From the NCBI GenBank assembly GCA_009829735.1, contig CM020620.1:13017420-13081419 (forward strand): a stretch of DNA of 64,000 nucleotides, written 5' to 3'. The notes beneath the pieces were generated by a model, which had not been told where the DNA came from, made no database searches, and saw nothing but the letters and a program-made list of their open reading frames with translations. A program made the translations under genes and the position numbers. Of the stretch, positions 1 to 64,000 are shown piece by piece. Numbering within the stretch: the stretch's first letter is position 1; each line of letters opens with the position of its first letter. Source of the stretch: Pyropia yezoensis. Lineage: Eukaryota > Rhodophyta > Bangiophyceae > Bangiales > Bangiaceae.

Positions 1-1107
1 CCGCGTTGGCGATGGACATCCTTGGGCCACCGCCCGTGACCGAGGAGGGCAACCAGTACCTCCTGGTCATCTGTGACCGCTTCACGAAACTTACGCGAGC
101 GATCCCACTGGCAGAGATCACGGCCATGTCGGTCGTGTCAGCCTTCCTAGATCACTGGGTTGCCGCGTATGGCATCCCAGATAGTACACTATCGGACAAT
201 GGACCGCAATTTGCGTCTGTACTGTTTCAGGGAGTGCTGGATATGTTGGGGGTTAAGGCAAACTATGCCACCCCCTACCACCCACAAACTAATGGGCAGG
301 TGGAGCGCTTCAACAAAACTATTGTTAGGCAGCTGCGCCACTATGTGAGTGAGCACGTGAAGACGTGGGACCAATACATTTCTATCCTTACTACTGCCTA
401 CAATTCACAGGTTCACTCATCTACAGGGGAAGTACCCCTCGCTTTTGTGACCCCCCGTCGCGTGCGGTCTATTGCCGTGCGGCGGTCGCTCCCAACTAGG
501 GAGGATGGTGGCAGTACGCCTACTCCTACTGAGAGTAAGGCGGAGTTCGCCGCTAGGCTTGAAAACCTCATCCCTAAAGTCAGGGCTGAGATGGACAAAG
601 CACAAAAGCGCTACAAGCGTACCTTTGACAAAAAGGTGCGCAATGCTAAACATGTCCCCGAGCAGGGTGACTGGGTGCTGGTACACTCGCACACCCCAAC
701 TGGGGGTAAGCTGGTATTCCAGACGAAGGGACCGTACCAGGTCCTTCGTACTGATGGGCGGCGCTTCACCATCGAAAGTGACGATGGGGTCCGCACAGTG
801 AACGGACAGGACGTGGTCAAAGTTGCACCACCGCCTGCAGGCGACCCAGCTTGGGCGCGTGCGTTGGAAGTCGTGGCGCCTCCCCTCACTGCCTGCGGCC
901 AAACAGGGCCCGCAGGAGTACGTGTTCGATAAGTTCATCGACCACGGATGGGATGAAGACACTGACCGCCTCATGTTGAGGGTGCGTTGGTTTGGCTACA
1001 AAGCCAAGGACTGATACGTGGGAGTATGTGGAGGACCTTCCGCTGAGAAGGTCCGGGCGTACTGTGCCCGGAATGAGATAGACCCTAACAGCCCTCCCTC
1101 AACGTGA
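1..1107 (+). pseudogene. pol: pol fragment: integrase core and chromodomain, frameshifted
   Basis: The frame from base 6 reads the retroviral-type integrase core from its first catalytic Asp (MDILGPPPVTEEG), through the second Asp (LSDNGPQF), to the Glu in NGQVERFN, the DDE triad. A GPY/F-like module and a C-terminal chromodomain follow. Compared with copy Y at 15071-16176, there is an extra base near 869 (ttggaagtc versus ttggagtc), an extra base near 1012 (ctgatac versus cgatac) and a missing base near 1040. The chromodomain is therefore out of frame. The equivalent of Y's stop codon is at 1105-1107. Confidence 0.88.
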
Positions 1108-1218
1108 GGGAAGGCCGAGCAACAGTGCCAAGAGAGTGCTTCAAGTCGAAGTGGTACGCAGAGTGGCTTTTAACTACAGCCCTAACCCTCACACTCTCAC
1201 AACAAAGGCAGCTGCCAG

Positions 1219-3156
1219 CTAGGCACGCATGCTAGACTCTCCCACTCCACGGCCCTCGCCCTCACGTGGAGGCGAGCGGCGAGACCCACGCCGATAACGG
1301 TCTCCACTCGTTGGAGGGGGCGGCGGCTCCAAGTCGGAACCGTCGCGCCTCTCACGGTCGCGCAAGTGGCGCCGACCGTGGCCACTCTTCTGCCTGGTCT
1401 TGCGCGCAAGTTTGCGACGCAGACGCTGGACAGACTCCGTCTCCGACGGGGTAGAGGACTCCGAACGGAGTAAGACAACTCGTCTTCCGACACGGAGGGA
1501 GAGCGCCGGAGTGTCGGCGACGACGGCGAGGAGGCGAGTATGCCCGGCTCGCGCGACGTTTGCCACGCCCAAGTGGGGCTGGCTGGGGCATAATAGCCCC
1601 AATGCGAGCCAACTCGGCTGTCATAAACTCCGCCACCGACTCGCAACTCGCGGTCGCCACTGCAGTACGAACGCGCTCCTCAAGTTGAGGAGTCTCGGAA
1701 CTCTGTAGGGTTGCGGTCGACGCGGCCAACCAGGAAATGGTGCGCACCAACGTGGTGATCATCATCTCTGAGGTTAGAGGCGTGGGCGGCAACACCAACT
1801 TGGGGTATACCGTCAGGAGGGTGGCCCCCAAGTTGGGGGACACCGGGGTGGAAGACTCCACGGCCACGCTGATCGGGATGTTCCCGTGAGGTTGGAAAGG
1901 AACAGGAGGAAGCGGAGGGGCCCGCCGAGGTGGCGGTACCCGGGTGTAACTGCGACCCCGACTTGGGGCCCCCGCAGTGGGTTGAGTCATATGGTCATCA
2001 TAGGAGGCACGGCCATAACTATGGGCTTGTCCGGGGGTGGCGCAGTGTGGCGATCCACCCCCGGGGCATACGGGTAGTCCCCGATGCCCAACCCCTCTCG
2101 TAGGACCACACGGCCGTCGTGAAGTTCACGAGCGACCCACACGAACTGGCGAAGTGCGCCATCGTCCTTGGGCCCACGAGTGGGGCGGCGCAACTTGTGC
2201 TCAATGCTCTCCCACTCGATAAACTTATGGAGCCGGAGCATCTCCTCAAGTAGAGTGAGTTGTCCTGATGAGCACCCCTCAGCAACTAGCTGAGGGGTGA
2301 GCTGTTCCAAACCTTGGATGAGCCGGAGGGGGAGATGCCAGAGCATCCCCCGCCGCTGAACACAGGACACCCAGGTCGACATGACCTCGAGGAGCCACTG
2401 GGTGGCCAACATGGCCCACACCAGGTGATCAGGGGCAGCCGTCAACATGACGGAGCCGAAGTGGTCAAGCAACCGTGGCACAACGCCGGGAACCCGTAGG
2501 GGACCTCAACTTGAGGCCACCACTCGGGCTTCTTCGGATAGTACTGCTCCTTACTGGCAGCAGACTGTTGAGGAAACTCAAGTTGAGCCGAGGTCACCAA
2601 GTAGGGACCTCGCCGGAAGTCTTTCTCCATCCGCACATCAAAGTGATGAGTGTGCGGATCGGCCTCGTGGAGGTACGGTGGGCGAGTTGCCACAGCGTCC
2701 CACGTGAAGGTCGGCAAGTCGCCGGGACCCGGGATAGTTCCCCCGCGGTCCACCATGGCCTTGGCACGCTGAACGTCCTCAACCTCCTCATCGTCCAGGA
2801 AGGCAAACTGGTCCGTCCTGAAGCCGGCAGGGAACCCGACCCTACGGGGATACTTCTCCCGTAGGCGGTCCCATACCCGGCCCATCGCTGCGCCAAGTCG
2901 GCCACAGCGAAGAACAGTCAACCCCTCCTCATAGAGAGGCCAAGCGGGGTAAAACCACCGCCCCAAGGCCTCACGCGGGACAACTTGTCCCGCCTCCGGG
3001 GAGACCCCGCCGTCAACCCAAAGCCGGGTGACGCGGGAGTCCCATCCCCCGGAGCGATCGCGGAGCCCCCGCCGGAAGTCCCGGCGGGTGCTGCACCGTA
3101 GGAGGTGTCCTCCATGCGCTCGTCAGAGAGTCCGTCTCCACTCCCGGAGTCGCCAT
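1219..3156 (-). pseudogene. antisense accessory gene of family 1, broken copy
   Basis: This is the copy-A counterpart of the intact antisense genes at 16288-18231 and 45323-47266. It starts at an ATG at 3156 (MATPGVETDSL) and is broken into several frames by small indels: just after the start (cgtcagagag versus cgtcaagagag in Y), near 2480, near 1990-2000 and near 1500-1600. The block containing FGSV and HLP is still readable at about 2300-2470. The gene lies between the integrase and the 3' LTR and converges on pol, as in the other copies. Its decay contrasts with the intact frames in Y and C. Confidence 0.8.
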
Positions 3157-3492
3157 GGCTCTCCCCAAGTTGGGGAGAGACGCTCTGGCTATCGCAGCAC
3201 GAGACCCGCCTCGAGTTGAGGGGACTCGGATCGTGGGTATACGGGTGGCCTCCCCAGCGTGGGGCGGCCCAGTGGAAGGTGAAGGGGAGGTGGTGGTGAT
3301 GGTGAAGTGTGAACTGAGGAGAGCAAGCTGCCGAGTGGGCAAGCTTGAGGAGAGGGGCGGTCAACGTGACCGCCTCCACATCCGCGTTACGTACTCGCTG
3401 GGGGACAGGAAGTCGCGCCCCCAACGCCGAGACGTGCGTTACGCACCCCCTCACAGGGCCGACCGGGTCGGTCGGAACTGAGGAGAGGGGAG

Positions 3493-3958
3493 TGTGGCAG
3501 TATTGACCCCCAGGTAGGGGGGCAACACGTGCCATGCAAGGGGCGGCAGGCCACTAGCCTGATCCGTTCCTCCCCTGCATTTGGGTCCATATTCCCTAAG
3601 TTTGGGATAGTTAGCTTAGTAGTAAATCCAACTTGGATTTGAGGGTTTTCTGCATTTATCGTCTTGAATTTTCGTGTGGCCCGGTGGGCAGGTGCTGGGG
3701 TGGGAGATTCTGAGTGGCGAGATTCTGAGTGGACCCTGGGGGATAAGGGGAGGGACAGCGGGGCTTGGCCTGCGTCCCCGTCCCGACCAAGAAACTGTTG
3801 GACCACACACCATCCTCTTGTTTGTCCGTGGGGGGTTTGCCCCACAACAGGGACAGAGTGTGTGCGACTTGCACTTCTTCCGGTTCCCCCGACACGGGAG
3901 GCAGCCCTTGCACACCGCCCCAACTTGGGTGCCGTGTGTGCATGTGGTTTTTGCCACA
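3493..3958 (+). repeat. family-1 3' LTR of copy A
   Basis: The repeat is 466 bp, begins TGTGGCAG and ends TTTTGCCACA, so it has TG...CA ends inside a 7-bp inverted repeat (TGTGGCA/TGCCACA). A purine-rich tract (gaggagaggggag, 3480-3492) abuts its left end, which marks this orientation as the sense strand. It is about 97-98% like the LTRs at 9714-10181, 18570-19038, 19092-19560 and 44516-44984. A one-base deletion near 3772 breaks the antisense cysteine-rich frame found in the other LTR copies. Confidence 0.92.
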
Positions 3959-5349
3959 GGGGGCCTGGACGACTAACGTCCTCCCAGTGGTGTTCCCGTC
4001 CCGCCTGTACGTCGCACCCGTGCGACTACGCGGGTCGATGTATGGCCCGTACTGGCTGCAGTGGACACAGTCGTCGACGGTGGTGGTGGCGGTGGCGGTG
4101 GCGGTGGCGGTGGCGGTGGCGGTAGGGGGGTGTCGACGGCGACGCGACGGCGGCGTCCTGTACGACGCGACGCGGTGCTCCTGGTGGGGAACAGGTGGCG
4201 GCGGCCGGCAGTGCCATGACGGGGTACGTCGGGCGGAGACGGGGGCGACAGACGCGCCCCGTGGTCTGGTGGACAGCAAGACCTAAGACAGCGCACATCT
4301 TGCCCGTACCCTCACCTACCACGGGGTGCGTCAGCCGCCCCCTTTTTCGCCGACGAGCCAATGTGGGTGATTGTCGGCCGTTCACTAGCAGGTTAGACGC
4401 CGGCTTTTCCCGGGACCTTTCCCAGGATGAGTCGGATGTTTCCCGGAGGGGTTTAACCGATAGTAAGCCCGCGTCCACTGAGAAAGTGGGGCCCAGAGCC
4501 TCAACAGGTTTTCGAGATCTATGTAGCCTGCAAAGATGACGCCCGGGCATCCCTGCTCGTCCCTCACACCCAGTTAAGACCCCATCAAGCGGACATACGG
4601 GTTTCCACAGGATCCGGGCCGTTCCATTGGCGCCGGGGAACCTCTGAAAGATCTGAGCCTGGTGATGGTGACGTCGGCGGTGTCGGCTGTCACCCTTGAA
4701 CGCTCGTAAGATCCTCGGAACTCTGCGACGTGGCGGTCTGCACCCTCGCGGGTGGTGCCCGAGAGGGGCCCACCAGTCCATTCATGAGGCCGAACCGTAG
4801 CTGCCGCGAATCCCATCGTGAGAAAATATCCAAATGTCTTGACCTTGCACACGTCGGCCGCATCTGACTGGATGACTTGGTGCGGTTCCGAGCCGCGTCC
4901 TGTCCGGTGTGGCAGCCAAGACAACGGACAGAATTCGAGCGGGGCGCGCCGACCAAAGCCGCTCGCTTGCCCACAAGCCTGCCCAGCGAGTCACGGGTCC
5001 ATATCCCTGGGGCCAGTCGGGCGCCCAGATGACAGCCCGCTGGCTGGCAGCCGCGTCGGAAACATGACCCGACGGCGCTAGCGCCGCGTGCCGGGCCCGC
5101 CGTGTCACCAGCGGGCGCCGCGCACCGGGGGTGAGTCTTGCCGGAGGGTCAGCACATGAATGTAACAGGCACTTATTGTCTCTCCTGTCCTAAACTCAAC
5201 AGGCACGCCGTTTCAGCTTCCAGCAGCTCCTCGTAGTGGTCCTCGCCATCGGCAGGGCAGTCCTCCGTCCCGCCCCCGCCTGTTGCCCGCCCACTCGACG
5301 CCCGGTACGAATCAATCTTACGAACTGCCCAGTGCCAGATTATCGGCCG
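3959..5349. other. intergenic stretch, no gene recognised
   Basis: No reading frame in this stretch resembles a known protein. It contains a hexanucleotide microsatellite of GGTGGC units at about 4078-4123. Short frames that cross the microsatellite encode only repeated glycine, valine or proline patterns and are not taken as genes. It may be the non-coding end of the decayed transposon to the right, but no inverted repeats were found to support this. Confidence 0.5.
4078..4123. repeat. GGTGGC microsatellite
   Basis: About seven uninterrupted hexamer units follow a short GGT run. It lies just right of copy A in non-coding DNA. Confidence 0.9.
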
Positions 5350-7690
5350 CCCACTTGGTGGCTTCGTCTGTCTGCTTCTGAGCGCAGGAGGCAGACTCCA
5401 GGCGGGGCCCTTCAGAGGCTGCCCGCCCTACAGCTGTCCGCTTGTCACCTAGATTCTTGGCGACCCGGGCGCCTTCTGGCGCTGGAGCCCTTCGCGGTCC
5501 GCGGTTAAAGGCCCCGTCGCCTGGCGCCCGACTCACGGCCATACGCCGCACGTAGGCCAGGCAGCTCTCCACAGGTGTCAGCCGCGTAATGATTGGCGTT
5601 CTGGTTATAATGCCCATGCCACGCCTCCAGCCCTTGCTCACTGTAACGGCCCAAGCTGCCGAATAGCGAGAGGAAGTCTGGGGCGTGGCACGCCAGCACG
5701 TGCAGCTTTGGCGTGATAGACGACCACTCAAAGTGCTTTTTAAGACCGTCCACCAGCTGGGCAGCGCCACGTCGGAAGCGCGCCACGTCGTCCTTAGGAA
5801 TGGTCGCGACGGTGGTCAGCACGGGCAGGAGCTCCCGCCACGTTGCGCAGGCGCCCGAGTACGCCGTGCTGACCCACTGGGGCACGCTGCCGTCCAATAG
5901 GGAGCACACCATGGACAGCCGTCGCCCAATGCGCTGGCATTGTCGCCCCTCGAAGGCCCCTCCAAAGTAGGGCTTGGGCTTGACCCCAACTGCATATCTC
6001 AGCACACGCACCAGGTCATTGGCGTACCCGCGCGCTCGCGCAGCCCATTGCAAAAATAGACGGCCTCAATCCCCAGACAGAGGAGCCAGACCGTGACGCC
6101 CAAAAAACCAAATGAAGGGGCATTGGAGAGATATGGCTGGGGTCGATGATGAGGAGGGGGCGGCGCTCGATGGAGAGGTGCTGCTTCAGCGACAGCGGGG
6201 TCCCGCGACTCGCGTTTCCGCCTTCTTGATAGGCCTCGGCCATTTTCTCCATTTTGCTGCCGTGTCCGCAGAGTGCCGCGTGCCTTGCTCCCCGCTTGCA
6301 TATCCCCGTACTCGTCGACCAATAGGCCGATGCGATCCGTACGGCCCCGCATTGCTGTGCAGTAAATGCATGGCATGCGGCTGCTGGCCCCCATGTGGCC
6401 GCACCAGAGGGTAACGAAGCTGTAGTCCCCCGTCAGGATGAGCCGCACGGCGCGCACTCCCTGAGACCTCCACCCGTCCGTCCGCAGCGCGTCAATATCT
6501 GGAACGTACACGTCAGCCATCCTTGACAGGGCGTCATGGTCATCTTTCTTGGACGGGAACACGCCGTAGAGAATTGTGTTCCCTCGACTGCATGGGTGCT
6601 CTTAGTTGAGGATGGAAAGGAAGGCTTTACATGAGCTTAGCAAGCCACCCTTGTCAAGTCCAAAGCACAGCTGGACGTCCCGCACCTTCGGGTCCGGCAC
6701 GGCCCCCGGGCTGTCTTGCCCCTCAAATGCGGACACAGCCTTAATCTCCTTGCCGTCAGGTCCACGTGTCGCACGCTCGAGGAAGTCGCCGCCAGCCAGC
6801 AGGTCGTCAATCAGTCCTTGTAACAGCCGCCCGCGGCGTGACGAGGAAGGCCCCCGCCCCGTCAGACATCACCTGGTTCCGCTCCTCCGCTTGGGCCTCG
6901 GCGAGGTCGCGTCGCAGTACTTCCCGGCTTGCCAGACCACTGGTGGCCCCACCCCTAAAAAAGGCGGACACGCTGCCATAGCGTCCTGCTAATGTTGTTG
7001 TCCAGGACGAATTGCGTTTGCAGCCGAGCTGAAAGGGGCGCCAGAGCCGCCGCAGCGGGGGCCACCACCACGCCACCACTTTGGCGGGCCCGCCGGCATA
7101 AGTCCTTCACAGCCGCAATGAGGAAGCCGTGCTCAACCCCGAGCACCCTGCTGGCCGCTGCGGCAACCTCAGCGGCCCTCCACCGTTTTTGGCGCGGGCC
7201 CACGTCCACCTTGCGGGGGATGGTATAGCTCGTGTAAATCCGTGTGCTACCATTAACAAAGGTGACCTTGATAGACCCCGGCCGCGTAGCAGCAAAAGTA
7301 CTCATTGACTCGTGCGGCGTCAAGCTCCCCATCCTCCTCCTGCGCCTCTCCCATTGGACCGTCAAGACGGGATACCTCGGCCGAGGTAGAGGCTCTGCCG
7401 CACCGCACGCTCGCGCGGAACGGCCAGTGGGGAGACGCCAAGGGAGTGGGGCCACGTCCAGGCCAGCCACTTGCACTGCCTCCAGCTGAGGAGGCGTCAC
7501 GTCCACACCAGCCACCCACACTGCCTCGAGCTGAGGGGGCGCCACGTGCGCACCAGCCACCGCACTGCCCTCGCGCTGGGGGGGCGCGACGTGGAAGCCG
7601 GCAGGGCGGACGGTCCGGAGCGCCGGGCGCGGACCGCCAGACCTGTCCAGAGTTCCGCGCGTCGCCTTCTTGCGTGCTCTCAGATAGCAC
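5350..7690 (-). pseudogene. decayed transposon-type gene of unrecognised class
   Basis: Read on the minus strand, pieces in different frames join into one protein-like series: QLCFGLDKGG, then after an in-frame stop near 6615 GVFPSKKDDHDAL, then LILTGDYSFVTLWCGHMGAS followed by CIYC, then IIDPSHISPMPLH, a hydrophobic GVTVWLLCLGIEAVYF block, and KLHVLACHAPDFL with SEQGLEAWHG. The series DKGG, GD...GH..SS..C..C, PLH and SEQG.EA.H recalls a family of eukaryotic transposon proteins that I cannot name with certainty. Frameshifts near 6250, 6110, 6050 and 5560, plus the stop, show that it is dead. The N-terminal part (about 7250-7690) contains a 15-residue tandem repeat and runs into the assembly gap. 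Confidence 0.55.
7451..7600 (-). repeat. 45-bp tandem repeat (15-residue coding period)
   Basis: There are three full 45-bp units (7451-7495, 7496-7540, 7541-7585) and a partial fourth. On the minus strand each encodes a variant of VAG-x-D/H-V-A/T-PPQLEAV. The period is a multiple of three, and substitutions are conservative between units, so the repeat probably arose within a coding frame. It lies in the N-terminal region of the decayed gene at 5350-7690. Confidence 0.8.
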
Positions 7691-7715
7691 ACCGAGCAGG
7701 TGCCTGTCGGCGCCC

Positions 7716-8215
7716 NNNNNNNNNNNNNNNNNNNNNNNNNNNNNNNNNNNNNNNNNNNNNNNNNNNNNNNNNNNNNNNNNNNNNNNNNNNNNNNNNNNNN
7801 NNNNNNNNNNNNNNNNNNNNNNNNNNNNNNNNNNNNNNNNNNNNNNNNNNNNNNNNNNNNNNNNNNNNNNNNNNNNNNNNNNNNNNNNNNNNNNNNNNNN
7901 NNNNNNNNNNNNNNNNNNNNNNNNNNNNNNNNNNNNNNNNNNNNNNNNNNNNNNNNNNNNNNNNNNNNNNNNNNNNNNNNNNNNNNNNNNNNNNNNNNNN
8001 NNNNNNNNNNNNNNNNNNNNNNNNNNNNNNNNNNNNNNNNNNNNNNNNNNNNNNNNNNNNNNNNNNNNNNNNNNNNNNNNNNNNNNNNNNNNNNNNNNNN
8101 NNNNNNNNNNNNNNNNNNNNNNNNNNNNNNNNNNNNNNNNNNNNNNNNNNNNNNNNNNNNNNNNNNNNNNNNNNNNNNNNNNNNNNNNNNNNNNNNNNNN
8201 NNNNNNNNNNNNNNN
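7716..8215. other. assembly gap (500 N)
   Basis: There are exactly 500 ambiguous bases. The round length suggests a placeholder of unknown true size. Sequence left of it is the decayed gene at 5350-7690; sequence right of it is the gag of element X. Missing parts of X (the rest of gag, pol, antisense gene, 3' LTR) may be inside. Confidence 0.99.
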
Positions 8216-9594
8216 TTCACCACAGCTTGTGGATGAAGAAACCCACAAAGATTGTTGAGCTTACGGACTCGCTCCGCAAAGGACAACTCGTCCTCCGCCT
8301 CTTCCTGATGGGCTTGCGTAAACTTCTCGACTTGAGAAGCCAACGCTGCCTCATCAACCATGGCTCTCAACAACCAGTTGACGAGCTCCAAATAGGACGT
8401 CACCTCCCCAGCGCCTCCACTTGAGGAGCTGGGCATGACGGACATAATTTCTGTCCGCAGGTCTCCCTTCGTAAACTCCTGTAGCATGTAAAAAGCCATG
8501 CCTTCACTTATGGCATTGTCGTCACAGGCTTTTGTGAAACGACGTAGGAACTCAAAGACACGGAGGGGGGAGTTCCATCCCACTCCGCTCTGTGCCCAAA
8601 AGAATGAAGTGCATTCTTCTTGGCACGGCCCATAGCTCGGGCCTGGTCAGGACCATACGCCACCGACTTGTTGTGGAGAGCGTAGGTCTCACAGTCAAAG
8701 ATCCTCTGGTAGACCGGGTTGGCTACCTGAATCTTGGGCGGCACCTCACGTTGAGGGAACAGCCGCTGTGGCACTGGGGTAAGTTCACTCTCAGTGCCTG
8801 TAGTCCGGCGCGGCGCGCTTGGTGTAGCCGCCGGCGTTTCCGAGGGAAAACTCCCCGTGAAGGGCGTACGCCCCACCGCGTATGGTGTGGCTCCCTCGTT
8901 GGGAGTCACAGGTGTCGCCCCCAGTTCGGGGCGACCCGAGGTAGGCGTCTGGAGAGATTCCCCCTGCGCCTGTGGGCTCGAAAGCCCCAATCCGGTCTGG
9001 ACATTAAGGCCATCTGGCAAACTCGCCACAATCTGATTCAGAATAGTATTCGTCATCGTGACCACCAGGTCCGGCAAAGTCTGCCGCAACACATTGGTCG
9101 CCTCCCGATGGACAGTTTCCGCGAGGAGGGGATTGACGATTCCAGTTGAGTCTCGGTCCGCCTCCGGGAGTCCACCTGAGGGGTAACCACGTTCCTCAGG
9201 GGTCTCAACCGGGGGCCTGGGCGCGAGCCCATCACCGACCAACGGAGGTCCGCCGTCCTCCGAAAGCCTAGTTGGCGACGACTCCAAGCCAAAGTTGGCT
9301 CCAACCCGAGTGGAACCCGCGGGGACAGTCCTCACCCCTTGGGACGTTCCCGTTGAGTATACCACACGGTGGCCAGACTTCGGCCCACCCACATCAGAAG
9401 TGTCACCCGAGTGAACTCCCGACTGAGTCGGGGTGGCCTGTTGCCCGCCGCACTTCCAGTCCTGCTGGCTTGAGGGACCTCTAGTCCCTCTGCGACCCCA
9501 GGTAAACCCACCTGTGTCTCACCAGTATTCAAAGGCACTGAAGTACGTGCGTCACCCGTGTACTCCCCGGACGACGCGGGTCCGAGCTAGCCAT
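8216..9594 (-). pseudogene. gag: gag 5' part of element X
   Basis: The start ATG is at 9594 (MAS...), matching the gag start of Y at 10253. One base is missing just after the start (gacccgcgtcg versus gaccccccgtcg in Y), so the first codons are out of frame. A long frame at 9392-8508 then carries the proline-, glycine- and threonine-rich N-terminal half (PPLVGDGLAP, LPDLVVTMTNTILNQIV). The capsid-like part follows in another frame, with LVNWLLRAMVDEAALASQVE and FAERVRKLNNLCGFLHP, and runs into the gap. This block and 10182-11636 form inverted arms of about 1.45 kb. Confidence 0.8.
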
Positions 9595-9692
9595 GTTGGC
9601 TGACGATCCGTATCACACGGTCCAAGACCACCGTTCCTCTGAGACAGAGGGCCCCCTACACCCGGGTGCACCCGGAGGTAAAGTTTACCTCT

Positions 9693-9711
9693 GTCCCCTG
9701 CTTCTCCACCA
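9693..9711 (-). promoter_or_regulatory. primer-binding site of flipped Y 5' end
   Basis: It reads TGGTGGAGAAGCAGGGGAC on the minus strand, two bases after the LTR end. It has one mismatch (A for C) to the PBS of element X (19089-19071) and of family-2 element E (52103-52121). It would pair with the 3' end of a tRNA finishing CTGCTCCACCA. Its position fixes the sense direction of the LTR. Confidence 0.8.
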
Positions 9712-9713
9712 AA

Positions 9714-10181
9714 TGTGGCAAAAACCACAAGCACACACGGTACCCAAGTTGGGGCGGTGTGCCAGGGCTGCCTCCCGTGTCGGGGGAACCGGAAGAAGTG
9801 CAAGTCGCACACACTCTGTCCCTGTTGTGGGGCAAACCTCCCACGGACAAACAAGAAGATGGTGTGTGGTCCAACAGTTTCTTGGTCGGGACGGGGACGC
9901 AGGGCCAAGCCCCGCTGTCCCTCCCCTTATCCCCCCAGGGTCCACTCAGAATCTCGCCACTCAGAATCTCCCACCCCAGCACCTGCCCACCGGGCCACAC
10001 GAAAATTCAAGACGATAAATGCAGAAAACCCTCAAATCCAAGTTGGATTTACTACTAAGCTAACTATCCCAAACTTAGGGAATATGGACCCAAATGCAGG
10101 GGGAGGAACGGATCAGGCTAGTGGCCTGCTGCCCTTGCATGGCACGTGCTGCCCCCCTACCTGGGGGTCAATACTGCCACA
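9714..10181 (-). repeat. family-1 LTR, original 5' LTR of Y (inverted in place)
   Basis: The LTR is 468 bp. Its sense direction (TGTGGCAG...GCCACA) runs right to left, and its right-hand edge in that direction is followed by the primer-binding site at 9711-9693. It differs from Y's 3' LTR at about six sites in 468 bp by eye and differs more from X's LTR. On the plus strand a frame stays open across the whole LTR and holds a cysteine cluster (CKGC/CQGC, CRGNRKKC, CPCC). Confidence 0.88.
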
Positions 10182-10252
10182 CCGGGTGTAGGGGGCCCTC
10201 TGTCTCAGAGGAACGGTGGTCTTGGACCGTGTCATACGGATCGTCAGCCAAC

Positions 10253-12196
10253 ATGGCTTGCTCGGACCCCCCGTCGTCCGGGGAGTACACGGGTGACGCA
10301 CGTACTTCAGTGCCTTTGAATACTGGTGAGACACAGGTGGGTTTACCTGGGGTCGCAGAGGGACTAGAGGTCCCTCAAGCCAGCAGGACTGGAAGTGCGG
10401 GCGGGCAACAGGCCACCCCGACTCAGTCGGGAGTTCACTCGGGTGACACTTCTGATGTGGGTGGGCCGAAGTCTGGCCACCGTGTGGTATACTCAACGGG
10501 AACGTCCCAAGGGGTGAGGACTGTCCCCGCGGGTTCCACTCGGGTTGGAACCAACTTTGGCTTGGAGTCGTCGCCAACTAGGCTTTCGGAGGACGGTGGA
10601 CCTCCGTTGGTCGGCGATGGGCTCGCGCCCATGCCCCGGTTGAGACCCCTGAGGAACGTGGTTACCCCTCAGGTGGACTCCCGGAGGCGGACCGAGACTC
10701 AACTGGAATCGTCAATCCACTCCTCGCGGAAACTGTCCGTCGGGAGGCAACCAATGTGTTGCGGCAGACTTTGCCGGACCTGGTGGTCACGATGACGAAT
10801 ACTATTCTGAATCAGATTGTGGCGAGTTTGCCAGATGGCCTTAATGTCCAAACCGGATTGGGGCTCTCGAGCCCGCGGGCGCAGGGGGAATCCCCCCTTA
10901 CGCCTACCTCTGGTCGCCCCGAACTGGGGGCGACACCTGTGACTCCCGACGAGGGAGCCACACCATACTCGGTGGGGCGTACGCCCTTCACGGGGGAGTT
11001 TTCCCTCGGAAACGCCGGCGGCTACACCAAGCGCGCCGCGCCGGACTACAGGCACTGAGAGTGAACTTACCCCAGTGCCACAGCGGCTGTTCCCTCAACG
11101 TGAGGTGCCGCCCAAGATTCAGGTAGCCAACCCGGTCTACCAGAGGATCTTTGACTGTGAGACCTACGCTCTCCACAACAAGTCGGTGGCGTATGGTCCT
11201 GACCAGGCCCGAGCTATGGGCCGTGCCAAGAAGAATGCACTTCATTCTTTTGGGCACAGAGCGGAGTGGGATGGAACTCCCCCCTCCGTGTCTTTGAGTT
11301 CCTACGTCGTTTCACAAAAGCCTGTGACGACAATGCCATAAGTGAAGGCATGGCTTTTTACATGCTACAGGAGTTTACGAAGGGAGACCTGCGGACAGAA
11401 ATTATGTCCGTCATGCCCAGCTCCTCAAGTGGAGGCGCTGGGAGGTGACGTCCTATTTGGAGCTCGTCAACTGGTTGTTGAGAGCCATGGTTGATGAGGC
11501 AGCGTTGGCTTCTCAAGTCGAGAAGTTTACGCAAGCCCATCAGGAAGAGGCGGAGGACGAGTTGTCCTTTGCGGAGCGAGTCCGTAAGCTCAACAATCTT
11601 TGTGGGTTTCTTCATCCACAAGCTGTGGTGAAGAGTCGGTTTGTGGAGGGACTCCATTGGTCAGTCCGGATGGAGACCCGGGAGCATAACACTGCCCGGG
11701 CGACCCTGGCCGAGTTGGTCAGGTTCGCCTATCGCAGAGGCGAGGCCTACCGCAAGTTGCGGGAGGAACAACGCCAGGAGCGTCAGGCCGAGTGGCCAAG
11801 GAACGGGAGGAGGCGCGCCAGGCCAGAGAGTTGAGAGAGGCACGCCGAATCCGCAAGGAGAGGGTGGTAGCTGCCGTGGGAACTTCCCAGGGTACCTCTT
11901 CGTCTTCCCCAGTTGGGAAGACCCCTCCGGGAACTGACCATCGGTGTTGGAACTGCAACTCCGATGGACACTGGGCATATGACTGCCCCAAGTTGAGTAA
12001 ACGCATCCAACAACTTGTAAGGAATGCGAGTAAGAAGTCGGCTACGAGCGAAGTACGTTCACGCCGCGAGGGTGGGTCTCGACCGGTCGTCGCGGTCGCC
12101 ACACCCTCGGCGGAGGAGGCGGACACGTCGTCCTCGGACTCGTCGTCTTCCTCCCCGCCCTCAGATTCGGACGCCAAGTCGGCGGGAAACGAATGA
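10253..12196 (+). pseudogene. gag: gag of Y with frameshifts, CCHC zinc knuckle
   Basis: Gag is the structural polyprotein that packages element RNA. It starts at ATG 10253 (MACSDPPSSGEYTG). The N-terminal half is rich in Gly, Pro, Thr and Ser; a capsid-like helical region follows (about 11200-11760), then a basic Glu/Arg-rich stretch and a zinc knuckle CWNCNSDGHWAYDC (C-x2-C-x4-H-x4-C) at 11945-11986, and a Ser/Asp-rich tail ending AGNE. Frameshifts against X are visible near 10633 (one base lost), near 11000-11070, near 11440 and near 11800. The stop TGA overlaps the pol start as ATGA at 12193-12196. Confidence 0.85.
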
Positions 12197-15100
12197 CCGT
12201 TGGGGCTGGTCGTCCGAAGCTCACAACGGCAGCCTCGGCCAAGTGGGCCAGGAGGACGAACCAACCGTGCCGGATACTGCGGCGACCTAAGGGAGTCCGC
12301 CAACCTCGGGTAGGACTCCCCAAGAACGAAAACCCACGTCGGGTGATCGCGGTGCTGACGGGTGAGAACTTCCAGGTGGCTGGACGGGTGCAGCTTGCCC
12401 CCGGCCGTGCATGCTGTACCCGTATCGTACTTGATACCGGGTCAGGAGCCTCCTTGATACGCAAGTCGCTATTACCAAAGGAGGTGAAGCTCCAACGCTG
12501 GAGGTCCAAGGCTGACCATATGATTGACATCAATGGTGGGGTACTTCCCATCGTTGGTGCCGTGACCCTACCAACTAGGTTGGGGACCCATGAGGTCGAC
12601 GTGACCTATGGTGTAGTTGAGAATATATCGGTACCCCTGCTTCTGGGTACCCCTTATGTCGTAACACAAGTGCCTTTGATCTGTGGCCCCGAGTACTGGG
12701 TCAAGTTGATGAATGGGGAGACTATCCCCATCCTTGGTAAGGGAAAGTCTGTGGCTCCTGTGACAGTCTCACAGTCGAAGCCTGTTTGCTCTGTGAGGGA
12801 AGGGTTTACTGCTACCCTGCGTTTAGCCCGCAAAGTCACGTTGCCCCCCAACTCGGTGGCGCACGTTGACGTTGTAACTGATTTTTCGGGGAACGGGTTG
12901 GTGCACCCTAACCCCCGTCTTGCTCGCAAGCACCAAGTGCATGTTGCCCTTGGCACGATGGACTCCAAAGCCGGAGTCCCGTGGAGGATCCAGGTGATGA
13001 ACCTGAGTCCGACGCCCAAGTACTTCAAGTCGGGAGCCAAGTTCGGCTATATCGACCAACATGAGGGACCGATAGTAGCGGTCACCCTCAACGCGGGCGC
13101 AAGTAGCGACCCGAAGTCCGGAAAGGAGAAGCATCAAGCCAAGTCGGCCACCTCTCCTCGGCCCCATGTGAACATGGAGGGTGTCCCCCCCAGGTTGAGG
13201 GTTCAAGTTGAACGCCTCTTGGACCAATATCACAAGTTGTGGGATGGTCAATTGGGACTCATGAGAGCTACCCAACACCGGATCGAGTTGAAGCCCGGTG
13301 CACCCCCTATACGCCAACAACCGTATAGGGGAGGACCCCGTTCAAGGGCCCTCGTTAAGGAGCAAGTTGCTCGCATGGAGGCCCTCGATGTGATCGAGGC
13401 CAGCAACGCCGAGTGGGCGAGTCCGGTGGTTATCGTCCCCAAAGTTGATGGGACCCCCCGGTTTTGTATCGACTACCGTAAGCTCAACGAGAGCACGGTG
13501 AAGGACAGTTATCCCCTACCTAGGATGGATGACTGTCTGGACTCTCTGGGGGAGGCGAACGTGTTCTCTACCCTGGACTGTAACGCGGGGTACTGGCAAA
13601 TTCCCATTGCCCCGGAGGACAGGCATAAAACTACCTTTACCTGTCACTGTGGTACCTACCAGTGCAAACGCCTACCGTTTGGTCTGTGTAACGCGCCGGC
13701 AACTTTCCAGCGCGCTATGGACATGATTCTGGCCGGAGTACGGTGGCAGATCTGTCTTGTGTACCTAGACGATATCATTGTGTTCTCCCGAAGTCCGGAG
13801 GAACACATTGGCCATCTTGGCCAGGTGTTCAAGCTACTTGCTGACGCCGGTGTGTCACTGAAGGCGAGTAAGTGCCACCTCTTCACTCAAGAGGTGGAGT
13901 ACTTGGGACATGTTGTCCGTCCGGGGCGTCTCAGTGTTAACGAGAAGAACTTGAGGGCCATTCGTAAGGCTCAGTACCCCCCGGACCCAGACCCAGATGA
14001 GGAGCTTCCTCGGGATGTGTAACGTGTACCGACGTTTCACCAAGGGCTTCGCCAAGGTGGCGAAGCCGTTGAATGAGCTAGTGAGCTCGACGCTACCGAA
14101 GAACCTGCCTCCCCCAAGTCGGGTGGAGCAGGAATCCTTTGAGACTCTTCGGGACCTTCTGCTGAAGCCCCCCATCTTGGCAATTCCCAGGTTGGGAGGC
14201 CACTACATCCTGGATGTGGACGCTAGCTACGACCAACTTGGTTGTGTGTTGCTTCAGCAGCAGCCGGACAAGGAGTACTTGCCGGTGGGATACTTTAGTA
14301 AGGGGCTGAACTCGGCCGAGAAGAACTACGGAGTCACCGAGTTGGAAGGACTCGCAGTGGTGTGGGCGGTGACGTCACTTCGTCACTACCTGGAGGGTGA
14401 GAAGTTCCTCATCCGCTGTGACCACCGCGCGTTGCAGTTCATCTTTAAGACGGACTGTACGAACACTCGTCTCAACCGGTGGAGGGTGCGACTGGCACCC
14501 TTCAACTTTGACATTGAGTACCGACCTGGCAGGCAACATGCCCTTGCCGATGGCCTCTCTCGGGTACCCACCGAGGGGCTGGACACTAACCCAGTTGATG
14601 AGGACATCCCCATTGTGGGGGTAGTCACGCGCTCGGGTCAGGCGTTGAACCCCGAGGCGCCAGGGAACAAGAAGTACTTGCCCCTGTCCCTGGACGAGGT
14701 GGTGAAGGCCCAGGCCGAGGATCCCTTCTGCAAGTCGCAGAGAAATATACTGGATACGGTGGTTGAGACGCGCTTCTTTCTGGGAGACGATGGCCTCCTC
14801 ATGAGGAGGGGGTATTCCAGGGGACTGAACAACTTGTCGTCCCCGCATCCCTCAAGGACAGTATCCTTGAGAGGGAGCACAACGCTCCCACGGGTGGACA
14901 CCTGGGGTCTAGTAAACTGTACCAGACCCTGAGGACCAGGTACTACTGGCCGTCCATGGTGGTGGACATCTACAGTTAGGTGGCTGCCTGCACAAGTTGT
15001 GCACAGAACCGTCTGATGGAACGGCGGCCTAGTACGGCTATGCTACTGTTCCCGGCCAAAGAGCCCTTCGCCGCGTTGGCGATGGACATCCTTGGGCCAC

Positions 15101-16176
15101 CGCCCGTGACCGAGGAGGGCAACCAGTACCTCCTGGTCATCTGTGACCGCTTCACGAAACTTACGCGAGCGATCCCACTGGCAGAGATCACGGCCATGTC
15201 GGTCGTGTCAGCCTTCCTAGATCACTGGGTTGCCGCGTATGGCATCCCAGATAGTACACTATCGGACAATGGACCGCAATTTGCGTCTGTACTGTTTCAG
15301 GGAGTGCTGGATATGTTGGGGGTTAAGGCAAACTATGCCACCCCCTACCACCCACAAACTAATGGGCAGGTGGAGCGCTTCAACAAAACTATTGTTAGGC
15401 AGCTGCGCCACTATGTGAGTGAGCACGTGAAGACGTGGGACCAATACATTTCTATCCTTACTACTGCCTACAATTCACAGGTTCACTCATCTACAGGGGA
15501 AGTACCCCTCGCTTTTGTGACCCCCCGTCGCGTGCGGTCTATTGCCGTGCGGCGGTCGCTCCCAACTAGGGAGGATGGTGGCAGTACGCCTACTCCTACT
15601 GAGAGTAAGGCGGAGTTCGCCGCTAGGCTTGAAAACCTCATCCCTAAAGTCAGGGCTGAGATGGACAAAGCACAAAAGCGCTACAAGCGTACCTTTGACA
15701 AAAAGGTGCGCAATGCTAAACATGTCCCCGAGCAGGGTGACTGGGTGCTGGTACACTCGCACACCCCAACTGGGGGTAAGCTGGTATTCCAGACGAAGGG
15801 ACCGTACCAGGTCCTTCGTACTGATGGGCGGCGCTTCACCATCGAAAGTGACGATGGGGTCCGCACAGTGAACGGACAGGACGTGGTCAAAGTTGCACCA
15901 CCGCCTGCAGGCGACCCAGCTTGGGCACGTGCGTTGGAGTCGTGGCGCCTCCCCTCACTGCCTGCGGCCAAACAGGGCCCGCAGGAGTACGTGTTCGATA
16001 AGTTCATCGACCACGGATGGGATGAAGACACTGACCGCCTCATGTTGAGGGTGCGTTGGTTTGGCTACAAAGCCAAGGACGATACATGGGAGTATGTGGA
16101 GGACCTTCCTGCTGAGAAGGTCCGGGCGTACTGTGCCCGGAATGAGATAGACCCTAACAGCCCTCCCTCAACGTGA
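12193..16176 (+). pseudogene. pol: pol of Y: protease, RT, RNase H, integrase, chromodomain; broken
   Basis: Order: aspartic protease (DTGSG, Asp at 12433-12435), reverse transcriptase (FCIDYRKLN, then the YLDD catalytic box at 13762-13773), RNase H (LDVDASYDQ at about 14211), integrase HHCC finger and DDE core (about 14880-15600), and a C-terminal chromodomain (about 15985-16145: YVFDKF..., RVRWFGY, DDTWEYVEDL). The protease-RT-RNase H-integrase order is that of Ty3/gypsy, and the terminal chromodomain places it among chromoviruses. It is disabled by an extra C near 13980, a lost G near 14810 and a TAG replacing Trp at 14977-14979. The stop is at 16174-16176. Confidence 0.93.
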
Positions 16177-16287
16177 GGGAAGGCCGAGCAACAGTGCCAC
16201 GAGAGTGCTTCAAGTCGAAGTGGTACGCAGAGTGGCTTTTAACTACAGCCCTAACCCTCACACTCTCACAACAAAGGCAGCTGCCAG

Positions 16288-18231
16288 CTAGGCACGCATG
16301 CTAGACTCTCCCACTCCACGGCCCTTGCCCTCACGTGGAGGCGAGCGGCGATACCCACGCCGATAACGGTCTCCACTAGTTGGAGGGGGCGGCGGCTCCA
16401 AGTCGGAACCGTCGCGCCTCTCACGGTCGCGCAAGTGGCGCCGACCGTGGCCACTCTTCTGCCTGGTCTTGCGCGCAAGTTTGCGACGCAGACGCTGGAC
16501 AGACTCCGTCTCCGACGGGGTAGAGGACTCCGAGACGGAGTAAGCCAACTCGTCTTCCGACAAGGAGGGAGAGCGCCGAGAGTGTCGGCGACGACGGCGA
16601 GGAGGCGAGTATGCCCGGCTCGCGCGACGTTTGCCACGCCCAAGTGGGGCTGGCTGGGGCATAATAGCCCCAATACGAGCCAACTCGGCTGTCATAAACT
16701 CCGCCACCGACTCGCAACTCGCGGTCGCTACTGCAGTACGAACGCGCTCCTCAAGTTGAGGAGTCTCGGAACTCTGTAGGGTTGCGGTCGACGCGGCCAA
16801 CCAGGAAATGGTGCGCACCAACGTGGTGATCATCATCTCTGAGGTTAGAGGCGTGGGCGGCAACACCAACTTGGGGTATACCGTCAGGAGGGTGGCCCCC
16901 AAGTTGGGGGACACCGGGGTGGAAGACTCCACGGCCACGCTGATCGGGATGTTCCCGTGAGGTTGGAAAGGAACAGGAGGAAGCGGAGGGGCCCGCCGAG
17001 GTGGAGGTACCCGGGTGTAACTGCGACCCCGACTTGGGGCTCCCGCAGTGGGTTGAGTCATGTGGTCATCATAGGACGGCACGGCCATAACTATGGGCTT
17101 GTCCGGGGGTGGCGCAGTGTGGCGATCCACCCCCGGGGCATACGGGTAGTCCCCGATGCCCAACCCCTCTCGTAGGACCACACGGCCGTCGTGAAGTTCA
17201 CGAGCGACCCACACGAACTGGCGAAGTGCGCCATCGTCCTTGGGCCCACGAGTGGGGCGGCGCAACTTGTGCTCAATGCTCTCCCACTCGATAAACTTAT
17301 GGAGCCGGAGCATCTCCTCAAGTAGAGTGAGTTGTCCTGATGAGCACCCCTCAGCAACTAGCTGAGGGGTGAGCTGTTCCAAACCCTGGATGAGCCGGAG
17401 GGGGAGATGCCAGAGCATCCCCCGCCGCTGAACACAGGACACCCAGGTCGACATGACCTCGAGGAGCCACTGGGTGGCCAACATGGCCCACACCAGGTGA
17501 TCAGGGGCAGCCGTCAACATGACGGAGCCGAAGTGGTCAAGCAACCGGGGCAACAACGCCGGGAACCCGTAGGGGACCTCAACTTGAGGCCACCACTCGG
17601 GCTTCTTCGGATAGTACTGCTCCTTACTGGCAGCAGACTGTTGAGGAAACTCAAGTTGAGCCGAGGTCACCAAGTAGGGACCTCGCCGGAAGTCTTTCTC
17701 CATCCGCACATCAAAGTGATGAGTGTGCGGATCGGCCTCGTGGAGGTACGGTGGGCGAGTTGCCACAGTGTCCCACGTGAAGGTCGGCAAGTCGCCGGGA
17801 CCCGGGATAGTTCCCCCGCGGTCCACCATGGCCTTGGCACGTTGGACGTCATCAACCTCCTCGTCGTCCAGGAAGGCACACTGGTCCGTCCTGAAGCCGG
17901 CCGGGAACCCGACCCTACGGGGATACTTCTCCCGTAGGCGGTCCCATACCCGGCCCATCGCTGCGCCAAGTCGGCCACAGCGAAGAACAGTCAACCCCTC
18001 CTCATAAAGAGGCCAAGCGGGGTAAAACCACCGCCCCAAGGCCTCACGCGGGACAACTTGTCCCGCCTCCGGGGGAGACCCCGCCGTCAACCCAAAGCCG
18101 GGTGACGCGGGAGTCCCATCCCCCGGAGCGATCGCGGAGCCCCCGCCGGAAGTCCCGGCGGGTGCTGCACCGTAGGAGGTGTCCTCCATGCGCTCGTCAA
18201 GAGAGTCCGTCTCCACTCCCGGAGTCGCCAT
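16288..18231 (-). CDS. antisense accessory protein of family 1 (647 aa), intact in Y
   Basis: This gene lies between integrase and 3' LTR on the strand opposite to pol; the two converge with only 111 bp between stops. I chose the ATG at 18231 (MATPGVETDSLDERMEDTS) because the upstream 57 open codons are poorly conserved against copy C while conservation is high from here. Residues 1-60 are Gly/Pro-rich. Residues about 62-330 form a Trp-rich, apparently folded region, including FGSV (234-237) and HLP (275-277), a block shared with the family-2 antisense protein. A Pro-rich part follows, and the last 120 residues are rich in Arg-Ser and Arg-Arg (RRASRAYSPPRRRRR), suggesting nuclear localisation or RNA binding. 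I do not recognise a known domain; there is no zinc knuckle and no enzymatic motif. Function unknown. Confidence 0.8.
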   Translation of the reverse strand: MATPGVETDSLDERMEDTSYGAAPAGTSGGGSAIAPGDGTPASPGFGLTAGSPPEAGQVVPREALGRWFYPAWPLYEEGLTVLRCGRLGAAMGRVWDRLREKYPRRVGFPAGFRTDQCAFLDDEEVDDVQRAKAMVDRGGTIPGPGDLPTFTWDTVATRPPYLHEADPHTHHFDVRMEKDFRRGPYLVTSAQLEFPQQSAASKEQYYPKKPEWWPQVEVPYGFPALLPRLLDHFGSVMLTAAPDHLVWAMLATQWLLEVMSTWVSCVQRRGMLWHLPLRLIQGLEQLTPQLVAEGCSSGQLTLLEEMLRLHKFIEWESIEHKLRRPTRGPKDDGALRQFVWVARELHDGRVVLREGLGIGDYPYAPGVDRHTAPPPDKPIVMAVPSYDDHMTQPTAGAPSRGRSYTRVPPPRRAPPLPPVPFQPHGNIPISVAVESSTPVSPNLGATLLTVYPKLVLPPTPLTSEMMITTLVRTISWLAASTATLQSSETPQLEERVRTAVATASCESVAEFMTAELARIGAIMPQPAPLGRGKRRASRAYSPPRRRRRHSRRSPSLSEDELAYSVSESSTPSETESVQRLRRKLARKTRQKSGHGRRHLRDRERRDGSDLEPPPPPTSGDRYRRGYRRSPPREGKGRGVGESSMRA

Positions 18232-18556
18232 GGCTCTCCCCAAGTTGGGGAGAGACGCTCTGGCTATCGCAGCACGAGACCCGCCTCGAGTTGAGAGGGA
18301 CTCGGATCGTGGGTACACGGGTGGCCTCCCCAGCGTGGGGCGGCCCAGTGGAAGGTGATGGGGAGGTGGTGGTGATGGTGAAGTGTGAACTGAGGAGAGC
18401 AAGCTGCCGAGTGGGCAAGCTTGAGGAGAGGGGCGGTCAACGTGACCGCCTCCACATCCGTGTTACGTACTCGATGGGGGACAGCAAGTCGCGCCCCCAA
18501 CGCCGAGACGTGCGTTTACGCACCCCCTCACAGGGCCGACCGGGTCGGTCGGAACT

Positions 18557-18569
18557 GAGGAGAGGGGAG
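18557..18569 (+). promoter_or_regulatory. polypurine tract of Y
   Basis: GAGGAGAGGGGAG directly abuts the 3' LTR start, as expected for the plus-strand primer of an LTR retrotransposon. The same tract occurs at 3480-3492 in A and, reversed, at 44985-44997 in C. It lies outside the antisense gene and supports the plus-strand polarity of Y. Confidence 0.85.
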
Positions 18570-19038
18570 TGTGGCAGTATTGACCCCCAGGTAGCGGGGC
18601 AACACGTGCCATGCAAGGGGCGGCAGGCCACTAGCCTGATCCGTTCCTCCCCCTGCATTTGGGTCCATATTCCCTAAGTTTAGGATAGTTAGCTTAGTAG
18701 TAAATCCAACTTGGATTTGAGGGTTTTCTGCATTTATCGTCTTGAATTTTCGTGTGGCCCGGTGGGCAGGTGCTGGGGTGGGAGATTCTGAGTGGCGAGA
18801 TTCTGAGGGGACCCTGGGGGGATAAGGGGAGGGACAGCGGGGCTTGGCCCTGCGTCCCCGTCCCGACCAAGAAACTGTTGGACCACACACCATCTTCTTG
18901 TTTGTCCGTGGGGGGTTTGCCCCACAACAGGGACAGAGTGTGTGCGACTTGCACTTCTTCCGGTTCCCCCGACACGGGAGGCAGCCCTGGCACACCGCCC
19001 CAACTTGGGTACCGTGTGTGCTTGTGGTTTTTGCCACA
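18570..19038 (+). repeat. family-1 3' LTR of Y
   Basis: The LTR is 469 bp, TGTGGCAG...TTTTGCCACA, preceded by the polypurine tract. Read antisense, it carries an open frame of about 155 codons with a cysteine cluster that runs out of the LTR toward the antisense gene and stops at 18528. It is followed by CCCGG, the presumed target duplication, and then the leader of X. Confidence 0.92.
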
Positions 19039-19070
19039 CCCGGGTGCACCCGGAGGTAAAGTTTATCTCT

Positions 19071-19089
19071 GTCCCCTGCTGCTCCACCA
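19071..19089 (-). promoter_or_regulatory. primer-binding site of X
   Basis: TGGTGGAGCAGCAGGGGAC on the minus strand, two bases after the LTR. It is identical over 19 nt to the PBS of family-2 element E at 52103-52121, although the LTRs of the two families do not resemble each other. Confidence 0.85.
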
Positions 19090-19091
19090 AA

Positions 19092-19560
19092 TGTGGCATA
19101 AACCACTAGCACACACGGCACCCAAGCTGGGGCGGTGTGCTAGGGCTGCCTCCCGTGTCGGGGGAACCGGAAGAAGTGCAAGTCGCACACACTCTGTCCC
19201 TGTTGTGGGGCAAACCCCCCACGGACAAACAAGAGGATGGTGTGTGGTCCAACAGTTTCTTGGTCGGGACGGGGACGCAGGGCCAAGCCCCGCTGTCCCT
19301 CCCCTTATCCCCCCAGGGTCCACTCAGAGTCTCGCCACTCCGAATCTCCCACCCCAGCACCTGCCCACCGGGCCACACGAAAATTCAAGACGATAAATGC
19401 AGAAAACCCTCAAATCCAAGTTGGATTTACTACTAAGCTAACTATCCTAAACTTAGGGAATATGGACCCAAATGCAGGGGGAGGAACGGATCAGGCTAGT
19501 GGCCTGCCGCCCGTTGCATGGCACGTGTTGCCCCCCTACCTGGGGGTCAATACTGCCACA
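19092..19560 (-). repeat. family-1 5' LTR of X
   Basis: The LTR is 469 bp; its sense direction runs right to left and ends at 19092, followed by the PBS. It forms an inverted pair with the Y 3' LTR across a 53-bp spacer, which is the X leader. Private variants (aaaccactagc, ggcacccaagctgg, aagaggatgg) separate it from both Y LTRs. Confidence 0.9.
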
Positions 19561-20409
19561 GCTAGGGCGGCCGGTCACGGCCGCGATCGCTCCACCCGAA
19601 GCGGAGGCACAGGCGGAGAGGCCAGCGTCGGCCAAGCCCGCCTGCTCGACGGTGGCGGAAGCGTTCTGCGGCGCCAAAGCGGGCGCCGCCGAGCCCAAAG
19701 AACGCAGCGTCGAATCCGCTGTGTTGGCGGGAGCGACCGTGCCAACAAGGTTTGATACGAGCCATGCCCGTTTGCTCGCCGTGCGATTCAGCGCTGCATC
19801 CTTCTCAGCGTGAGCGGCTCGCACCCTCTGCACCTCCGCGTGGAGAAAATCAGGCGATGCGCCTTGGCACACGTGGAAAAAAGGTTCAAGGCTCTTGTGT
19901 CCGTTCTTGTTAAAAGCTACGCCTTTTTCTGATACGACGCGCTTGAAAAGCGTGGGGTCCAACGCAACGGTCTTCTGCGTGTGGCCCGGACGGCGACACT
20001 TAAGACACCTGCAGAGAAGCACAGCATACGACAGAAACAAAAACCAGAAGAGGTGTATCAAGTGTGTAGCAAAAAAGAGAACTGTTCAGCGCACTGATAA
20101 AGAAAAAATTGCCTCATCATGTGTCCTCCTACAACCGCCACCACACACACGTTAAGAAGAAAATAGGAACATCACGACCGCACATCATGCGGCACACACA
20201 GTGCTGGTCCTGGCACTGCGCCCCAGTGTAAAAGGCGTGGCCAACAGGCAACGTGCTCACGCACGGCTGTTTTCCAACCACCATGGAGCACTGCCCAAAA
20301 TAGTGACCCTTGCCGTCGGTACCAACTTTTTTGATGGCCGCACGCCGCACACGCAGGTGTCTTCGGACCAGTCTCAGAAGCACCTGCGGCAGCGTCCGGA
20401 TGGCCGATA
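19561..20409 (-). CDS. possible spliced gene cut by element X, unidentified
   Basis: On the minus strand, a plausible 3' splice site (ctctctcccag) near 20410 opens a frame with SAIRTLPQVLLRLVRRHL, then KKVGTDGKGHYFGQCSM and several Cys (CQDQHCVCRMMC) to about 20160. A second plausible acceptor (cttctctgcag) near 20007 opens CLKCRRPGHTQKTVALDP and runs on about 150 codons (NGHKSLEPFFHVCQGASPDF, then Ala-rich) straight into the LTR at 19560. Gene structure and identity are guesses. The repeated Cys pairs suggest metal binding. If real, X truncates its 3' end. Confidence 0.25.
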
Positions 20410-21369
20410 GTGGGTCCCTGGGAGAGAGAGGGGGAGATGGGGAGACGGTATGCTGCATTTTTCGAACAGGTGCAGAACACAAAAGATAAAAAACATATGC
20501 AGGCATGCCGCGTCAATCGAAATCCCGCATGGTCAGAAAGAGTTTTGTCACACGGATGGGGTAGGATACCCGCGTCCCACTCAGCTGGAGTCGTCTGCCA
20601 CCATGACGCACCTGTCTCATGGCTCATTGTACTGACGGGAGTGAGATCAGTTCATGCGATCGGGCGTGGAGCAGGTAAGAAGGTGGTCGGGGCTGGGGGG
20701 TTCAACACTCGCAAAAGAGAGCGCAGGTGGGGGTGCGCGCGTGACGGGGACGCCGGGCGAGAAGAAGTCGGTCACGACGACGGTCGAGCCGACGACGGTG
20801 GCCGACGCCGGGCGCTCCTGCTCAGGCGTCCCCTAGATTGGCGATCGGTTTGCGGGGATCCCTAAAAAACAGTTGTCGTCGAATTGGTTGGTTTGTGCAA
20901 AACAGTACGAAGACGAATATTACACACAAGTGTGTAAACTCGCATGTACCAAATGTGTACATTCCGGATCTGTGTACAGCGTGTCGTTTTGAGAACGTGC
21001 TGTTATGGTGAGGGAAACATGTGGCCTTGCATGTTGCATGGTACAAAATGCATGAGCTACTTTTTGGAGGATGCACAATATTAGCGAAGCTCCTCTGGGA
21101 GAGGGACATCGATCTTGTCACGCTAACGCCAATTGATTGGTCCACATATTTGCAATGTCAAATTGCTCCTGGCCACATGTTGAATCGGTTTGGCTCGTGA
21201 GGTACGATGCCGGACCCGTCGGTGGTGTCCAGCGGCCTCGTCGGGGTGGCCTTGTGGTGCACGCAGCGCTTGGGGAGGACGGGCGGCCTAGTAGAAGAGG
21301 GGGGAGAGGACTCGGGGTCACCCAGCTGTGGTGCTCACCCGCCCCCTAAAGACGCCGGCTGTCTTCGCT
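20410..21369. other. no gene recognised; possible lost 5' part of the Fanzor gene
   Basis: Frames here are short and lack any recognised motif. The stretch 20880-21200 is noticeably richer in A and T than its surroundings. I searched it by eye for a RuvC-I type DPG motif that would complete the nuclease at 21370-22503 and did not find one. Confidence 0.4.
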
Positions 21370-22503
21370 ATGACGCCACCCGTCCACGGGAGGACGCCGC
21401 CCGCTTCAGCGACGACGACATTGCTGGACTGGGCGGCAGCCTCCTTGACGTGGGCTGCCGCTCGCAGCACTGCCGACTATGCTGGCGCCTATGGCAAAGA
21501 CGCGTTGCGGCCACTGCGCACGGCCCGCGTCCACCGCCATGTGCAGTGTGAACGGTTCGCGGCCAAAGTCGCACGGGATCTGAGCGGCGGATATGGTCGC
21601 CGCATCGTGGACGGCAAGGCCGTCTTGGTGGTGTGGGGGGCAGCAGCGACGAGGGGTGGGGCGACCGCCTTGAAACGCCACGTAGCGCGGGGGTGCTTCC
21701 TCGCCACCCAAGACGAGTACAACTCGTCGCAGGCCTGTGCCGACTGTCACTTTCGGCTGGTGTTCGTGTACCCCACCGACCTCTCCCCGGATGACAGGCG
21801 GCAGGTCATCAACATGGCGCAGTGCGCGGCGCAGGCGCTTGGTGACGAAGACGGCAATAAGCGCAAGGTGCTAGTGCGCCGGCGACGGGCGGCCAAGGAG
21901 CGTCGCAGATGCGACGGCCGCGGGGGGTGCTCCTCACAAGACCTGACGCGGCGAGGAAGGGCAGAGGAGGGCGATGCCGGCGAGGCGCGGGAGTGGTTGG
22001 CCGAGATTCTGGTCAGTGGCAAGCGCTCTGGCGGCTATGACATGCCGGCGTGCTGGTCCGTGAAGACGTGTGTCAACCCCGAATGTGGTCGGCTGTACCT
22101 CAACCGGGACAAAGACGCGGCGCGCAACATCGCGCAGGTGGCGGTCAGTTCATTGCTGGGGCGGTCTAGGTTTCCATTTTTCCGCAACTGTCTCCCTCGT
22201 CGGCCTCTGGCGGCTACAGCCCAGTGGTGCCGAGACACGGCATCGGAGTGGCACCCGCCGTGGTTTGTGTCGGACAGTGCTGGTGGTGGCGGTGGAGGCA
22301 GTGGCGGTGGAGGCGGTGAAGGCGGTGGCGGTGGCGGTGGAGGAGGTGGACGCGGTGGGGGCGGTGGCGGTACTACCAGCTCTGTCTGGGCGACGACCAA
22401 ACTCGTCTCGGTGAGGGCTCTGGACGGGGCCACTGCCTATTCCCGCACAGCGACGAGCCCTGCCGGCGACGGCGGGGGCAATTGTCGCACGGTTCATCAG
22501 TGA
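21370..22503 (+). CDS. Fanzor/TnpB-like RNA-guided nuclease, C-terminal half
   Basis: Fanzors are eukaryotic relatives of IS200/IS605 TnpB, RuvC nucleases guided by an RNA made from the element end. The frame is open from a GTG at 21328; the first ATG is 21370 (377 aa). In the 391-codon frame numbering, VVWGAAATRGG (101-111) is followed by DEYNSSQACADC (129-140), holding the RuvC-II Glu (E130) and the first Cys pair (C137, C140), then CVNPEC (C248, C253) and NRDKDAARNI with the RuvC-III Asp (D261). This series is the Fanzor signature. The N-terminal part with the RuvC-I Asp and the RNA-binding domain is not visible, so this is likely a truncated copy. A glycine-rich tail is encoded at about 22275-22375. 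The stop lies 41 bp before the piggyBac-like element. Confidence 0.72.
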   Translation: MTPPVHGRTPPASATTTLLDWAAASLTWAAARSTADYAGAYGKDALRPLRTARVHRHVQCERFAAKVARDLSGGYGRRIVDGKAVLVVWGAAATRGGATALKRHVARGCFLATQDEYNSSQACADCHFRLVFVYPTDLSPDDRRQVINMAQCAAQALGDEDGNKRKVLVRRRRAAKERRRCDGRGGCSSQDLTRRGRAEEGDAGEAREWLAEILVSGKRSGGYDMPACWSVKTCVNPECGRLYLNRDKDAARNIAQVAVSSLLGRSRFPFFRNCLPRRPLAATAQWCRDTASEWHPPWFVSDSAGGGGGGSGGGGGEGGGGGGGGGGRGGGGGGTTSSVWATTKLVSVRALDGATAYSRTATSPAGDGGGNCRTVHQ

Positions 22504-22547
22504 TAGTGTAGGACCCTCTTAGAGGGCTTCGCTATATGCCAATCTAG

Positions 22548-22561
22548 TGTCTATTCTACCG
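22548..22561 (+). repeat. left terminal inverted repeat of piggyBac-like element
   Basis: TGTCTATTCTACCG, preceded by CTAG. It matches the right end at 26808-26821 without mismatch in reverse complement. Confidence 0.9.
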
Positions 22562-22562
22562 T

Positions 22563-22580
22563 GGGCATCATTTGATGCCC
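22563..22580. promoter_or_regulatory. left subterminal palindrome GGGCATCATTTGATGCCC
   Basis: A perfect 8-bp-arm palindrome one base inside the left inverted repeat. The same word occurs twice at the right end. Subterminal repeats of this kind are usual transposase-binding sites in DNA transposons; that role is inferred here. A decayed half-copy (ggcatcaaagaatgccca) follows directly. Confidence 0.75.
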
Positions 22581-23288
22581 ACGGCATCAAAGAATGCCCA
22601 GTTTCAACCTGTGTTTCCGGTGTGTTCCCGACCTCTCAGGGCAGTTTTGACTGCAGAATCGGACGCAGCGCCGTCTGTTTGACTTTGGGGGAACTCACGT
22701 GCGTCCTTGCCTGCTGAGAACTCGAGTGTCACGAGTTTTCCCGCGCGCGCCAACGATCCTGCGGGCACACACGTTGTCCTCTCGGGGTGGACCGCTGCAG
22801 CCGCCCTGTTGGCCCCAGCCTGCAAGAGGGGTGCCCAACGGCAACCTGGCCGAGCACGGGTCACACTCGCTCCGCCACGCACAGCCTGGCGCTCAACTGG
22901 GGATGCGGCGGGGCAGCAACTGGTGCTTTCCTGTCACTGCGGATGCCTGCGAGGCATTCCGCGTGGCGACGTGTTGTCTTGCACCGCGCGCGACGGGGCA
23001 CTCTCGCGCTCCGCACAGTCACCGCTATCCCTTCCACCTCACCCGCACCCCTCCATCCCTGAACCCCCCCCCACCCCCTCCCCTTGACCGTCTCTGCGTC
23101 GATCTGGCCGAGCGGTGCAATCCGTGCACCTGTCGCCTCCCCCCCTCCCGCCCCCCCCCCCTCTCTCTTTCCCCCATTCTCCCCCCCAAGTCCTTTCTGG
23201 ACGACGCCTGGCAGTCGCGTGTGCCGCTCGACACTCGTGACGGGCTGTCTTCGGGCGGCCCTGGCGGCCAACCCCAAGCCATCTCGTG

Positions 23289-25502
23289 ATGGGCAAGCAG
23301 GCGGATGCGCGGCTGGTGGCTGGGGCGGCAGTGCACACCAAGGCCACGTTTGTGCATCACTTTGCGGAGTGCAGTCGCTTGTTTGGTGCGCTGGCCGGGG
23401 CTAAGCTGGTTCCCGGGGTAGTCGAGGAGGTGGTTCAAGGAACCAAGAATGGGCGGCGGACCACGCGTCTCGTTGTTGCGTGGCAGATGCCGGGGCACCT
23501 CGTGACCAAGGAACTGGCCCTGGCCAACGTCAAGGCCGGCCCCCCCCCTTTGGCGGGACTGCATCCCCAGCCATCCAACTTACCCCCCCAGACCTCCACA
23601 GCTGGCGTCGCCGAGACGTTGCCGCCGGGAGGGGCGGGTGATGCTGGCGGGCTGGGGGACCCCCCCTCCCTGACGGCACGTCCGTTGCCCCAGATCCCTC
23701 TGACGCAGGCGTCCCAGGCCCTGGGAGGAGGCAGCACGGGGGGTGGCGCTGGTGTTCCGTGGTCCAGTCCTGCTGCAGGTGGCCACCCTGTCGTAACCGC
23801 ACACGGGTATGACTGGAGCGTGCGCACCGCCTCCACTGGCGTGGGAGCGCCTGTGCCTCGCAAGGACTGGTCTGTGCGTACCCTGCCTGGGGAGGTCATC
23901 TTCCCGAACGGCGACTCCATCGGGACTGGTGCGTCGCGCACCCCTCTGGACTACTTTATGGCCATGTTCCCGATGGACCAGCTCGTGCGGATGGTCCGGC
24001 TGACGTGTACCCAGCTACAGGCCAAGGGCTTCCCTCCCACGTCGGCCGGTGAGCTACTAAAGCTGTTTGGTGTCATCGTGCTGGCCACGCGCTTTGAGTT
24101 TGGAGCCCGGGCCGACCTGTGGTCCACCAAGGCACGAAGCAAGTACCTGGTTGCCCCGGCTTTCGGCCAGCGTACGGGGATGCCCCGGGCCCGCTTTGAC
24201 GCCCTCTGGTCCTGTCTCGTGTTCAGCCAGCAGACCGGTGCACCCGGGGACACCTCCGAGGGCAACCGGTGGGGCTTGGTCCACGACTGGGTCAAGTCCT
24301 TCAATTCCCATCGGGACTCTCGGGTCACTCCGAGCGACTTGATTTGTGTGGATGAGTCCATGTCCAAGTGGTACGGGCTTGGGGGCGACTGGATCAATCG
24401 CGGACTGCCAATGTACGTGGCAATTGAACGTAAGCCGGAGAATGGCTGCGAGATCCAAAATGCGGCGTGCGGGCGCAGTGGGATGATGATGAGACTGCAC
24501 ATTGTTACATCCGCAGAGCATCAACGCGCCCACGCCGATGAGGAGGACGCGGACATTGGGCATGGGACGGCGGTCCTTAAGCGCCTGGTCGGCCCCTGGG
24601 CGACGTCGGGACGCATCGTGTGCGCAGACTCATATTATGCGAGCGTGGAGGCAGCGGTGGTGCTCCGCGGCATGGGCTTGGGGTTTGTGGGTGTTGTGAA
24701 GACGGCTACTCGCGGATACCCAATGAGCGAGCTGTCGCAACTAGAGATGGCCGCACGCGGCAACCACGCGACGTACGTCCACACGGGGAACGACGGGGCG
24801 GTGGACTTGATGGCTATCGTTTGGGTCGATCGCGACCGACGCTACTTCATCACCAGTGCCTGTTCAAGCGCCCCTGGCACGCCCATCGAGCGCGTACGGT
24901 GCAGGCAGGTCGGAGACCGATCGGAGCGCGTCGTGCTGAAAGTGGCGCAGCCCAAGGCGGTGGAGCTTTACTACGGATGCTGTGCGCAAATCGACCGGCA
25001 CAACAGGTGCCGCCAGGATGACCTACGCCTCGAGCACAAGATGGGGACGCACGACTGGTCACTGCGCGTGAACCTGACCATGTTGGGCATGTGTATTGTG
25101 GACTCGTGGTTGCTGTACGTTGGTGCCCGAGGTCCAAGACCCACATTGACCCAGAAGCAGTACTACGAGGACCTGGTTAAAGGGCTTATTGACAACAACT
25201 TCGACGTCATCGGCGTCCGGTCGCGCGACGCTGGCAGCGCCGAGATTGAGGCAGACCAGCCGCCATCTTTCGGCGTGGGCTTTCATTTGACCCCGACGAA
25301 TAAGCGGCGCCATTCTGGGGCATCCGGTTCCGGCGATCACCGGGCGCAGCGTGCCTGCAGCGTATGCAAGCGCAAGGGCACCTCCTACGTGTGCTCTGGA
25401 TGCCGACAGACCCCGGCAGGCGAGGTATTTTTTTGCGGCCCCAAGACCGGGCGCATTTGTTTCGAGGACCACTTGAGTGAGGCTCATGATGTGGATTTGT
25501 AG
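23289..25502 (+). CDS. piggyBac-like transposase (737 aa)
   Basis: This is a cut-and-paste transposase of the DDE_Tnp_1_7 type. The start is ATG 23289 (MGKQADARL). An N-terminal domain of about 85 residues of the kind seen in protist piggyBac proteins (KLVPGVVEEV...LANVKAG) is followed by a Gly/Pro-rich linker to about 175. The catalytic core starts near 220. Catalytic Asp candidates, numbered from the GTG one codon upstream, are D356 (CVDESMSKWYG), D448 (VCADSYYAS) and D570 (AQIDRHNR). The usual additional Asp three residues after the last one is Asn here. The C-terminus (about 685-738) has a Cys/His cluster (ACSVCKRKG, CSGC, FFCGPKTGRIC, DHLSEAHD) like the cross-brace zinc domain that binds the ends in piggyBac. 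The frame is intact, so it may be active. Confidence 0.9.
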   Translation: MGKQADARLVAGAAVHTKATFVHHFAECSRLFGALAGAKLVPGVVEEVVQGTKNGRRTTRLVVAWQMPGHLVTKELALANVKAGPPPLAGLHPQPSNLPPQTSTAGVAETLPPGGAGDAGGLGDPPSLTARPLPQIPLTQASQALGGGSTGGGAGVPWSSPAAGGHPVVTAHGYDWSVRTASTGVGAPVPRKDWSVRTLPGEVIFPNGDSIGTGASRTPLDYFMAMFPMDQLVRMVRLTCTQLQAKGFPPTSAGELLKLFGVIVLATRFEFGARADLWSTKARSKYLVAPAFGQRTGMPRARFDALWSCLVFSQQTGAPGDTSEGNRWGLVHDWVKSFNSHRDSRVTPSDLICVDESMSKWYGLGGDWINRGLPMYVAIERKPENGCEIQNAACGRSGMMMRLHIVTSAEHQRAHADEEDADIGHGTAVLKRLVGPWATSGRIVCADSYYASVEAAVVLRGMGLGFVGVVKTATRGYPMSELSQLEMAARGNHATYVHTGNDGAVDLMAIVWVDRDRRYFITSACSSAPGTPIERVRCRQVGDRSERVVLKVAQPKAVELYYGCCAQIDRHNRCRQDDLRLEHKMGTHDWSLRVNLTMLGMCIVDSWLLYVGARGPRPTLTQKQYYEDLVKGLIDNNFDVIGVRSRDAGSAEIEADQPPSFGVGFHLTPTNKRRHSGASGSGDHRAQRACSVCKRKGTSYVCSGCRQTPAGEVFFCGPKTGRICFEDHLSEAHDVDL

Positions 25503-26760
25503 TTGAGTAGATTTTGTACTGGGAGGAGGGAATGTTTGTCTGTGATGGGGGCACAATACTCAACGTAGTTTGAGCTGGCCTGGCCATTGCATCAGCCTAT
25601 GTACGGGGTGCCCCTTCATCGCCCTTCCAACCCCTCTCTCGCGCGCACCCGGCCCGACCGCTGTCTCGAGGTCGGCGGGCGTGGCGATGGCTGAAGTCCC
25701 CATCGAGGAGCCATCCCCCCCCGCACCTACCACCCTCGGCGAGTGGCGGCGGCCTACAGTGGAAATCCCCTTTCCTCCCCTCATTCCCTCCCCCGCCCGT
25801 TGGCCGCTGCCGCCGGCTGCCGTGGCAAGGGGAAGGGAGGGGATAGAGAGCCATTGCGTAGGCCCTCAGAGGGGGAGGGGATGGTACTGGCCGTGCCGCT
25901 AGACGCGGCTGCCGCGGCGCGCTCGCGGCTGCTGCTGCTCCAGCTGGAGCTGGCGCCGGCCAGCGGCAATGCCGGCAACGCGGCCGCGGCGGCGGCAGGC
26001 AGCTGGCGGCCAAGAGCGGCCGCCACAGACCCCACCGCGTCCGCGGCGGCAGTGCACGGCGGCCAGGGTAGGGGGGGGGCGGGGGGGGGGGGGGGAGGCG
26101 GGAGGTGAGAGGGATTCCCATCTTTTCAGCCCATGATGCGAATGGTGGGGGTGCTCGGGGGGTGCAAAACAGTTGAGCACACATCCCAGGTGTGAGGGTC
26201 AGCGGGAAGGGTGACAGGCCTTCGGCTGACCCGTCGACCGGCCTGTCCAGAAATTCAATCAAGGATGCCTCGACCGCATCCTCTTTCCCTGCCACGAGGC
26301 CCAGCTCGAGGATGCCACCTGACAGACAGGGGCGTGTCCGAAGTCATTTAGGGAGGGGGCCGACCTGGGCCAGTTGATGACGTTGGAGGGCGGGGCCAGA
26401 CTCTCGAGAGTCCGCTCGTACGCAGGACTCCGGTGGCCTCTTCACAAGGACGAGAGCACCCTGGAATTGTCATGGAGGGAGTGGTCGGGGGTCGCGTGTG
26501 CTCCCTTCGTGAAGCGTGATGCTGTCCGTGTCATTCTGTTCGCCTCCCTCGACCAGTCAAAACCCGCGCAAGAAGAGGAGATCGGAAGCAGAGGGCACGC
26601 AAAAGGTGCAAACATACTGAACCGTCAGCGAGCGCCGCGTCAATGTGCCCAGGACGCCTGCTACTGGCCAAAAACGGAAGAAGCGCTTCACATGTATGCC
26701 TCCAGAATGCGATTTTCCTACGCAGGCGACCTAGAATCGGCGATCTTGGGGTCCCGGATC
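25503..26760. other. 3' non-coding part of the piggyBac-like element
   Basis: GC-rich sequence without recognisable proteins, including a G-run block at 26066-26102. Frames on both strands (for example minus 26295-25597) are low-complexity Pro/Ala/Arg translations of GC-rich DNA and are not called as genes. The equivalent left non-coding part is 22604-23288, which also holds nothing recognised. Confidence 0.6.
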
Positions 26761-26762
26761 TC

Positions 26763-26802
26763 GGGCATCATTTGATGCCCAGCCGGGCATCATTTGATGC
26801 CC
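26763..26802. promoter_or_regulatory. right subterminal palindromes, two copies
   Basis: Two copies of GGGCATCATTTGATGCCC (26763-26780 and 26785-26802) separated by 4 bp lie 5 bp inside the right inverted repeat. The asymmetry (one copy left, two right) is typical of elements that distinguish their ends. Confidence 0.75.
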
Positions 26803-26807
26803 AGATC

Positions 26808-26821
26808 CGGTAGAATAGACA
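26808..26821 (-). repeat. right terminal inverted repeat of piggyBac-like element
   Basis: The reverse complement is TGTCTATTCTACCG, followed on the plus strand by CTAG (26822-26825). Confidence 0.9.
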
Positions 26822-27241
26822 CTAGGGGAGGGGGGCTTCCATTGATCTTTTAGATACTTAGTACCTACCAACAGTCGCGCTGAATGTACCATTTTTCGAG
26901 CGCTTGCGACCTGACTCCGTTCGATCTTGATCAATCAAGAAAGAACTTAGGCAGTAAGCGAGGCCTTCCAATATGAACTACTATGATGAACAGCGTATTC
27001 AGTTGCATGAAAATAGTAAAGTTTTGATGGATTGCTTCTTCACAAGCAGGGACCCCGCATGTCAGCAAACGGGACGCGGCCACTCGCACAGCCGCGCCGC
27101 CTCGCCCGTGCGTTCTGTGGGGGGAGCCCGGGCTTGCCGCGGTGCCTTCCTTCAGCTTCGGCGTCGCTGTCGACGACAAGTGGACGCAGCAGCTTCGACA
27201 GCGCCAGTCCTGTGCCGCTTCCGCTGGTGCTGATACGCCCC

Positions 27242-30200
27242 ATGTCGTCCTCGGGCCGGGGTCATGAAAACGGCGGCAGCAGCAGCAGCGGCGGCGGCAC
27301 CTCGCGCAAGGGAGAGCTTGGAGACCTGAAAGAGGGCCTTCATTCTTCCTCCAATAGGACAAGGAGAGATGCGCTGCGCAGGGTCGTTGCTTGCATGACC
27401 GTCGGCAAGGACATGTCATCGCTTTTTGCCGACGTCCTGCAGTGCACCCAGACGCCCAGCGTGGAGCTGAAGAAGCTCGTCTACCTCTACCTGGTTCACT
27501 ACGCGTCGGCCAAGCCGGAACTCACCATCCTAATTGTGAACACGCTGCTGCGGGATGCGGCAGAGGAGAACCCTTTGCTTCGTGCACTTGCGCTTCGGAC
27601 AATGGCTTCGATGCGCGTGGACCGGATGGCTGAATACTTGGTCGAGCCGCTCCACCGGGCTTTGTCTACCCCCGACGCATACGTCCGCAAGACAGCCGCG
27701 CTGTGTGTCGCCAAGATGTACGGCACCAACCCGGCGCTTACGGTGGAGGAGGGCTTCCTGGACAACTTGACCGAGTTGCTCTCTGACAGCAACGCCACCG
27801 TTGTTGTTAATGCGATTGCAGCGCTAGCCGAGATATCTGACTCCCGACCTGGGACGCTCTCCCTTACTCCCGCATCCGTCCGCACGTACATGTCAGCTCT
27901 CGGGGAGTGCACCGAGTGGGGCCAGGTCACTGTCATGGACGCGCTGGCTGACTACACTCCAGCTGACGCGGAAGAGGCGGACGACCTGGTAGAACATGTC
28001 CTGCCGCGGCTGCAACACGCCAACGCGGCGGTGGTACTAGCTGCTGTGCGCCTGCTACTGCAGCTGTTAACCGTGGTGAGCAGCGTACCCGGCGGCAACG
28101 CAGCGCGGCACACGTTTGTATACCGCAAAATGGCGTCACCGCTACTGACGTTGCTCTCCGCCAAGCCGGAAATGCAGTATGTGGCGCTGCGAAACATGAG
28201 CATCCTCGTTCGTGCGCGCCCGGCAGTGCTGGCGGGCAACGTGCGCGCATTTTTCTGCAAGTACAACGACCCGCTCTATGTCAAGGTGGAGAAGTTAGAG
28301 CTGATGGTCTGCTTGACCGCGCCCGAGGATGCTGTAGCAGTACTAGCCGAACTGCGTGAGTACGCCAACGAAGTGGATGTGTCTTTTGTGAGCCGCGCGA
28401 TCAATGCCATGGGTCAGGTGGCGCTGGGCGCAGCCGAATCGACGACGACCGACCGGGGGGTTGATGCGCTGATTAACCTGCTGACCCGACCTCTGCCGCA
28501 CGTGGTGCAGCCCGCCGTTCTTGCGTTGCGGGATGTGTTCCGGCGCCATCCGGGACGGTATGGCCGCCACGTTGCGGCTATTGCGACAGACTCAGTTGCT
28601 GACGTGCTGGATGACGCAGACGCCAAGGCGGCCCTTGCGTGGATACTGGGCGAGTATGCAGACGTCGCGGACGGGGCGCTGACCCGGCTGCGCGCTTGTG
28701 CTGATGCGCTAGTTGACGAGTCTCCAGCAGTGCAGCTGTGCGTGCTTTCCGCGTCTGTCAAATGTCTTCTGCGGCGGCCGTCGGACAGGGTCGCCCAGAC
28801 GCTTGCGTCGGATGTGGTGCGCTTCTGCATGTCCCAATCTGAATCGGTTGACGTGCGCGATCGGGGCTTCTTGTATGCCCGACTATTGCAGGCTGTTTCT
28901 GGTTCTGGAGCGGATGCGGATGGAAGCGGCGCGGGGAGCGCAGGCGCGAATAGGGAACGAGTGCGGCGTGTGGTGCTGGCCAACAAGCCTGCATCATCTG
29001 GAGCGGCCGATGAGCTCCCCGCTGAGCTAGTGGAGGAGCTTTTGGGGCACTTGTCCACACTCGCAGCCATCTATCACTGGCCCGTGCACGCGATTCAGGG
29101 TGTGAGGGCGGGCACTGCAGTCAAGGCACGAACCTCTGCCGGAGATGGGGTGAGTGATCTTCTGTTTGGTGGTGGCGGGGTTGCGGAGCTCAGCCAGACC
29201 AGATCTGACGGCCCTGATGCCACTGCTGACGGCCTTGGTGGTGCGGCGTCATCATCCAAGGCCGTTGCCACGTGGGGCCCACCCGGAGCAGACGACTTCT
29301 TCGGCCTGGCCGGCCCTTCCAGCCAAGCGGTGGTTCCTGTCGCGCCATCGTCTTCCAGCGGGCCTGTGGCTTCTTCGTCTGCACTTACTCTACTGGACGA
29401 GCTGCTGGGTACAGACGGGGGCGGCGGAGCGAGTGGTGGAGTCAGTGGCGGCGGTGGTGGCGTCGCCGGTGGCTCGGACCTGTTGCAACTGACCGACGCG
29501 TCGCACGCGCAAGCCCCCGCGCCAACAGGCGCGCCGGCGCCGGCCTCAAGCGCGGCCGCGCACCAGAGACGGCCGCCTTTTGCCGGAAAGGTCGCTGCGG
29601 CTTCCGCCATTGGAGGGAAGCCGCTGGGGGACCCGTTTGGTGTCTCCCCTCCCCCCCCTCCTGAGCAGTCTACCGATGCTCTTGACTCTTCGTTGCCTGC
29701 TGACGTTCGGCAGGTGGTGCTCATCAACGGCGCTCAAGGGCGAGGCCTTGTCGTCCACGGTGGTTTTTCTGCCGCAGCCGCCAATGGTGCGGCGGTGGCG
29801 GCCACCCTTTGGCTTGCTATCGCCAACCACAGCGCTGGCCCGGTCGACGGCTTTGCCGTTCAGGTGAACTCCAACCTGTTTGGGCTGTCCCCGGCTGCAG
29901 GGGCACTGGCTGGTCAGCCCGCCTTACCCGCGGGCGGCACTGTTACGCTGCAGGTGCCCATGCACGCGACGGGGACGGCCACGGTTGGCAGCGGGATTGG
30001 CACGCCTGCAGGGGCAGCCAAGGCTTTGACTGTGCAGGTGGCGCTTAAGGTGCGCCCCGTAGGTGTGCTCTACTTTGCCGACCGCCTCGCAAGACGTGTC
30101 GCGTCGCTCTTCCCCGACGGGAGCGCGCTGCCCAAGCGCGCCTTCCTGGCGGCCTGGTCCTCTGTACGAGACGACGCAGAGATTGCCGTGCCGGTCGTGG

Positions 30201-30529
30201 TGCGGCTCCCGATGGCTGGCTCGCCACCAGAGGGTAGCGCAGCCGCCGCCGCGTCGGCGGCCGTCGTGTCGGCACTCTCCGAAGCGCGGCTCTTCCTTGT
30301 GGCCCGCCGCACGGTGGGGAGCGCGCAGGTCATGTACTTCGCGTCACGGCTGCCGCCAGCCGTGACGGTGCTGGCCGAGGTATCCGTGCCCCCCGTTGGA
30401 GGGGGGGGCGCCGGGGGGGTTCCCGCCAAGCTGGCCATTCGTGTGGCTGGGGCGTCGAGTCCGCAGGTGTGCACGCTTCTGTCCCAGGCCGTGGCCTCGG
30501 GTGTCCAGCAGTTGTTGACCAAGGGCTGA
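27242..30529 (+). CDS. beta-adaptin, large subunit of AP-1/AP-2 clathrin adaptor (1095 aa)
   Basis: The large beta chain of the heterotetrameric adaptor binds dileucine sorting signals and clathrin at the trans-Golgi or plasma membrane. The ATG at 27242 (MSSSGRGHENGG) is chosen over the earlier ATG in frame at 27032 because the intervening 70 codons look unlike any adaptin. The trunk starts with GELGDLKEGLHS, then LVYLYLVHYASAKPEL, NPLLRALALRTMASMRVDRM and AYVRKTAALCVAKMY, the beta-adaptin hallmark, and continues as helical repeats to about residue 610. A hinge of about 250 residues rich in Gly, Ala and Ser holds TLLDELLG, a candidate clathrin box. The ear domain follows (ATLWLAIANHSAGPVDGFAVQ; GVLYFADRLARR). 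The whole gene is one exon. AP-1 versus AP-2 cannot be assigned; a shared AP1/2 beta chain is possible. Confidence 0.95.
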   Translation: MSSSGRGHENGGSSSSGGGTSRKGELGDLKEGLHSSSNRTRRDALRRVVACMTVGKDMSSLFADVLQCTQTPSVELKKLVYLYLVHYASAKPELTILIVNTLLRDAAEENPLLRALALRTMASMRVDRMAEYLVEPLHRALSTPDAYVRKTAALCVAKMYGTNPALTVEEGFLDNLTELLSDSNATVVVNAIAALAEISDSRPGTLSLTPASVRTYMSALGECTEWGQVTVMDALADYTPADAEEADDLVEHVLPRLQHANAAVVLAAVRLLLQLLTVVSSVPGGNAARHTFVYRKMASPLLTLLSAKPEMQYVALRNMSILVRARPAVLAGNVRAFFCKYNDPLYVKVEKLELMVCLTAPEDAVAVLAELREYANEVDVSFVSRAINAMGQVALGAAESTTTDRGVDALINLLTRPLPHVVQPAVLALRDVFRRHPGRYGRHVAAIATDSVADVLDDADAKAALAWILGEYADVADGALTRLRACADALVDESPAVQLCVLSASVKCLLRRPSDRVAQTLASDVVRFCMSQSESVDVRDRGFLYARLLQAVSGSGADADGSGAGSAGANRERVRRVVLANKPASSGAADELPAELVEELLGHLSTLAAIYHWPVHAIQGVRAGTAVKARTSAGDGVSDLLFGGGGVAELSQTRSDGPDATADGLGGAASSSKAVATWGPPGADDFFGLAGPSSQAVVPVAPSSSSGPVASSSALTLLDELLGTDGGGGASGGVSGGGGGVAGGSDLLQLTDASHAQAPAPTGAPAPASSAAAHQRRPPFAGKVAAASAIGGKPLGDPFGVSPPPPPEQSTDALDSSLPADVRQVVLINGAQGRGLVVHGGFSAAAANGAAVAATLWLAIANHSAGPVDGFAVQVNSNLFGLSPAAGALAGQPALPAGGTVTLQVPMHATGTATVGSGIGTPAGAAKALTVQVALKVRPVGVLYFADRLARRVASLFPDGSALPKRAFLAAWSSVRDDAEIAVPVVVRLPMAGSPPEGSAAAAASAAVVSALSEARLFLVARRTVGSAQVMYFASRLPPAVTVLAEVSVPPVGGGGAGGVPAKLAIRVAGASSPQVCTLLSQAVASGVQQLLTKG

Positions 30530-31034
30530 GCGCGTAACCCGCCGCAACAACGAAAGAGGCGAGTGACAGCAGGGGCAGCAACCGTGGCCAAGTTCGCACA
30601 GGTCCCGCGACGGACACAGGGGGTAGAGCGGGACGGGCCGCCACGTGTTTGAATTTCATGTTTTGTTTTGAATACGACACGTGGATAGCATCTTGTCAAC
30701 ATTATGGCCAAGTGGCCAAGTTTTGATTGGTCAACAACTTTGACTCCGACTTCCGGCGGCGTGTCACGCTGGACGCTGACGTTCGCCGGCGGTCGCCGAG
30801 CGCCTTGCCATTGGGGGGACAAACGCGTGGTCCTTGTCCCCTTCTGGTGGCGCCGGACTGCTGTGGTCTTCTCACCGCTCGTCCCTCGTTTCTGCCTGCC
30901 GTCTTCCACCTCGTCCGCGCTCTATTCTTTTCCATCCTAGACACCGTATGTCCTCCGCCGCTCCCCTTCCTTCTTACCCCTCCTCTCCCCCTCACCCCCC
31001 CGCCTGCCCCCTCCTGCCCCCTCTCTGTTGAGCG
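30530..31034 (+). promoter_or_regulatory. intergenic region with putative TIM23 promoter
   Basis: This is the 505 bp between the beta-adaptin stop and the TIM23 start on the same strand. It has two CACGTG cores (near 30642 and 30678) flanking an AT-rich stretch, and ATTGG (reverse CCAAT) at about 30724 and 30810. A long pyrimidine-rich run (30940-31030) lies just before the ATG. These are sequence resemblances only; the transcription start and poly(A) sites are not known. Confidence 0.3.
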
Positions 31035-31910
31035 ATGTCGTTCCTTTTTGGCAGCGGCGGTAGCCGCGACGGTGACGACGGCGCCGCCCCCCCCCCGCCC
31101 CCCACCGACGACCTCTCCTCCTTTTCTCCCGACGCGCCCGAGGCGGACTCCCCCTTCTCCCTGGGCGGCTCTGCCTTTGCCGGCGACGCCGACGACCTGG
31201 ACGGCGGCGGCGGCACGGTTGACGCGTACAGCTCGGCGGGGCTGTCCTCATTGGGCGGCGCCGCTGATGGGGGCCTCTTTGGCGCCCCCTCCACCGGCGG
31301 GTCCCTGTCGGGCGGCGGGGGTGGCCTGGGGGGGGGCTCTTCCGGCGCCACGTCGGCAGCTGGGGAGGACTCCCCGCTACCACCCATCCGGCTCGACGTG
31401 GGCGCCCTGGACCTGTCGCCGTCCTTCCCCCTCGACGGCGGGGACGTGGACTACCTCTTCCTCGACGCCCCCGGCGGCGGGGGCGTGCGGAAAAAGTCGT
31501 GGTCGGAGCAGCTCACCTACATGGCCGGCTTGGCCTACCTCACCGGCGGCGCTGCGGGGGTGGCCGCCGGCGCCCGGGCGGGGCTGGTCGCGTCGGCGGG
31601 CAAGCCCCGCAAGCTCCGCATCAACGCGGTGCTCAACGCGGCGGGCCGCCGTGGCGCGCTGGCCGCCAACAGCGCGGCGGTGCTGGCGGTGCTGTTTAGT
31701 GCGGCCGAGACGGCAGCGTACGGGGCGGCAGAGGAGGACGGGGCGGCCAACTATGCGGCCGCGGGGGCGGTGGCGGGGGGGGTGTTTAAAAGCACCCGCG
31801 GCGTTCGCGTGGCGGGCGCGTGGGCCCTGGGGGGGGCCGCCCTGGGCCTGGCGGGCGTCTACGCGTCCCGCCAGGGCGTGTACGGGCGGGGCATGCGGGG
31901 GGCACTCTGA
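31035..31910 (+). CDS. TIM23: TIM23-type inner-membrane import channel (291 aa)
   Basis: Tim17/Tim22/Tim23-family protein, the channel subunit that moves presequence proteins into the mitochondrial matrix. The ATG is at 31035 (MSFLFGSGG). Residues 1-120 are a Gly/Ser/Pro/Asp-rich intermembrane-space-type region. Residues about 138-150 have DYLFLDAPGG, like the YLfLe segment before the first helix of Tim23. Then RKKSWSEQLTYMAGLAYLTG leads into four short Gly/Ala-rich membrane segments with GxxxG spacing, and KLRINAVLNAAGRRG matches the matrix loop typical of Tim23. The length is normal for the family apart from the long glycine-rich N-terminus. It has no intron and lies downstream of beta-adaptin on the same strand. 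Confidence 0.88.
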   Translation: MSFLFGSGGSRDGDDGAAPPPPPTDDLSSFSPDAPEADSPFSLGGSAFAGDADDLDGGGGTVDAYSSAGLSSLGGAADGGLFGAPSTGGSLSGGGGGLGGGSSGATSAAGEDSPLPPIRLDVGALDLSPSFPLDGGDVDYLFLDAPGGGGVRKKSWSEQLTYMAGLAYLTGGAAGVAAGARAGLVASAGKPRKLRINAVLNAAGRRGALAANSAAVLAVLFSAAETAAYGAAEEDGAANYAAAGAVAGGVFKSTRGVRVAGAWALGGAALGLAGVYASRQGVYGRGMRGAL

Positions 31911-33570
31911 GCGGCGTCGTGGCGGAGTGTGGTTTGGAGGGGAGGCCTGCGGTGGCCGGCGTTTTGGGGGGGGAGGCCGGAGGGGGGGCGGGTACTGTAG
32001 AGCTGCGTGTGTCCCTGTGCACCCCTCCCCGCCCTTACCCTCATCCCCCTCCCCCCGTCCAAGCGCGCTTCTTCTATTAGTTGCTCTCCTTTTTGTGGTG
32101 CCCCGCAAGGCCCCATCCACTGTTGTCATTTTTTTTCTCCATTCACGCTACGCCTTACGGGTGCCACACCCCTTGGCTCTGTGCCTGCCGCCCACCGGCA
32201 GTCGGTGCGCCCGTGCCGCCCCCCACCTCCATCTTTCCTCCCCGTCATCCCCCACGGCCACCGTGACGGTCACTGGCGGCGTTCTCGCTTCCAGCGGATT
32301 TGATCCGGTGGACCTTTTTTCGATTTGGCTGTGGCGGAAACCTACGCCCTCCCCAGCCCCCGCCCACGACGCGCGGCGGCTTGAAGAGGCCTCGCCTGGC
32401 AGTCTGGTCGGCACGCGCTGCTGCGGGCAAGTAGAACCACGCCCGTGGTCGCGCTCCCTGTCGCTGCCGCCCCTCCTGCGTCTTGTTCGCGGGGGCGGCC
32501 CCGAGCCGGCCGGGCGGAGACGCTGTGCCCCAACGGGGCCGGCCGCCGCGGTTAATCCCTGGGTGGAACGCCTCCCACGCGCACCCCGGTTCATGCCCGC
32601 GCCACACGCTCTCGCCCCCGCCCCCGTCCCCGGCCTCGACGCTGCCTGCGCCACGTCGGGTGGGTGGTGTGCCCGTCGAGTCGTCTCCCCCTGCGCCCCT
32701 CTCCTTTCATCTTCTTTTTTGCTCCCCGCTCCCCCGCCCTCCCCTTCTCTCCCCGCCCTCTGTCGGCACAGTCACCCGCTTCTCGCACCCCGATGAGTCT
32801 TGACGAGGCGCGCGAGGGATGTCGCTCGTTCTGGGGGGGGTGGGGTGGCTCGTCCGTGTTGTTTCCTTGTATTTGTTCTTGCGTGGTTTCTTTGCCCCCC
32901 TCCCCTTGCCCTCCCCATCCGGCCGCCGGCCCGTTGGTGTACCTGTCATGGAGTGTTCGTCCTCCGATAAAAACGTTGCGTCTGCGCCCTGTTTGTGTTT
33001 GTGTCGACGCTGCCTTTGCCCCTGCTCTCTTTCACCCGTGCGGCAGGTCGTGAGCGTGCCACCTACGGCATGACGCTACCAACAGCTGTCTTGCATGGCG
33101 GCCGCACCCGCCGGCGCCGCCCTTGTGATTGCGGAGGGCCAGGCGGGTACCCCCGTGGGAAGCAAGCGCGCAGCGCGCGCACCAGAGGCGCCCTGGCCGG
33201 TTGAGCGCGCGCCGCGATGCCTCCCACGTGCCCCCCTCCCATTGTTCCTTGTCCCTCTGGCCTCTGTTGGCTCCCTCCCCTGCACTTGCGATCCCACTTC
33301 GGTGGTCGTGTACTGCTTTGGGTTCCCTCCCGTCTGACCCTTTTTTTGATGTCTACCGCCGACGGTTGGTGCACTGCACGGCCCTGTTGCCCACAATTCT
33401 CCCCCAACGGCGCCTACGTGTCAAACGACGCCCTCACACACAAAACCTCCCCGTGCTGCGTCCGTCCCGCCCACTGGCCGGCGGGCCCTCTGCGCTGTCG
33501 GGGGACGAGGCCCCGGCCGGCTCGTCTACCCCCCTCTCTTGCCCTGTCAACACCCTGATTCTTGAGGTTA
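31911..33570. other. GC-rich non-coding stretch, no gene recognised
   Basis: Pyrimidine-rich plus strand with many C and CT runs. Several overlapping frames are open on both strands, but their translations are Pro/Arg/Ala/Ser low complexity without motifs. The first few hundred bases are presumably the TIM23 3' UTR. Confidence 0.5.
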
Positions 33571-34263
33571 TCAGTTACTTTCTCGTCGAGCACCCCATGC
33601 ACCGTCCTGTCCTTCCCCCCTGCCCACCCCGCACCCCGCCCCGTTCGCCTGCTCATTCCCACGCACCGCCCCGACGGCGCCACCACTCCCGCCTCCGCCA
33701 CCCCCCCCCCCCGCCAGCCGCTCACTCTCCATCAACAGCAGATGCGCAGCAGCAGCGCCGCCGCTGTCACCCCCATACCACGGCACATCTTCGCCGTCAC
33801 CGCCCCCGCCGCCGCCGCCTCTGCCGCCGCCTCTGCCGCCGCCCCTGCCGCCGCCGCCTCTGCCGCCGCCCCTACCACCGACGCTGCCGCCGCCGCCGCC
33901 ACCGCCGCCGCGGCTGCCGCCGCCGCCGACGCCGCCACCACCCGCAGAGGTGCTCAACGCGAGCAGCGCACTCAGGCAAACCACCTCCTCTGCCGGTGCT
34001 GCCGCCACCGGTGGCGGCGGCGGCCGCCGTCCCAACCCCGTCGCCGAGCCCCCCCCCGTCGGCGCTCCCGCCGCGGCGCCCCCCGTGGCCGCTGTGGCCG
34101 CCGTGGCCGCCGGCGACGCCGCGCTGGCGGGTGCCGCCGCGCCCGCGACGGCGGCCGCCCACGCAATGACCGCCAGCGCCGACGCCGGGTCTGCGTCGGC
34201 CGCCGCAGCCTCCCACGGGGGCAGGGGCGGCGGCGGCGGGCGGCCGCGGGCGCCCCCGCCACC

Positions 34264-34307
<44 letters not shown>

Positions 34308-34938
34308 GGAGCAGCCGCCGCCAGGCAGTGGCCAGCCGCGGGCCGCGCCGCACCGCCAGGGGAGCGGCGGGGGGGAGGGGGGAGGGGGGGTACTGACCTG
34401 CACCGGGGGGGGGGGGGTGCCGCCCGGCGGGGAGCGCGACCGTCCCCCCCCCGCCGACGTCGCCGCCACTGGCGTTGGCGACAGCAGAGAGGGGTGGGGT
34501 GAGGCAGAGGGGGCTCGGGGGGGCGGGGGGGGGGCGGCCGCCGCCCGGCTCGCGCCCACCGTGGCTGCTGTTGCCGGCGGCGGCCGCCTCCACCAGCCGG
34601 GGTGGTGTCCCCGCTGGGCGGCCGTCGCCGCTGCCACTGCCGCCGCCGCCGCTGTGGTCCCCCGAGGAGGTGTACGCGGCCAGCCGGCGGTGGCGCGCGT
34701 CCCGGGCGGCCACCGCGGCGGCCACCTGCCGTGCAGATGGTGCCGGGCAGACGGGGCGGGCGGCCCTGCCGCCACCGCCGCCGCCGCCGCCGTCGCCGCC
34801 GCCAACGCCATCGCGCTCGCCGTCCCCACCCCGCGGCGCCGCCCGCGGGAGCAGCAGCCGACGGCGGCGGGGCAACACTCTTGGCCGCCCCTGCCCGACG
34901 CAGCCGCCCCAGCCGCCCCCCCCGCGGCCGACGCCGCT

Positions 34939-34988
<50 letters not shown>

Positions 34989-36066
34989 GCGCTGCCGCTG
35001 CCGCCGCCGCCGATGGGGGCACCCTCGTTGCCGCCGTCACCCACACGCTAAAGCTGTCTGCGTAAAAGGTGTCTGCGAGCGGTGGGGGCGGCGGGGGCGG
35101 CGGGGGGGCGGGCGTTGGCGCCTCCATGGTGGGGAGGTAGCTCACCCGGCCGGCCGGCAGCAGCTGCCGGCTGTCGGCATAGACGCGGTAGCGGCACCGG
35201 GGGGCCCCGTCGACCGCTGGTGGGGAGGGCAGACCGGGGGGGGGGGTCTGCGTCGCCTTAGGCGCCGCCGCCGCCACCCCGGGTAGTCCCCCGCTGGGGA
35301 CCGACGCCGGCCGTTGGGCGCTGGCGGCCTCCGCGGGCAGCGGGAGCGCGGCGTCGTCCACCGACGAACACGACGACGTGGACGACGCGGTGCGGGTGGG
35401 CGGCGTGCACGCCCCCGAGCTGGGGGGGGAGCCCCCGCCCCGCCCACCACAGGCGGCGCCATCACCCCCCTCCGCACCTCCACGGCCAGCCCCACCGCCG
35501 CCGCCGCTGTCGTGACCCCTGCCGTCGCCACCCCCCCCCGCCCACGGGGTGTCGGTGTCGTTCCCCGTGGGGGGCTTGCCGGCGGCCGCCCCCGCTGCCG
35601 ACGCGGAGGGTGCCACCAGCAGCCGCCGCTTGACATCATCCGCGGCGAGCGTGCGGATGTGGCGGCCGAGAAAGACCTTGCCCCGCCGCAACGGCACGCG
35701 GCCGGTCGCAACGCCGCCGCCACCGCCGCCACCGCCGCCACCGCCACCGCCGCCGCCGCCGCCACGGCCGCGGCCACGGCCGCGGCCGCCGCTGCTGCTG
35801 CCGCCTCCGCCGCCGCCTCCGCCGCCGCCGCCGCCGTTGCTGCCGCCGTGCCCGTGGCCACCGTCAGTGGCACCCGCCGCTGCCTCGCGGGGCGGCGCGG
35901 TGGACGCAAGGAGCGTCGTCGTGGCGCCCTCTGCAGAGGGGCCCTGCCCCGCCCCCACCCGCTCCCCACTACTACGGCCGCCGCCGCCGCCGCCGCCGCC
36001 GCCAGCACCACCACCCCCAGCAGGACCGCCACCACCAGCACCGCCCGCCGACGAGATGGTGGACAT
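33571..36066 (-). CDS. hypothetical low-complexity protein (about 831 aa)
   Basis: The frame is open on the minus strand from far upstream; ATG 36066 (MSTISSAGG) is the first start that precedes non-repetitive sequence. Long Gly, Ala, Pro and Ser homopolymer tracts separate short islands of normal composition: RRGKVFLGRHIRTLAADDVK, RYRVYADSRQLLPAGRV, ADTFYADSFSVWV, SARQVAAAVAARDARHRRLA, EEVVCLSALLALS and EDVPWYGGDSGG. Islands of ordinary sequence in one continuous frame argue for a real gene with expanded GCC/GGC repeats. In DNA this GC-rich long frames also arise by chance, so confidence is limited. No known domain is recognised. Confidence 0.4.
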
Positions 36067-36220
36067 GGTGAGGGCGTCGGTCGACCCGCCGTCTGACGCT
36101 GCCGCCGCGGGTGACCAGCCGGCCTTGCGCGGCAGCCACTGGCCCAGCGACGGCGGCGTCGGCGGCGAGGCGGGGGGCGACGGCGGCGCCCCGCCGTGCG
36201 GGGGGGCGGTGGAGGGGGCG

Positions 36221-36271
<51 letters not shown>

Positions 36272-36359
36272 CCCCCCCCCCACCGCCCCCCGGCGGGCGG
36301 CGCCCCGGCCGCCGCCGCGTCGGCGCCCGCCGCGGCGTCGGTGGCAGACCCCCACCGCC

Positions 36360-36480
36360 ACCGCCACCTCCCGCCCCCGCCCCCGCCGCCGCCGCCACCG
36401 CCACCGCCACCGCCACCGCCACCGTCACCGCCACCGTCACCGCCACCGCCACCGCCACCGTCACCGTCACCGGCACCAGT
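36360..36480. repeat. CCGCCA/CCGTCA hexanucleotide array
   Basis: About twenty hexamer units of CCGCCA, some with CCGTCA, form a regular array. On the minus strand this reads (TGGCGG)n and (TGACGG)n. Confidence 0.85.
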
Positions 36481-36782
36481 CACACCCCCGTCGGCGGGGG
36501 GGGCGGCGTCTTGACGGCCGCCGCGGCCGCCGCCACTGTCGACCGGCGGCGGCGGGGCCCGCGAGCGGCCATGGATACCATGGCCGTCAGAGAGAGGGGT
36601 GGGAGGGGTGGGGGGGGGGGAGTGGCAACGTTGAGTCGCCACCGGGGGGGTGGGCGGGGGGGGGGGCGAGGGTGGGGGATGTGGGGGGTGGTGGGGGGGG
36701 GGGGGGGTGGGAGGGAACCGAGAAAAAAAAACGGGGCGTGTGGGATGCAACCGTCGCCGTGGGGGACGGCTAGTGGCGTCCC

Positions 36783-36945
36783 GCCGGCGGCGACGCCCCT
36801 CCCCTCCCCTCCCCTGCCCGCCCCTCCCCTCCTCGGCCCTCCCCTCCTCGGCCCTCCCCTCCCCTTCCCGCCCCTCCCCTCCTCGGCCCTCCCCTCCCCT
36901 CCCCTCCCCTCCCCTCCTCGGCCCTCCCCCCCCTCCCCCGGTCCT
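36783..36945. repeat. polypyrimidine minisatellite
   Basis: Units of CCCCTCCCCT alternate with CCTCGGCCCTCC over about 160 bp, an almost pure pyrimidine plus strand and purine minus strand, a composition that can form triplex DNA. Confidence 0.8.
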
Positions 36946-37531
36946 CCCCGCTGCGCCACGCGGGGGACGCTGCGCTCCACGGGGCGCGTTGGCTCGTGGC
37001 GGCTCGCCACGCCGTCGCGCGGGAGGGGGGTGGCGAGCGCGAGGGCGGAGGGGGGGGGGGGGGGGGGGAGGAGGGCCGTCCCTGGTCCGCGCCGTCGCCT
37101 GCTGTGGTTGGACTTTAGGGGGGGGCCGCTGGGGGGGGGGGAGGGGGGGGCGGGGGGCCCTTGCGCCCCGCTGCACGGGCGGGGGGCACGGGCCCGTGGG
37201 TGGGTGTTCCGTGTCCCCAGCGGCAAGGCTGCGGGCCGGGCGGGGCGGGCGGGCAGGGGGGGGGGGGAAGGGAGGGGTGGAGCGCTGGGTAGCGCCGCCC
37301 CCGTCGCCACCACCCCCACCCCCACCCCCACCAGCCCCCCCCCCCCCACCACCCCCACCACCCCCACGACCACCACCACCCCCCCCCCCCCCCTCCTGCC
37401 GGGGGCGCGGGCGGCTGCGGATGGGATGGGGGGGGGGGGGGGGGCACCGCCGCCACCGGCGCCCTGTGGTCGGCAGCAGCCGCCGCTGCGGCGGCGCGGC
37501 GACGGCAGCCACGCCGCGCCCACCCATCCAC

Positions 37532-37562
<31 letters not shown>

Positions 37563-37587
37563 GCCGTGCCGGCCGTGCCCGCGGCGG

Positions 37588-37618
<31 letters not shown>

Positions 37619-38240
37619 CGCACCGCACCGCACCCCCCCCCCCGCGCCGTGCGCCCGCGGTGGGGTGGTGTGGAGGGGCGCCAGTGGGGTGGTGGTGGTT
37701 GGTGGGTGGGTGCGTGTGGGGGGGGTGGGGGGGTGGGGTCTGGGGACGGCGGATCTGCGGCGGGGCGCTGCAACGCCGGCAGCGTGTCGTGTGGCGGTGG
37801 TGGGGGGGGGGGGGAAGGACGCGGTGGGGGGGGGGGGAGGGGGGGGGGGGGGGTGGAGAGGGGAATGGGGGGAGGGCGGGCGGATGCCCCAGAGGTAGAG
37901 TAGTAGTACAGTACAGTCCCTCCACGCGTCCCGCCAGTGCGGCAGCAGCGGCTGTTGGGGCCCCCTCCCGCCTGTTGGCCGCGGCGGGGGGGGGGGGGGA
38001 GGTGGGATTGAGGGGGGGGTGGGGGGGGGGGGGGGGGGGCAGGGGGCAGGCGCGACAGCGCCCCAGCGGGCGGGTGGGGTGGGTGGGGGGGAATGGGGGG
38101 GGGGGGGGGGGGGTGTGCGGGCCACCACGCAGCTGTCGCCCGCTGGCGGGTGGACGTGGCGGTGGGGCGGGGTCGCGGGGGTGGGACGGGTTTTTGGTTT
38201 GCCGGCACAGCCGGCCGGCTGTGCCCTGCAGGGGTGTGGC

Positions 38241-38410
38241 GGGAGGGAGGGAGGGAGGGAGGGAGGGAGGGAGGGAGGGGGGAGGGGGGTGGGGGTGGGG
38301 GTGGGGTTGGGGGTGGGGGTGGGGGTGGGGGTGGTGGTGGTGGGAGACTCCGCCACCGCCACCGCCACCGCCACCACCCCCACCGCCACCGCCACCCCCA
38401 CCGCCACCCC
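38241..38410. repeat. three adjacent microsatellites: GGGA, GGGGGT, CCGCCA
   Basis: (GGGA)n at 38241-38279 is followed by (GGGGGT)n at about 38284-38340 and (CCGCCA)n at about 38350-38410. The strand switches from pure G-rich to C-rich within a few bases near 38345. Confidence 0.9.
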
Positions 38411-38508
38411 GACCGCCGCCGCTGGCAGGGTCACTGCCGAGCCCCCACTGCGCGGCAGAGGCCCCTCGAGGGGAGGGCGCCCCCCTGTACAGTACGTGGC
38501 CTCGCAGA

Positions 38509-38564
<56 letters not shown>
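38509..38564. repeat. GGC trinucleotide microsatellite
   Basis: About eighteen uninterrupted GGC units. Similar GCC/CCG tracts occur at about 34255-34312, 34929-34992 and 36217-36275 inside the hypothetical frame or next to it. Confidence 0.9.
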
Positions 38565-38565
<1 letters not shown>

Positions 38566-39013
38566 AGCGGCGGGCCGGGGGGCGGCCGTCGCTGGGGGGG
38601 GGGTGGGGGGGGGGGGGGGTGGAAAAGGGGGCGGCCGCGGCCGCCGCCCGCCGACGGTGAGGGGGAGGGTGGGGGGGGTGGGGGCGGGCGGCACGGCGCC
38701 CGTGAGAGACGGCCGGCGGGGCGGCAGCGTGGCCAGCAGGCAGGGCCGTGACTTGAGAGAGAGAGAGGGGTGGGGTAGAGGAGAGACGGGCAGGGGGGGG
38801 GGGGGGGGGGGGGGCGGGGACGGTGGTGGCCGACTCGACGGCAGGGCGGCCTCTCAGCCACAGACGCTGGAGCCGGTTTGGCGGTGTGCGTGGGGGGGGG
38901 TGGGTGGGAGGGTGGGGGGGCGGGGGGGAGGGTTGGCACGGGACCCCCGGCGCGTCTGCTATGGACTGTCGGCCGACCCCGTCGCAGGGAGGGTGAAAAA
39001 ACCATTTCGGCTA

Positions 39014-39646
39014 CTAACCCCCCCCCGACACCGTAAGAATCGGGAAGGTAAGATTGGCCTTGCAGACCCACCAGGGGCCGCTTTTACCGCACTCCCATAG
39101 GCAGCTGGAGGAGTTCCTTCTTGGTAATGGTGTAGTTGTAGTTGCTGTGCCTAGTCCAGAGCTAGTAAGGCAGACGTGTAGCGAGGCAGGTTTGTTTGTT
39201 GTATCGACCCGGCATTCGCGTGCTCCTGTCGCCACCACCCCCGGCCATTCCATCATCCTCCCCCCCCTCCTCCACGCGCAGTACAGCTCTCCGCCCCCAT
39301 CCACCCTGCCCTCCCCCCCGCTGGTCCTTCCTACCGCCTGCTGTCCATGTATGAAAGCAGCATCGACAAACTTTGCTGTCGCCACTATCCCCGCTTCCAA
39401 CCACCCAACTCCGCCCCCCCAAACAACCCCCACCACCCGCGAGACACGTCGCGGAGCTTCCTCCCCTCCCTTCTCCACAACCGCAAAAACACGCTCGCAC
39501 CATCCGACGCCCGTCCCGCCACGTACCGTCCACCTCGCACACCCCGCTCCCGCTGCCGTTGCCACAAACAAACACAGCGCCGCCGCCACCGCCAGCCCAC
39601 CCAGCGCCGCCCTCCACCGTCCCCCGCCGTTCCCCCTCCCCCCCAA
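39014..39646 (-). CDS. possible small secreted or membrane protein, unidentified
   Basis: A 210-codon minus-strand frame starts at ATG 39646. Residues 11-33 (WRAALGGLAVAAALCLFVAT) have the n-h-c profile of a signal peptide or membrane anchor, and several Cys follow (CARW, CERVF, CAWRR, CLTS, CLWECGKSG). No family is recognised, and the region is GC-rich enough for chance frames, so this is a weak call. Confidence 0.2.
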   Translation of the reverse strand: MGGRGNGGGRWRAALGGLAVAAALCLFVATAAGAGCARWTVRGGTGVGWCERVFAVVEKGGEEAPRRVSRVVGVVWGGGVGWLEAGIVATAKFVDAAFIHGQQAVGRTSGGEGRVDGGGELYCAWRRGGRMMEWPGVVATGARECRVDTTNKPASLHVCLTSSGLGTATTTTPLPRRNSSSCLWECGKSGPWWVCKANLTFPILTVSGGG

Positions 39647-39699
39647 CTCTACCCCGGCGCGACAGCGGCGGTGGCGGCAGCGGCGCCGGTGATGCCAGC

Positions 39700-41957
39700 G
39701 TGCTCTCCTGCAAGCAAAAGAAGAGTCAGTGCGCAGGGCACATAAGCATCAGTCAAAAAAGAAGGGGAGGGGGAAGACCAGCAAGGGCAATGGAGACAGC
39801 AGGAGAGTGGGTGGGTTGGGGAGATGAAAAGGGGCGATGAGGGGTGGAGAGGTCTCGAGCCGGCGGCCAGCCGGCGGTCAAAACGGTGGTCGAGCAGGTG
39901 GCCGAGCCGGTGGCCGAGCCGGTGGCCGAGCCACCGCCGCCGACGCCGCCGCCGCCGTCGCCGCGCGCGACCAAAGCGGACGTAGCCCTCGTCGCGTGGC
40001 CGCAAACGGCGGTGCCGGTGCCGCTACCCCCTCCCCCGCGGGCGGGCGTGGCACCAGCTGGGGGGCCTGCAGGCCGATTACGACTGGCGGGGACGGCACC
40101 GGCATCGGCGGCGGCCGCAGCGGCGGCACTGGCGGTGGATGAATTGCGCTGACTTGGCGCTTGGTGAATGCCAGCGGGCGAGCCCTTGGGGTGCGGATTG
40201 CGTTGTCCACGTGGACGTGCTCGATAAAAGCGCGCCCTTTTTCACCCAATCATCGTTGAGACCGCCCGCGGAAGCGACACAGATCCGGCCTCGTCCAATC
40301 ATAGCACGTGATGGTGAAATGCTAACCAATGCTTTCAATGTTGACCGGGCCCGGATTGCGCACGGTGAATCGGCCGTGGAGGCCGATTGTCTTGACACAG
40401 CGTTCTCCTTGCTTTCTTCCCCGTAGTGCAACACACGCACTATCTATGCTACAACCATCAGCTTCTCACAGACGACGAAGAACAGAGTCTTCACCTCGTG
40501 TACAAAAAACTGTGGGGGGGGGGGGGACGGCAGAGGGGGGGTTACGGGGCCTGGGGGGTGAAGGGGAGTTTTGTCTGTTGGTGTGGCTTGATTGTTGTAT
40601 TGCATTGGGGGTCATGTACGGCAAGGCGGGCTGCTGGTAGGCTGGGATTGGGGAGGGGCGGTAACTGTGTTTGTGAGGGTCCGAGCGGAAAGAGAGGGAG
40701 GGGTGGGGGGCGCGTCGGTGACGGCCAGGCGGGATGGTCCTCCCCGCGAGGGTGGAGGGGGTCGCTCATCATGCTGCGTGCTCGGCGTGAGCGCAGGCTG
40801 TTGCTAATGATTAATCCTCAAACTAAACAACAATCTAAGCGAGTTGTGGAGACCAAACTCGGAAGAAGTTACCACGCAACTCGTCAATGAGGAGTTGCTG
40901 TGCCCCTCGACGTGGCACTGGCTTGGTTGGTCCAGAGTGGTTAGTCGTCCAAATGGTTTTAGCATGTACCTCGCGGGCCACCGTCCTTTGGGGTGCCGGG
41001 GATTCCTGAAGGGCGCCAGCCGCGGGCCTACTGGCGTCGCCGTCGCGACGCTCCCGGCTCTCCCCCCGTCTCGTGACGGCTGTCGCCTCTGCCGGTGTAT
41101 CTAGGTATTTACAAAGCGGAGGGAGACTGGGAGGGGGGGGGCGGCGGTTTGGGTGGTGGTGGCGACCGTTGGCCAATGCTGCTGCCCACCGCCGCGCAGG
41201 CGCGCCAGGTCCACCGACCTATAGTATAAATATATGTACAGTACCTACCTTCCCCCCCCGGGGAGGCCCCTTCCGCACCCCTCCCCCCTCTGAGCAGCTC
41301 CTCCCACCATATAAATAGGATTGTTGCGACGCGCTGCCGACGGCGGGGCGGTGCCGCACCAACAACGAGGCGTGGCTGACGACAAGAAGCTGGCGGCGCG
41401 GCCAGAGGGTGGGAGTGGGGAGGCTAAGGGGGTGGGTTGTATGTACCTCCATACATACATAGCGCAACCACCAGCCGCCCCCGCCCCGCCCCCCCCCCCA
41501 CCCCCCACCTCCCCACCACAAACCCGACCGCCCAACCCACCGTTTTCTTCTTACTACTGTACCTACAGTATTCACATAGATACGTACGTACGTGGGGGGG
41601 GTGCGGGGCACACCGCCCCCCCCCCTACTGTACTCTTGCTGTCATCGCGGGGGGGGGGGGAGGGGAGGCGGGATAGAGGGGCACTGCACTGCATTGGTGG
41701 TGGCCGGAGTGGCGAATAAAGGAGGGGGGGGGGGGCACGAGGGGGGTCTGCTCTGCCTGCCAGCGCAGTGGCCTGTCGGCCAGTGCCCCCCTCTCCACCG
41801 CGGGGATGGAATTGGGAGGGTGGGGGCGAGAGGCATAGGGCAGAAGGGGGGGCGCGGCTGTCTTGCCACTTAAAGTGGATTCCATATAGCTAGGCCGGTC
41901 AGAAAAGCGACATAAATTCGTCGCTAATGATCGTATCGAGCTGAAACTTTTTCACAG
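39700..41957. other. intergenic stretch with small repeats, no gene recognised
   Basis: A 12-bp tandem repeat (gagccggtggcc, about three and a half units) lies at 39892-39932. TATA-like words occur at 41222-41233 and 41308-41316, and short ACGT/ATAC repeats near 41437-41460 and 41580-41595. G and C runs are frequent. No frame carries a recognised motif. Confidence 0.5.
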
Positions 41958-41959
41958 TA

Positions 41960-43301
41960 CAGTCGGTACCCAATTTTATCCGCACGGGGAAAAACGAGAA
42001 TCGCACGGATCAATACGACCACATGCCAACCATCGATTCCAGGCACTGGGCCTATTAGTACTTGGTGCTCGCTCCCTTCACGGCAATCACATCGCGCACC
42101 CTACGGGGCATCGACTCGGTCAGAGCCTTAAAAAAGGAGGCCGGGATAGCGTTCCACTCCTCGCAGAGCGCTGCAAACAGCTCGTCCTTGCTCTGGGGCG
42201 CCGTCGGGCGTCGGCGTAGACGGCGTTCGAGCTCGGCCCACGCATTCTCGATGGGGTTCAGGTCAGGACTCTGCCCAGCCCACGGAAGCACTCGCAGGCC
42301 GAGCGCATCCTTGACAGCCGTGGACGCCTTTGCGGCGTGGCAGGGCGTTAGGTCCTCCTGTAGCCACGCAGCGTCCGGAGCCCCGAAGTCGGCGCAAATC
42401 TGGTGCACGATGTAGTCCTCCAGGATGCCAGCATACTTGTCGGCGTTCATCGTGCCGTCCACGCGTACCAGGGGCGTGCGGCCACGCGCAGAGAAGGCGC
42501 CCCACACCATGACCGACTTGCGGCCGCTCTTGAAGGTTGCCCGAAGCCGATGGGGGGCGTAACGCTCCCCGGGGCGACGCCAAGCGCGGGAAGCGCTGTC
42601 GTCCCGGACCACAAAGGAGCTCTCGTCCGTGTAAAGCACCGACGCCCACTCGGCCGACCAGCCCCACCGCTCGGTGGACCACACGAGACGCTTGGCCATA
42701 TTCTTGGCCGACAGAGAGGGTTTCTTGGCGGCCACCCGGGAGGCGAACCCCATAGCCCGGACGGCCCTACGGACCGTCGAGGGTGATACAGGGCTTTTTT
42801 TGGGCCCCCCCGTAGCCTGGGAGCGCGTCGTAAGGACCATCTCAGTCAGGGAGGCCACTGAGCGAAACCCGCTGATGTCCATCGTCCGCTTGAGGGTGCG
42901 CTGCTCGCGGTCCGTCAGAGCCTTTGGACGACCACGCTTGTCCACCCGGGGGCCCGCAGCCGCGGAGCACATGGCCTTGGCGGCGTAGGCGATGGTGCTC
43001 TTGTGGCGCCCCAATATCGTACCGACGGCCTGCAGAGACTTCCCCTGTTCGATGAGGGTGGTGATGGTTGTGCGCTCGGCGATGGACAGTGGGCGACGTG
43101 CTGATCCCGCCATGGTGCTTGGGGACCTGACCGGGGCACTACGGGCTGAGCTGTGGGCGGTTAAAGAGGGGCCATGTCGTAGCACTTGGCCGCAACCCGA
43201 CGCCGAATGCGGCAGATAGTGGCACGAGACGCATCGGGCATGCCGATTCGGGCATAACCAATTGCTACCAGAAGCGTGCGGATAAAATTGGGTGCCGACT
43301 G
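41960..43301 (-). mobile_element. Tc1/mariner DNA transposon, complete
   Basis: The 26-bp terminal inverted repeats at 41960-41985 and 43276-43301 (starting CAGTCGGTACCCAATTTT) differ at one position (T/C). TA dinucleotides flank both ends (41958-41959, 43302-43303), the standard Tc1/mariner target duplication. The element is 1342 bp with a single intact transposase gene on the minus strand. Length, ends and gene together suggest a recent insertion. Confidence 0.93.
42055..43113 (-). CDS. Tc1/mariner transposase, DD34E type (352 aa)
   Basis: Cut-and-paste transposase acting at TA sites. The start is ATG 43113 (MAGSARRPLS); the 24 open codons upstream are ignored. An N-terminal helix-turn-helix (ERTTITTLIEQGKSLQAVGTIL, then HKSTIAYAAKAM) binds the ends, followed by a GRP linker (KRGRPKAL). 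Catalytic residues are D163 (LYTDESSF), D254 (WLQEDLTPCH) and E289 (SPDLNPIENAW), with 34 residues between the last two. The usual QDN around the second Asp reads QEDL here. The frame has no defect. Confidence 0.94.
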   Translation of the reverse strand: MAGSARRPLSIAERTTITTLIEQGKSLQAVGTILGRHKSTIAYAAKAMCSAAAGPRVDKRGRPKALTDREQRTLKRTMDISGFRSVASLTEMVLTTRSQATGGPKKSPVSPSTVRRAVRAMGFASRVAAKKPSLSAKNMAKRLVWSTERWGWSAEWASVLYTDESSFVVRDDSASRAWRRPGERYAPHRLRATFKSGRKSVMVWGAFSARGRTPLVRVDGTMNADKYAGILEDYIVHQICADFGAPDAAWLQEDLTPCHAAKASTAVKDALGLRVLPWAGQSPDLNPIENAWAELERRLRRRPTAPQSKDELFAALCEEWNAIPASFFKALTESMPRRVRDVIAVKGASTKY

Positions 43302-43303
43302 TA

Positions 43304-44515
43304 CTCCTTGGTATGTCTCGGGACTGTGGCGTTCAATCTATCCTTCCGGAGCGTTTCTTGGGCGATCAAGCGTGACACGTACAGCGCAACTACGCCGTCG
43401 ATCGCAATCATGGCCCCCAAATGGCCCCCATACCGTACAATTTTCTCAACGATCGGCGCACGCGGCGCAATCGGGCTCGGATCTCCCCCTATGTGCTAGT
43501 CCGCGCGACGTGGGGGGGGAGAAACGGGTGGAACACTCGCTTGAACCCGCCGCATTGGCCGTAGTCTCCCCGTATACAGGGGGTTTTGGTGGGGGGGTGC
43601 TAGTGTGGGTGTGTCGCGGTGTCTCCTGTGGCAACCATGTCACCTGTGCTCCCTTCCCGCGTGACTCCACGGGTCGCCAACGATTTACAAGGATCACCCG
43701 CTGATTTTTCGGGTGGCACCAGCGTGGACCCCGCAGCCGTCCGTTTTTGCGGTCAGCAACACCCGCGTCTCTCTTTTCGCTCTCTCTCTCGCGTCATCCT
43801 CTCTTGCAGACACCACATGGTCCTTCCCTTGGGCTCTGAACGCTCAGCACGTCCGCCCCCACCCCTCGCCTGCAAGCCTCGGTTGTGATTGGCGGGAGGA
43901 CCGTTCTGATGGCTTTCAAGCCCATATGGCGAGCGTTTTCCACAAGGACGAGACACAGAGGGCGGGGGCTCCCTCGCGGCAGGCCATGGTCTGAAGCCGC
44001 CGGTGGCGGGCATTACGTAACGGAAGAGTGTGAGGGCGTCATGGCGCCGACGCGAGGTGGTCTTTATCATCCGCCTGCAAGGGAAGTGTGTGTTCGGGCG
44101 TTGTGCCACCAGGTCGCCACCTAAAAACGGTCCCCATTGCCCAAATCCCCCCTGCCACAGTCTCCCCACCATACATGTCATTGGACAATCGAGTGTGCGC
44201 TCGTCATGGTGCTCCCGCGGCGGTCGCGCGAGCCCTCTGGATATTTTCCGGCGGGACTGGGCGGCTGCGTCAGGGCATACAGCAGGCGGGGAGAGGTGTG
44301 TGTGTGCCACAGGCCCCGCTTCCCCAAGCTCTGCGTCACAACCGACACCACTCTCCCGCGGCAGCCACCACCGTCCACCGCACGAAGTGCCCAGCAACTC
44401 GGGGCAGGAGAGCCACTGCTCGGCCCTCCCCCCGCCTGCAGCCCCGGCACGGCCCACGGTCCTCCAGCAGCCCCCTCCCCCCCTCCTAACCACTCCCTGA
44501 GCATAGTCTGGCGGG
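43304..44515. other. intergenic stretch, no gene recognised
   Basis: Located between the Tc1/mariner element and the 3' LTR of copy C. Frames are short or low complexity; none resembles a known protein. The five bases before the LTR (44511-44515, gcggg) would be half of the target duplication of copy C. Confidence 0.5.
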
Positions 44516-44984
44516 TGTGGCAAAAACCACTTACACACACGACACCCAAGTTGGGGCGGTGTACAAGGGCTGCCTCCCGTGTCGGGGGAACCGGAAGAAG
44601 TGCAAGTCGCGCACACTCTGTCCCTGTTGTGGGGCAAACCCCCCACTGACAAACAAGAGGATGGTGTGTGGTCCAACAGTTTCTTGGTCGGGACGGGGAC
44701 GCAGGGCCAAGCCCCGCTGTCCCTCCCCTTATCCCCCCAGGGTCCCCTCAGAATCTCGCCACTCAGAATCTCCCACCCCAGCACCTGCCCACCGGGCCAC
44801 ACAAAAATTCAAGACGATAAATGCAGAAAACCCTCAAATCCAAGTTGGATTTACTACTAAGCTTACTATCCCAAACTTAGGGAATATGGACCCAAATGCA
44901 TGGGGAGGAACGGATCAGGCTAGTGGCCTGCCGCCCCTTGCATGGCACGTGTTGCCCCCCTACCTGGGGGTCAATACTGCCACA
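44516..44984 (-). repeat. family-1 3' LTR of copy C
   Basis: The LTR is 469 bp; its sense direction runs right to left from TGTGGCAG at 44984. The plus strand has an open frame across the whole LTR with a cysteine cluster (CLPCRGNRKKC, CPCC), continuing to 45026 and pointing toward the antisense gene at 45323. One of its N-terminal cysteines is Tyr in this copy. Confidence 0.9.
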
Positions 44985-44997
44985 CTCCCCTCTCCTC
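44985..44997 (-). promoter_or_regulatory. polypurine tract of copy C
   Basis: GAGGAGAGGGGAG on the minus strand, directly before the 3' LTR in the sense direction of pol and identical to the tract of Y at 18557-18569. Confidence 0.85.
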
Positions 44998-45322
44998 AGT
45001 TCCGACCGACCCGGTCGGCCCTGTGAGGGGGTGCGTAAACGCACGTCTCAGCGTTGGGGGCGCGACTTGCTGTCCCCCCTTGAGTACGTAACGCGGATGT
45101 GGAGGCGGTCACGTTGACCGCCCCTCTCCTCGAGCTTGCCCACTCGGCAGCTTGCTCTCCCCGGTTCACACTTTACCTTCACCACCACCTCCCCTTCACC
45201 TTCGACGGGGCCGCTCCACGCTGGGGAGGCCACCCGTCTACCCACGATCCGAGTCCCCCTCAACTCGAGGCGGGTCTCGTGCCGCTGTAGCCAGGGCGTC
45301 TCTCCCCAACTTGGGGAGAGCC

Positions 45323-47266
45323 ATGGCGACCCCGGGAGTGGAGACGGACTCTCTCGACGAGCGTATGGAGGACACCTCCTACGGTGCAGCGCCCGCCGGG
45401 ACTTCCGGCGGGGGCTCCGCGATCGCTCCGGGGGATGGGACTCCCGCGTCACCCGGCTTTGGGTTGACGGCGGGATCTCCCCCGGAGGCGGGACAAGTTA
45501 TCCCGCGTGAGGCCTTGGGGCGGTGGTTTTACCCCGCTTGGCCTCTATATGAGGAGGGGTTGACTGTCCTTCGCTGTGGCCGACTTGGCGCAGCGATGGG
45601 TCGGGTATGGGACCGCCTATGGGAGAAGTATCCCCGTAGGGTCGGGTTCCCTGCCGGCTTCAGGACGGACCAGTTTGCCTTCCTGGACGACGAGGAGGTC
45701 GAAGACATACAGCGGGCCAAGGCCGTGGTGGACCGCGGGGGAACTATCCCGGGTCCCGGCGACTTGCCGACCTTTACTTGGGACGCGGTGGCAACTCGCC
45801 CCCCGTACCTTCACGAGGCCGATCCGCACACTCATCACTTTGATGTGCGGATGGAGAAAGACTTCCGGCGAGGTCCCTACATGGTGACCTCGGCTCAACT
45901 TGAGTTTCCGCAGCAGTCCGCTGCAAGCAAGGAGCAGTACTACCCCAAAAAGCCCGAATGGTGGCCTCAAGTTGAGGTCCCCTACGGGTTCCCGGCGTTG
46001 CTACCACGGTTGGTTGACCACTTCGGCGCCGTCATGTTGACGGCTGGCCCCGATCACCTGGTGTGGGCCATGTTGGCCACCCAGTGGCTCCTCGAGGTCA
46101 TGTCGACCTGGGTGTCTTGTGTTCAGCGGCGGGGGATGCTCTGGCATCTCCCCCTCCGGCTTATCCAAGGTTTGGAACAGCTCACCCCTCAGCTAGTTGC
46201 TGAGGGGTGCTCATCAGGACAATTCACTCTACTTGAGCAGATGCTCCGCCTCCACAAGTTTATCGAGTGGGAGAGCATTGAGCACAAGTTGCGCCGCCCC
46301 ACTCGTGGGCCCAAGGACGATGGCGCACTTCGCCAGTTCGTGTGGGTCGCTCGTGAACTTCACGACGGCCGTGTGGTCCTACGAGAGAGGTTGGGCATCG
46401 GGGACTACCCGTATGCCCCGGGGGTGGATCGCCACACTGCGCCGCCCCCGGACAAGGCCATAGTAATGGCCGTGCCCTCATATGATGACCATATGACTCA
46501 ACCCACTGCGGGGGCCCCAAGTCGGGGTCGCAGTTACACCCGGGTCCCGCCACCTCGGCGGGCCCCTCCGCTTCCTCCTGTCCCCTACCAGCCGCACGGG
46601 GACATCCCGATTAGCGTGGCCGTTGAGTCGTCCACCCCGGTGTCGCCCAACTTGGGGGCCACCCTCCTGACGGTATACCCCAAGTTGGTGTTACCGCCCA
46701 CGCCTCTAACCTCGGAGATGATGATCACCACGTTGGTGCGCACCAATTTCTGGTTGGCCGCGTCGACCGCAACCCTTCAAAGTTCCGAGACTCCTCAACT
46801 TGAGGAGCGCGTTCGTACTGCAGTGGCGACCGCGAGTTGCGAGTCGGTGGCGGAGTTTATGACGGCCGAGTTGGCTCGCATTGGGGCTGTTATGCCCCAG
46901 CCAGCCCCACTTGGGCGTGGCAAACGTCGCGCGAGCCGGGCATACTCGCCTCCTCGCCGTCGTCGCCGACACTCGCGGCGCTCTCCCTCCGTGTCGGAAG
47001 ACGAGTTGTCTTACTCCGTCTCGGAGTCCTCGACTCCGTCAGAGTCGGAGTCGGTCCGGCGTCTGCGTCGCCAGCTTGCGCGCAAGACTAAACAGAAGGG
47101 CAGCCGCGGTCGTCGCCACTTGCGCGACCGTGAGAAGCGCGGCGGTTCCGACTTGGAGCCGCCGGCCCCGCCGACTGGTGGGGAGCGTTATCGCCGTGGG
47201 TCTCGCCGCTCGCCTCCTCGTGAGGGCGAGGGCCGTGGGGTTGGAGAGTCTAGCATGCATGCCTAG
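45323..47266 (+). CDS. antisense accessory protein of family 1 (647 aa), intact in C
   Basis: Counterpart of 16288-18231, with the same length and no indel that changes frame. The start is ATG 45323 (MATPGVETDSL). Sequence differences from the Y protein are scattered single substitutions (for example LREKYPRR versus LWEKYPRR, DVQRAKAMVD versus DIQRAKAVVD). The FGSV position reads FGAV here, while HLP is kept. The C-terminal Arg/Ser-rich tail is also kept. It converges on pol, with 111 bp between its stop and the pol stop. The two genes share neither strand nor promoter, so it may be transcribed from the 3' LTR read antisense or from sequence between LTR and gene; neither is shown. Function unknown. 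Confidence 0.8.
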   Translation: MATPGVETDSLDERMEDTSYGAAPAGTSGGGSAIAPGDGTPASPGFGLTAGSPPEAGQVIPREALGRWFYPAWPLYEEGLTVLRCGRLGAAMGRVWDRLWEKYPRRVGFPAGFRTDQFAFLDDEEVEDIQRAKAVVDRGGTIPGPGDLPTFTWDAVATRPPYLHEADPHTHHFDVRMEKDFRRGPYMVTSAQLEFPQQSAASKEQYYPKKPEWWPQVEVPYGFPALLPRLVDHFGAVMLTAGPDHLVWAMLATQWLLEVMSTWVSCVQRRGMLWHLPLRLIQGLEQLTPQLVAEGCSSGQFTLLEQMLRLHKFIEWESIEHKLRRPTRGPKDDGALRQFVWVARELHDGRVVLRERLGIGDYPYAPGVDRHTAPPPDKAIVMAVPSYDDHMTQPTAGAPSRGRSYTRVPPPRRAPPLPPVPYQPHGDIPISVAVESSTPVSPNLGATLLTVYPKLVLPPTPLTSEMMITTLVRTNFWLAASTATLQSSETPQLEERVRTAVATASCESVAEFMTAELARIGAVMPQPAPLGRGKRRASRAYSPPRRRRRHSRRSPSVSEDELSYSVSESSTPSESESVRRLRRQLARKTKQKGSRGRRHLRDREKRGGSDLEPPAPPTGGERYRRGSRRSPPREGEGRGVGESSMHA

Positions 47267-47377
47267 TTGGCAGCTGCCTTTGTTGTGAGAGTGTGAGGGT
47301 TTGGGCTGTAGTTAAAAGCCACTCTGCGTACCACTTCGACTTGAAGCACTCTCTTGGCACTGTTACTCGGCCTTCCA

Positions 47378-50300
47378 TCATGTCGAGGGAGGGCTGTTAG
47401 GGTCTATCTCATTCCGGGCACAGTATGCCCGGACCTTCTCAGCGGGAAGGTCCTCCACATACTCCCACGTATCATCCTTGGCTTTGTTGCCAAACCAACG
47501 CACCCTCAACATGAGGCGGTCAGTGTCCTCATCCCAGCCGTGGTCGATGAACTTATCGAACACGTACTCCTGCGGGCCCTGTTTGGCCGCAGGCAGCAAG
47601 GGGAGGCGCCACGCTTCCAACGCACGCGCCCAAGCTGGGTCGCCTGCAGGCGGTGGTGCAACTTTGACCACGTCCTGTCCGTTCACTGTGCGGACCCCAT
47701 CGTCAATTTCGATGGTGAAGCGCCGCCCATCAGTACGAAGGACCTGGTACGGCCCCTTCGTCTGGAATACCAACTTACCCCCAGTTGGGGTGTGTGAGTG
47801 TACCATCACCCAGTCACCCTGCTCGGGGACATGCTTAGCATTGCGCACCTTTTTGTCAAAGGTACGCTTGTAGCGCTTTTGTGCTTTGTCCATCTCAGCC
47901 CTGACTTTAGGGATGAGGTTTTCAAGCCTAGCAGCGAAATCCGCCTTACTCTCAGTAGGAGTAGGCGTACTGCCACCATCCTCCCTAGTTGGGAGCGGCC
48001 GCCGCACGGCAATAGACCGCACGCGACGGGGGGTCACAAAAGCGAGGGGTACTTCCCCGGTAGATGAGTGAACCTGCGAATTGTAGGCAGTGGTAAGAAT
48101 AGAAATGTATTGGTCCTACGTTTTCACATGCTCACTCACATAGTGGCGCAGCTGCCGAACAATAGTTTTGTTGAAGCGCTCCACCTGCCCGTTAGTTTGT
48201 GGGTGGTAGGGGGTGGCATAGTTTGCCTTAACCCCCAACATATCCAGCACTCCCTGAAACAGTACAGACGCAAATTGCGGTCCATTGTCCGATAGTGTAC
48301 TATCCGGAATGCCATACGCGGCAACCCAGTGATCTAGGAAGGCTGACACGACCGACATGGCCGTGATCTCTGCCAGTGGGATCGCTCGCGTAAGTTTCGT
48401 GAAGCGGTCACAGATGACCAGGAGGTACTGGTTGCCCTCCTCGGTCACTGGCAGTGGCCCAAGGATGCTCATCGCCAACGCGGCAAAGGGCTCCTTGGCC
48501 GGGAACAATAGCATAGCCGTAGTAGGCCGCCGTTCCATCAGACGGTTCTGTGCACAACTTGTGCAGGCAGCCACCCAACTGTAGATGTCCACCACCATGG
48601 ACGGCCAGTAGTACCTGGTCCTCAGGGTCTGGTACAGATTACTAGACCCCAGGTGTCCACCTGTGGGAGCGTTATGCTCCCTCTCAAGGATACTGTCCTT
48701 GAGGGATGCGGGGACGACTAGTTGTTCGGTCCCCTGGAATACCCCCCTCCTCATGAGGAGACCATCGTCTCCCAGAAAGAACCGCGTCTCCGCCACTGTA
48801 TCCAGTGTATCCCTCTGCGACTTGCAGAAGGGATCCTCGGCCTGGGCCTTCACCACCTCGTCCATGGACAGGGGCAAGTACTTCTTGTTCCCTGGCGCCT
48901 CGGGGTTCAACACCTGACCCGAGCGCGTGACTACCCCCACGATGGGGATGTCCTCATCGACTGGGTTAGTGTCCAGCCCCTCGGTAGGTACCCGAGAAAG
49001 GCCGTCGGCAAGGGCATGTTGCCTGCCAGGTCGGTACTCAATATCAAAGTTGAAGGGTGCCAGTCGCACCCTCCACCGGTTGAGACGAGTGTTCGTACAG
49101 TCCGTCTTAAAGATGAACTGCAACGCGCGGTGGTCACAGCGGATGAGGAACTTCTCACCCACTAGGTAGTGACGAAGTGACGTCACCGCCCACACCACTG
49201 CGAGTCCTTCCAACTCGGTGACTCCGTAGTTCTTCTCGGCCGAGTTCAGCCCCTTGCTGAAGTATCCCACCGGCAAGTACTCCTTGTCCGGCGGCTGCTG
49301 AAGCAATACACAACCAATTTGGTCGTAGCTAGCGTCCACATCCAGGATGTAGTGGCCTCCCAACCTGGGAATAGCCAGGATAGGGGGCTTCAGCAGAAGG
49401 TCCCGAAGAGTCTCAAAGGATTCCAGCTCCACCCGACTTGGGGGTGGCAGGTTCTTCGGTAGCGTTGAGCTCACTAACTCATTCAACGGCTTCGCCACCT
49501 TGGCGAAGCACTTGGTGAAACGTCGGTAAACGTTACACATCCCGAGGAAGCTCCTCATCTGGGTCTGGGTCCGGGGGTACTGAGCCTTACGGATGGCCCT
49601 CAAGTTCTTCTCGTTGACACTGAGACGCCCCGGACGGACAACATGTCCCAAGTATTCCACCTCTTGAGTGAAGAGGTGGCACTTACTCGCCTTCAGTGAC
49701 ACACCGGCGTCAGCAAGTAGCTTGAACACCTGGCCAAGATGGCCAATGTGTTCCTCCGGACTTCGGGAGAACACAATGATATCGTCTAGGTACACGAGAC
49801 AGATTTGCCACCGTACTCCGGCCAGAATCATGTCCATAGCGCGCTGGAAAGTTGCCGGCGCGTTGCACAGTCCAAACGGTAGTCGCTTGCACTGGTAGGT
49901 ACCACAGTGACAGGTAAAGGTAGTTTTATGCCTGTCTTCCGGGGCAATGGGAATTTGCCAGTACCCCGCATTACAGTCCAGGGTAGAGAACACGTTAGCC
50001 TCCCCCAGAGAGTCCAGACAGTCGTCCATCCTAGGTAGGGGATAACTGTCCTTCACCGTGCTCTCGTTGAGCTTACGGTAGTCGATACAGAACCGGGGGG
50101 TCCCATCAACTTTGGGGACGATAACCACCGGACTCGCCCACTCGGCGTTACTGGCCTCGATAACATCGAGGGCCTCCATGCGAGCAACTTGCTCCTTAAC
50201 GAGGGCCCTTGAACGGGGTCCTCCCCTATACGGTTGTTGGCGTATAGGGGGTGCACCGGGCTTCAACTCTATCCGGTGTTGGGTAGCTCTCATGAGTCCC

Positions 50301-51359
50301 AATTGACCATCCCACAACTTGTGATATTGGTCCAAGAGGCGTTCAACTTGAACCCTCAACCTGGGTGGAACACCCTCCATGTTCACATGGGGCCGAGGAG
50401 AGGCGGCCGACTTGGCTTGATGCTTCTCCTTTCCGGACTTCGGGTCGCTACTTGCGCCCGCGTTGAGGGTGACCGCTACTACCGGTCCCTCGTGTTGGTC
50501 GATATAGCCGAACTTGGCTCCCGACTTGGAGTACTTGGGCGACGAGCTCAGGTTCATCACCTGGATCCTCCACGGGACTCCAGCTTTGGAGTCCATCATG
50601 CCAAGGGCAACATGCACTTGGTGCTTGCGAGCAAGACGGGGGTAAGGGTGCACCAGCCCGTTCCCCGTATAATCAGTTACAACATCAACGTGCGCCACCG
50701 AGTTGGGGGGCAACGTGACTTTACGGGCTAAACGCAGGGTAGCAGTAAACCCTTCTCTCACAGAGCAAACAGGCTTCGACTGTGAGACTGTCACAGGAGC
50801 CACAAACTTTCCCTTACCAAGGATGGGGATAGTCTCCCCATTCATCAACTTGACCCAGTACTCAGGGCCACAAATCAACGGCACTTGTGTTACGACATAA
50901 GGGGTACCCAGAAGGGGGTACCGATACATTCTCAGCTACACCATAGGTCACGTCGACCTCATGGGTCCCCAACCTAGTTGGTAGGGTCACGGCACCAACG
51001 ATGGGAAGTACCCCACCATTGACATCGATCAGATGGTCAGCTTTAGACTTCCAGCGTTGGAGCTTCATCTCCTTTGGTAATAGCGACTTGCGTATCAAGA
51101 AGGCTCCTGACCCGGTATAAAGTACGATACGGGCACAACAGGCGCGGCCGGGGGCAAGTTGCACCCGTCCAGCCACCTGGAAGTTCTCACCCGTCAGCAC
51201 CGCGATGACCCGACGTGGGTTTACGTTCTTGGGGAGTCCTACCCGAGGTGGGTGGACTCCCTTAGGTCGCCGCAGTATCCGGCACGGTTGATTCGTCCTC
51301 TTGACCCACTTGGCCGAGGCTGCCGTTGTGAGCTTCGGACGACCAGCTCCAACGGTCAT
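47378..51359 (-). pseudogene. pol: pol of copy C: protease to chromodomain, broken
   Basis: Same domain order as Y. ATG at 51359 overlaps the gag stop as ATGA. A two-base deletion near 50910 separates the protease part (51359-50862) from RT-RNase H-integrase (50929-48116). A TAG replaces a Trp codon near 48116, and the integrase C-terminus and chromodomain continue at 48037-47378. The catalytic Asp of the protease is Tyr (codon 51119-51117: YTGSG for DTGSG), so the protease would be dead even without the frameshift. YLDD and the integrase HHCC finger are intact. Confidence 0.92.
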
Positions 51360-51738
51360 TCGTTTCCCGCCGACTTGGCGTCCGAATCTGAGGACGAAGG
51401 GGAAGACGACGAGTCCGAGGACGACGTGTCCGCCCCCTTCGCCGAGGGTGTGGCGACCGCCACAACCGGGTGAAACCCACCCTCGCGGCGTGAACGTACT
51501 TCGTTCGTAGCCGACTTCTTACTCGCATTCCTAACAAGTTGTTGGATGCGTTTACTCAACTTGGGGCAATCATATGCCCAGTGTCCATCAAAGTTGCAGT
51601 TCCAACACCGATTGTCAGTTCCCGGAGGGGTCTTCCCAACTGGGGAAGACGAAGAGATACCCTGGGAAGTTCCCACGGCAGCTACCACCCTCTCCTTGCG
51701 GGTTCGGCGTGCCTCTCTCAACTCTCTGGCCTGGCGCG
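51356..51738 (-). pseudogene. gag: gag 3' end of copy C, cut by element E
   Basis: Encodes the basic Arg/Glu stretch, the zinc knuckle CWNCNFDGHWAYDC and the Ser/Asp-rich tail ending AGNE. It is interrupted at 51739 by the LTR of element E. The remainder should resume after elements E and D, outside the window. Confidence 0.88.
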
Positions 51739-52101
51739 TGTAGCAATATGGTTGGCCGTATTGTAACCCTAATATTAGGGGGGCTACTTCTAACCCTTAA
51801 CTTCCAATTTGATAGTTCGTACTGGTCACGGTATCTATAAGTTACGTATGACCAGAGGGACTTGCATCTTGGGGTGGAGGGTAGTTTGTAGTGTCTCCGA
51901 GGGTTTATAACGTGGGGGCCGGCGGCGAATCCACCGCCGGCCAAGGTAGAACAACAAACCCCTCCCATTTGGGCTCCCATCTTGGTCCCGTGGCTTGCGC
52001 TCCAAGGACAGCAACCTTGGCCTCCCGGTGACGTTGGTGCCGATCCCCCTTGGTGAGAGTTCCCTGAGAGTGGACGTGCGACGGATCCCTATTGTGCTAC
52101 A
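51739..52101 (+). repeat. family-2 5' LTR of copy E
   Basis: The LTR is 363 bp, TGTAGCAATATGG...TGTGCTACA, with TG...CA ends and a 7-bp inverted repeat (TGTAGCA/TGCTACA). A TATA-like TTTATAA lies at about 51904. Family-1 LTRs have analogous ends (TGTGGCA/TGCCACA) but no other similarity. It is about 95% like the D LTR at 53635-53997. Confidence 0.92.
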
Positions 52102-52102
52102 T

Positions 52103-52121
52103 TGGTGGAGCAGCAGGGGAC
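52103..52121 (+). promoter_or_regulatory. primer-binding site of copy E
   Basis: TGGTGGAGCAGCAGGGGAC, one base after the LTR. It is identical to the PBS of family-1 element X. Confidence 0.85.
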
Positions 52122-52326
52122 GGGTTTTCGTCACCCTTGTGGTGACGCCGTCTTCGGCCCTGGCACACGGATAAGGATCCGGTCCTTTTCTTGTACTCGT
52201 GGTGTTGCGACCTGATCGATTGTGTTGAGCTCTTACCTGTGACTGTGATCTACTGTTACTCTCCCCAATCTACCCCCTCGCTCTCTTATTCGTGGTGATT
52301 GTTACGTCGGTTGACTGATTGTGACC

Positions 52327-53634
52327 ATGTCTACCCAAGAAACGGGGAACGTTCAAGATGACGGATCGGCGTCGACGCCGGCCCCGGAGGTGACTACGGG
52401 AACCGAGATCGGGAACCCGATCGACAACATTGAGACGCCAATGCTCTCAGGTGCCGGATCGACGTTTGGCACGGCTCGGACGGCAGGAGGCGGGGGCCCG
52501 CCTCAACTGTCGTCGACCGACCTCACTCCGCCGCCTCCTTCACCAGGGGATTCCCTGATGGCATCATTGGCCCGCATCGAGGCCCGGTTTTCCGGACTCG
52601 ACGCTCGTCAAGAGCGGACGGAGGACGCGATGGCAGTGTTGATGTCAACACGCCACACGACGGGACCCCGACGTGTTCCTCCCACACCGGTACGGTTCGA
52701 ACCGGCCGGACTACTTTCGGAGTCCACCAGGGTCAACCCCGGTGTTGCTACTCCTGGACAACCCCCGGACACAATGGGGTATGGATCCGACTCGTCGGCA
52801 GAGTTGGAACGGAGCCACACGGAGCGATACGCTCGGAGCACCCGAAGCGGACTCCGCGGACACGACCCGGCGGATACTTACGCCGGTGGAGAGTCGGTCA
52901 TTGGCGGAGGGGGTACCCTCTCACAGTATCCCCACGACGAAGGAGGCCAGGCAACTCGGGTCCCCGAGGTGCCGACGCCTGAAGTACCATCTTCAGTGGT
53001 GGAAGCTATGACCGCGCAGGTAACTGCGAGCCTACTGAAGCGGATGGAGTCCGATGAGTTTGCTCATCAACTGGCTAAGCGACTGGATATCCAGGACGCC
53101 GACACGGAGATCGTCAACGAGGTCTTCCGGTCGGTACTGACTCCCGAACGTTATCGTTTGGAGGACCGCTCTACCACCGTATCGGAATCGATGCGTAATA
53201 CGTCTCATCGGGCGATCCGCTCTATGCAGACCCTTATGAAGGGAGTCCCTATGTTCGGGGGGCCGAACGGACGCCCGTTGGCAGTCATCGGCTTCTTGAC
53301 TAGCTTCAAGGCAGCCGCAGACAAGGCGCTCGTCAACGAGGGGCTGGCCCTGGAGATCCTCCCGTTCTTTGTTGATGAACGGGTGCGAGGCATTCTTCGC
53401 CAGGCATCCCCGATGCCGGGAATGAGGGTCGCGGCCACCCCCATGGATTACCGTGGGATTCTCAAGGAGCTGCTGAGCAGTTACCTCAGCGAGGACAAGT
53501 GCGAGGACCACTACCGGGCCCTGCGCACTGCCACCGCCCAGAGCTGGGAGGATGAAGAGATGATTGGACGCCGGATCCAAGAGCTCGACTACGAGCTGGG
53601 GAAGCTCCTCGGAGAAGGGGAGCTACGGGCCATC
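52327..53634 (+). pseudogene. gag: gag N-terminal part of copy E, cut by element D
   Basis: ATG 52327 (MSTQETGNVQDDGS). About 435 codons are intact and very similar to the D gag (61657-63840), ending at GELRAI where the D LTR interrupts. The Gly/Pro/Thr-rich N-terminal region and the capsid-like region (MKGVPMFGGPNGRPLAVIGF) are present; the zinc knuckle is lost. Confidence 0.9.
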
Positions 53635-53997
53635 TGTAGCACAATAGGAATCCGTCGCACGTCCACTCTCAGGGAACACTCACCAAGGGGGATCGGCACC
53701 AACGTCACCGGGAGGCCAAGGTTGCTGTCCTTGGAGCGCAAGCCACGGGACCAAGATGGGAGCCCAAATGGGAGGGGTTTGTTGTTCTACCTTGGCCGGC
53801 GGTGGATTCGCCACCGGCCCCCTCGTTATAAACCCTCGGAGACACTACTAACTACCCTCCACCCCAAGATGCAAGTCCCTCTGGTCATACGTAACTTATA
53901 GATACCGTGACCAGCTCGGACTCTCAAATTGAAGTTAAGGATTAGAAGTAGCCCCCCCTAATATTAGGGTCACAATACGGACAACCATATTGCTGCA
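53635..53997 (-). repeat. family-2 3' LTR of copy D
   Basis: The LTR is 363 bp and starts TGCAGCAATATGG in the sense direction (one change from TGTAGCA in E). It is in the same orientation as D gag and pol, preceded by the polypurine tract. It is the canonical direct-repeat arrangement. Confidence 0.9.
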
Positions 53998-54010
53998 TAT
54001 CCCCCCCTTT
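53998..54010 (-). promoter_or_regulatory. polypurine tract of copy D
   Basis: AAAGGGGGGGATA on the minus strand, adjacent to the 3' LTR start. Confidence 0.8.
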
Positions 54011-54555
54011 GATTCGGCCCGTCCTCGGGTCGAGTTGCATTCGGGTTACCGAATGTAAGTGGGTCGCGTGACCGTTTACCAGTCGGGTGGGGCTTTGCGC
54101 CCCGTCGCGACAGACACCCCTTTTCGAGGTTGTCTGAAGGGGGTGCCCCCCTTTGTGTGGTACCCACACACGATTCGTTTTCCGGACCGTTAAATTCCCG
54201 ATGCGGGTTGCTGTTCACGACCCCCCTCTGAGGGGTGGTGCAAGCGGATCCGCCACCAGGTGCCTGGTGGTAGGGGGGCCCCTCTCGTGTGGACGATTGA
54301 GTGGGGTCGGTTGGGGGTGACCCCCCTTGCTTACCCCGGGTGTGGGGGTGGCCCCGTCCCGCCCAGGTGCCTGGGTGGAGCGCGGTCGTAGCCCCGTGGG
54401 GCGCGGGTCGACCCGCGTGCCTGCGGTGCTTCTCGTGGCCGTTTGTGGTCATAAGCGCGGGTGCCCGCGCTTCCCTGGCTCGTCCCGGTTAACCCACCGT
54501 ACCGGGTCGTAGCCGTCGACGGCTTGTGGGCGCGGGGGACTCCGCACCCGTTATC

Positions 54556-57003
54556 ATGTCCTATCCCCAGGTGCTTGAAGAGGAGGAAGACCTCCTGATC
54601 TGGGAGGAGATGGAGGACGACGCGCCTGTCGGTCCCGACGCCGCGCGTTACGGGGTGAGCTCGTCTGACGACGACGGGCCTGCGGTGTCCGTCCGTCTGT
54701 CGGCCGGAGGACTGTCGTCCGTGTGCAGCGGCACGACGGTGCCGTCGGCCGGCGGTCAACCCGGCGGTCAACCGCGCGTGGCGGCTTGTACCCCCTCTCT
54801 GCCGGCTGCCCGGATGGAGCCTGGTGCCGGTGCCGGCTCACCGCAGCTACCTCAAGATGGTCCGCCCTGCGGCGGAGGTGGCGACCCGCAGCCGACTTCG
54901 GCTGGTCAAGGTGGTCCGGGTGTCCGGGCGGTGACTCCTCGAGGCGGTCCCGACGTTGACGCGGGTGGTGGTGGCGGTGCGACACCCGGTGCGGCGGGTC
55001 AAGACGGTGCGGGTGCCCGCACGGCCGGGGCTCCGGCTCCGGAGGCTGTCCAAGTGCCTTCCCCTTCCAAGGCGGGGGCTACGCCGACGGGTGGTGCCGG
55101 CGCCGGTACCATACCTGCGGTGCCGCGGGTGTCGAGCGGTCAAGACGCTCCTTCTCCCATAGCGGTTGACACCGGGAGTTACTCCGGGCGGGCGCCCGCC
55201 CTTCTTCTTCCTCCTCGGCCTCGTCCATCTCCGACGTCGGCCCCTCTGCCGGTGGTGCGTCCCCCGGCGCCCCCGATTCTTCCTGGTCCTGCCCGGGTTG
55301 CCCCGTTGGGTGGCGGCGTCGCCGTGGCGGCGGGTCAACCCGCCATGTCGGTGTCCGACTTGGTGGCTCGGGTTCGAGGCCTCACGGTGCAAGAGTCGAT
55401 GGAGTCCGATGGGCGCATGCGGGTGGACTTCCACCTGGTGCATCCCCGTGGAGAGTCCTCCCGGCGCGTCAAGGTGGACCCGAGCTGGGAGCGGGAGTTG
55501 GTGCGGCTGGTCAACCAGCCGAACGCGGTCCGGGTGGAACACCATTGGATCCTGAGTCAGCCGGACGACCGGCATGCGCAGCTCTGGCGCACCCGGGTGG
55601 GACGGGGTGAGGTCTACCTCGACCCCAACTTCGGGGTCTGCGACCTGATTGCCCCCGCGTTGCCGCGGGAGATTGACTACCCGGCTAGTGCTCGGGGGAT
55701 TGCGGCGGCGGCGGAGCCGGTTGCGTTTGGGGAGACGGTGGGCAGTACCGGTCGGTATCCCGACTTTGATTACTACCCGGGGGTACCCCCGTATCTGTCG
55801 TTGACGGCTCCCTACCCGCCTATGGCGGGGTTGAGGTCGGCGTCGAGTTGGCGACGTAACCATGGTGTCATGGCGGATGCGTTCCGCACGGATATAACGT
55901 GTGCGTTGCAGACCGGCAACGGTCGTGCTCCGGTATACACTCCCGTGCGCCCGCCGCTATGGCAGGAGGGGTGGGAACCCGCCCCTGCTTTCCGGTTTGA
56001 CACCGGCTCCTGTCTTCGCTACTTCGGGAGTGTGTTGGCCTCGCGACCGGTCCACCCGTTGCAGGGTACCTTCACCCTTGAGGTTACCCTCGGGCAGGCT
56101 TCATCCTTCTTGCTGTCCGTCCGCCGGCAGGGTCGTCTGTTTCATCTTCCGACGGGTGTCCGTCGGCACATCGCGCAGTTGGGCGTGGATCTGATAGCCG
56201 CCAAGACCGGGTTGGCCCGGGAGTTCGACGCCCTGCTGGCTGTTCACGATGCCGTGAACTGGGCTGGGGTGTTGGCCCTTCCCCCGTACCGGGACCCGCA
56301 GGCTGGAGCTTCCCCCTTGCCTCGTCACTCGTTGCTTGTCCGGCGTACTCAGCCGGGTGAGCCCAGTTGCCATGGGTGGGCATCCACCGAGGCTGTTGCT
56401 GACCTGGGTATTCCCATGGTTATCCATGACCCTCTTCAGGTCCTTGCTCCGTGGTTCGGTAACCCGATGCCGGCGGCGGTTGGCCGTCGTCCCCGAGAGT
56501 GGGGCTCTGAGGGTGGGGAGCGTGAGGTGTCCCGTCGTCGGGCGGAGTACCGCCGTGGTTGCGGTGGAGCCTCTTCGGTAGGGTCCTACCGGGCCTCGTA
56601 TCAGGTGCCACCGGCTCCGGTGGTAGCCGTGTCGGCTCCTGTGGCTCCTCTGGCTGCGTCAGTGTCACCTCCCGCCCCTGTCCTACATGACGGGGGTCCC
56701 CGTCTCTGGTATGAGGGCGTTGACGCCCTTGTTACCCGCGCAATGCGTGGGGGTCTCTCTGTTAGCTGGGGGGATATCCCCCCAGGTGCTGCGCTGGTTG
56801 GGTCAGCGCGTTGCTTCGGTGGCGTGCTGGACCGCCTCCAGAAAGCTCTGGAGGACGTGGAGGCTGGCCGCAGCACCCTCGTCCAGCTATGCACCGAGGT
56901 AACTCGGGTGGTCGACCGTTGTGACATTGCCGACCGGTGGAGCACGGAGGTATACGCGCTTACGCGTGAGTGGCCTCCCTCGGGCAGTGGGTCTACCCAC
57001 TGA
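54556..57003 (+). CDS. antisense accessory protein of family 2 (815 aa)
   Basis: Opposite strand to D pol, between pol and the 3' LTR, the same place as the family-1 antisense gene. ATG 54556 (MSYPQVLEEEED) starts an acidic head of about 25 residues. Residues about 50-265 are Gly/Pro/Ala/Thr low complexity. From about 265 the sequence looks folded: DFHLVHPRGESSRRVKVDPS, RGEVYLDPNFGVCDL, then FGSV (490-493), 36 residues, and HLP (530-532) with RRQGRLFHLP and AVHDAVNWAG. The Y protein of family 1 has FGSV, 37 residues, HLP, and RRGMLWHLP with a similar helical continuation. The last 90 residues suggest helices (VLDRLQKALEDVEAG). Unlike family 1 there is no RS-rich tail. The frame is intact. Function unknown. 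Confidence 0.8.
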   Translation: MSYPQVLEEEEDLLIWEEMEDDAPVGPDAARYGVSSSDDDGPAVSVRLSAGGLSSVCSGTTVPSAGGQPGGQPRVAACTPSLPAARMEPGAGAGSPQLPQDGPPCGGGGDPQPTSAGQGGPGVRAVTPRGGPDVDAGGGGGATPGAAGQDGAGARTAGAPAPEAVQVPSPSKAGATPTGGAGAGTIPAVPRVSSGQDAPSPIAVDTGSYSGRAPALLLPPRPRPSPTSAPLPVVRPPAPPILPGPARVAPLGGGVAVAAGQPAMSVSDLVARVRGLTVQESMESDGRMRVDFHLVHPRGESSRRVKVDPSWERELVRLVNQPNAVRVEHHWILSQPDDRHAQLWRTRVGRGEVYLDPNFGVCDLIAPALPREIDYPASARGIAAAAEPVAFGETVGSTGRYPDFDYYPGVPPYLSLTAPYPPMAGLRSASSWRRNHGVMADAFRTDITCALQTGNGRAPVYTPVRPPLWQEGWEPAPAFRFDTGSCLRYFGSVLASRPVHPLQGTFTLEVTLGQASSFLLSVRRQGRLFHLPTGVRRHIAQLGVDLIAAKTGLAREFDALLAVHDAVNWAGVLALPPYRDPQAGASPLPRHSLLVRRTQPGEPSCHGWASTEAVADLGIPMVIHDPLQVLAPWFGNPMPAAVGRRPREWGSEGGEREVSRRRAEYRRGCGGASSVGSYRASYQVPPAPVVAVSAPVAPLAASVSPPAPVLHDGGPRLWYEGVDALVTRAMRGGLSVSWGDIPPGAALVGSARCFGGVLDRLQKALEDVEAGRSTLVQLCTEVTRVVDRCDIADRWSTEVYALTREWPPSGSGSTH

Positions 57004-57482
57004 GGAGTGCTATTGTTTGTGCGGGAGAGGGCCCCGGCAACCCTTATGGTAGCCGGGTAGTAGTGAGTATAAACTCATCCCCCTTTGGGGGCATTGTTTG
57101 CCTCTGTTTGCTGCCCTGGGGAGCACCCCTTCTGGCTCAGTGGTGCCTTGCCTCCCGTCCAACTTCTTCCGGTTGGTTCATGCTTGGGGAGGTCATCCTC
57201 CCTCACTTGGTGTCTTGGCTTGGGGAGGTCATCCTCCCGTGTAAGCCCCCTAGTTACTTCGATATTATCGGAGTTAGCCTTTACCTTTAAGTTAACTTAT
57301 TAAGGTTCAGGTTTTACTTAGTTACCTAAGCTTAGCTCTACTTAGTTACCTAAGCTTGGTTCGACTTAGAAACCTAAGTCTGATTTGACTTAGAAACCTA
57401 AGTCTGCCGTAACCATGTCACGCCCTACTTAGTAGGTATAAGCCTCACCCCCCAACAGCCGAAGTCGGTATCGGTTGGGTTG
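57004..57482. other. convergent intergenic region of element D
   Basis: 479 bp between the stop of the antisense gene and the stop of pol on the other strand. Besides the four hairpin units it is noticeably AT-rich for this element (57250-57420) and holds a direct repeat of a cttggggaggtcatcctcc motif (57183-57201 and 57220-57238). Probably it holds the 3' ends and poly(A) signals of the antisense mRNA; no protein is encoded. Confidence 0.55.
57316..57411. repeat. four 24-bp tandem units, each an imperfect palindrome
   Basis: Units start at 57316, 57340, 57364 and 57388; each begins ACTTAG, then TTA or AAA, then CCTAAG, so each can fold into a short hairpin (CTTAG/CTAAG arms). Units 1 and 2 share the TTA loop, units 3 and 4 the AAA loop, so the array grew by duplication. 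It lies in the 479 bp between the convergent stops of the antisense gene and pol. Confidence 0.9.
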
Positions 57483-60400
57483 TTACAGTAGGCGTCGTCG
57501 CCTCATGTAAGGCATGAGGAGTTGGCGGGGTATGTTTGCCGCCTGTTCCCAGGTGGGTGAGTCGTATCCGACCCATATAACCTTGACGTACCAGGGTCCT
57601 GGTAGGTCCGGGTCGGTGTGTCCGACCACGCTCTCTACTTGGTATGGAATCCCATCCGGTCCCACCGGGTCATCTGATCGGTGGGTTGTAAGGGCTTCAT
57701 GTAGCAACCCAGCCGGTACCGGCTGAGGCTGTTCCGGCTTCGGAGCAGGTGTGACATCATTCATGCTGATGCGTTGGATCTCCGTATCGGAGTGTAAAAT
57801 AACAGAGTGGTCATCTCTGTGGAGGATCTGGTACGGTCCCTTGACCGGTTGCATAAGCTTGTTCCCCCGGAACTTCTGGTGTCTGATATAGACCCAGTCA
57901 CCTGTTACCAGGGTTGCGTTGCGCACCCGTAGTCGGGCGTCGAAGTTCTTCTTATATCGAAGTTGTGTTCTGTCAAGGGCACCCTTGAGCTTAGGAATCA
58001 TCCACGATAGCTTGGCCAACCAAGCTAGGTGGATGCGTTCGGCGGGTCGGCCCTTCGGTGTATCATGCCGAGTGCACCTGCCGGGTGGCAGCGTCAGGTT
58101 ACCGACGCCTAGTGGCATGACCCACTCCAGCGGAGCGATGTTCGTGCTCCGATGCGGCCTGGCATTGTATGCCAGGGTGAGTACGGACAGAAGCCTGTCC
58201 CAAGTGTTCGTGTGCTCGGCCACGTAGCACTGTAGCATCTTTACGATGGTGCGGTTGAACCGCTCCACCTGCCCGTTGGACTGCGGGTGGTAGTCGGATG
58301 CCCGACGTGGTTCGATACCGAACATGCCCAGGACCTTTGTGCAGAATGCCGACGTAAGGTTTGCTCCGTTATCGGAGAGGAGTTGCTTCATGACTCCGTA
58401 TGCACTGATCCAGTGGTCAACCACTGCGTTCATGATGGTGTATGCCGTATCATTCGGGATGGCTGCCGCTCGTGACAGCTTAGTGAAGCGGTCAGACATG
58501 ACCAGGATGTACCTGTTCCCTTCTTTAGTTACCGGAAGTGGCCCGAGTATGTCGATAGCGACTTGCTCGTTGGGCCCATCGGGTGGGAATAGCTTCATGG
58601 CAGACGCCTGCCTATGCAGACTCATGCGGTTACGCGCACAGGGGTGGCATCCCCTTACGTGGTCGACCACGTCGACGGCCATTGCTGGCCAGTAGAAGAA
58701 TCTTCGCATTGCTGCGAACATACGTGAACCCCCCGGGTGTCCGGCTGTAGGGTTCTCGTGCTCTCGTTCCATGACGGCTTGCCGTAAGGACACGGGAACC
58801 ACGACTTGATGTCGTCCATCGGCGGGTGCCCGCCGGTATATGAGTCCGTCTTCGTTCTCGGAGAAGATGCCGGCCGTACCGGCCAGGAGGTTAGCACGAT
58901 GACGTCTACAGTCATCGTCGTTGGCCTGTGCCTCGCGGAAGTCCGCGAGGGTCAATGGGTACGCAAGGTGTGCCATGGTATGGTCAACCATACCCTGGGT
59001 AGCATTACCCACCATGCACACCGGTACCACCGGGATGTCCTCGTCCACCGGGCGGGTATCCCCGCTCGGGGTGTCGAGTCGAGACAACGCGTCTCCGAGG
59101 TGGTGGGTTGACCCATCCTTATACACCGTGCGGTAGTCGTGCTCGGCCATCTTCAGCCTCCATCGGGCTAGCCTCCCATGGCTATCGGAATCCTTGTCAC
59201 CAAGGTTGAGGAGCCATCGTAGGGGTTCGTGGTCGGACCTCACGATGAACCTGGAGCCCTCCAGGTATGGACGGAGCAGTTGCACTGCCCATATAACTCC
59301 GAGGCATTCACGCTCGGTGGCACTATAGTTCCGCTCAGCCGGGTTGAGTGTCCGGCTGAAGTACCCTACCGGACGTAGGTCCGGGATAACGTTGTCGGTA
59401 CCTATCAACGTCTCTCCCTGTAACAGGGTGCATCCCACTTGTGTATCACACGCATCGACATCGATGACGAAGGTACCCCGTCTATGCGGTAACGCAAGGA
59501 CGGGTGGGGCTAGTAGGGCTCGCTTCAGCGACTCGAATGCCTCCTCTTCGCTAGGCGAAGGGGGTTGGAGTACCTTGGGTAAGGTACTGCTCGTAAGAAC
59601 CGTTAACGGTTTAGCTATCCGAGCGAAGTCCTTGACGAACCGTCGGTATACATTGCACATTCCCGGGAAGCTCTTGAGCTGCGTCTGGGTGTTAGGGAAC
59701 CGGGTATCCCGGAGTGCCCGGGTATTGGCTTCGAGTACCCCTAGTTTACCAGGGGTTATCTGGTGGCCCAGATACTCGACGGTCTGTTGGAAGAAGGCGC
59801 ACTTCTTCAGACGCAGGGTTACCCCGGCGCTCCTCAAGAGGGTGAGTACCTCGTCCACATGTTGCAGATGGTCATCCATGCTACGCGAGAAGACGATGAC
59901 GTCATCGAGGTACACTAGGCAGTTACGCCACTTCACCCCCGACAGTATGATGTCGATAGCCCGCTGGAATGTAGCGGGGGCGTTGGACAATCCGAAGGGC
60001 ATCCTTAGGAACTCGTACACTCCACTGTGACAGACGAATGCCGTCTTGGGGATATCCTCGTCCGCCACCGGGATCTGCCAGTATCCGGCATTGCAGTCGA
60101 TGGTGGTAAACACCGTAGCCTCCCCCAGGGAGTCGATGCATTCATCCATCCTTGGTAAAGGGTAGGAGGTTTCTTGGTAACCAAGTTGAGGCGTCGATAA
60201 TCGATGCAAAACCGAGGGGTTTGATCCTTCTTCGGCACAATAACGACTGGGGCACCCCATTCCGACATCGAAGGTCGGATCACCTTAGCTTCACTCATCC
60301 TCTTCACTTCTCCATCAACGATCTCTCGTTGCATAGGTCCCGCTCGGTGCGGTTGTGAGCGGGCGGGTCGTGCGCCTGGTACCAGGTCTATACGATGTTG

Positions 60401-61648
60401 GGTTGCCCCAATGGTCCCCAAGGCCCCGCCTGTCCACATAACGTCATGCTTTCTTAGCATCCGTCGTACCCCTTCGGCTACCGAAGGGGGAAGGTGGTCG
60501 AGGTCAGCCTCGGCCAGTGCCTTCAAGGCCTCTTGGTCCTTTGGCGGCAGGTCCGCCGGAGCCGCCGATGGGTTAGGCTTCCCGTCATCGGGTTGCTGTC
60601 GCTCGGTGGTCTCGGCGACCGCCAGTACTTCAAGTGGTTCCACTTGACCTTCCTTATCAGGGGTAAGGATATCTCCTTCGTAGAGTTCGGCAATCCCGAG
60701 GATAGTTCCCTTCGGGAGGGTGACTGCCTTACGGCGATAGTTCGCCATCACTAGGAGGGACGACCCTCCTGCTGGGAGGTCTATGAGACCGTTGGCCATG
60801 GTCAACCCATGGCGCTTGTACGTCCGTAGGTTGGACTGGACTCTGCAGATGCCTGCGAGGTCACAGTTAACCGGGAGGACTGTCTCCGACAACAGCTCAA
60901 AGCGAGTTCGCTTGGCCAACCGAAGTGTCTTCGGCTCGACACTTGCGTACACCTCAGCCACGCTAACGTGGCTCCCTTGTAGCGTCAGGTCCCTGACGAT
61001 AGCCGTATGACCTCGCTTCGTCCCGTCGGCTTCTTGAAGCTCGACGGTCCTCCGGCCTGGCCGGATTGCATCAACGTGAACGTTGATGAAGGTGCACCCC
61101 AGTATGCAGGGCACCGATAGCGTTTCACATACCAGGAAGTCAACTTCCGTGGTGAGATCCCCGATGGTAACCTGCAGCGACATCGCTGCGGTCGTACGAA
61201 TGAGTCGACCATTCGCGTCCTTGATGGTGGGTCCCCGAGTCACTCTGACTCGTGGAAGCCACTTGTCCGGGAGGGTATCCTTCCGGATAAGGTTGGGTCC
61301 AGCCCCTGTGTCCAGTACAGGGTAGTACGATCGTGTCGACTGGGGGTCAACCCCCAGTGTGGCTGATACCTTGAAGTTCTCCAAGGTAAATAACACATGT
61401 CCTACACCGATATCCGGTGTAGCTCGGGCATCCTGAACAGGGCCCTTGTCTGGTTTAACGTGACGGGGCTTCCCGTCCTCTCCTCCCAACCTTGGAGGTT
61501 GGTCATCAATCCCCTGACGCCGTGTCGTCGGGGCCGGAAGGTGTACCCGGGGGTTGATGCGGCGTCGGCTCAACCGCGCTCTCCGTGGGGCTTTCCCCGC
61601 GGTACTCCGGGGTGGCTTGCTTGGGTAACCCCAGCGCCCCCCGGTCAT
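57483..61648 (-). pseudogene. pol: pol of copy D: protease to chromodomain, one frameshift
   Basis: ATG 61648 lies 8 nt after the gag stop. Protease VLDTGAGPNLI; RT with FCIDYRRLN, then a one-base loss near 60170 that shifts frame (first part 61648-60005, second 60260-57483), then the YLDD box (59912-59901). RNase H has VIDVDACDTQVG; integrase has an HHCC finger (AGHPGG, HPCARNR) and DDE core (AIDILGP, LSDNGANL, NGQVERFN). The C-terminus has a chromodomain (YQVESVVGH, YVKVIWVGYDSPTWEQA). A single lesion in over 4 kb suggests recent activity, or a sequencing error. Domain order and chromodomain match family 1. Confidence 0.93.
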
Positions 61649-61656
61649 CCTTCCTC

Positions 61657-63840
61657 TTACTCGTTTCCCGCCCTTGGTAGGGTGCTGTCCGCCGGGCCAT
61701 CCGGCTGAGGAGGTGCCTCCTCGACGGCCAGTACTCCACCTGGAGCTGGCTGCCTACCCGGTGCGGGTCCCGGTGCAAGGGCGGGATACCCCCCGGTGGA
61801 TGCCTTGCGTTGCGCCGCTGCCCGTCGAGACTCCTCGGGGATGAGTGGGCAGGAAGACACCCAGTGCTGGGGATCCCCACACAACATACACCCGGACGTG
61901 CCGGTCCCCCCTTGAGTTCGCATCGGGGTAGCCCCGTAGCTACGGTTGCCTCCCTCGGGCGCCCGAGTGCCTGCTCCCTGGTAGGCCTTGGGTCCTTGGG
62001 TCAACCGGAACATGGATTCCCCCAACCGGTTGGGTCGGCCCGCAATCTGCGGAGGTGCCTCCGTGCGCACCGCCCATGTTGGCAAGGGTTGGTGAGGGTT
62101 ACCCGTCACCGGGGAGTACCCCGTAGTCCGCACATACGGGACGCGCCGTCCCGTTCCTTCGTTGACCTGGAACTGGGTTCCAGCCGGGGCGATGTACGCT
62201 ACCGTACCATGTTCATCAATCACCGGCGTCGCCGGTAGCAACAGGTGGCCCTGTTGGTCGACTAGAGGGTCATCCTCACCAATAGGGGTATGTTCGGTCG
62301 CCACCAGTACTGGTGCGGCCTTACGTTCCACCTTCTCTTGCCTCGGTACCGGGGTAAGACTGGGCTTGCCTCCCTCACCCTTGGGTTTCGGGGCCAAGGC
62401 ACACTCCGGGTGTAGAACCCGGTAGGCGTCCCCTAGGGACTTGCACATATGCATCAGTCGACTGAAGTTCGTCCGTGCCGTGTTGGCGCCCCGTGCGGAT
62501 ATCCGCACGTAGTTCGGTACACCTGCGAACAGGATGGCCCGTAGCTCCCCTTCTCCGAGGAGCTTCCCCAGCTCGTAGTCGAGCTCTTGGATCCGGCGTC
62601 CAAACATCTTCTCATCCTCCCAGGACTGGGCGGTGGCAGTGCGAAGGGCCCGATAGTGGTCCTCGCACTTGTCCTCACTGAGGTAGCTGCTCAGCAGCTC
62701 CTTCAATATCCCACGGTAATCCATGGGGGTGGCCGCGACCCTCATTCCCGGCATCGGGGATGCCTGGCGAAGAATGCCTCGCACCCGTTCATCAACAAAG
62801 AACGGGAGGATCTCCAGGGCCAGCCCCTCGTTAACGAGCGCCTTGTCTGCGGCTGCCTTGAAGCTATTCAAGAAGCCGATGACTGCCAACGGGCGTCCGT
62901 TCGGCCCCCCGAACATAGGGACTCCCTTCATAAGGGTCTGCATAGAGCGGATCGCCCGATGCGACGTAGTACGCATCGATTCCGATACGGTGGTAGAGCG
63001 GTCCTCCAAACGATAACGTTCCGGAGTAAGAACCGACCGGAAGACCTCGTTGACGATCTCCGTGTCAGCGTCCTGGATATCCAGTCGCTTAGCCAGTTGA
63101 TGAGCGAACTCATCGGACTCCATCCGCTTCAGTAGGCTCGCAGTTACCTGCGCGGTCATAGCTTCCACCACTGAAGATGGTACTTCAGGCGTCGGCACCT
63201 CGGGAACCCGAGTTGCCTGGCCTCCTTCGTCGTGGGGGTACTGCGAGAGGGTACCCCCTCCCCCAATAACCGACTCTCCCCCGGCGTACGTATCCGCCGG
63301 GTCGTGTCCGCGGAGTCCGCTTCGGGTGCTCCGAGCGTATCGCTCCGTGTGACTCCGTTCCAACTCTGCCGACGAGTCGGACCCATACCCCCTTGTGTCC
63401 GGGGGTTGTCCAGGAGTAGCAACCCCGGGATTGACCCTGGTGGACTCCGAAAATAGTCCGGCCGGTTCGAACCGTACCGGTGTGGGAGGAACACGACGGG
63501 GTCCCGTCGTGTGCCGTGTTGACATCAACACTGCCATTGCGTCCTCCGTCCGATCTTGACGGGCGTCGAGCCCGGAAAACCGGGCCTCGATGCGGGCCAA
63601 TGATGCCATCAGGGAATCCCCTGGTGAAGGAGGCGGCGGAGTGAGGTCGGTCGACGACAGTTGAGGCGGGCCCCCGCCTCCTGCCGTCCGAGCCGTGCCA
63701 AACGTCGATCCGGCACCGGAAAGCATTGGCGTCTCAATGTTATCGATCGGGTTCCCGATCCCGGTTCCCGTAGTCACCTCCGGAGTCGGCGTCGACGCCG
63801 ATCCGTCATCTTGAACGTTCCCCGTCTCTTGGGTAGACAT
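61657..63840 (-). CDS. gag: gag of copy D with CCHC zinc knuckle (727 aa)
   Basis: ATG 63840 (MSTQETGNVQDDGS), chosen by agreement with copy E. A Gly/Pro/Thr/Ser-rich N-terminal third is followed by a helical capsid-like region (about 235-460) and a linker containing EDDPLVDQQGHLLL. A zinc knuckle CMLCGDPQHWVSSC (C-x2-C-x4-H-x4-C) is encoded at about 61890-61849, and the C-terminus is Pro/Ala-rich, ending AGNE, like family-1 gag. It stops 8 nt before the pol ATG, so gag and pol are separate frames rather than one polyprotein. It forms the virus-like particle that holds element RNA. Confidence 0.93.
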   Translation of the reverse strand: MSTQETGNVQDDGSASTPTPEVTTGTGIGNPIDNIETPMLSGAGSTFGTARTAGGGGPPQLSSTDLTPPPPSPGDSLMASLARIEARFSGLDARQDRTEDAMAVLMSTRHTTGPRRVPPTPVRFEPAGLFSESTRVNPGVATPGQPPDTRGYGSDSSAELERSHTERYARSTRSGLRGHDPADTYAGGESVIGGGGTLSQYPHDEGGQATRVPEVPTPEVPSSVVEAMTAQVTASLLKRMESDEFAHQLAKRLDIQDADTEIVNEVFRSVLTPERYRLEDRSTTVSESMRTTSHRAIRSMQTLMKGVPMFGGPNGRPLAVIGFLNSFKAAADKALVNEGLALEILPFFVDERVRGILRQASPMPGMRVAATPMDYRGILKELLSSYLSEDKCEDHYRALRTATAQSWEDEKMFGRRIQELDYELGKLLGEGELRAILFAGVPNYVRISARGANTARTNFSRLMHMCKSLGDAYRVLHPECALAPKPKGEGGKPSLTPVPRQEKVERKAAPVLVATEHTPIGEDDPLVDQQGHLLLPATPVIDEHGTVAYIAPAGTQFQVNEGTGRRVPYVRTTGYSPVTGNPHQPLPTWAVRTEAPPQIAGRPNRLGESMFRLTQGPKAYQGAGTRAPEGGNRSYGATPMRTQGGTGTSGCMLCGDPQHWVSSCPLIPEESRRAAAQRKASTGGYPALAPGPAPGRQPAPGGVLAVEEAPPQPDGPADSTLPRAGNE

Positions 63841-64000
63841 AGTCACAATCAGTCAACCGACGCAACGATCACCACGAATAAGAGAGCGAGGGGGTAGATT
63901 GGGGAGAGTAACAGTAGGTCACAGTCACAGGTAAAAGCTCAACACAATCGATCAGGTCGCAACACCACGAGTACAAGAAAAGGACCGGATCCCTATCCGT
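63841..64000 (-). other. 5' leader of copy D
   Basis: Matches the leader of copy E (about 52165-52326), with a pyrimidine-rich CTCTCTTATTCG stretch. The window ends before the PBS. Confidence 0.85.

Follow-up and report, generated by a model that had tools for sequence, protein, structure and literature searches.

Homologous antisense genes between pol and the 3' LTR in two Ty3/gypsy families of the red alga Pyropia yezoensis

Two families of elements in one window

The window analyzed here is a stretch of 64,000 nucleotides from the red alga Pyropia yezoensis (assembly GCA_009829735.1, contig CM020620.1, positions 13,017,420 to 13,081,419). It holds copies of two Ty3/gypsy families, called here family 1 and family 2, both resident in a genome of 107.5 Mb in 11 contigs. 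In each, the interval that separates the pol stop from the 3' LTR contains a long reading frame, which runs in the direction opposite to pol (Table 1). An earlier note, made from the letters of this DNA, had claimed three intact frames of this kind; all three are present and intact, in that place and orientation.

Table 1. Features of the two families, in positions of the window
Feature	Position	Strand	Basis or remark
Family-1 antisense ORF, copy B, 647 aa (P0001)	16288..18231	-	stop-to-stop frame to 18462
Family-1 conserved core, copy B, residues 95-319	17275..17949	-	BLASTP range
Family-1 antisense ORF, copy C, 647 aa (P0003)	45323..47266	+	
Family-1 antisense ORF, copy A, broken	1219..3156	-	compared with copy B, lacks single bases at six scattered places
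Family-1 3' LTR, copy B	18569..19038	+	
Family-1 3' LTR, copy C	44516..44985	-	
Family-1 pol, copy B, split into three frames	12034..16176	+	Pfam
Family-1 pol frame, copy C	48116..50929	-	inverted match to copy B
Family-2 3' LTR	53635..53997	-	partner LTR about L021:186-544, past window end
Family-2 polypurine tract beside 3' LTR	53998..54010	-	read from sequence
Family-2 antisense ORF, 815 aa (P0002)	54556..57003	+	stop-to-stop frame begins 54493; homologous to family 1
Family-2 conserved core, residues 361-572	55636..56271	+	BLASTP range
Family-2 C-terminal helical bundle, residues 745-804	56788..56967	+	sole well-predicted part, block pLDDT 76-94
Four palindromes CTTAGnnACCTAAG, 24-base spacing, between antisense stop and pol stop	57315..57406	.	
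Family-2 pol frame: RT, RNase H, integrase	57483..60260	-	Pfam
Family-2 frame: protease and start of RT	60005..61648	-	Pfam
Family-2 gag frame	61657..63846	-	weak zinc-knuckle match

Both families have the order protease, RT, RNase H and integrase, as read from Pfam matches and from the alignment of one pol with the other; RT, RNase H and integrase are called by Pfam in each. Both also have an LTR pair with TG..CA ends, a primer-binding site and a polypurine tract. A 5-base target-site duplication is legible in six of eight copies, the LTR edge having been moved by a few bases in two. The family-1 LTRs have 469 bases, in an element of about 9.4 kb; those of family 2 have about 362 bases, in an element of about 10.8 kb (as measured on other copies). 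Because the LTRs of a pair are 98.3-99.8% identical, the insertions are recent. Elements are described here as observed, with no sequence repaired or joined.

The family-2 element of the window runs along the minus strand and looks complete: its gag and pol frames lie within 57483-63852, and its 5' LTR is just past the window end. The zinc-knuckle match in its gag frame is below the cut-off. Between the families, pol is 45% identical over 901 columns, and gag 25% over 220 columns. Both families carry the same primer-binding stretch of 19 bases, TTGGYGGAGCAGCAGGGGA, at the inner edge of the 5' LTRs, even though their pols have diverged so far; it is found in all eight copies, one of which is a single base off (C at the Y).

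The earlier note had called both families chromoviruses. This stands in part. Family 1 has a chromodomain match (PF00385, E 2.4e-4), but its 21.4 bits lie under the Pfam cut-off of 25.1; in family 2, the Pfam model calls no chromodomain at E 1 or better. Family-2 pol does align with family-1 pol to residue 932 of 934, that is, through the end of the chromodomain region.

Some other features of the window may be recorded. In family-1 copy B (12034-18231), the antisense frame is intact while pol is split into three frames. At 8216-11632, an inverted family-1 LTR (9714-10182) is flanked by an inverted repeat with 98% identity over about 1.46 kb. At 51742-53637, an LTR and gag-side piece of a second family-2 copy, in the opposite orientation, adjoins the complete copy and cuts off family-1 copy C. 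Between 32001 and 40000, the GC content climbs to 76-77%, and both strands carry long frames that overlap.

Layout around the antisense frame

Among the best matches scored in the genome, a long frame opposite gag-pol, between pol and the 3' LTR (aORF-3R), is found in most copies. In family 1, this frame and pol converge, with stops 111 bases apart, and about 340 bases separate the start codon of the antisense frame from the 3' LTR. For family 2, the gap from stop to stop is about 480 bases, and the start is about 560 bases away from the 3' LTR. This layout, opposite pol, means that a separate antisense transcript would be required.

The wider gap of family 2 contains the palindromes CTTAGnnACCTAAG, which start at 57317, 57341, 57365 and 57389, exactly 24 bases apart. 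Eleven other family-2 loci, representing seven distinct copies, were scanned; four palindromes are present in eight of the loci and three in the other three. This conservation proves little, of course, as the copies are about 98-99% identical. The array may be a set of binding sites for the antisense protein or a signal for the end of transcription; both are candidates. Inspection by eye found no palindrome array in the 111-base gap of family 1.

The antisense proteins compared

When the family-1 and family-2 antisense proteins are compared by BLASTP, they score 53.1 bits (E 2.9e-11), with 24% identity. Of 1000 shuffles (20-residue blocks, composition kept), 539 gave any hit, the highest at 27.7 bits, and the reversed protein reached 26.9 bits. 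A profile-profile comparison had been set beforehand as the test that could refute the kinship suggested in the earlier note; hhalign gave a significant match (probability 86.6, E 4.4e-6, 186 columns). By these comparisons, the proteins of the two families are homologous over about 190-230 residues.

That kinship had first been proposed from a short motif, and here the details needed correction. FGSV, then 37 residues in family 1 or 36 in family 2, then HLP, QLxxxL[VI]A and [LV]HxxxW do occur with the right spacing, but the copy at 45323-47266 has FGAV in place of FGSV. Similarly, RRxGxL[WF] before HLP is literal in family 2 (RRQGRLF), but the aligned residues of family 1 are QRRGMLW. The similarity reaches far beyond the motif, across 230 aligned columns. 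Relatives of the family-2 protein from Pyropia vietnamensis were compared with family 1 as well: P0006 and P0007, in which the core is complete, reach 43.1 and 43.5 bits, and P0009, in which the core is cut off, reaches 20.0 bits. Direct comparison of the C-terminal parts of the two families gave only short, weak matches and no shared region. Protein P0014 was omitted from alignments A4-A6; P0008, P0009, P0010 and P0020 were omitted also from A5 and A6.

Intactness and selection

The antisense frame is seldom interrupted. In family 1, 64 of 68 scored genomic copies (the best 68 of 3688 candidates) have no stop; in family 2, the figure is 52 of 55 (the best 55 of 38274 first-look candidates). 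As the best matches alone were scored, these fractions are not a genome-wide rate.

Variation among the copies is also informative. In family 1, 180 sites vary, and 118 of them are third positions of this frame (binomial p 1e-18). Over 14 unique copies, with gap columns ignored and broken copy A included, pN/pS is 0.11. In gapless full-length loci of that family, six copies of the antisense ORF give a ratio of 0.137, four copies of the 3' part of pol give 0.154, and two copies of gag give 0.24, one gapped copy having been dropped from each set (of 7, 5 and 3, respectively). When copies B and C are compared with each other, the overall value for the antisense ORF is 0.17, with 0.08-0.17 in four parts of the protein and 0.38 in the Arg/Ser-rich tail. 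As judged from these ratios, constraint on the family-1 antisense ORF matches that on pol.

In family 2, third positions account for 77 of 162 variable sites (p 1e-4; both binomial values assume independent sites). Here, pN/pS is 0.42 over 15 unique copies, from 15 of 18 sources, the other three loci having no match over 90% of the ORF. Over five gapless copies, the antisense ORF gives 0.53. The comparison values, also from five copies, are 0.39 for gag and 0.18 for pol. Four of the five pol copies have 1-3 gap positions, so that pol yields no ratio in the gapless set; its value (0.176) was obtained with the gapped copies retained and gap columns ignored. The other five frames across the family-2 ORF all have stops in 8 of 8 copies, with ratios from 0.66 to 1.46. 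The family-2 signal of selection (0.42-0.53) is weak, similar to that of gag and well above the value for pol. Family 2 is the younger of the two families.

By these measures, purifying selection acts on the antisense protein in its own strand and frame, with a constraint like that on other genes of the element: near pol in family 1, gag-like in family 2. Since this selection stands at the level of pol in family 1, and since nearly all of the scored copies are free of stops, the antisense frame is a real gene.

Relatives in other genomes and in this one

The earlier note had suggested a profile search for relatives elsewhere, and family-2-type relatives exist in another species of the Bangiales. 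In searches of about 5.8 billion proteins, each with 8000 candidates scored, the family-2 query gave at least seven matches, five of them annotated as P. vietnamensis, whose family-2 relatives are 52-57% identical. A joint profile gave at least 16 matches, eight of which are P. vietnamensis entries labeled "hypothetical protein"; no other species is named among the matches. The family-1 query alone gave at least one match, which carries no species name; no family-1-type relative from a named second species was found among the 8000 candidates scored.

The genome of the window itself contains further family-2-type antisense lineages, mostly as long open frames (C2:9532415-9544189, C2:3993339 and C2:6021275). 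Compared with protein P0015, one genomic place is 97% identical and has one stop; two others, 64-65% identical, stay open for 850 and 895 codons, and a fourth, 59% identical, has an open frame of 772 codons.

One gene in a common ancestor, or two arrivals

Identity between the families is 45% in pol, 25% in gag and 24-25% in the antisense core, and these levels are consistent with common descent. Most likely, the ancestor from which both families derive already carried the antisense gene. The earlier note had proposed an old accessory family, kept as the two lineages diverged. The homologous protein in both families, the purifying selection, the family-2-type relatives in another species of the Bangiales and the levels of divergence all fit that proposal; against it stands the want of a family-1-type relative in a named second species.

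The gene might instead have been acquired separately by the two families, or been passed between co-packaged elements by recombination, rather than descending with pol. The comparison does, of course, rest on two families. Further, the bdelloid rotifers offer additional ORFs that are common to unrelated retroelements (PMC5408684), and no family-1-type relative is known from a named second species. However, the gene has the same site and the same orientation in both families, its core has diverged as deeply as gag, and the primer-binding stretch is common to both. Separate entry is possible but unlikely.

Fold and domain searches

The antisense proteins have no meaningful match among Pfam, PHROG, PDB or viral-fold models. 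AlphaFold gave poor models for the family-2 fragment (mean pLDDT 39.6, pTM 0.24) and for the family-1 core (mean pLDDT 38.8, pTM 0.34). Helices are predicted at residues 223-241, 246-270, 278-293 and 298-313 of the family-1 protein, and at residues 484-494, 499-525, 533-551 (two helices) and 554-566 of the family-2 protein. About the HLP turn, both of these poor models thus show the same succession of helices. This is weak support for a common fold, because the two model inputs share sequences. At its C-terminus, the family-1 protein has an Arg/Ser-rich tail; for the helical bundle near the end of the family-2 protein, the structural search returned no telling match.

Known antisense genes at this site

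An antisense gene at this site is a known kind of gene, as antisense ORFs in the interval from pol to the 3' LTR have been described in the plant elements Grande, RIRE2, Retand and PvRetro13 and in the fungal element Boty (PMC7264820). Gag and pol are regarded as sufficient for the movement of an LTR retrotransposon (PMC7264820). In the Retand lineage, TRP28 is encoded at this site in 97% of the clusters of elements that may have been active recently (PMC11963269). The antisense protein of Grande is nuclear, and regulatory roles for the antisense proteins of Grande and Retand have been proposed by the authors (PMC7264820; PMC11963269).

The closest parallel is with the Retand-lineage elements (Grande, RIRE2, Retand), which, like the red-algal ones, are Ty3/gypsy elements with a long frame opposite pol ahead of the 3' LTR in most copies (PMC11963269; PMC7264820), and which also have repeats in the same interval (PMC11963269). 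However, Retand is described as a non-chromovirus lineage with flowering-plant hosts (PMC11963269); here, the host is a red alga, TRP28 has no match at the HMM level and the protein family is one without a match. Boty, in Botrytis and Sclerotinia, places an antisense ORF at the same site outside of plants, a likeness of position (PMC7264820). Chlamyvir and other plant and algal chromovirus clades have a chromodomain at the end of integrase, as family 1 weakly does; unlike the elements here, they are given no antisense ORF in the available parts of their description, and the likeness is drawn from the chromodomain (PMC6317226). HBZ of HTLV-1 and other retroviral antisense genes also lie near the 3' LTR and encode a regulator, a likeness in putative function (PMC11963269). 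The bdelloid rotifer ORF3 is, as here, an extra gene common to diverged retroelement families, but it encodes recognizable enzymes or env-like proteins (PMC5408684), whereas the red-algal protein has no known match.

In the literature searched, outside of which most subscription papers fall, none of the titles and abstracts listed describes an antisense ORF in red-algal elements. By comparison with these accounts, the protein family and the host group appear new, and so does the chromodomain-type lineage, to the extent that a weak chromodomain match can show it.

What the antisense protein might do

The reading preferred here, to which we give a probability of about one half, is that the antisense gene is a true accessory gene of a red-algal chromodomain-type Ty3/gypsy lineage, ancestral to both families, and that it encodes a regulatory, probably nuclear, factor from an antisense transcript of its own. 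A nuclear regulator encoded by the element is the preferred function, unproven as it is. We infer it from the need for a separate antisense transcript, from the intact frames, from the pol-like constraint in family 1 and from the analogy with Grande and Retand.

Under this reading, the transcript would start in or beside the 3' LTR and end in the convergent gap ahead of the pol stop. The protein made from it would work as a regulator, probably in the nucleus. Its core and its C-terminal part (the Arg/Ser-rich tail in family 1, the helical bundle in family 2) might join nucleic acid or chromatin. The protein would then control the element's transcription, the fate of its RNA or its entry to the nucleus, as has been proposed for Grande and Retand. 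The palindrome array adjoining the family-2 gene would be a candidate target.

The function might, of course, be something else. The layout would imply overlapping sense and antisense transcripts, and the protein could accordingly serve in counter-defense against silencing by the dsRNA of convergent transcription, or in movement from cell to cell. The domain and fold searches, however, have no match that points either way, and a role of this kind appears unlikely.

It is improbable, in turn, that the red-algal protein and the plant TRP28 (PF04195) proteins are distantly related, as forms of one ancient gene. They do lie in the same place and orientation within a Ty3/gypsy element, and the palindromic or tandem repeats beside the family-2 gene recall the tandem arrays of about half of the Retand elements (PMC11963269). 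At the HMM level, however, a search of the window's genome with PF04195 found nothing at E 10, and 19 antisense proteins, together with 8 other sequences or fragments, gave no match either; TRP28 is, moreover, reported in PMC11963269 from flowering plants only. The same doubt attaches to a broader speculation, that an antisense regulator was ancestral to the Ty3/gypsy elements of the plant supergroup, with the red-algal family and TRP28 as remote relatives that have lost their likeness in sequence, and with a long-kept regulator that works as retroviral HBZ or Rev does and acts on palindromes such as those at 57315-57406.

A gag paralogue is a much poorer candidate. A truncated gag product of Ty1 interferes with assembly and limits copy number, and a gag-derived antisense protein could do likewise; its rate of divergence is indeed gag-like. 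Yet the antisense protein has no similarity to the gag of either family at E 1 or better, and such an origin is highly improbable.

Chance in GC-rich DNA, suggested by a GC content of mostly 56-64% around the elements and by the long both-strand frames where GC reaches 76-77%, is contradicted by the shuffle test, the codon-position excess, the pN/pS ratios and the conservation in a second species, and can practically be dismissed.

Implications

In family 1, selection keeps the antisense gene as firmly as pol, and the gene is common to lineages whose pols are 45% identical. Under the preferred reading of an element-encoded accessory gene, antisense accessory genes would be extended to chromodomain-type elements of a red alga. 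Here, the many intact and recent copies would make antisense transcription, localization and binding accessible to ordinary RNA-seq and expression tests.
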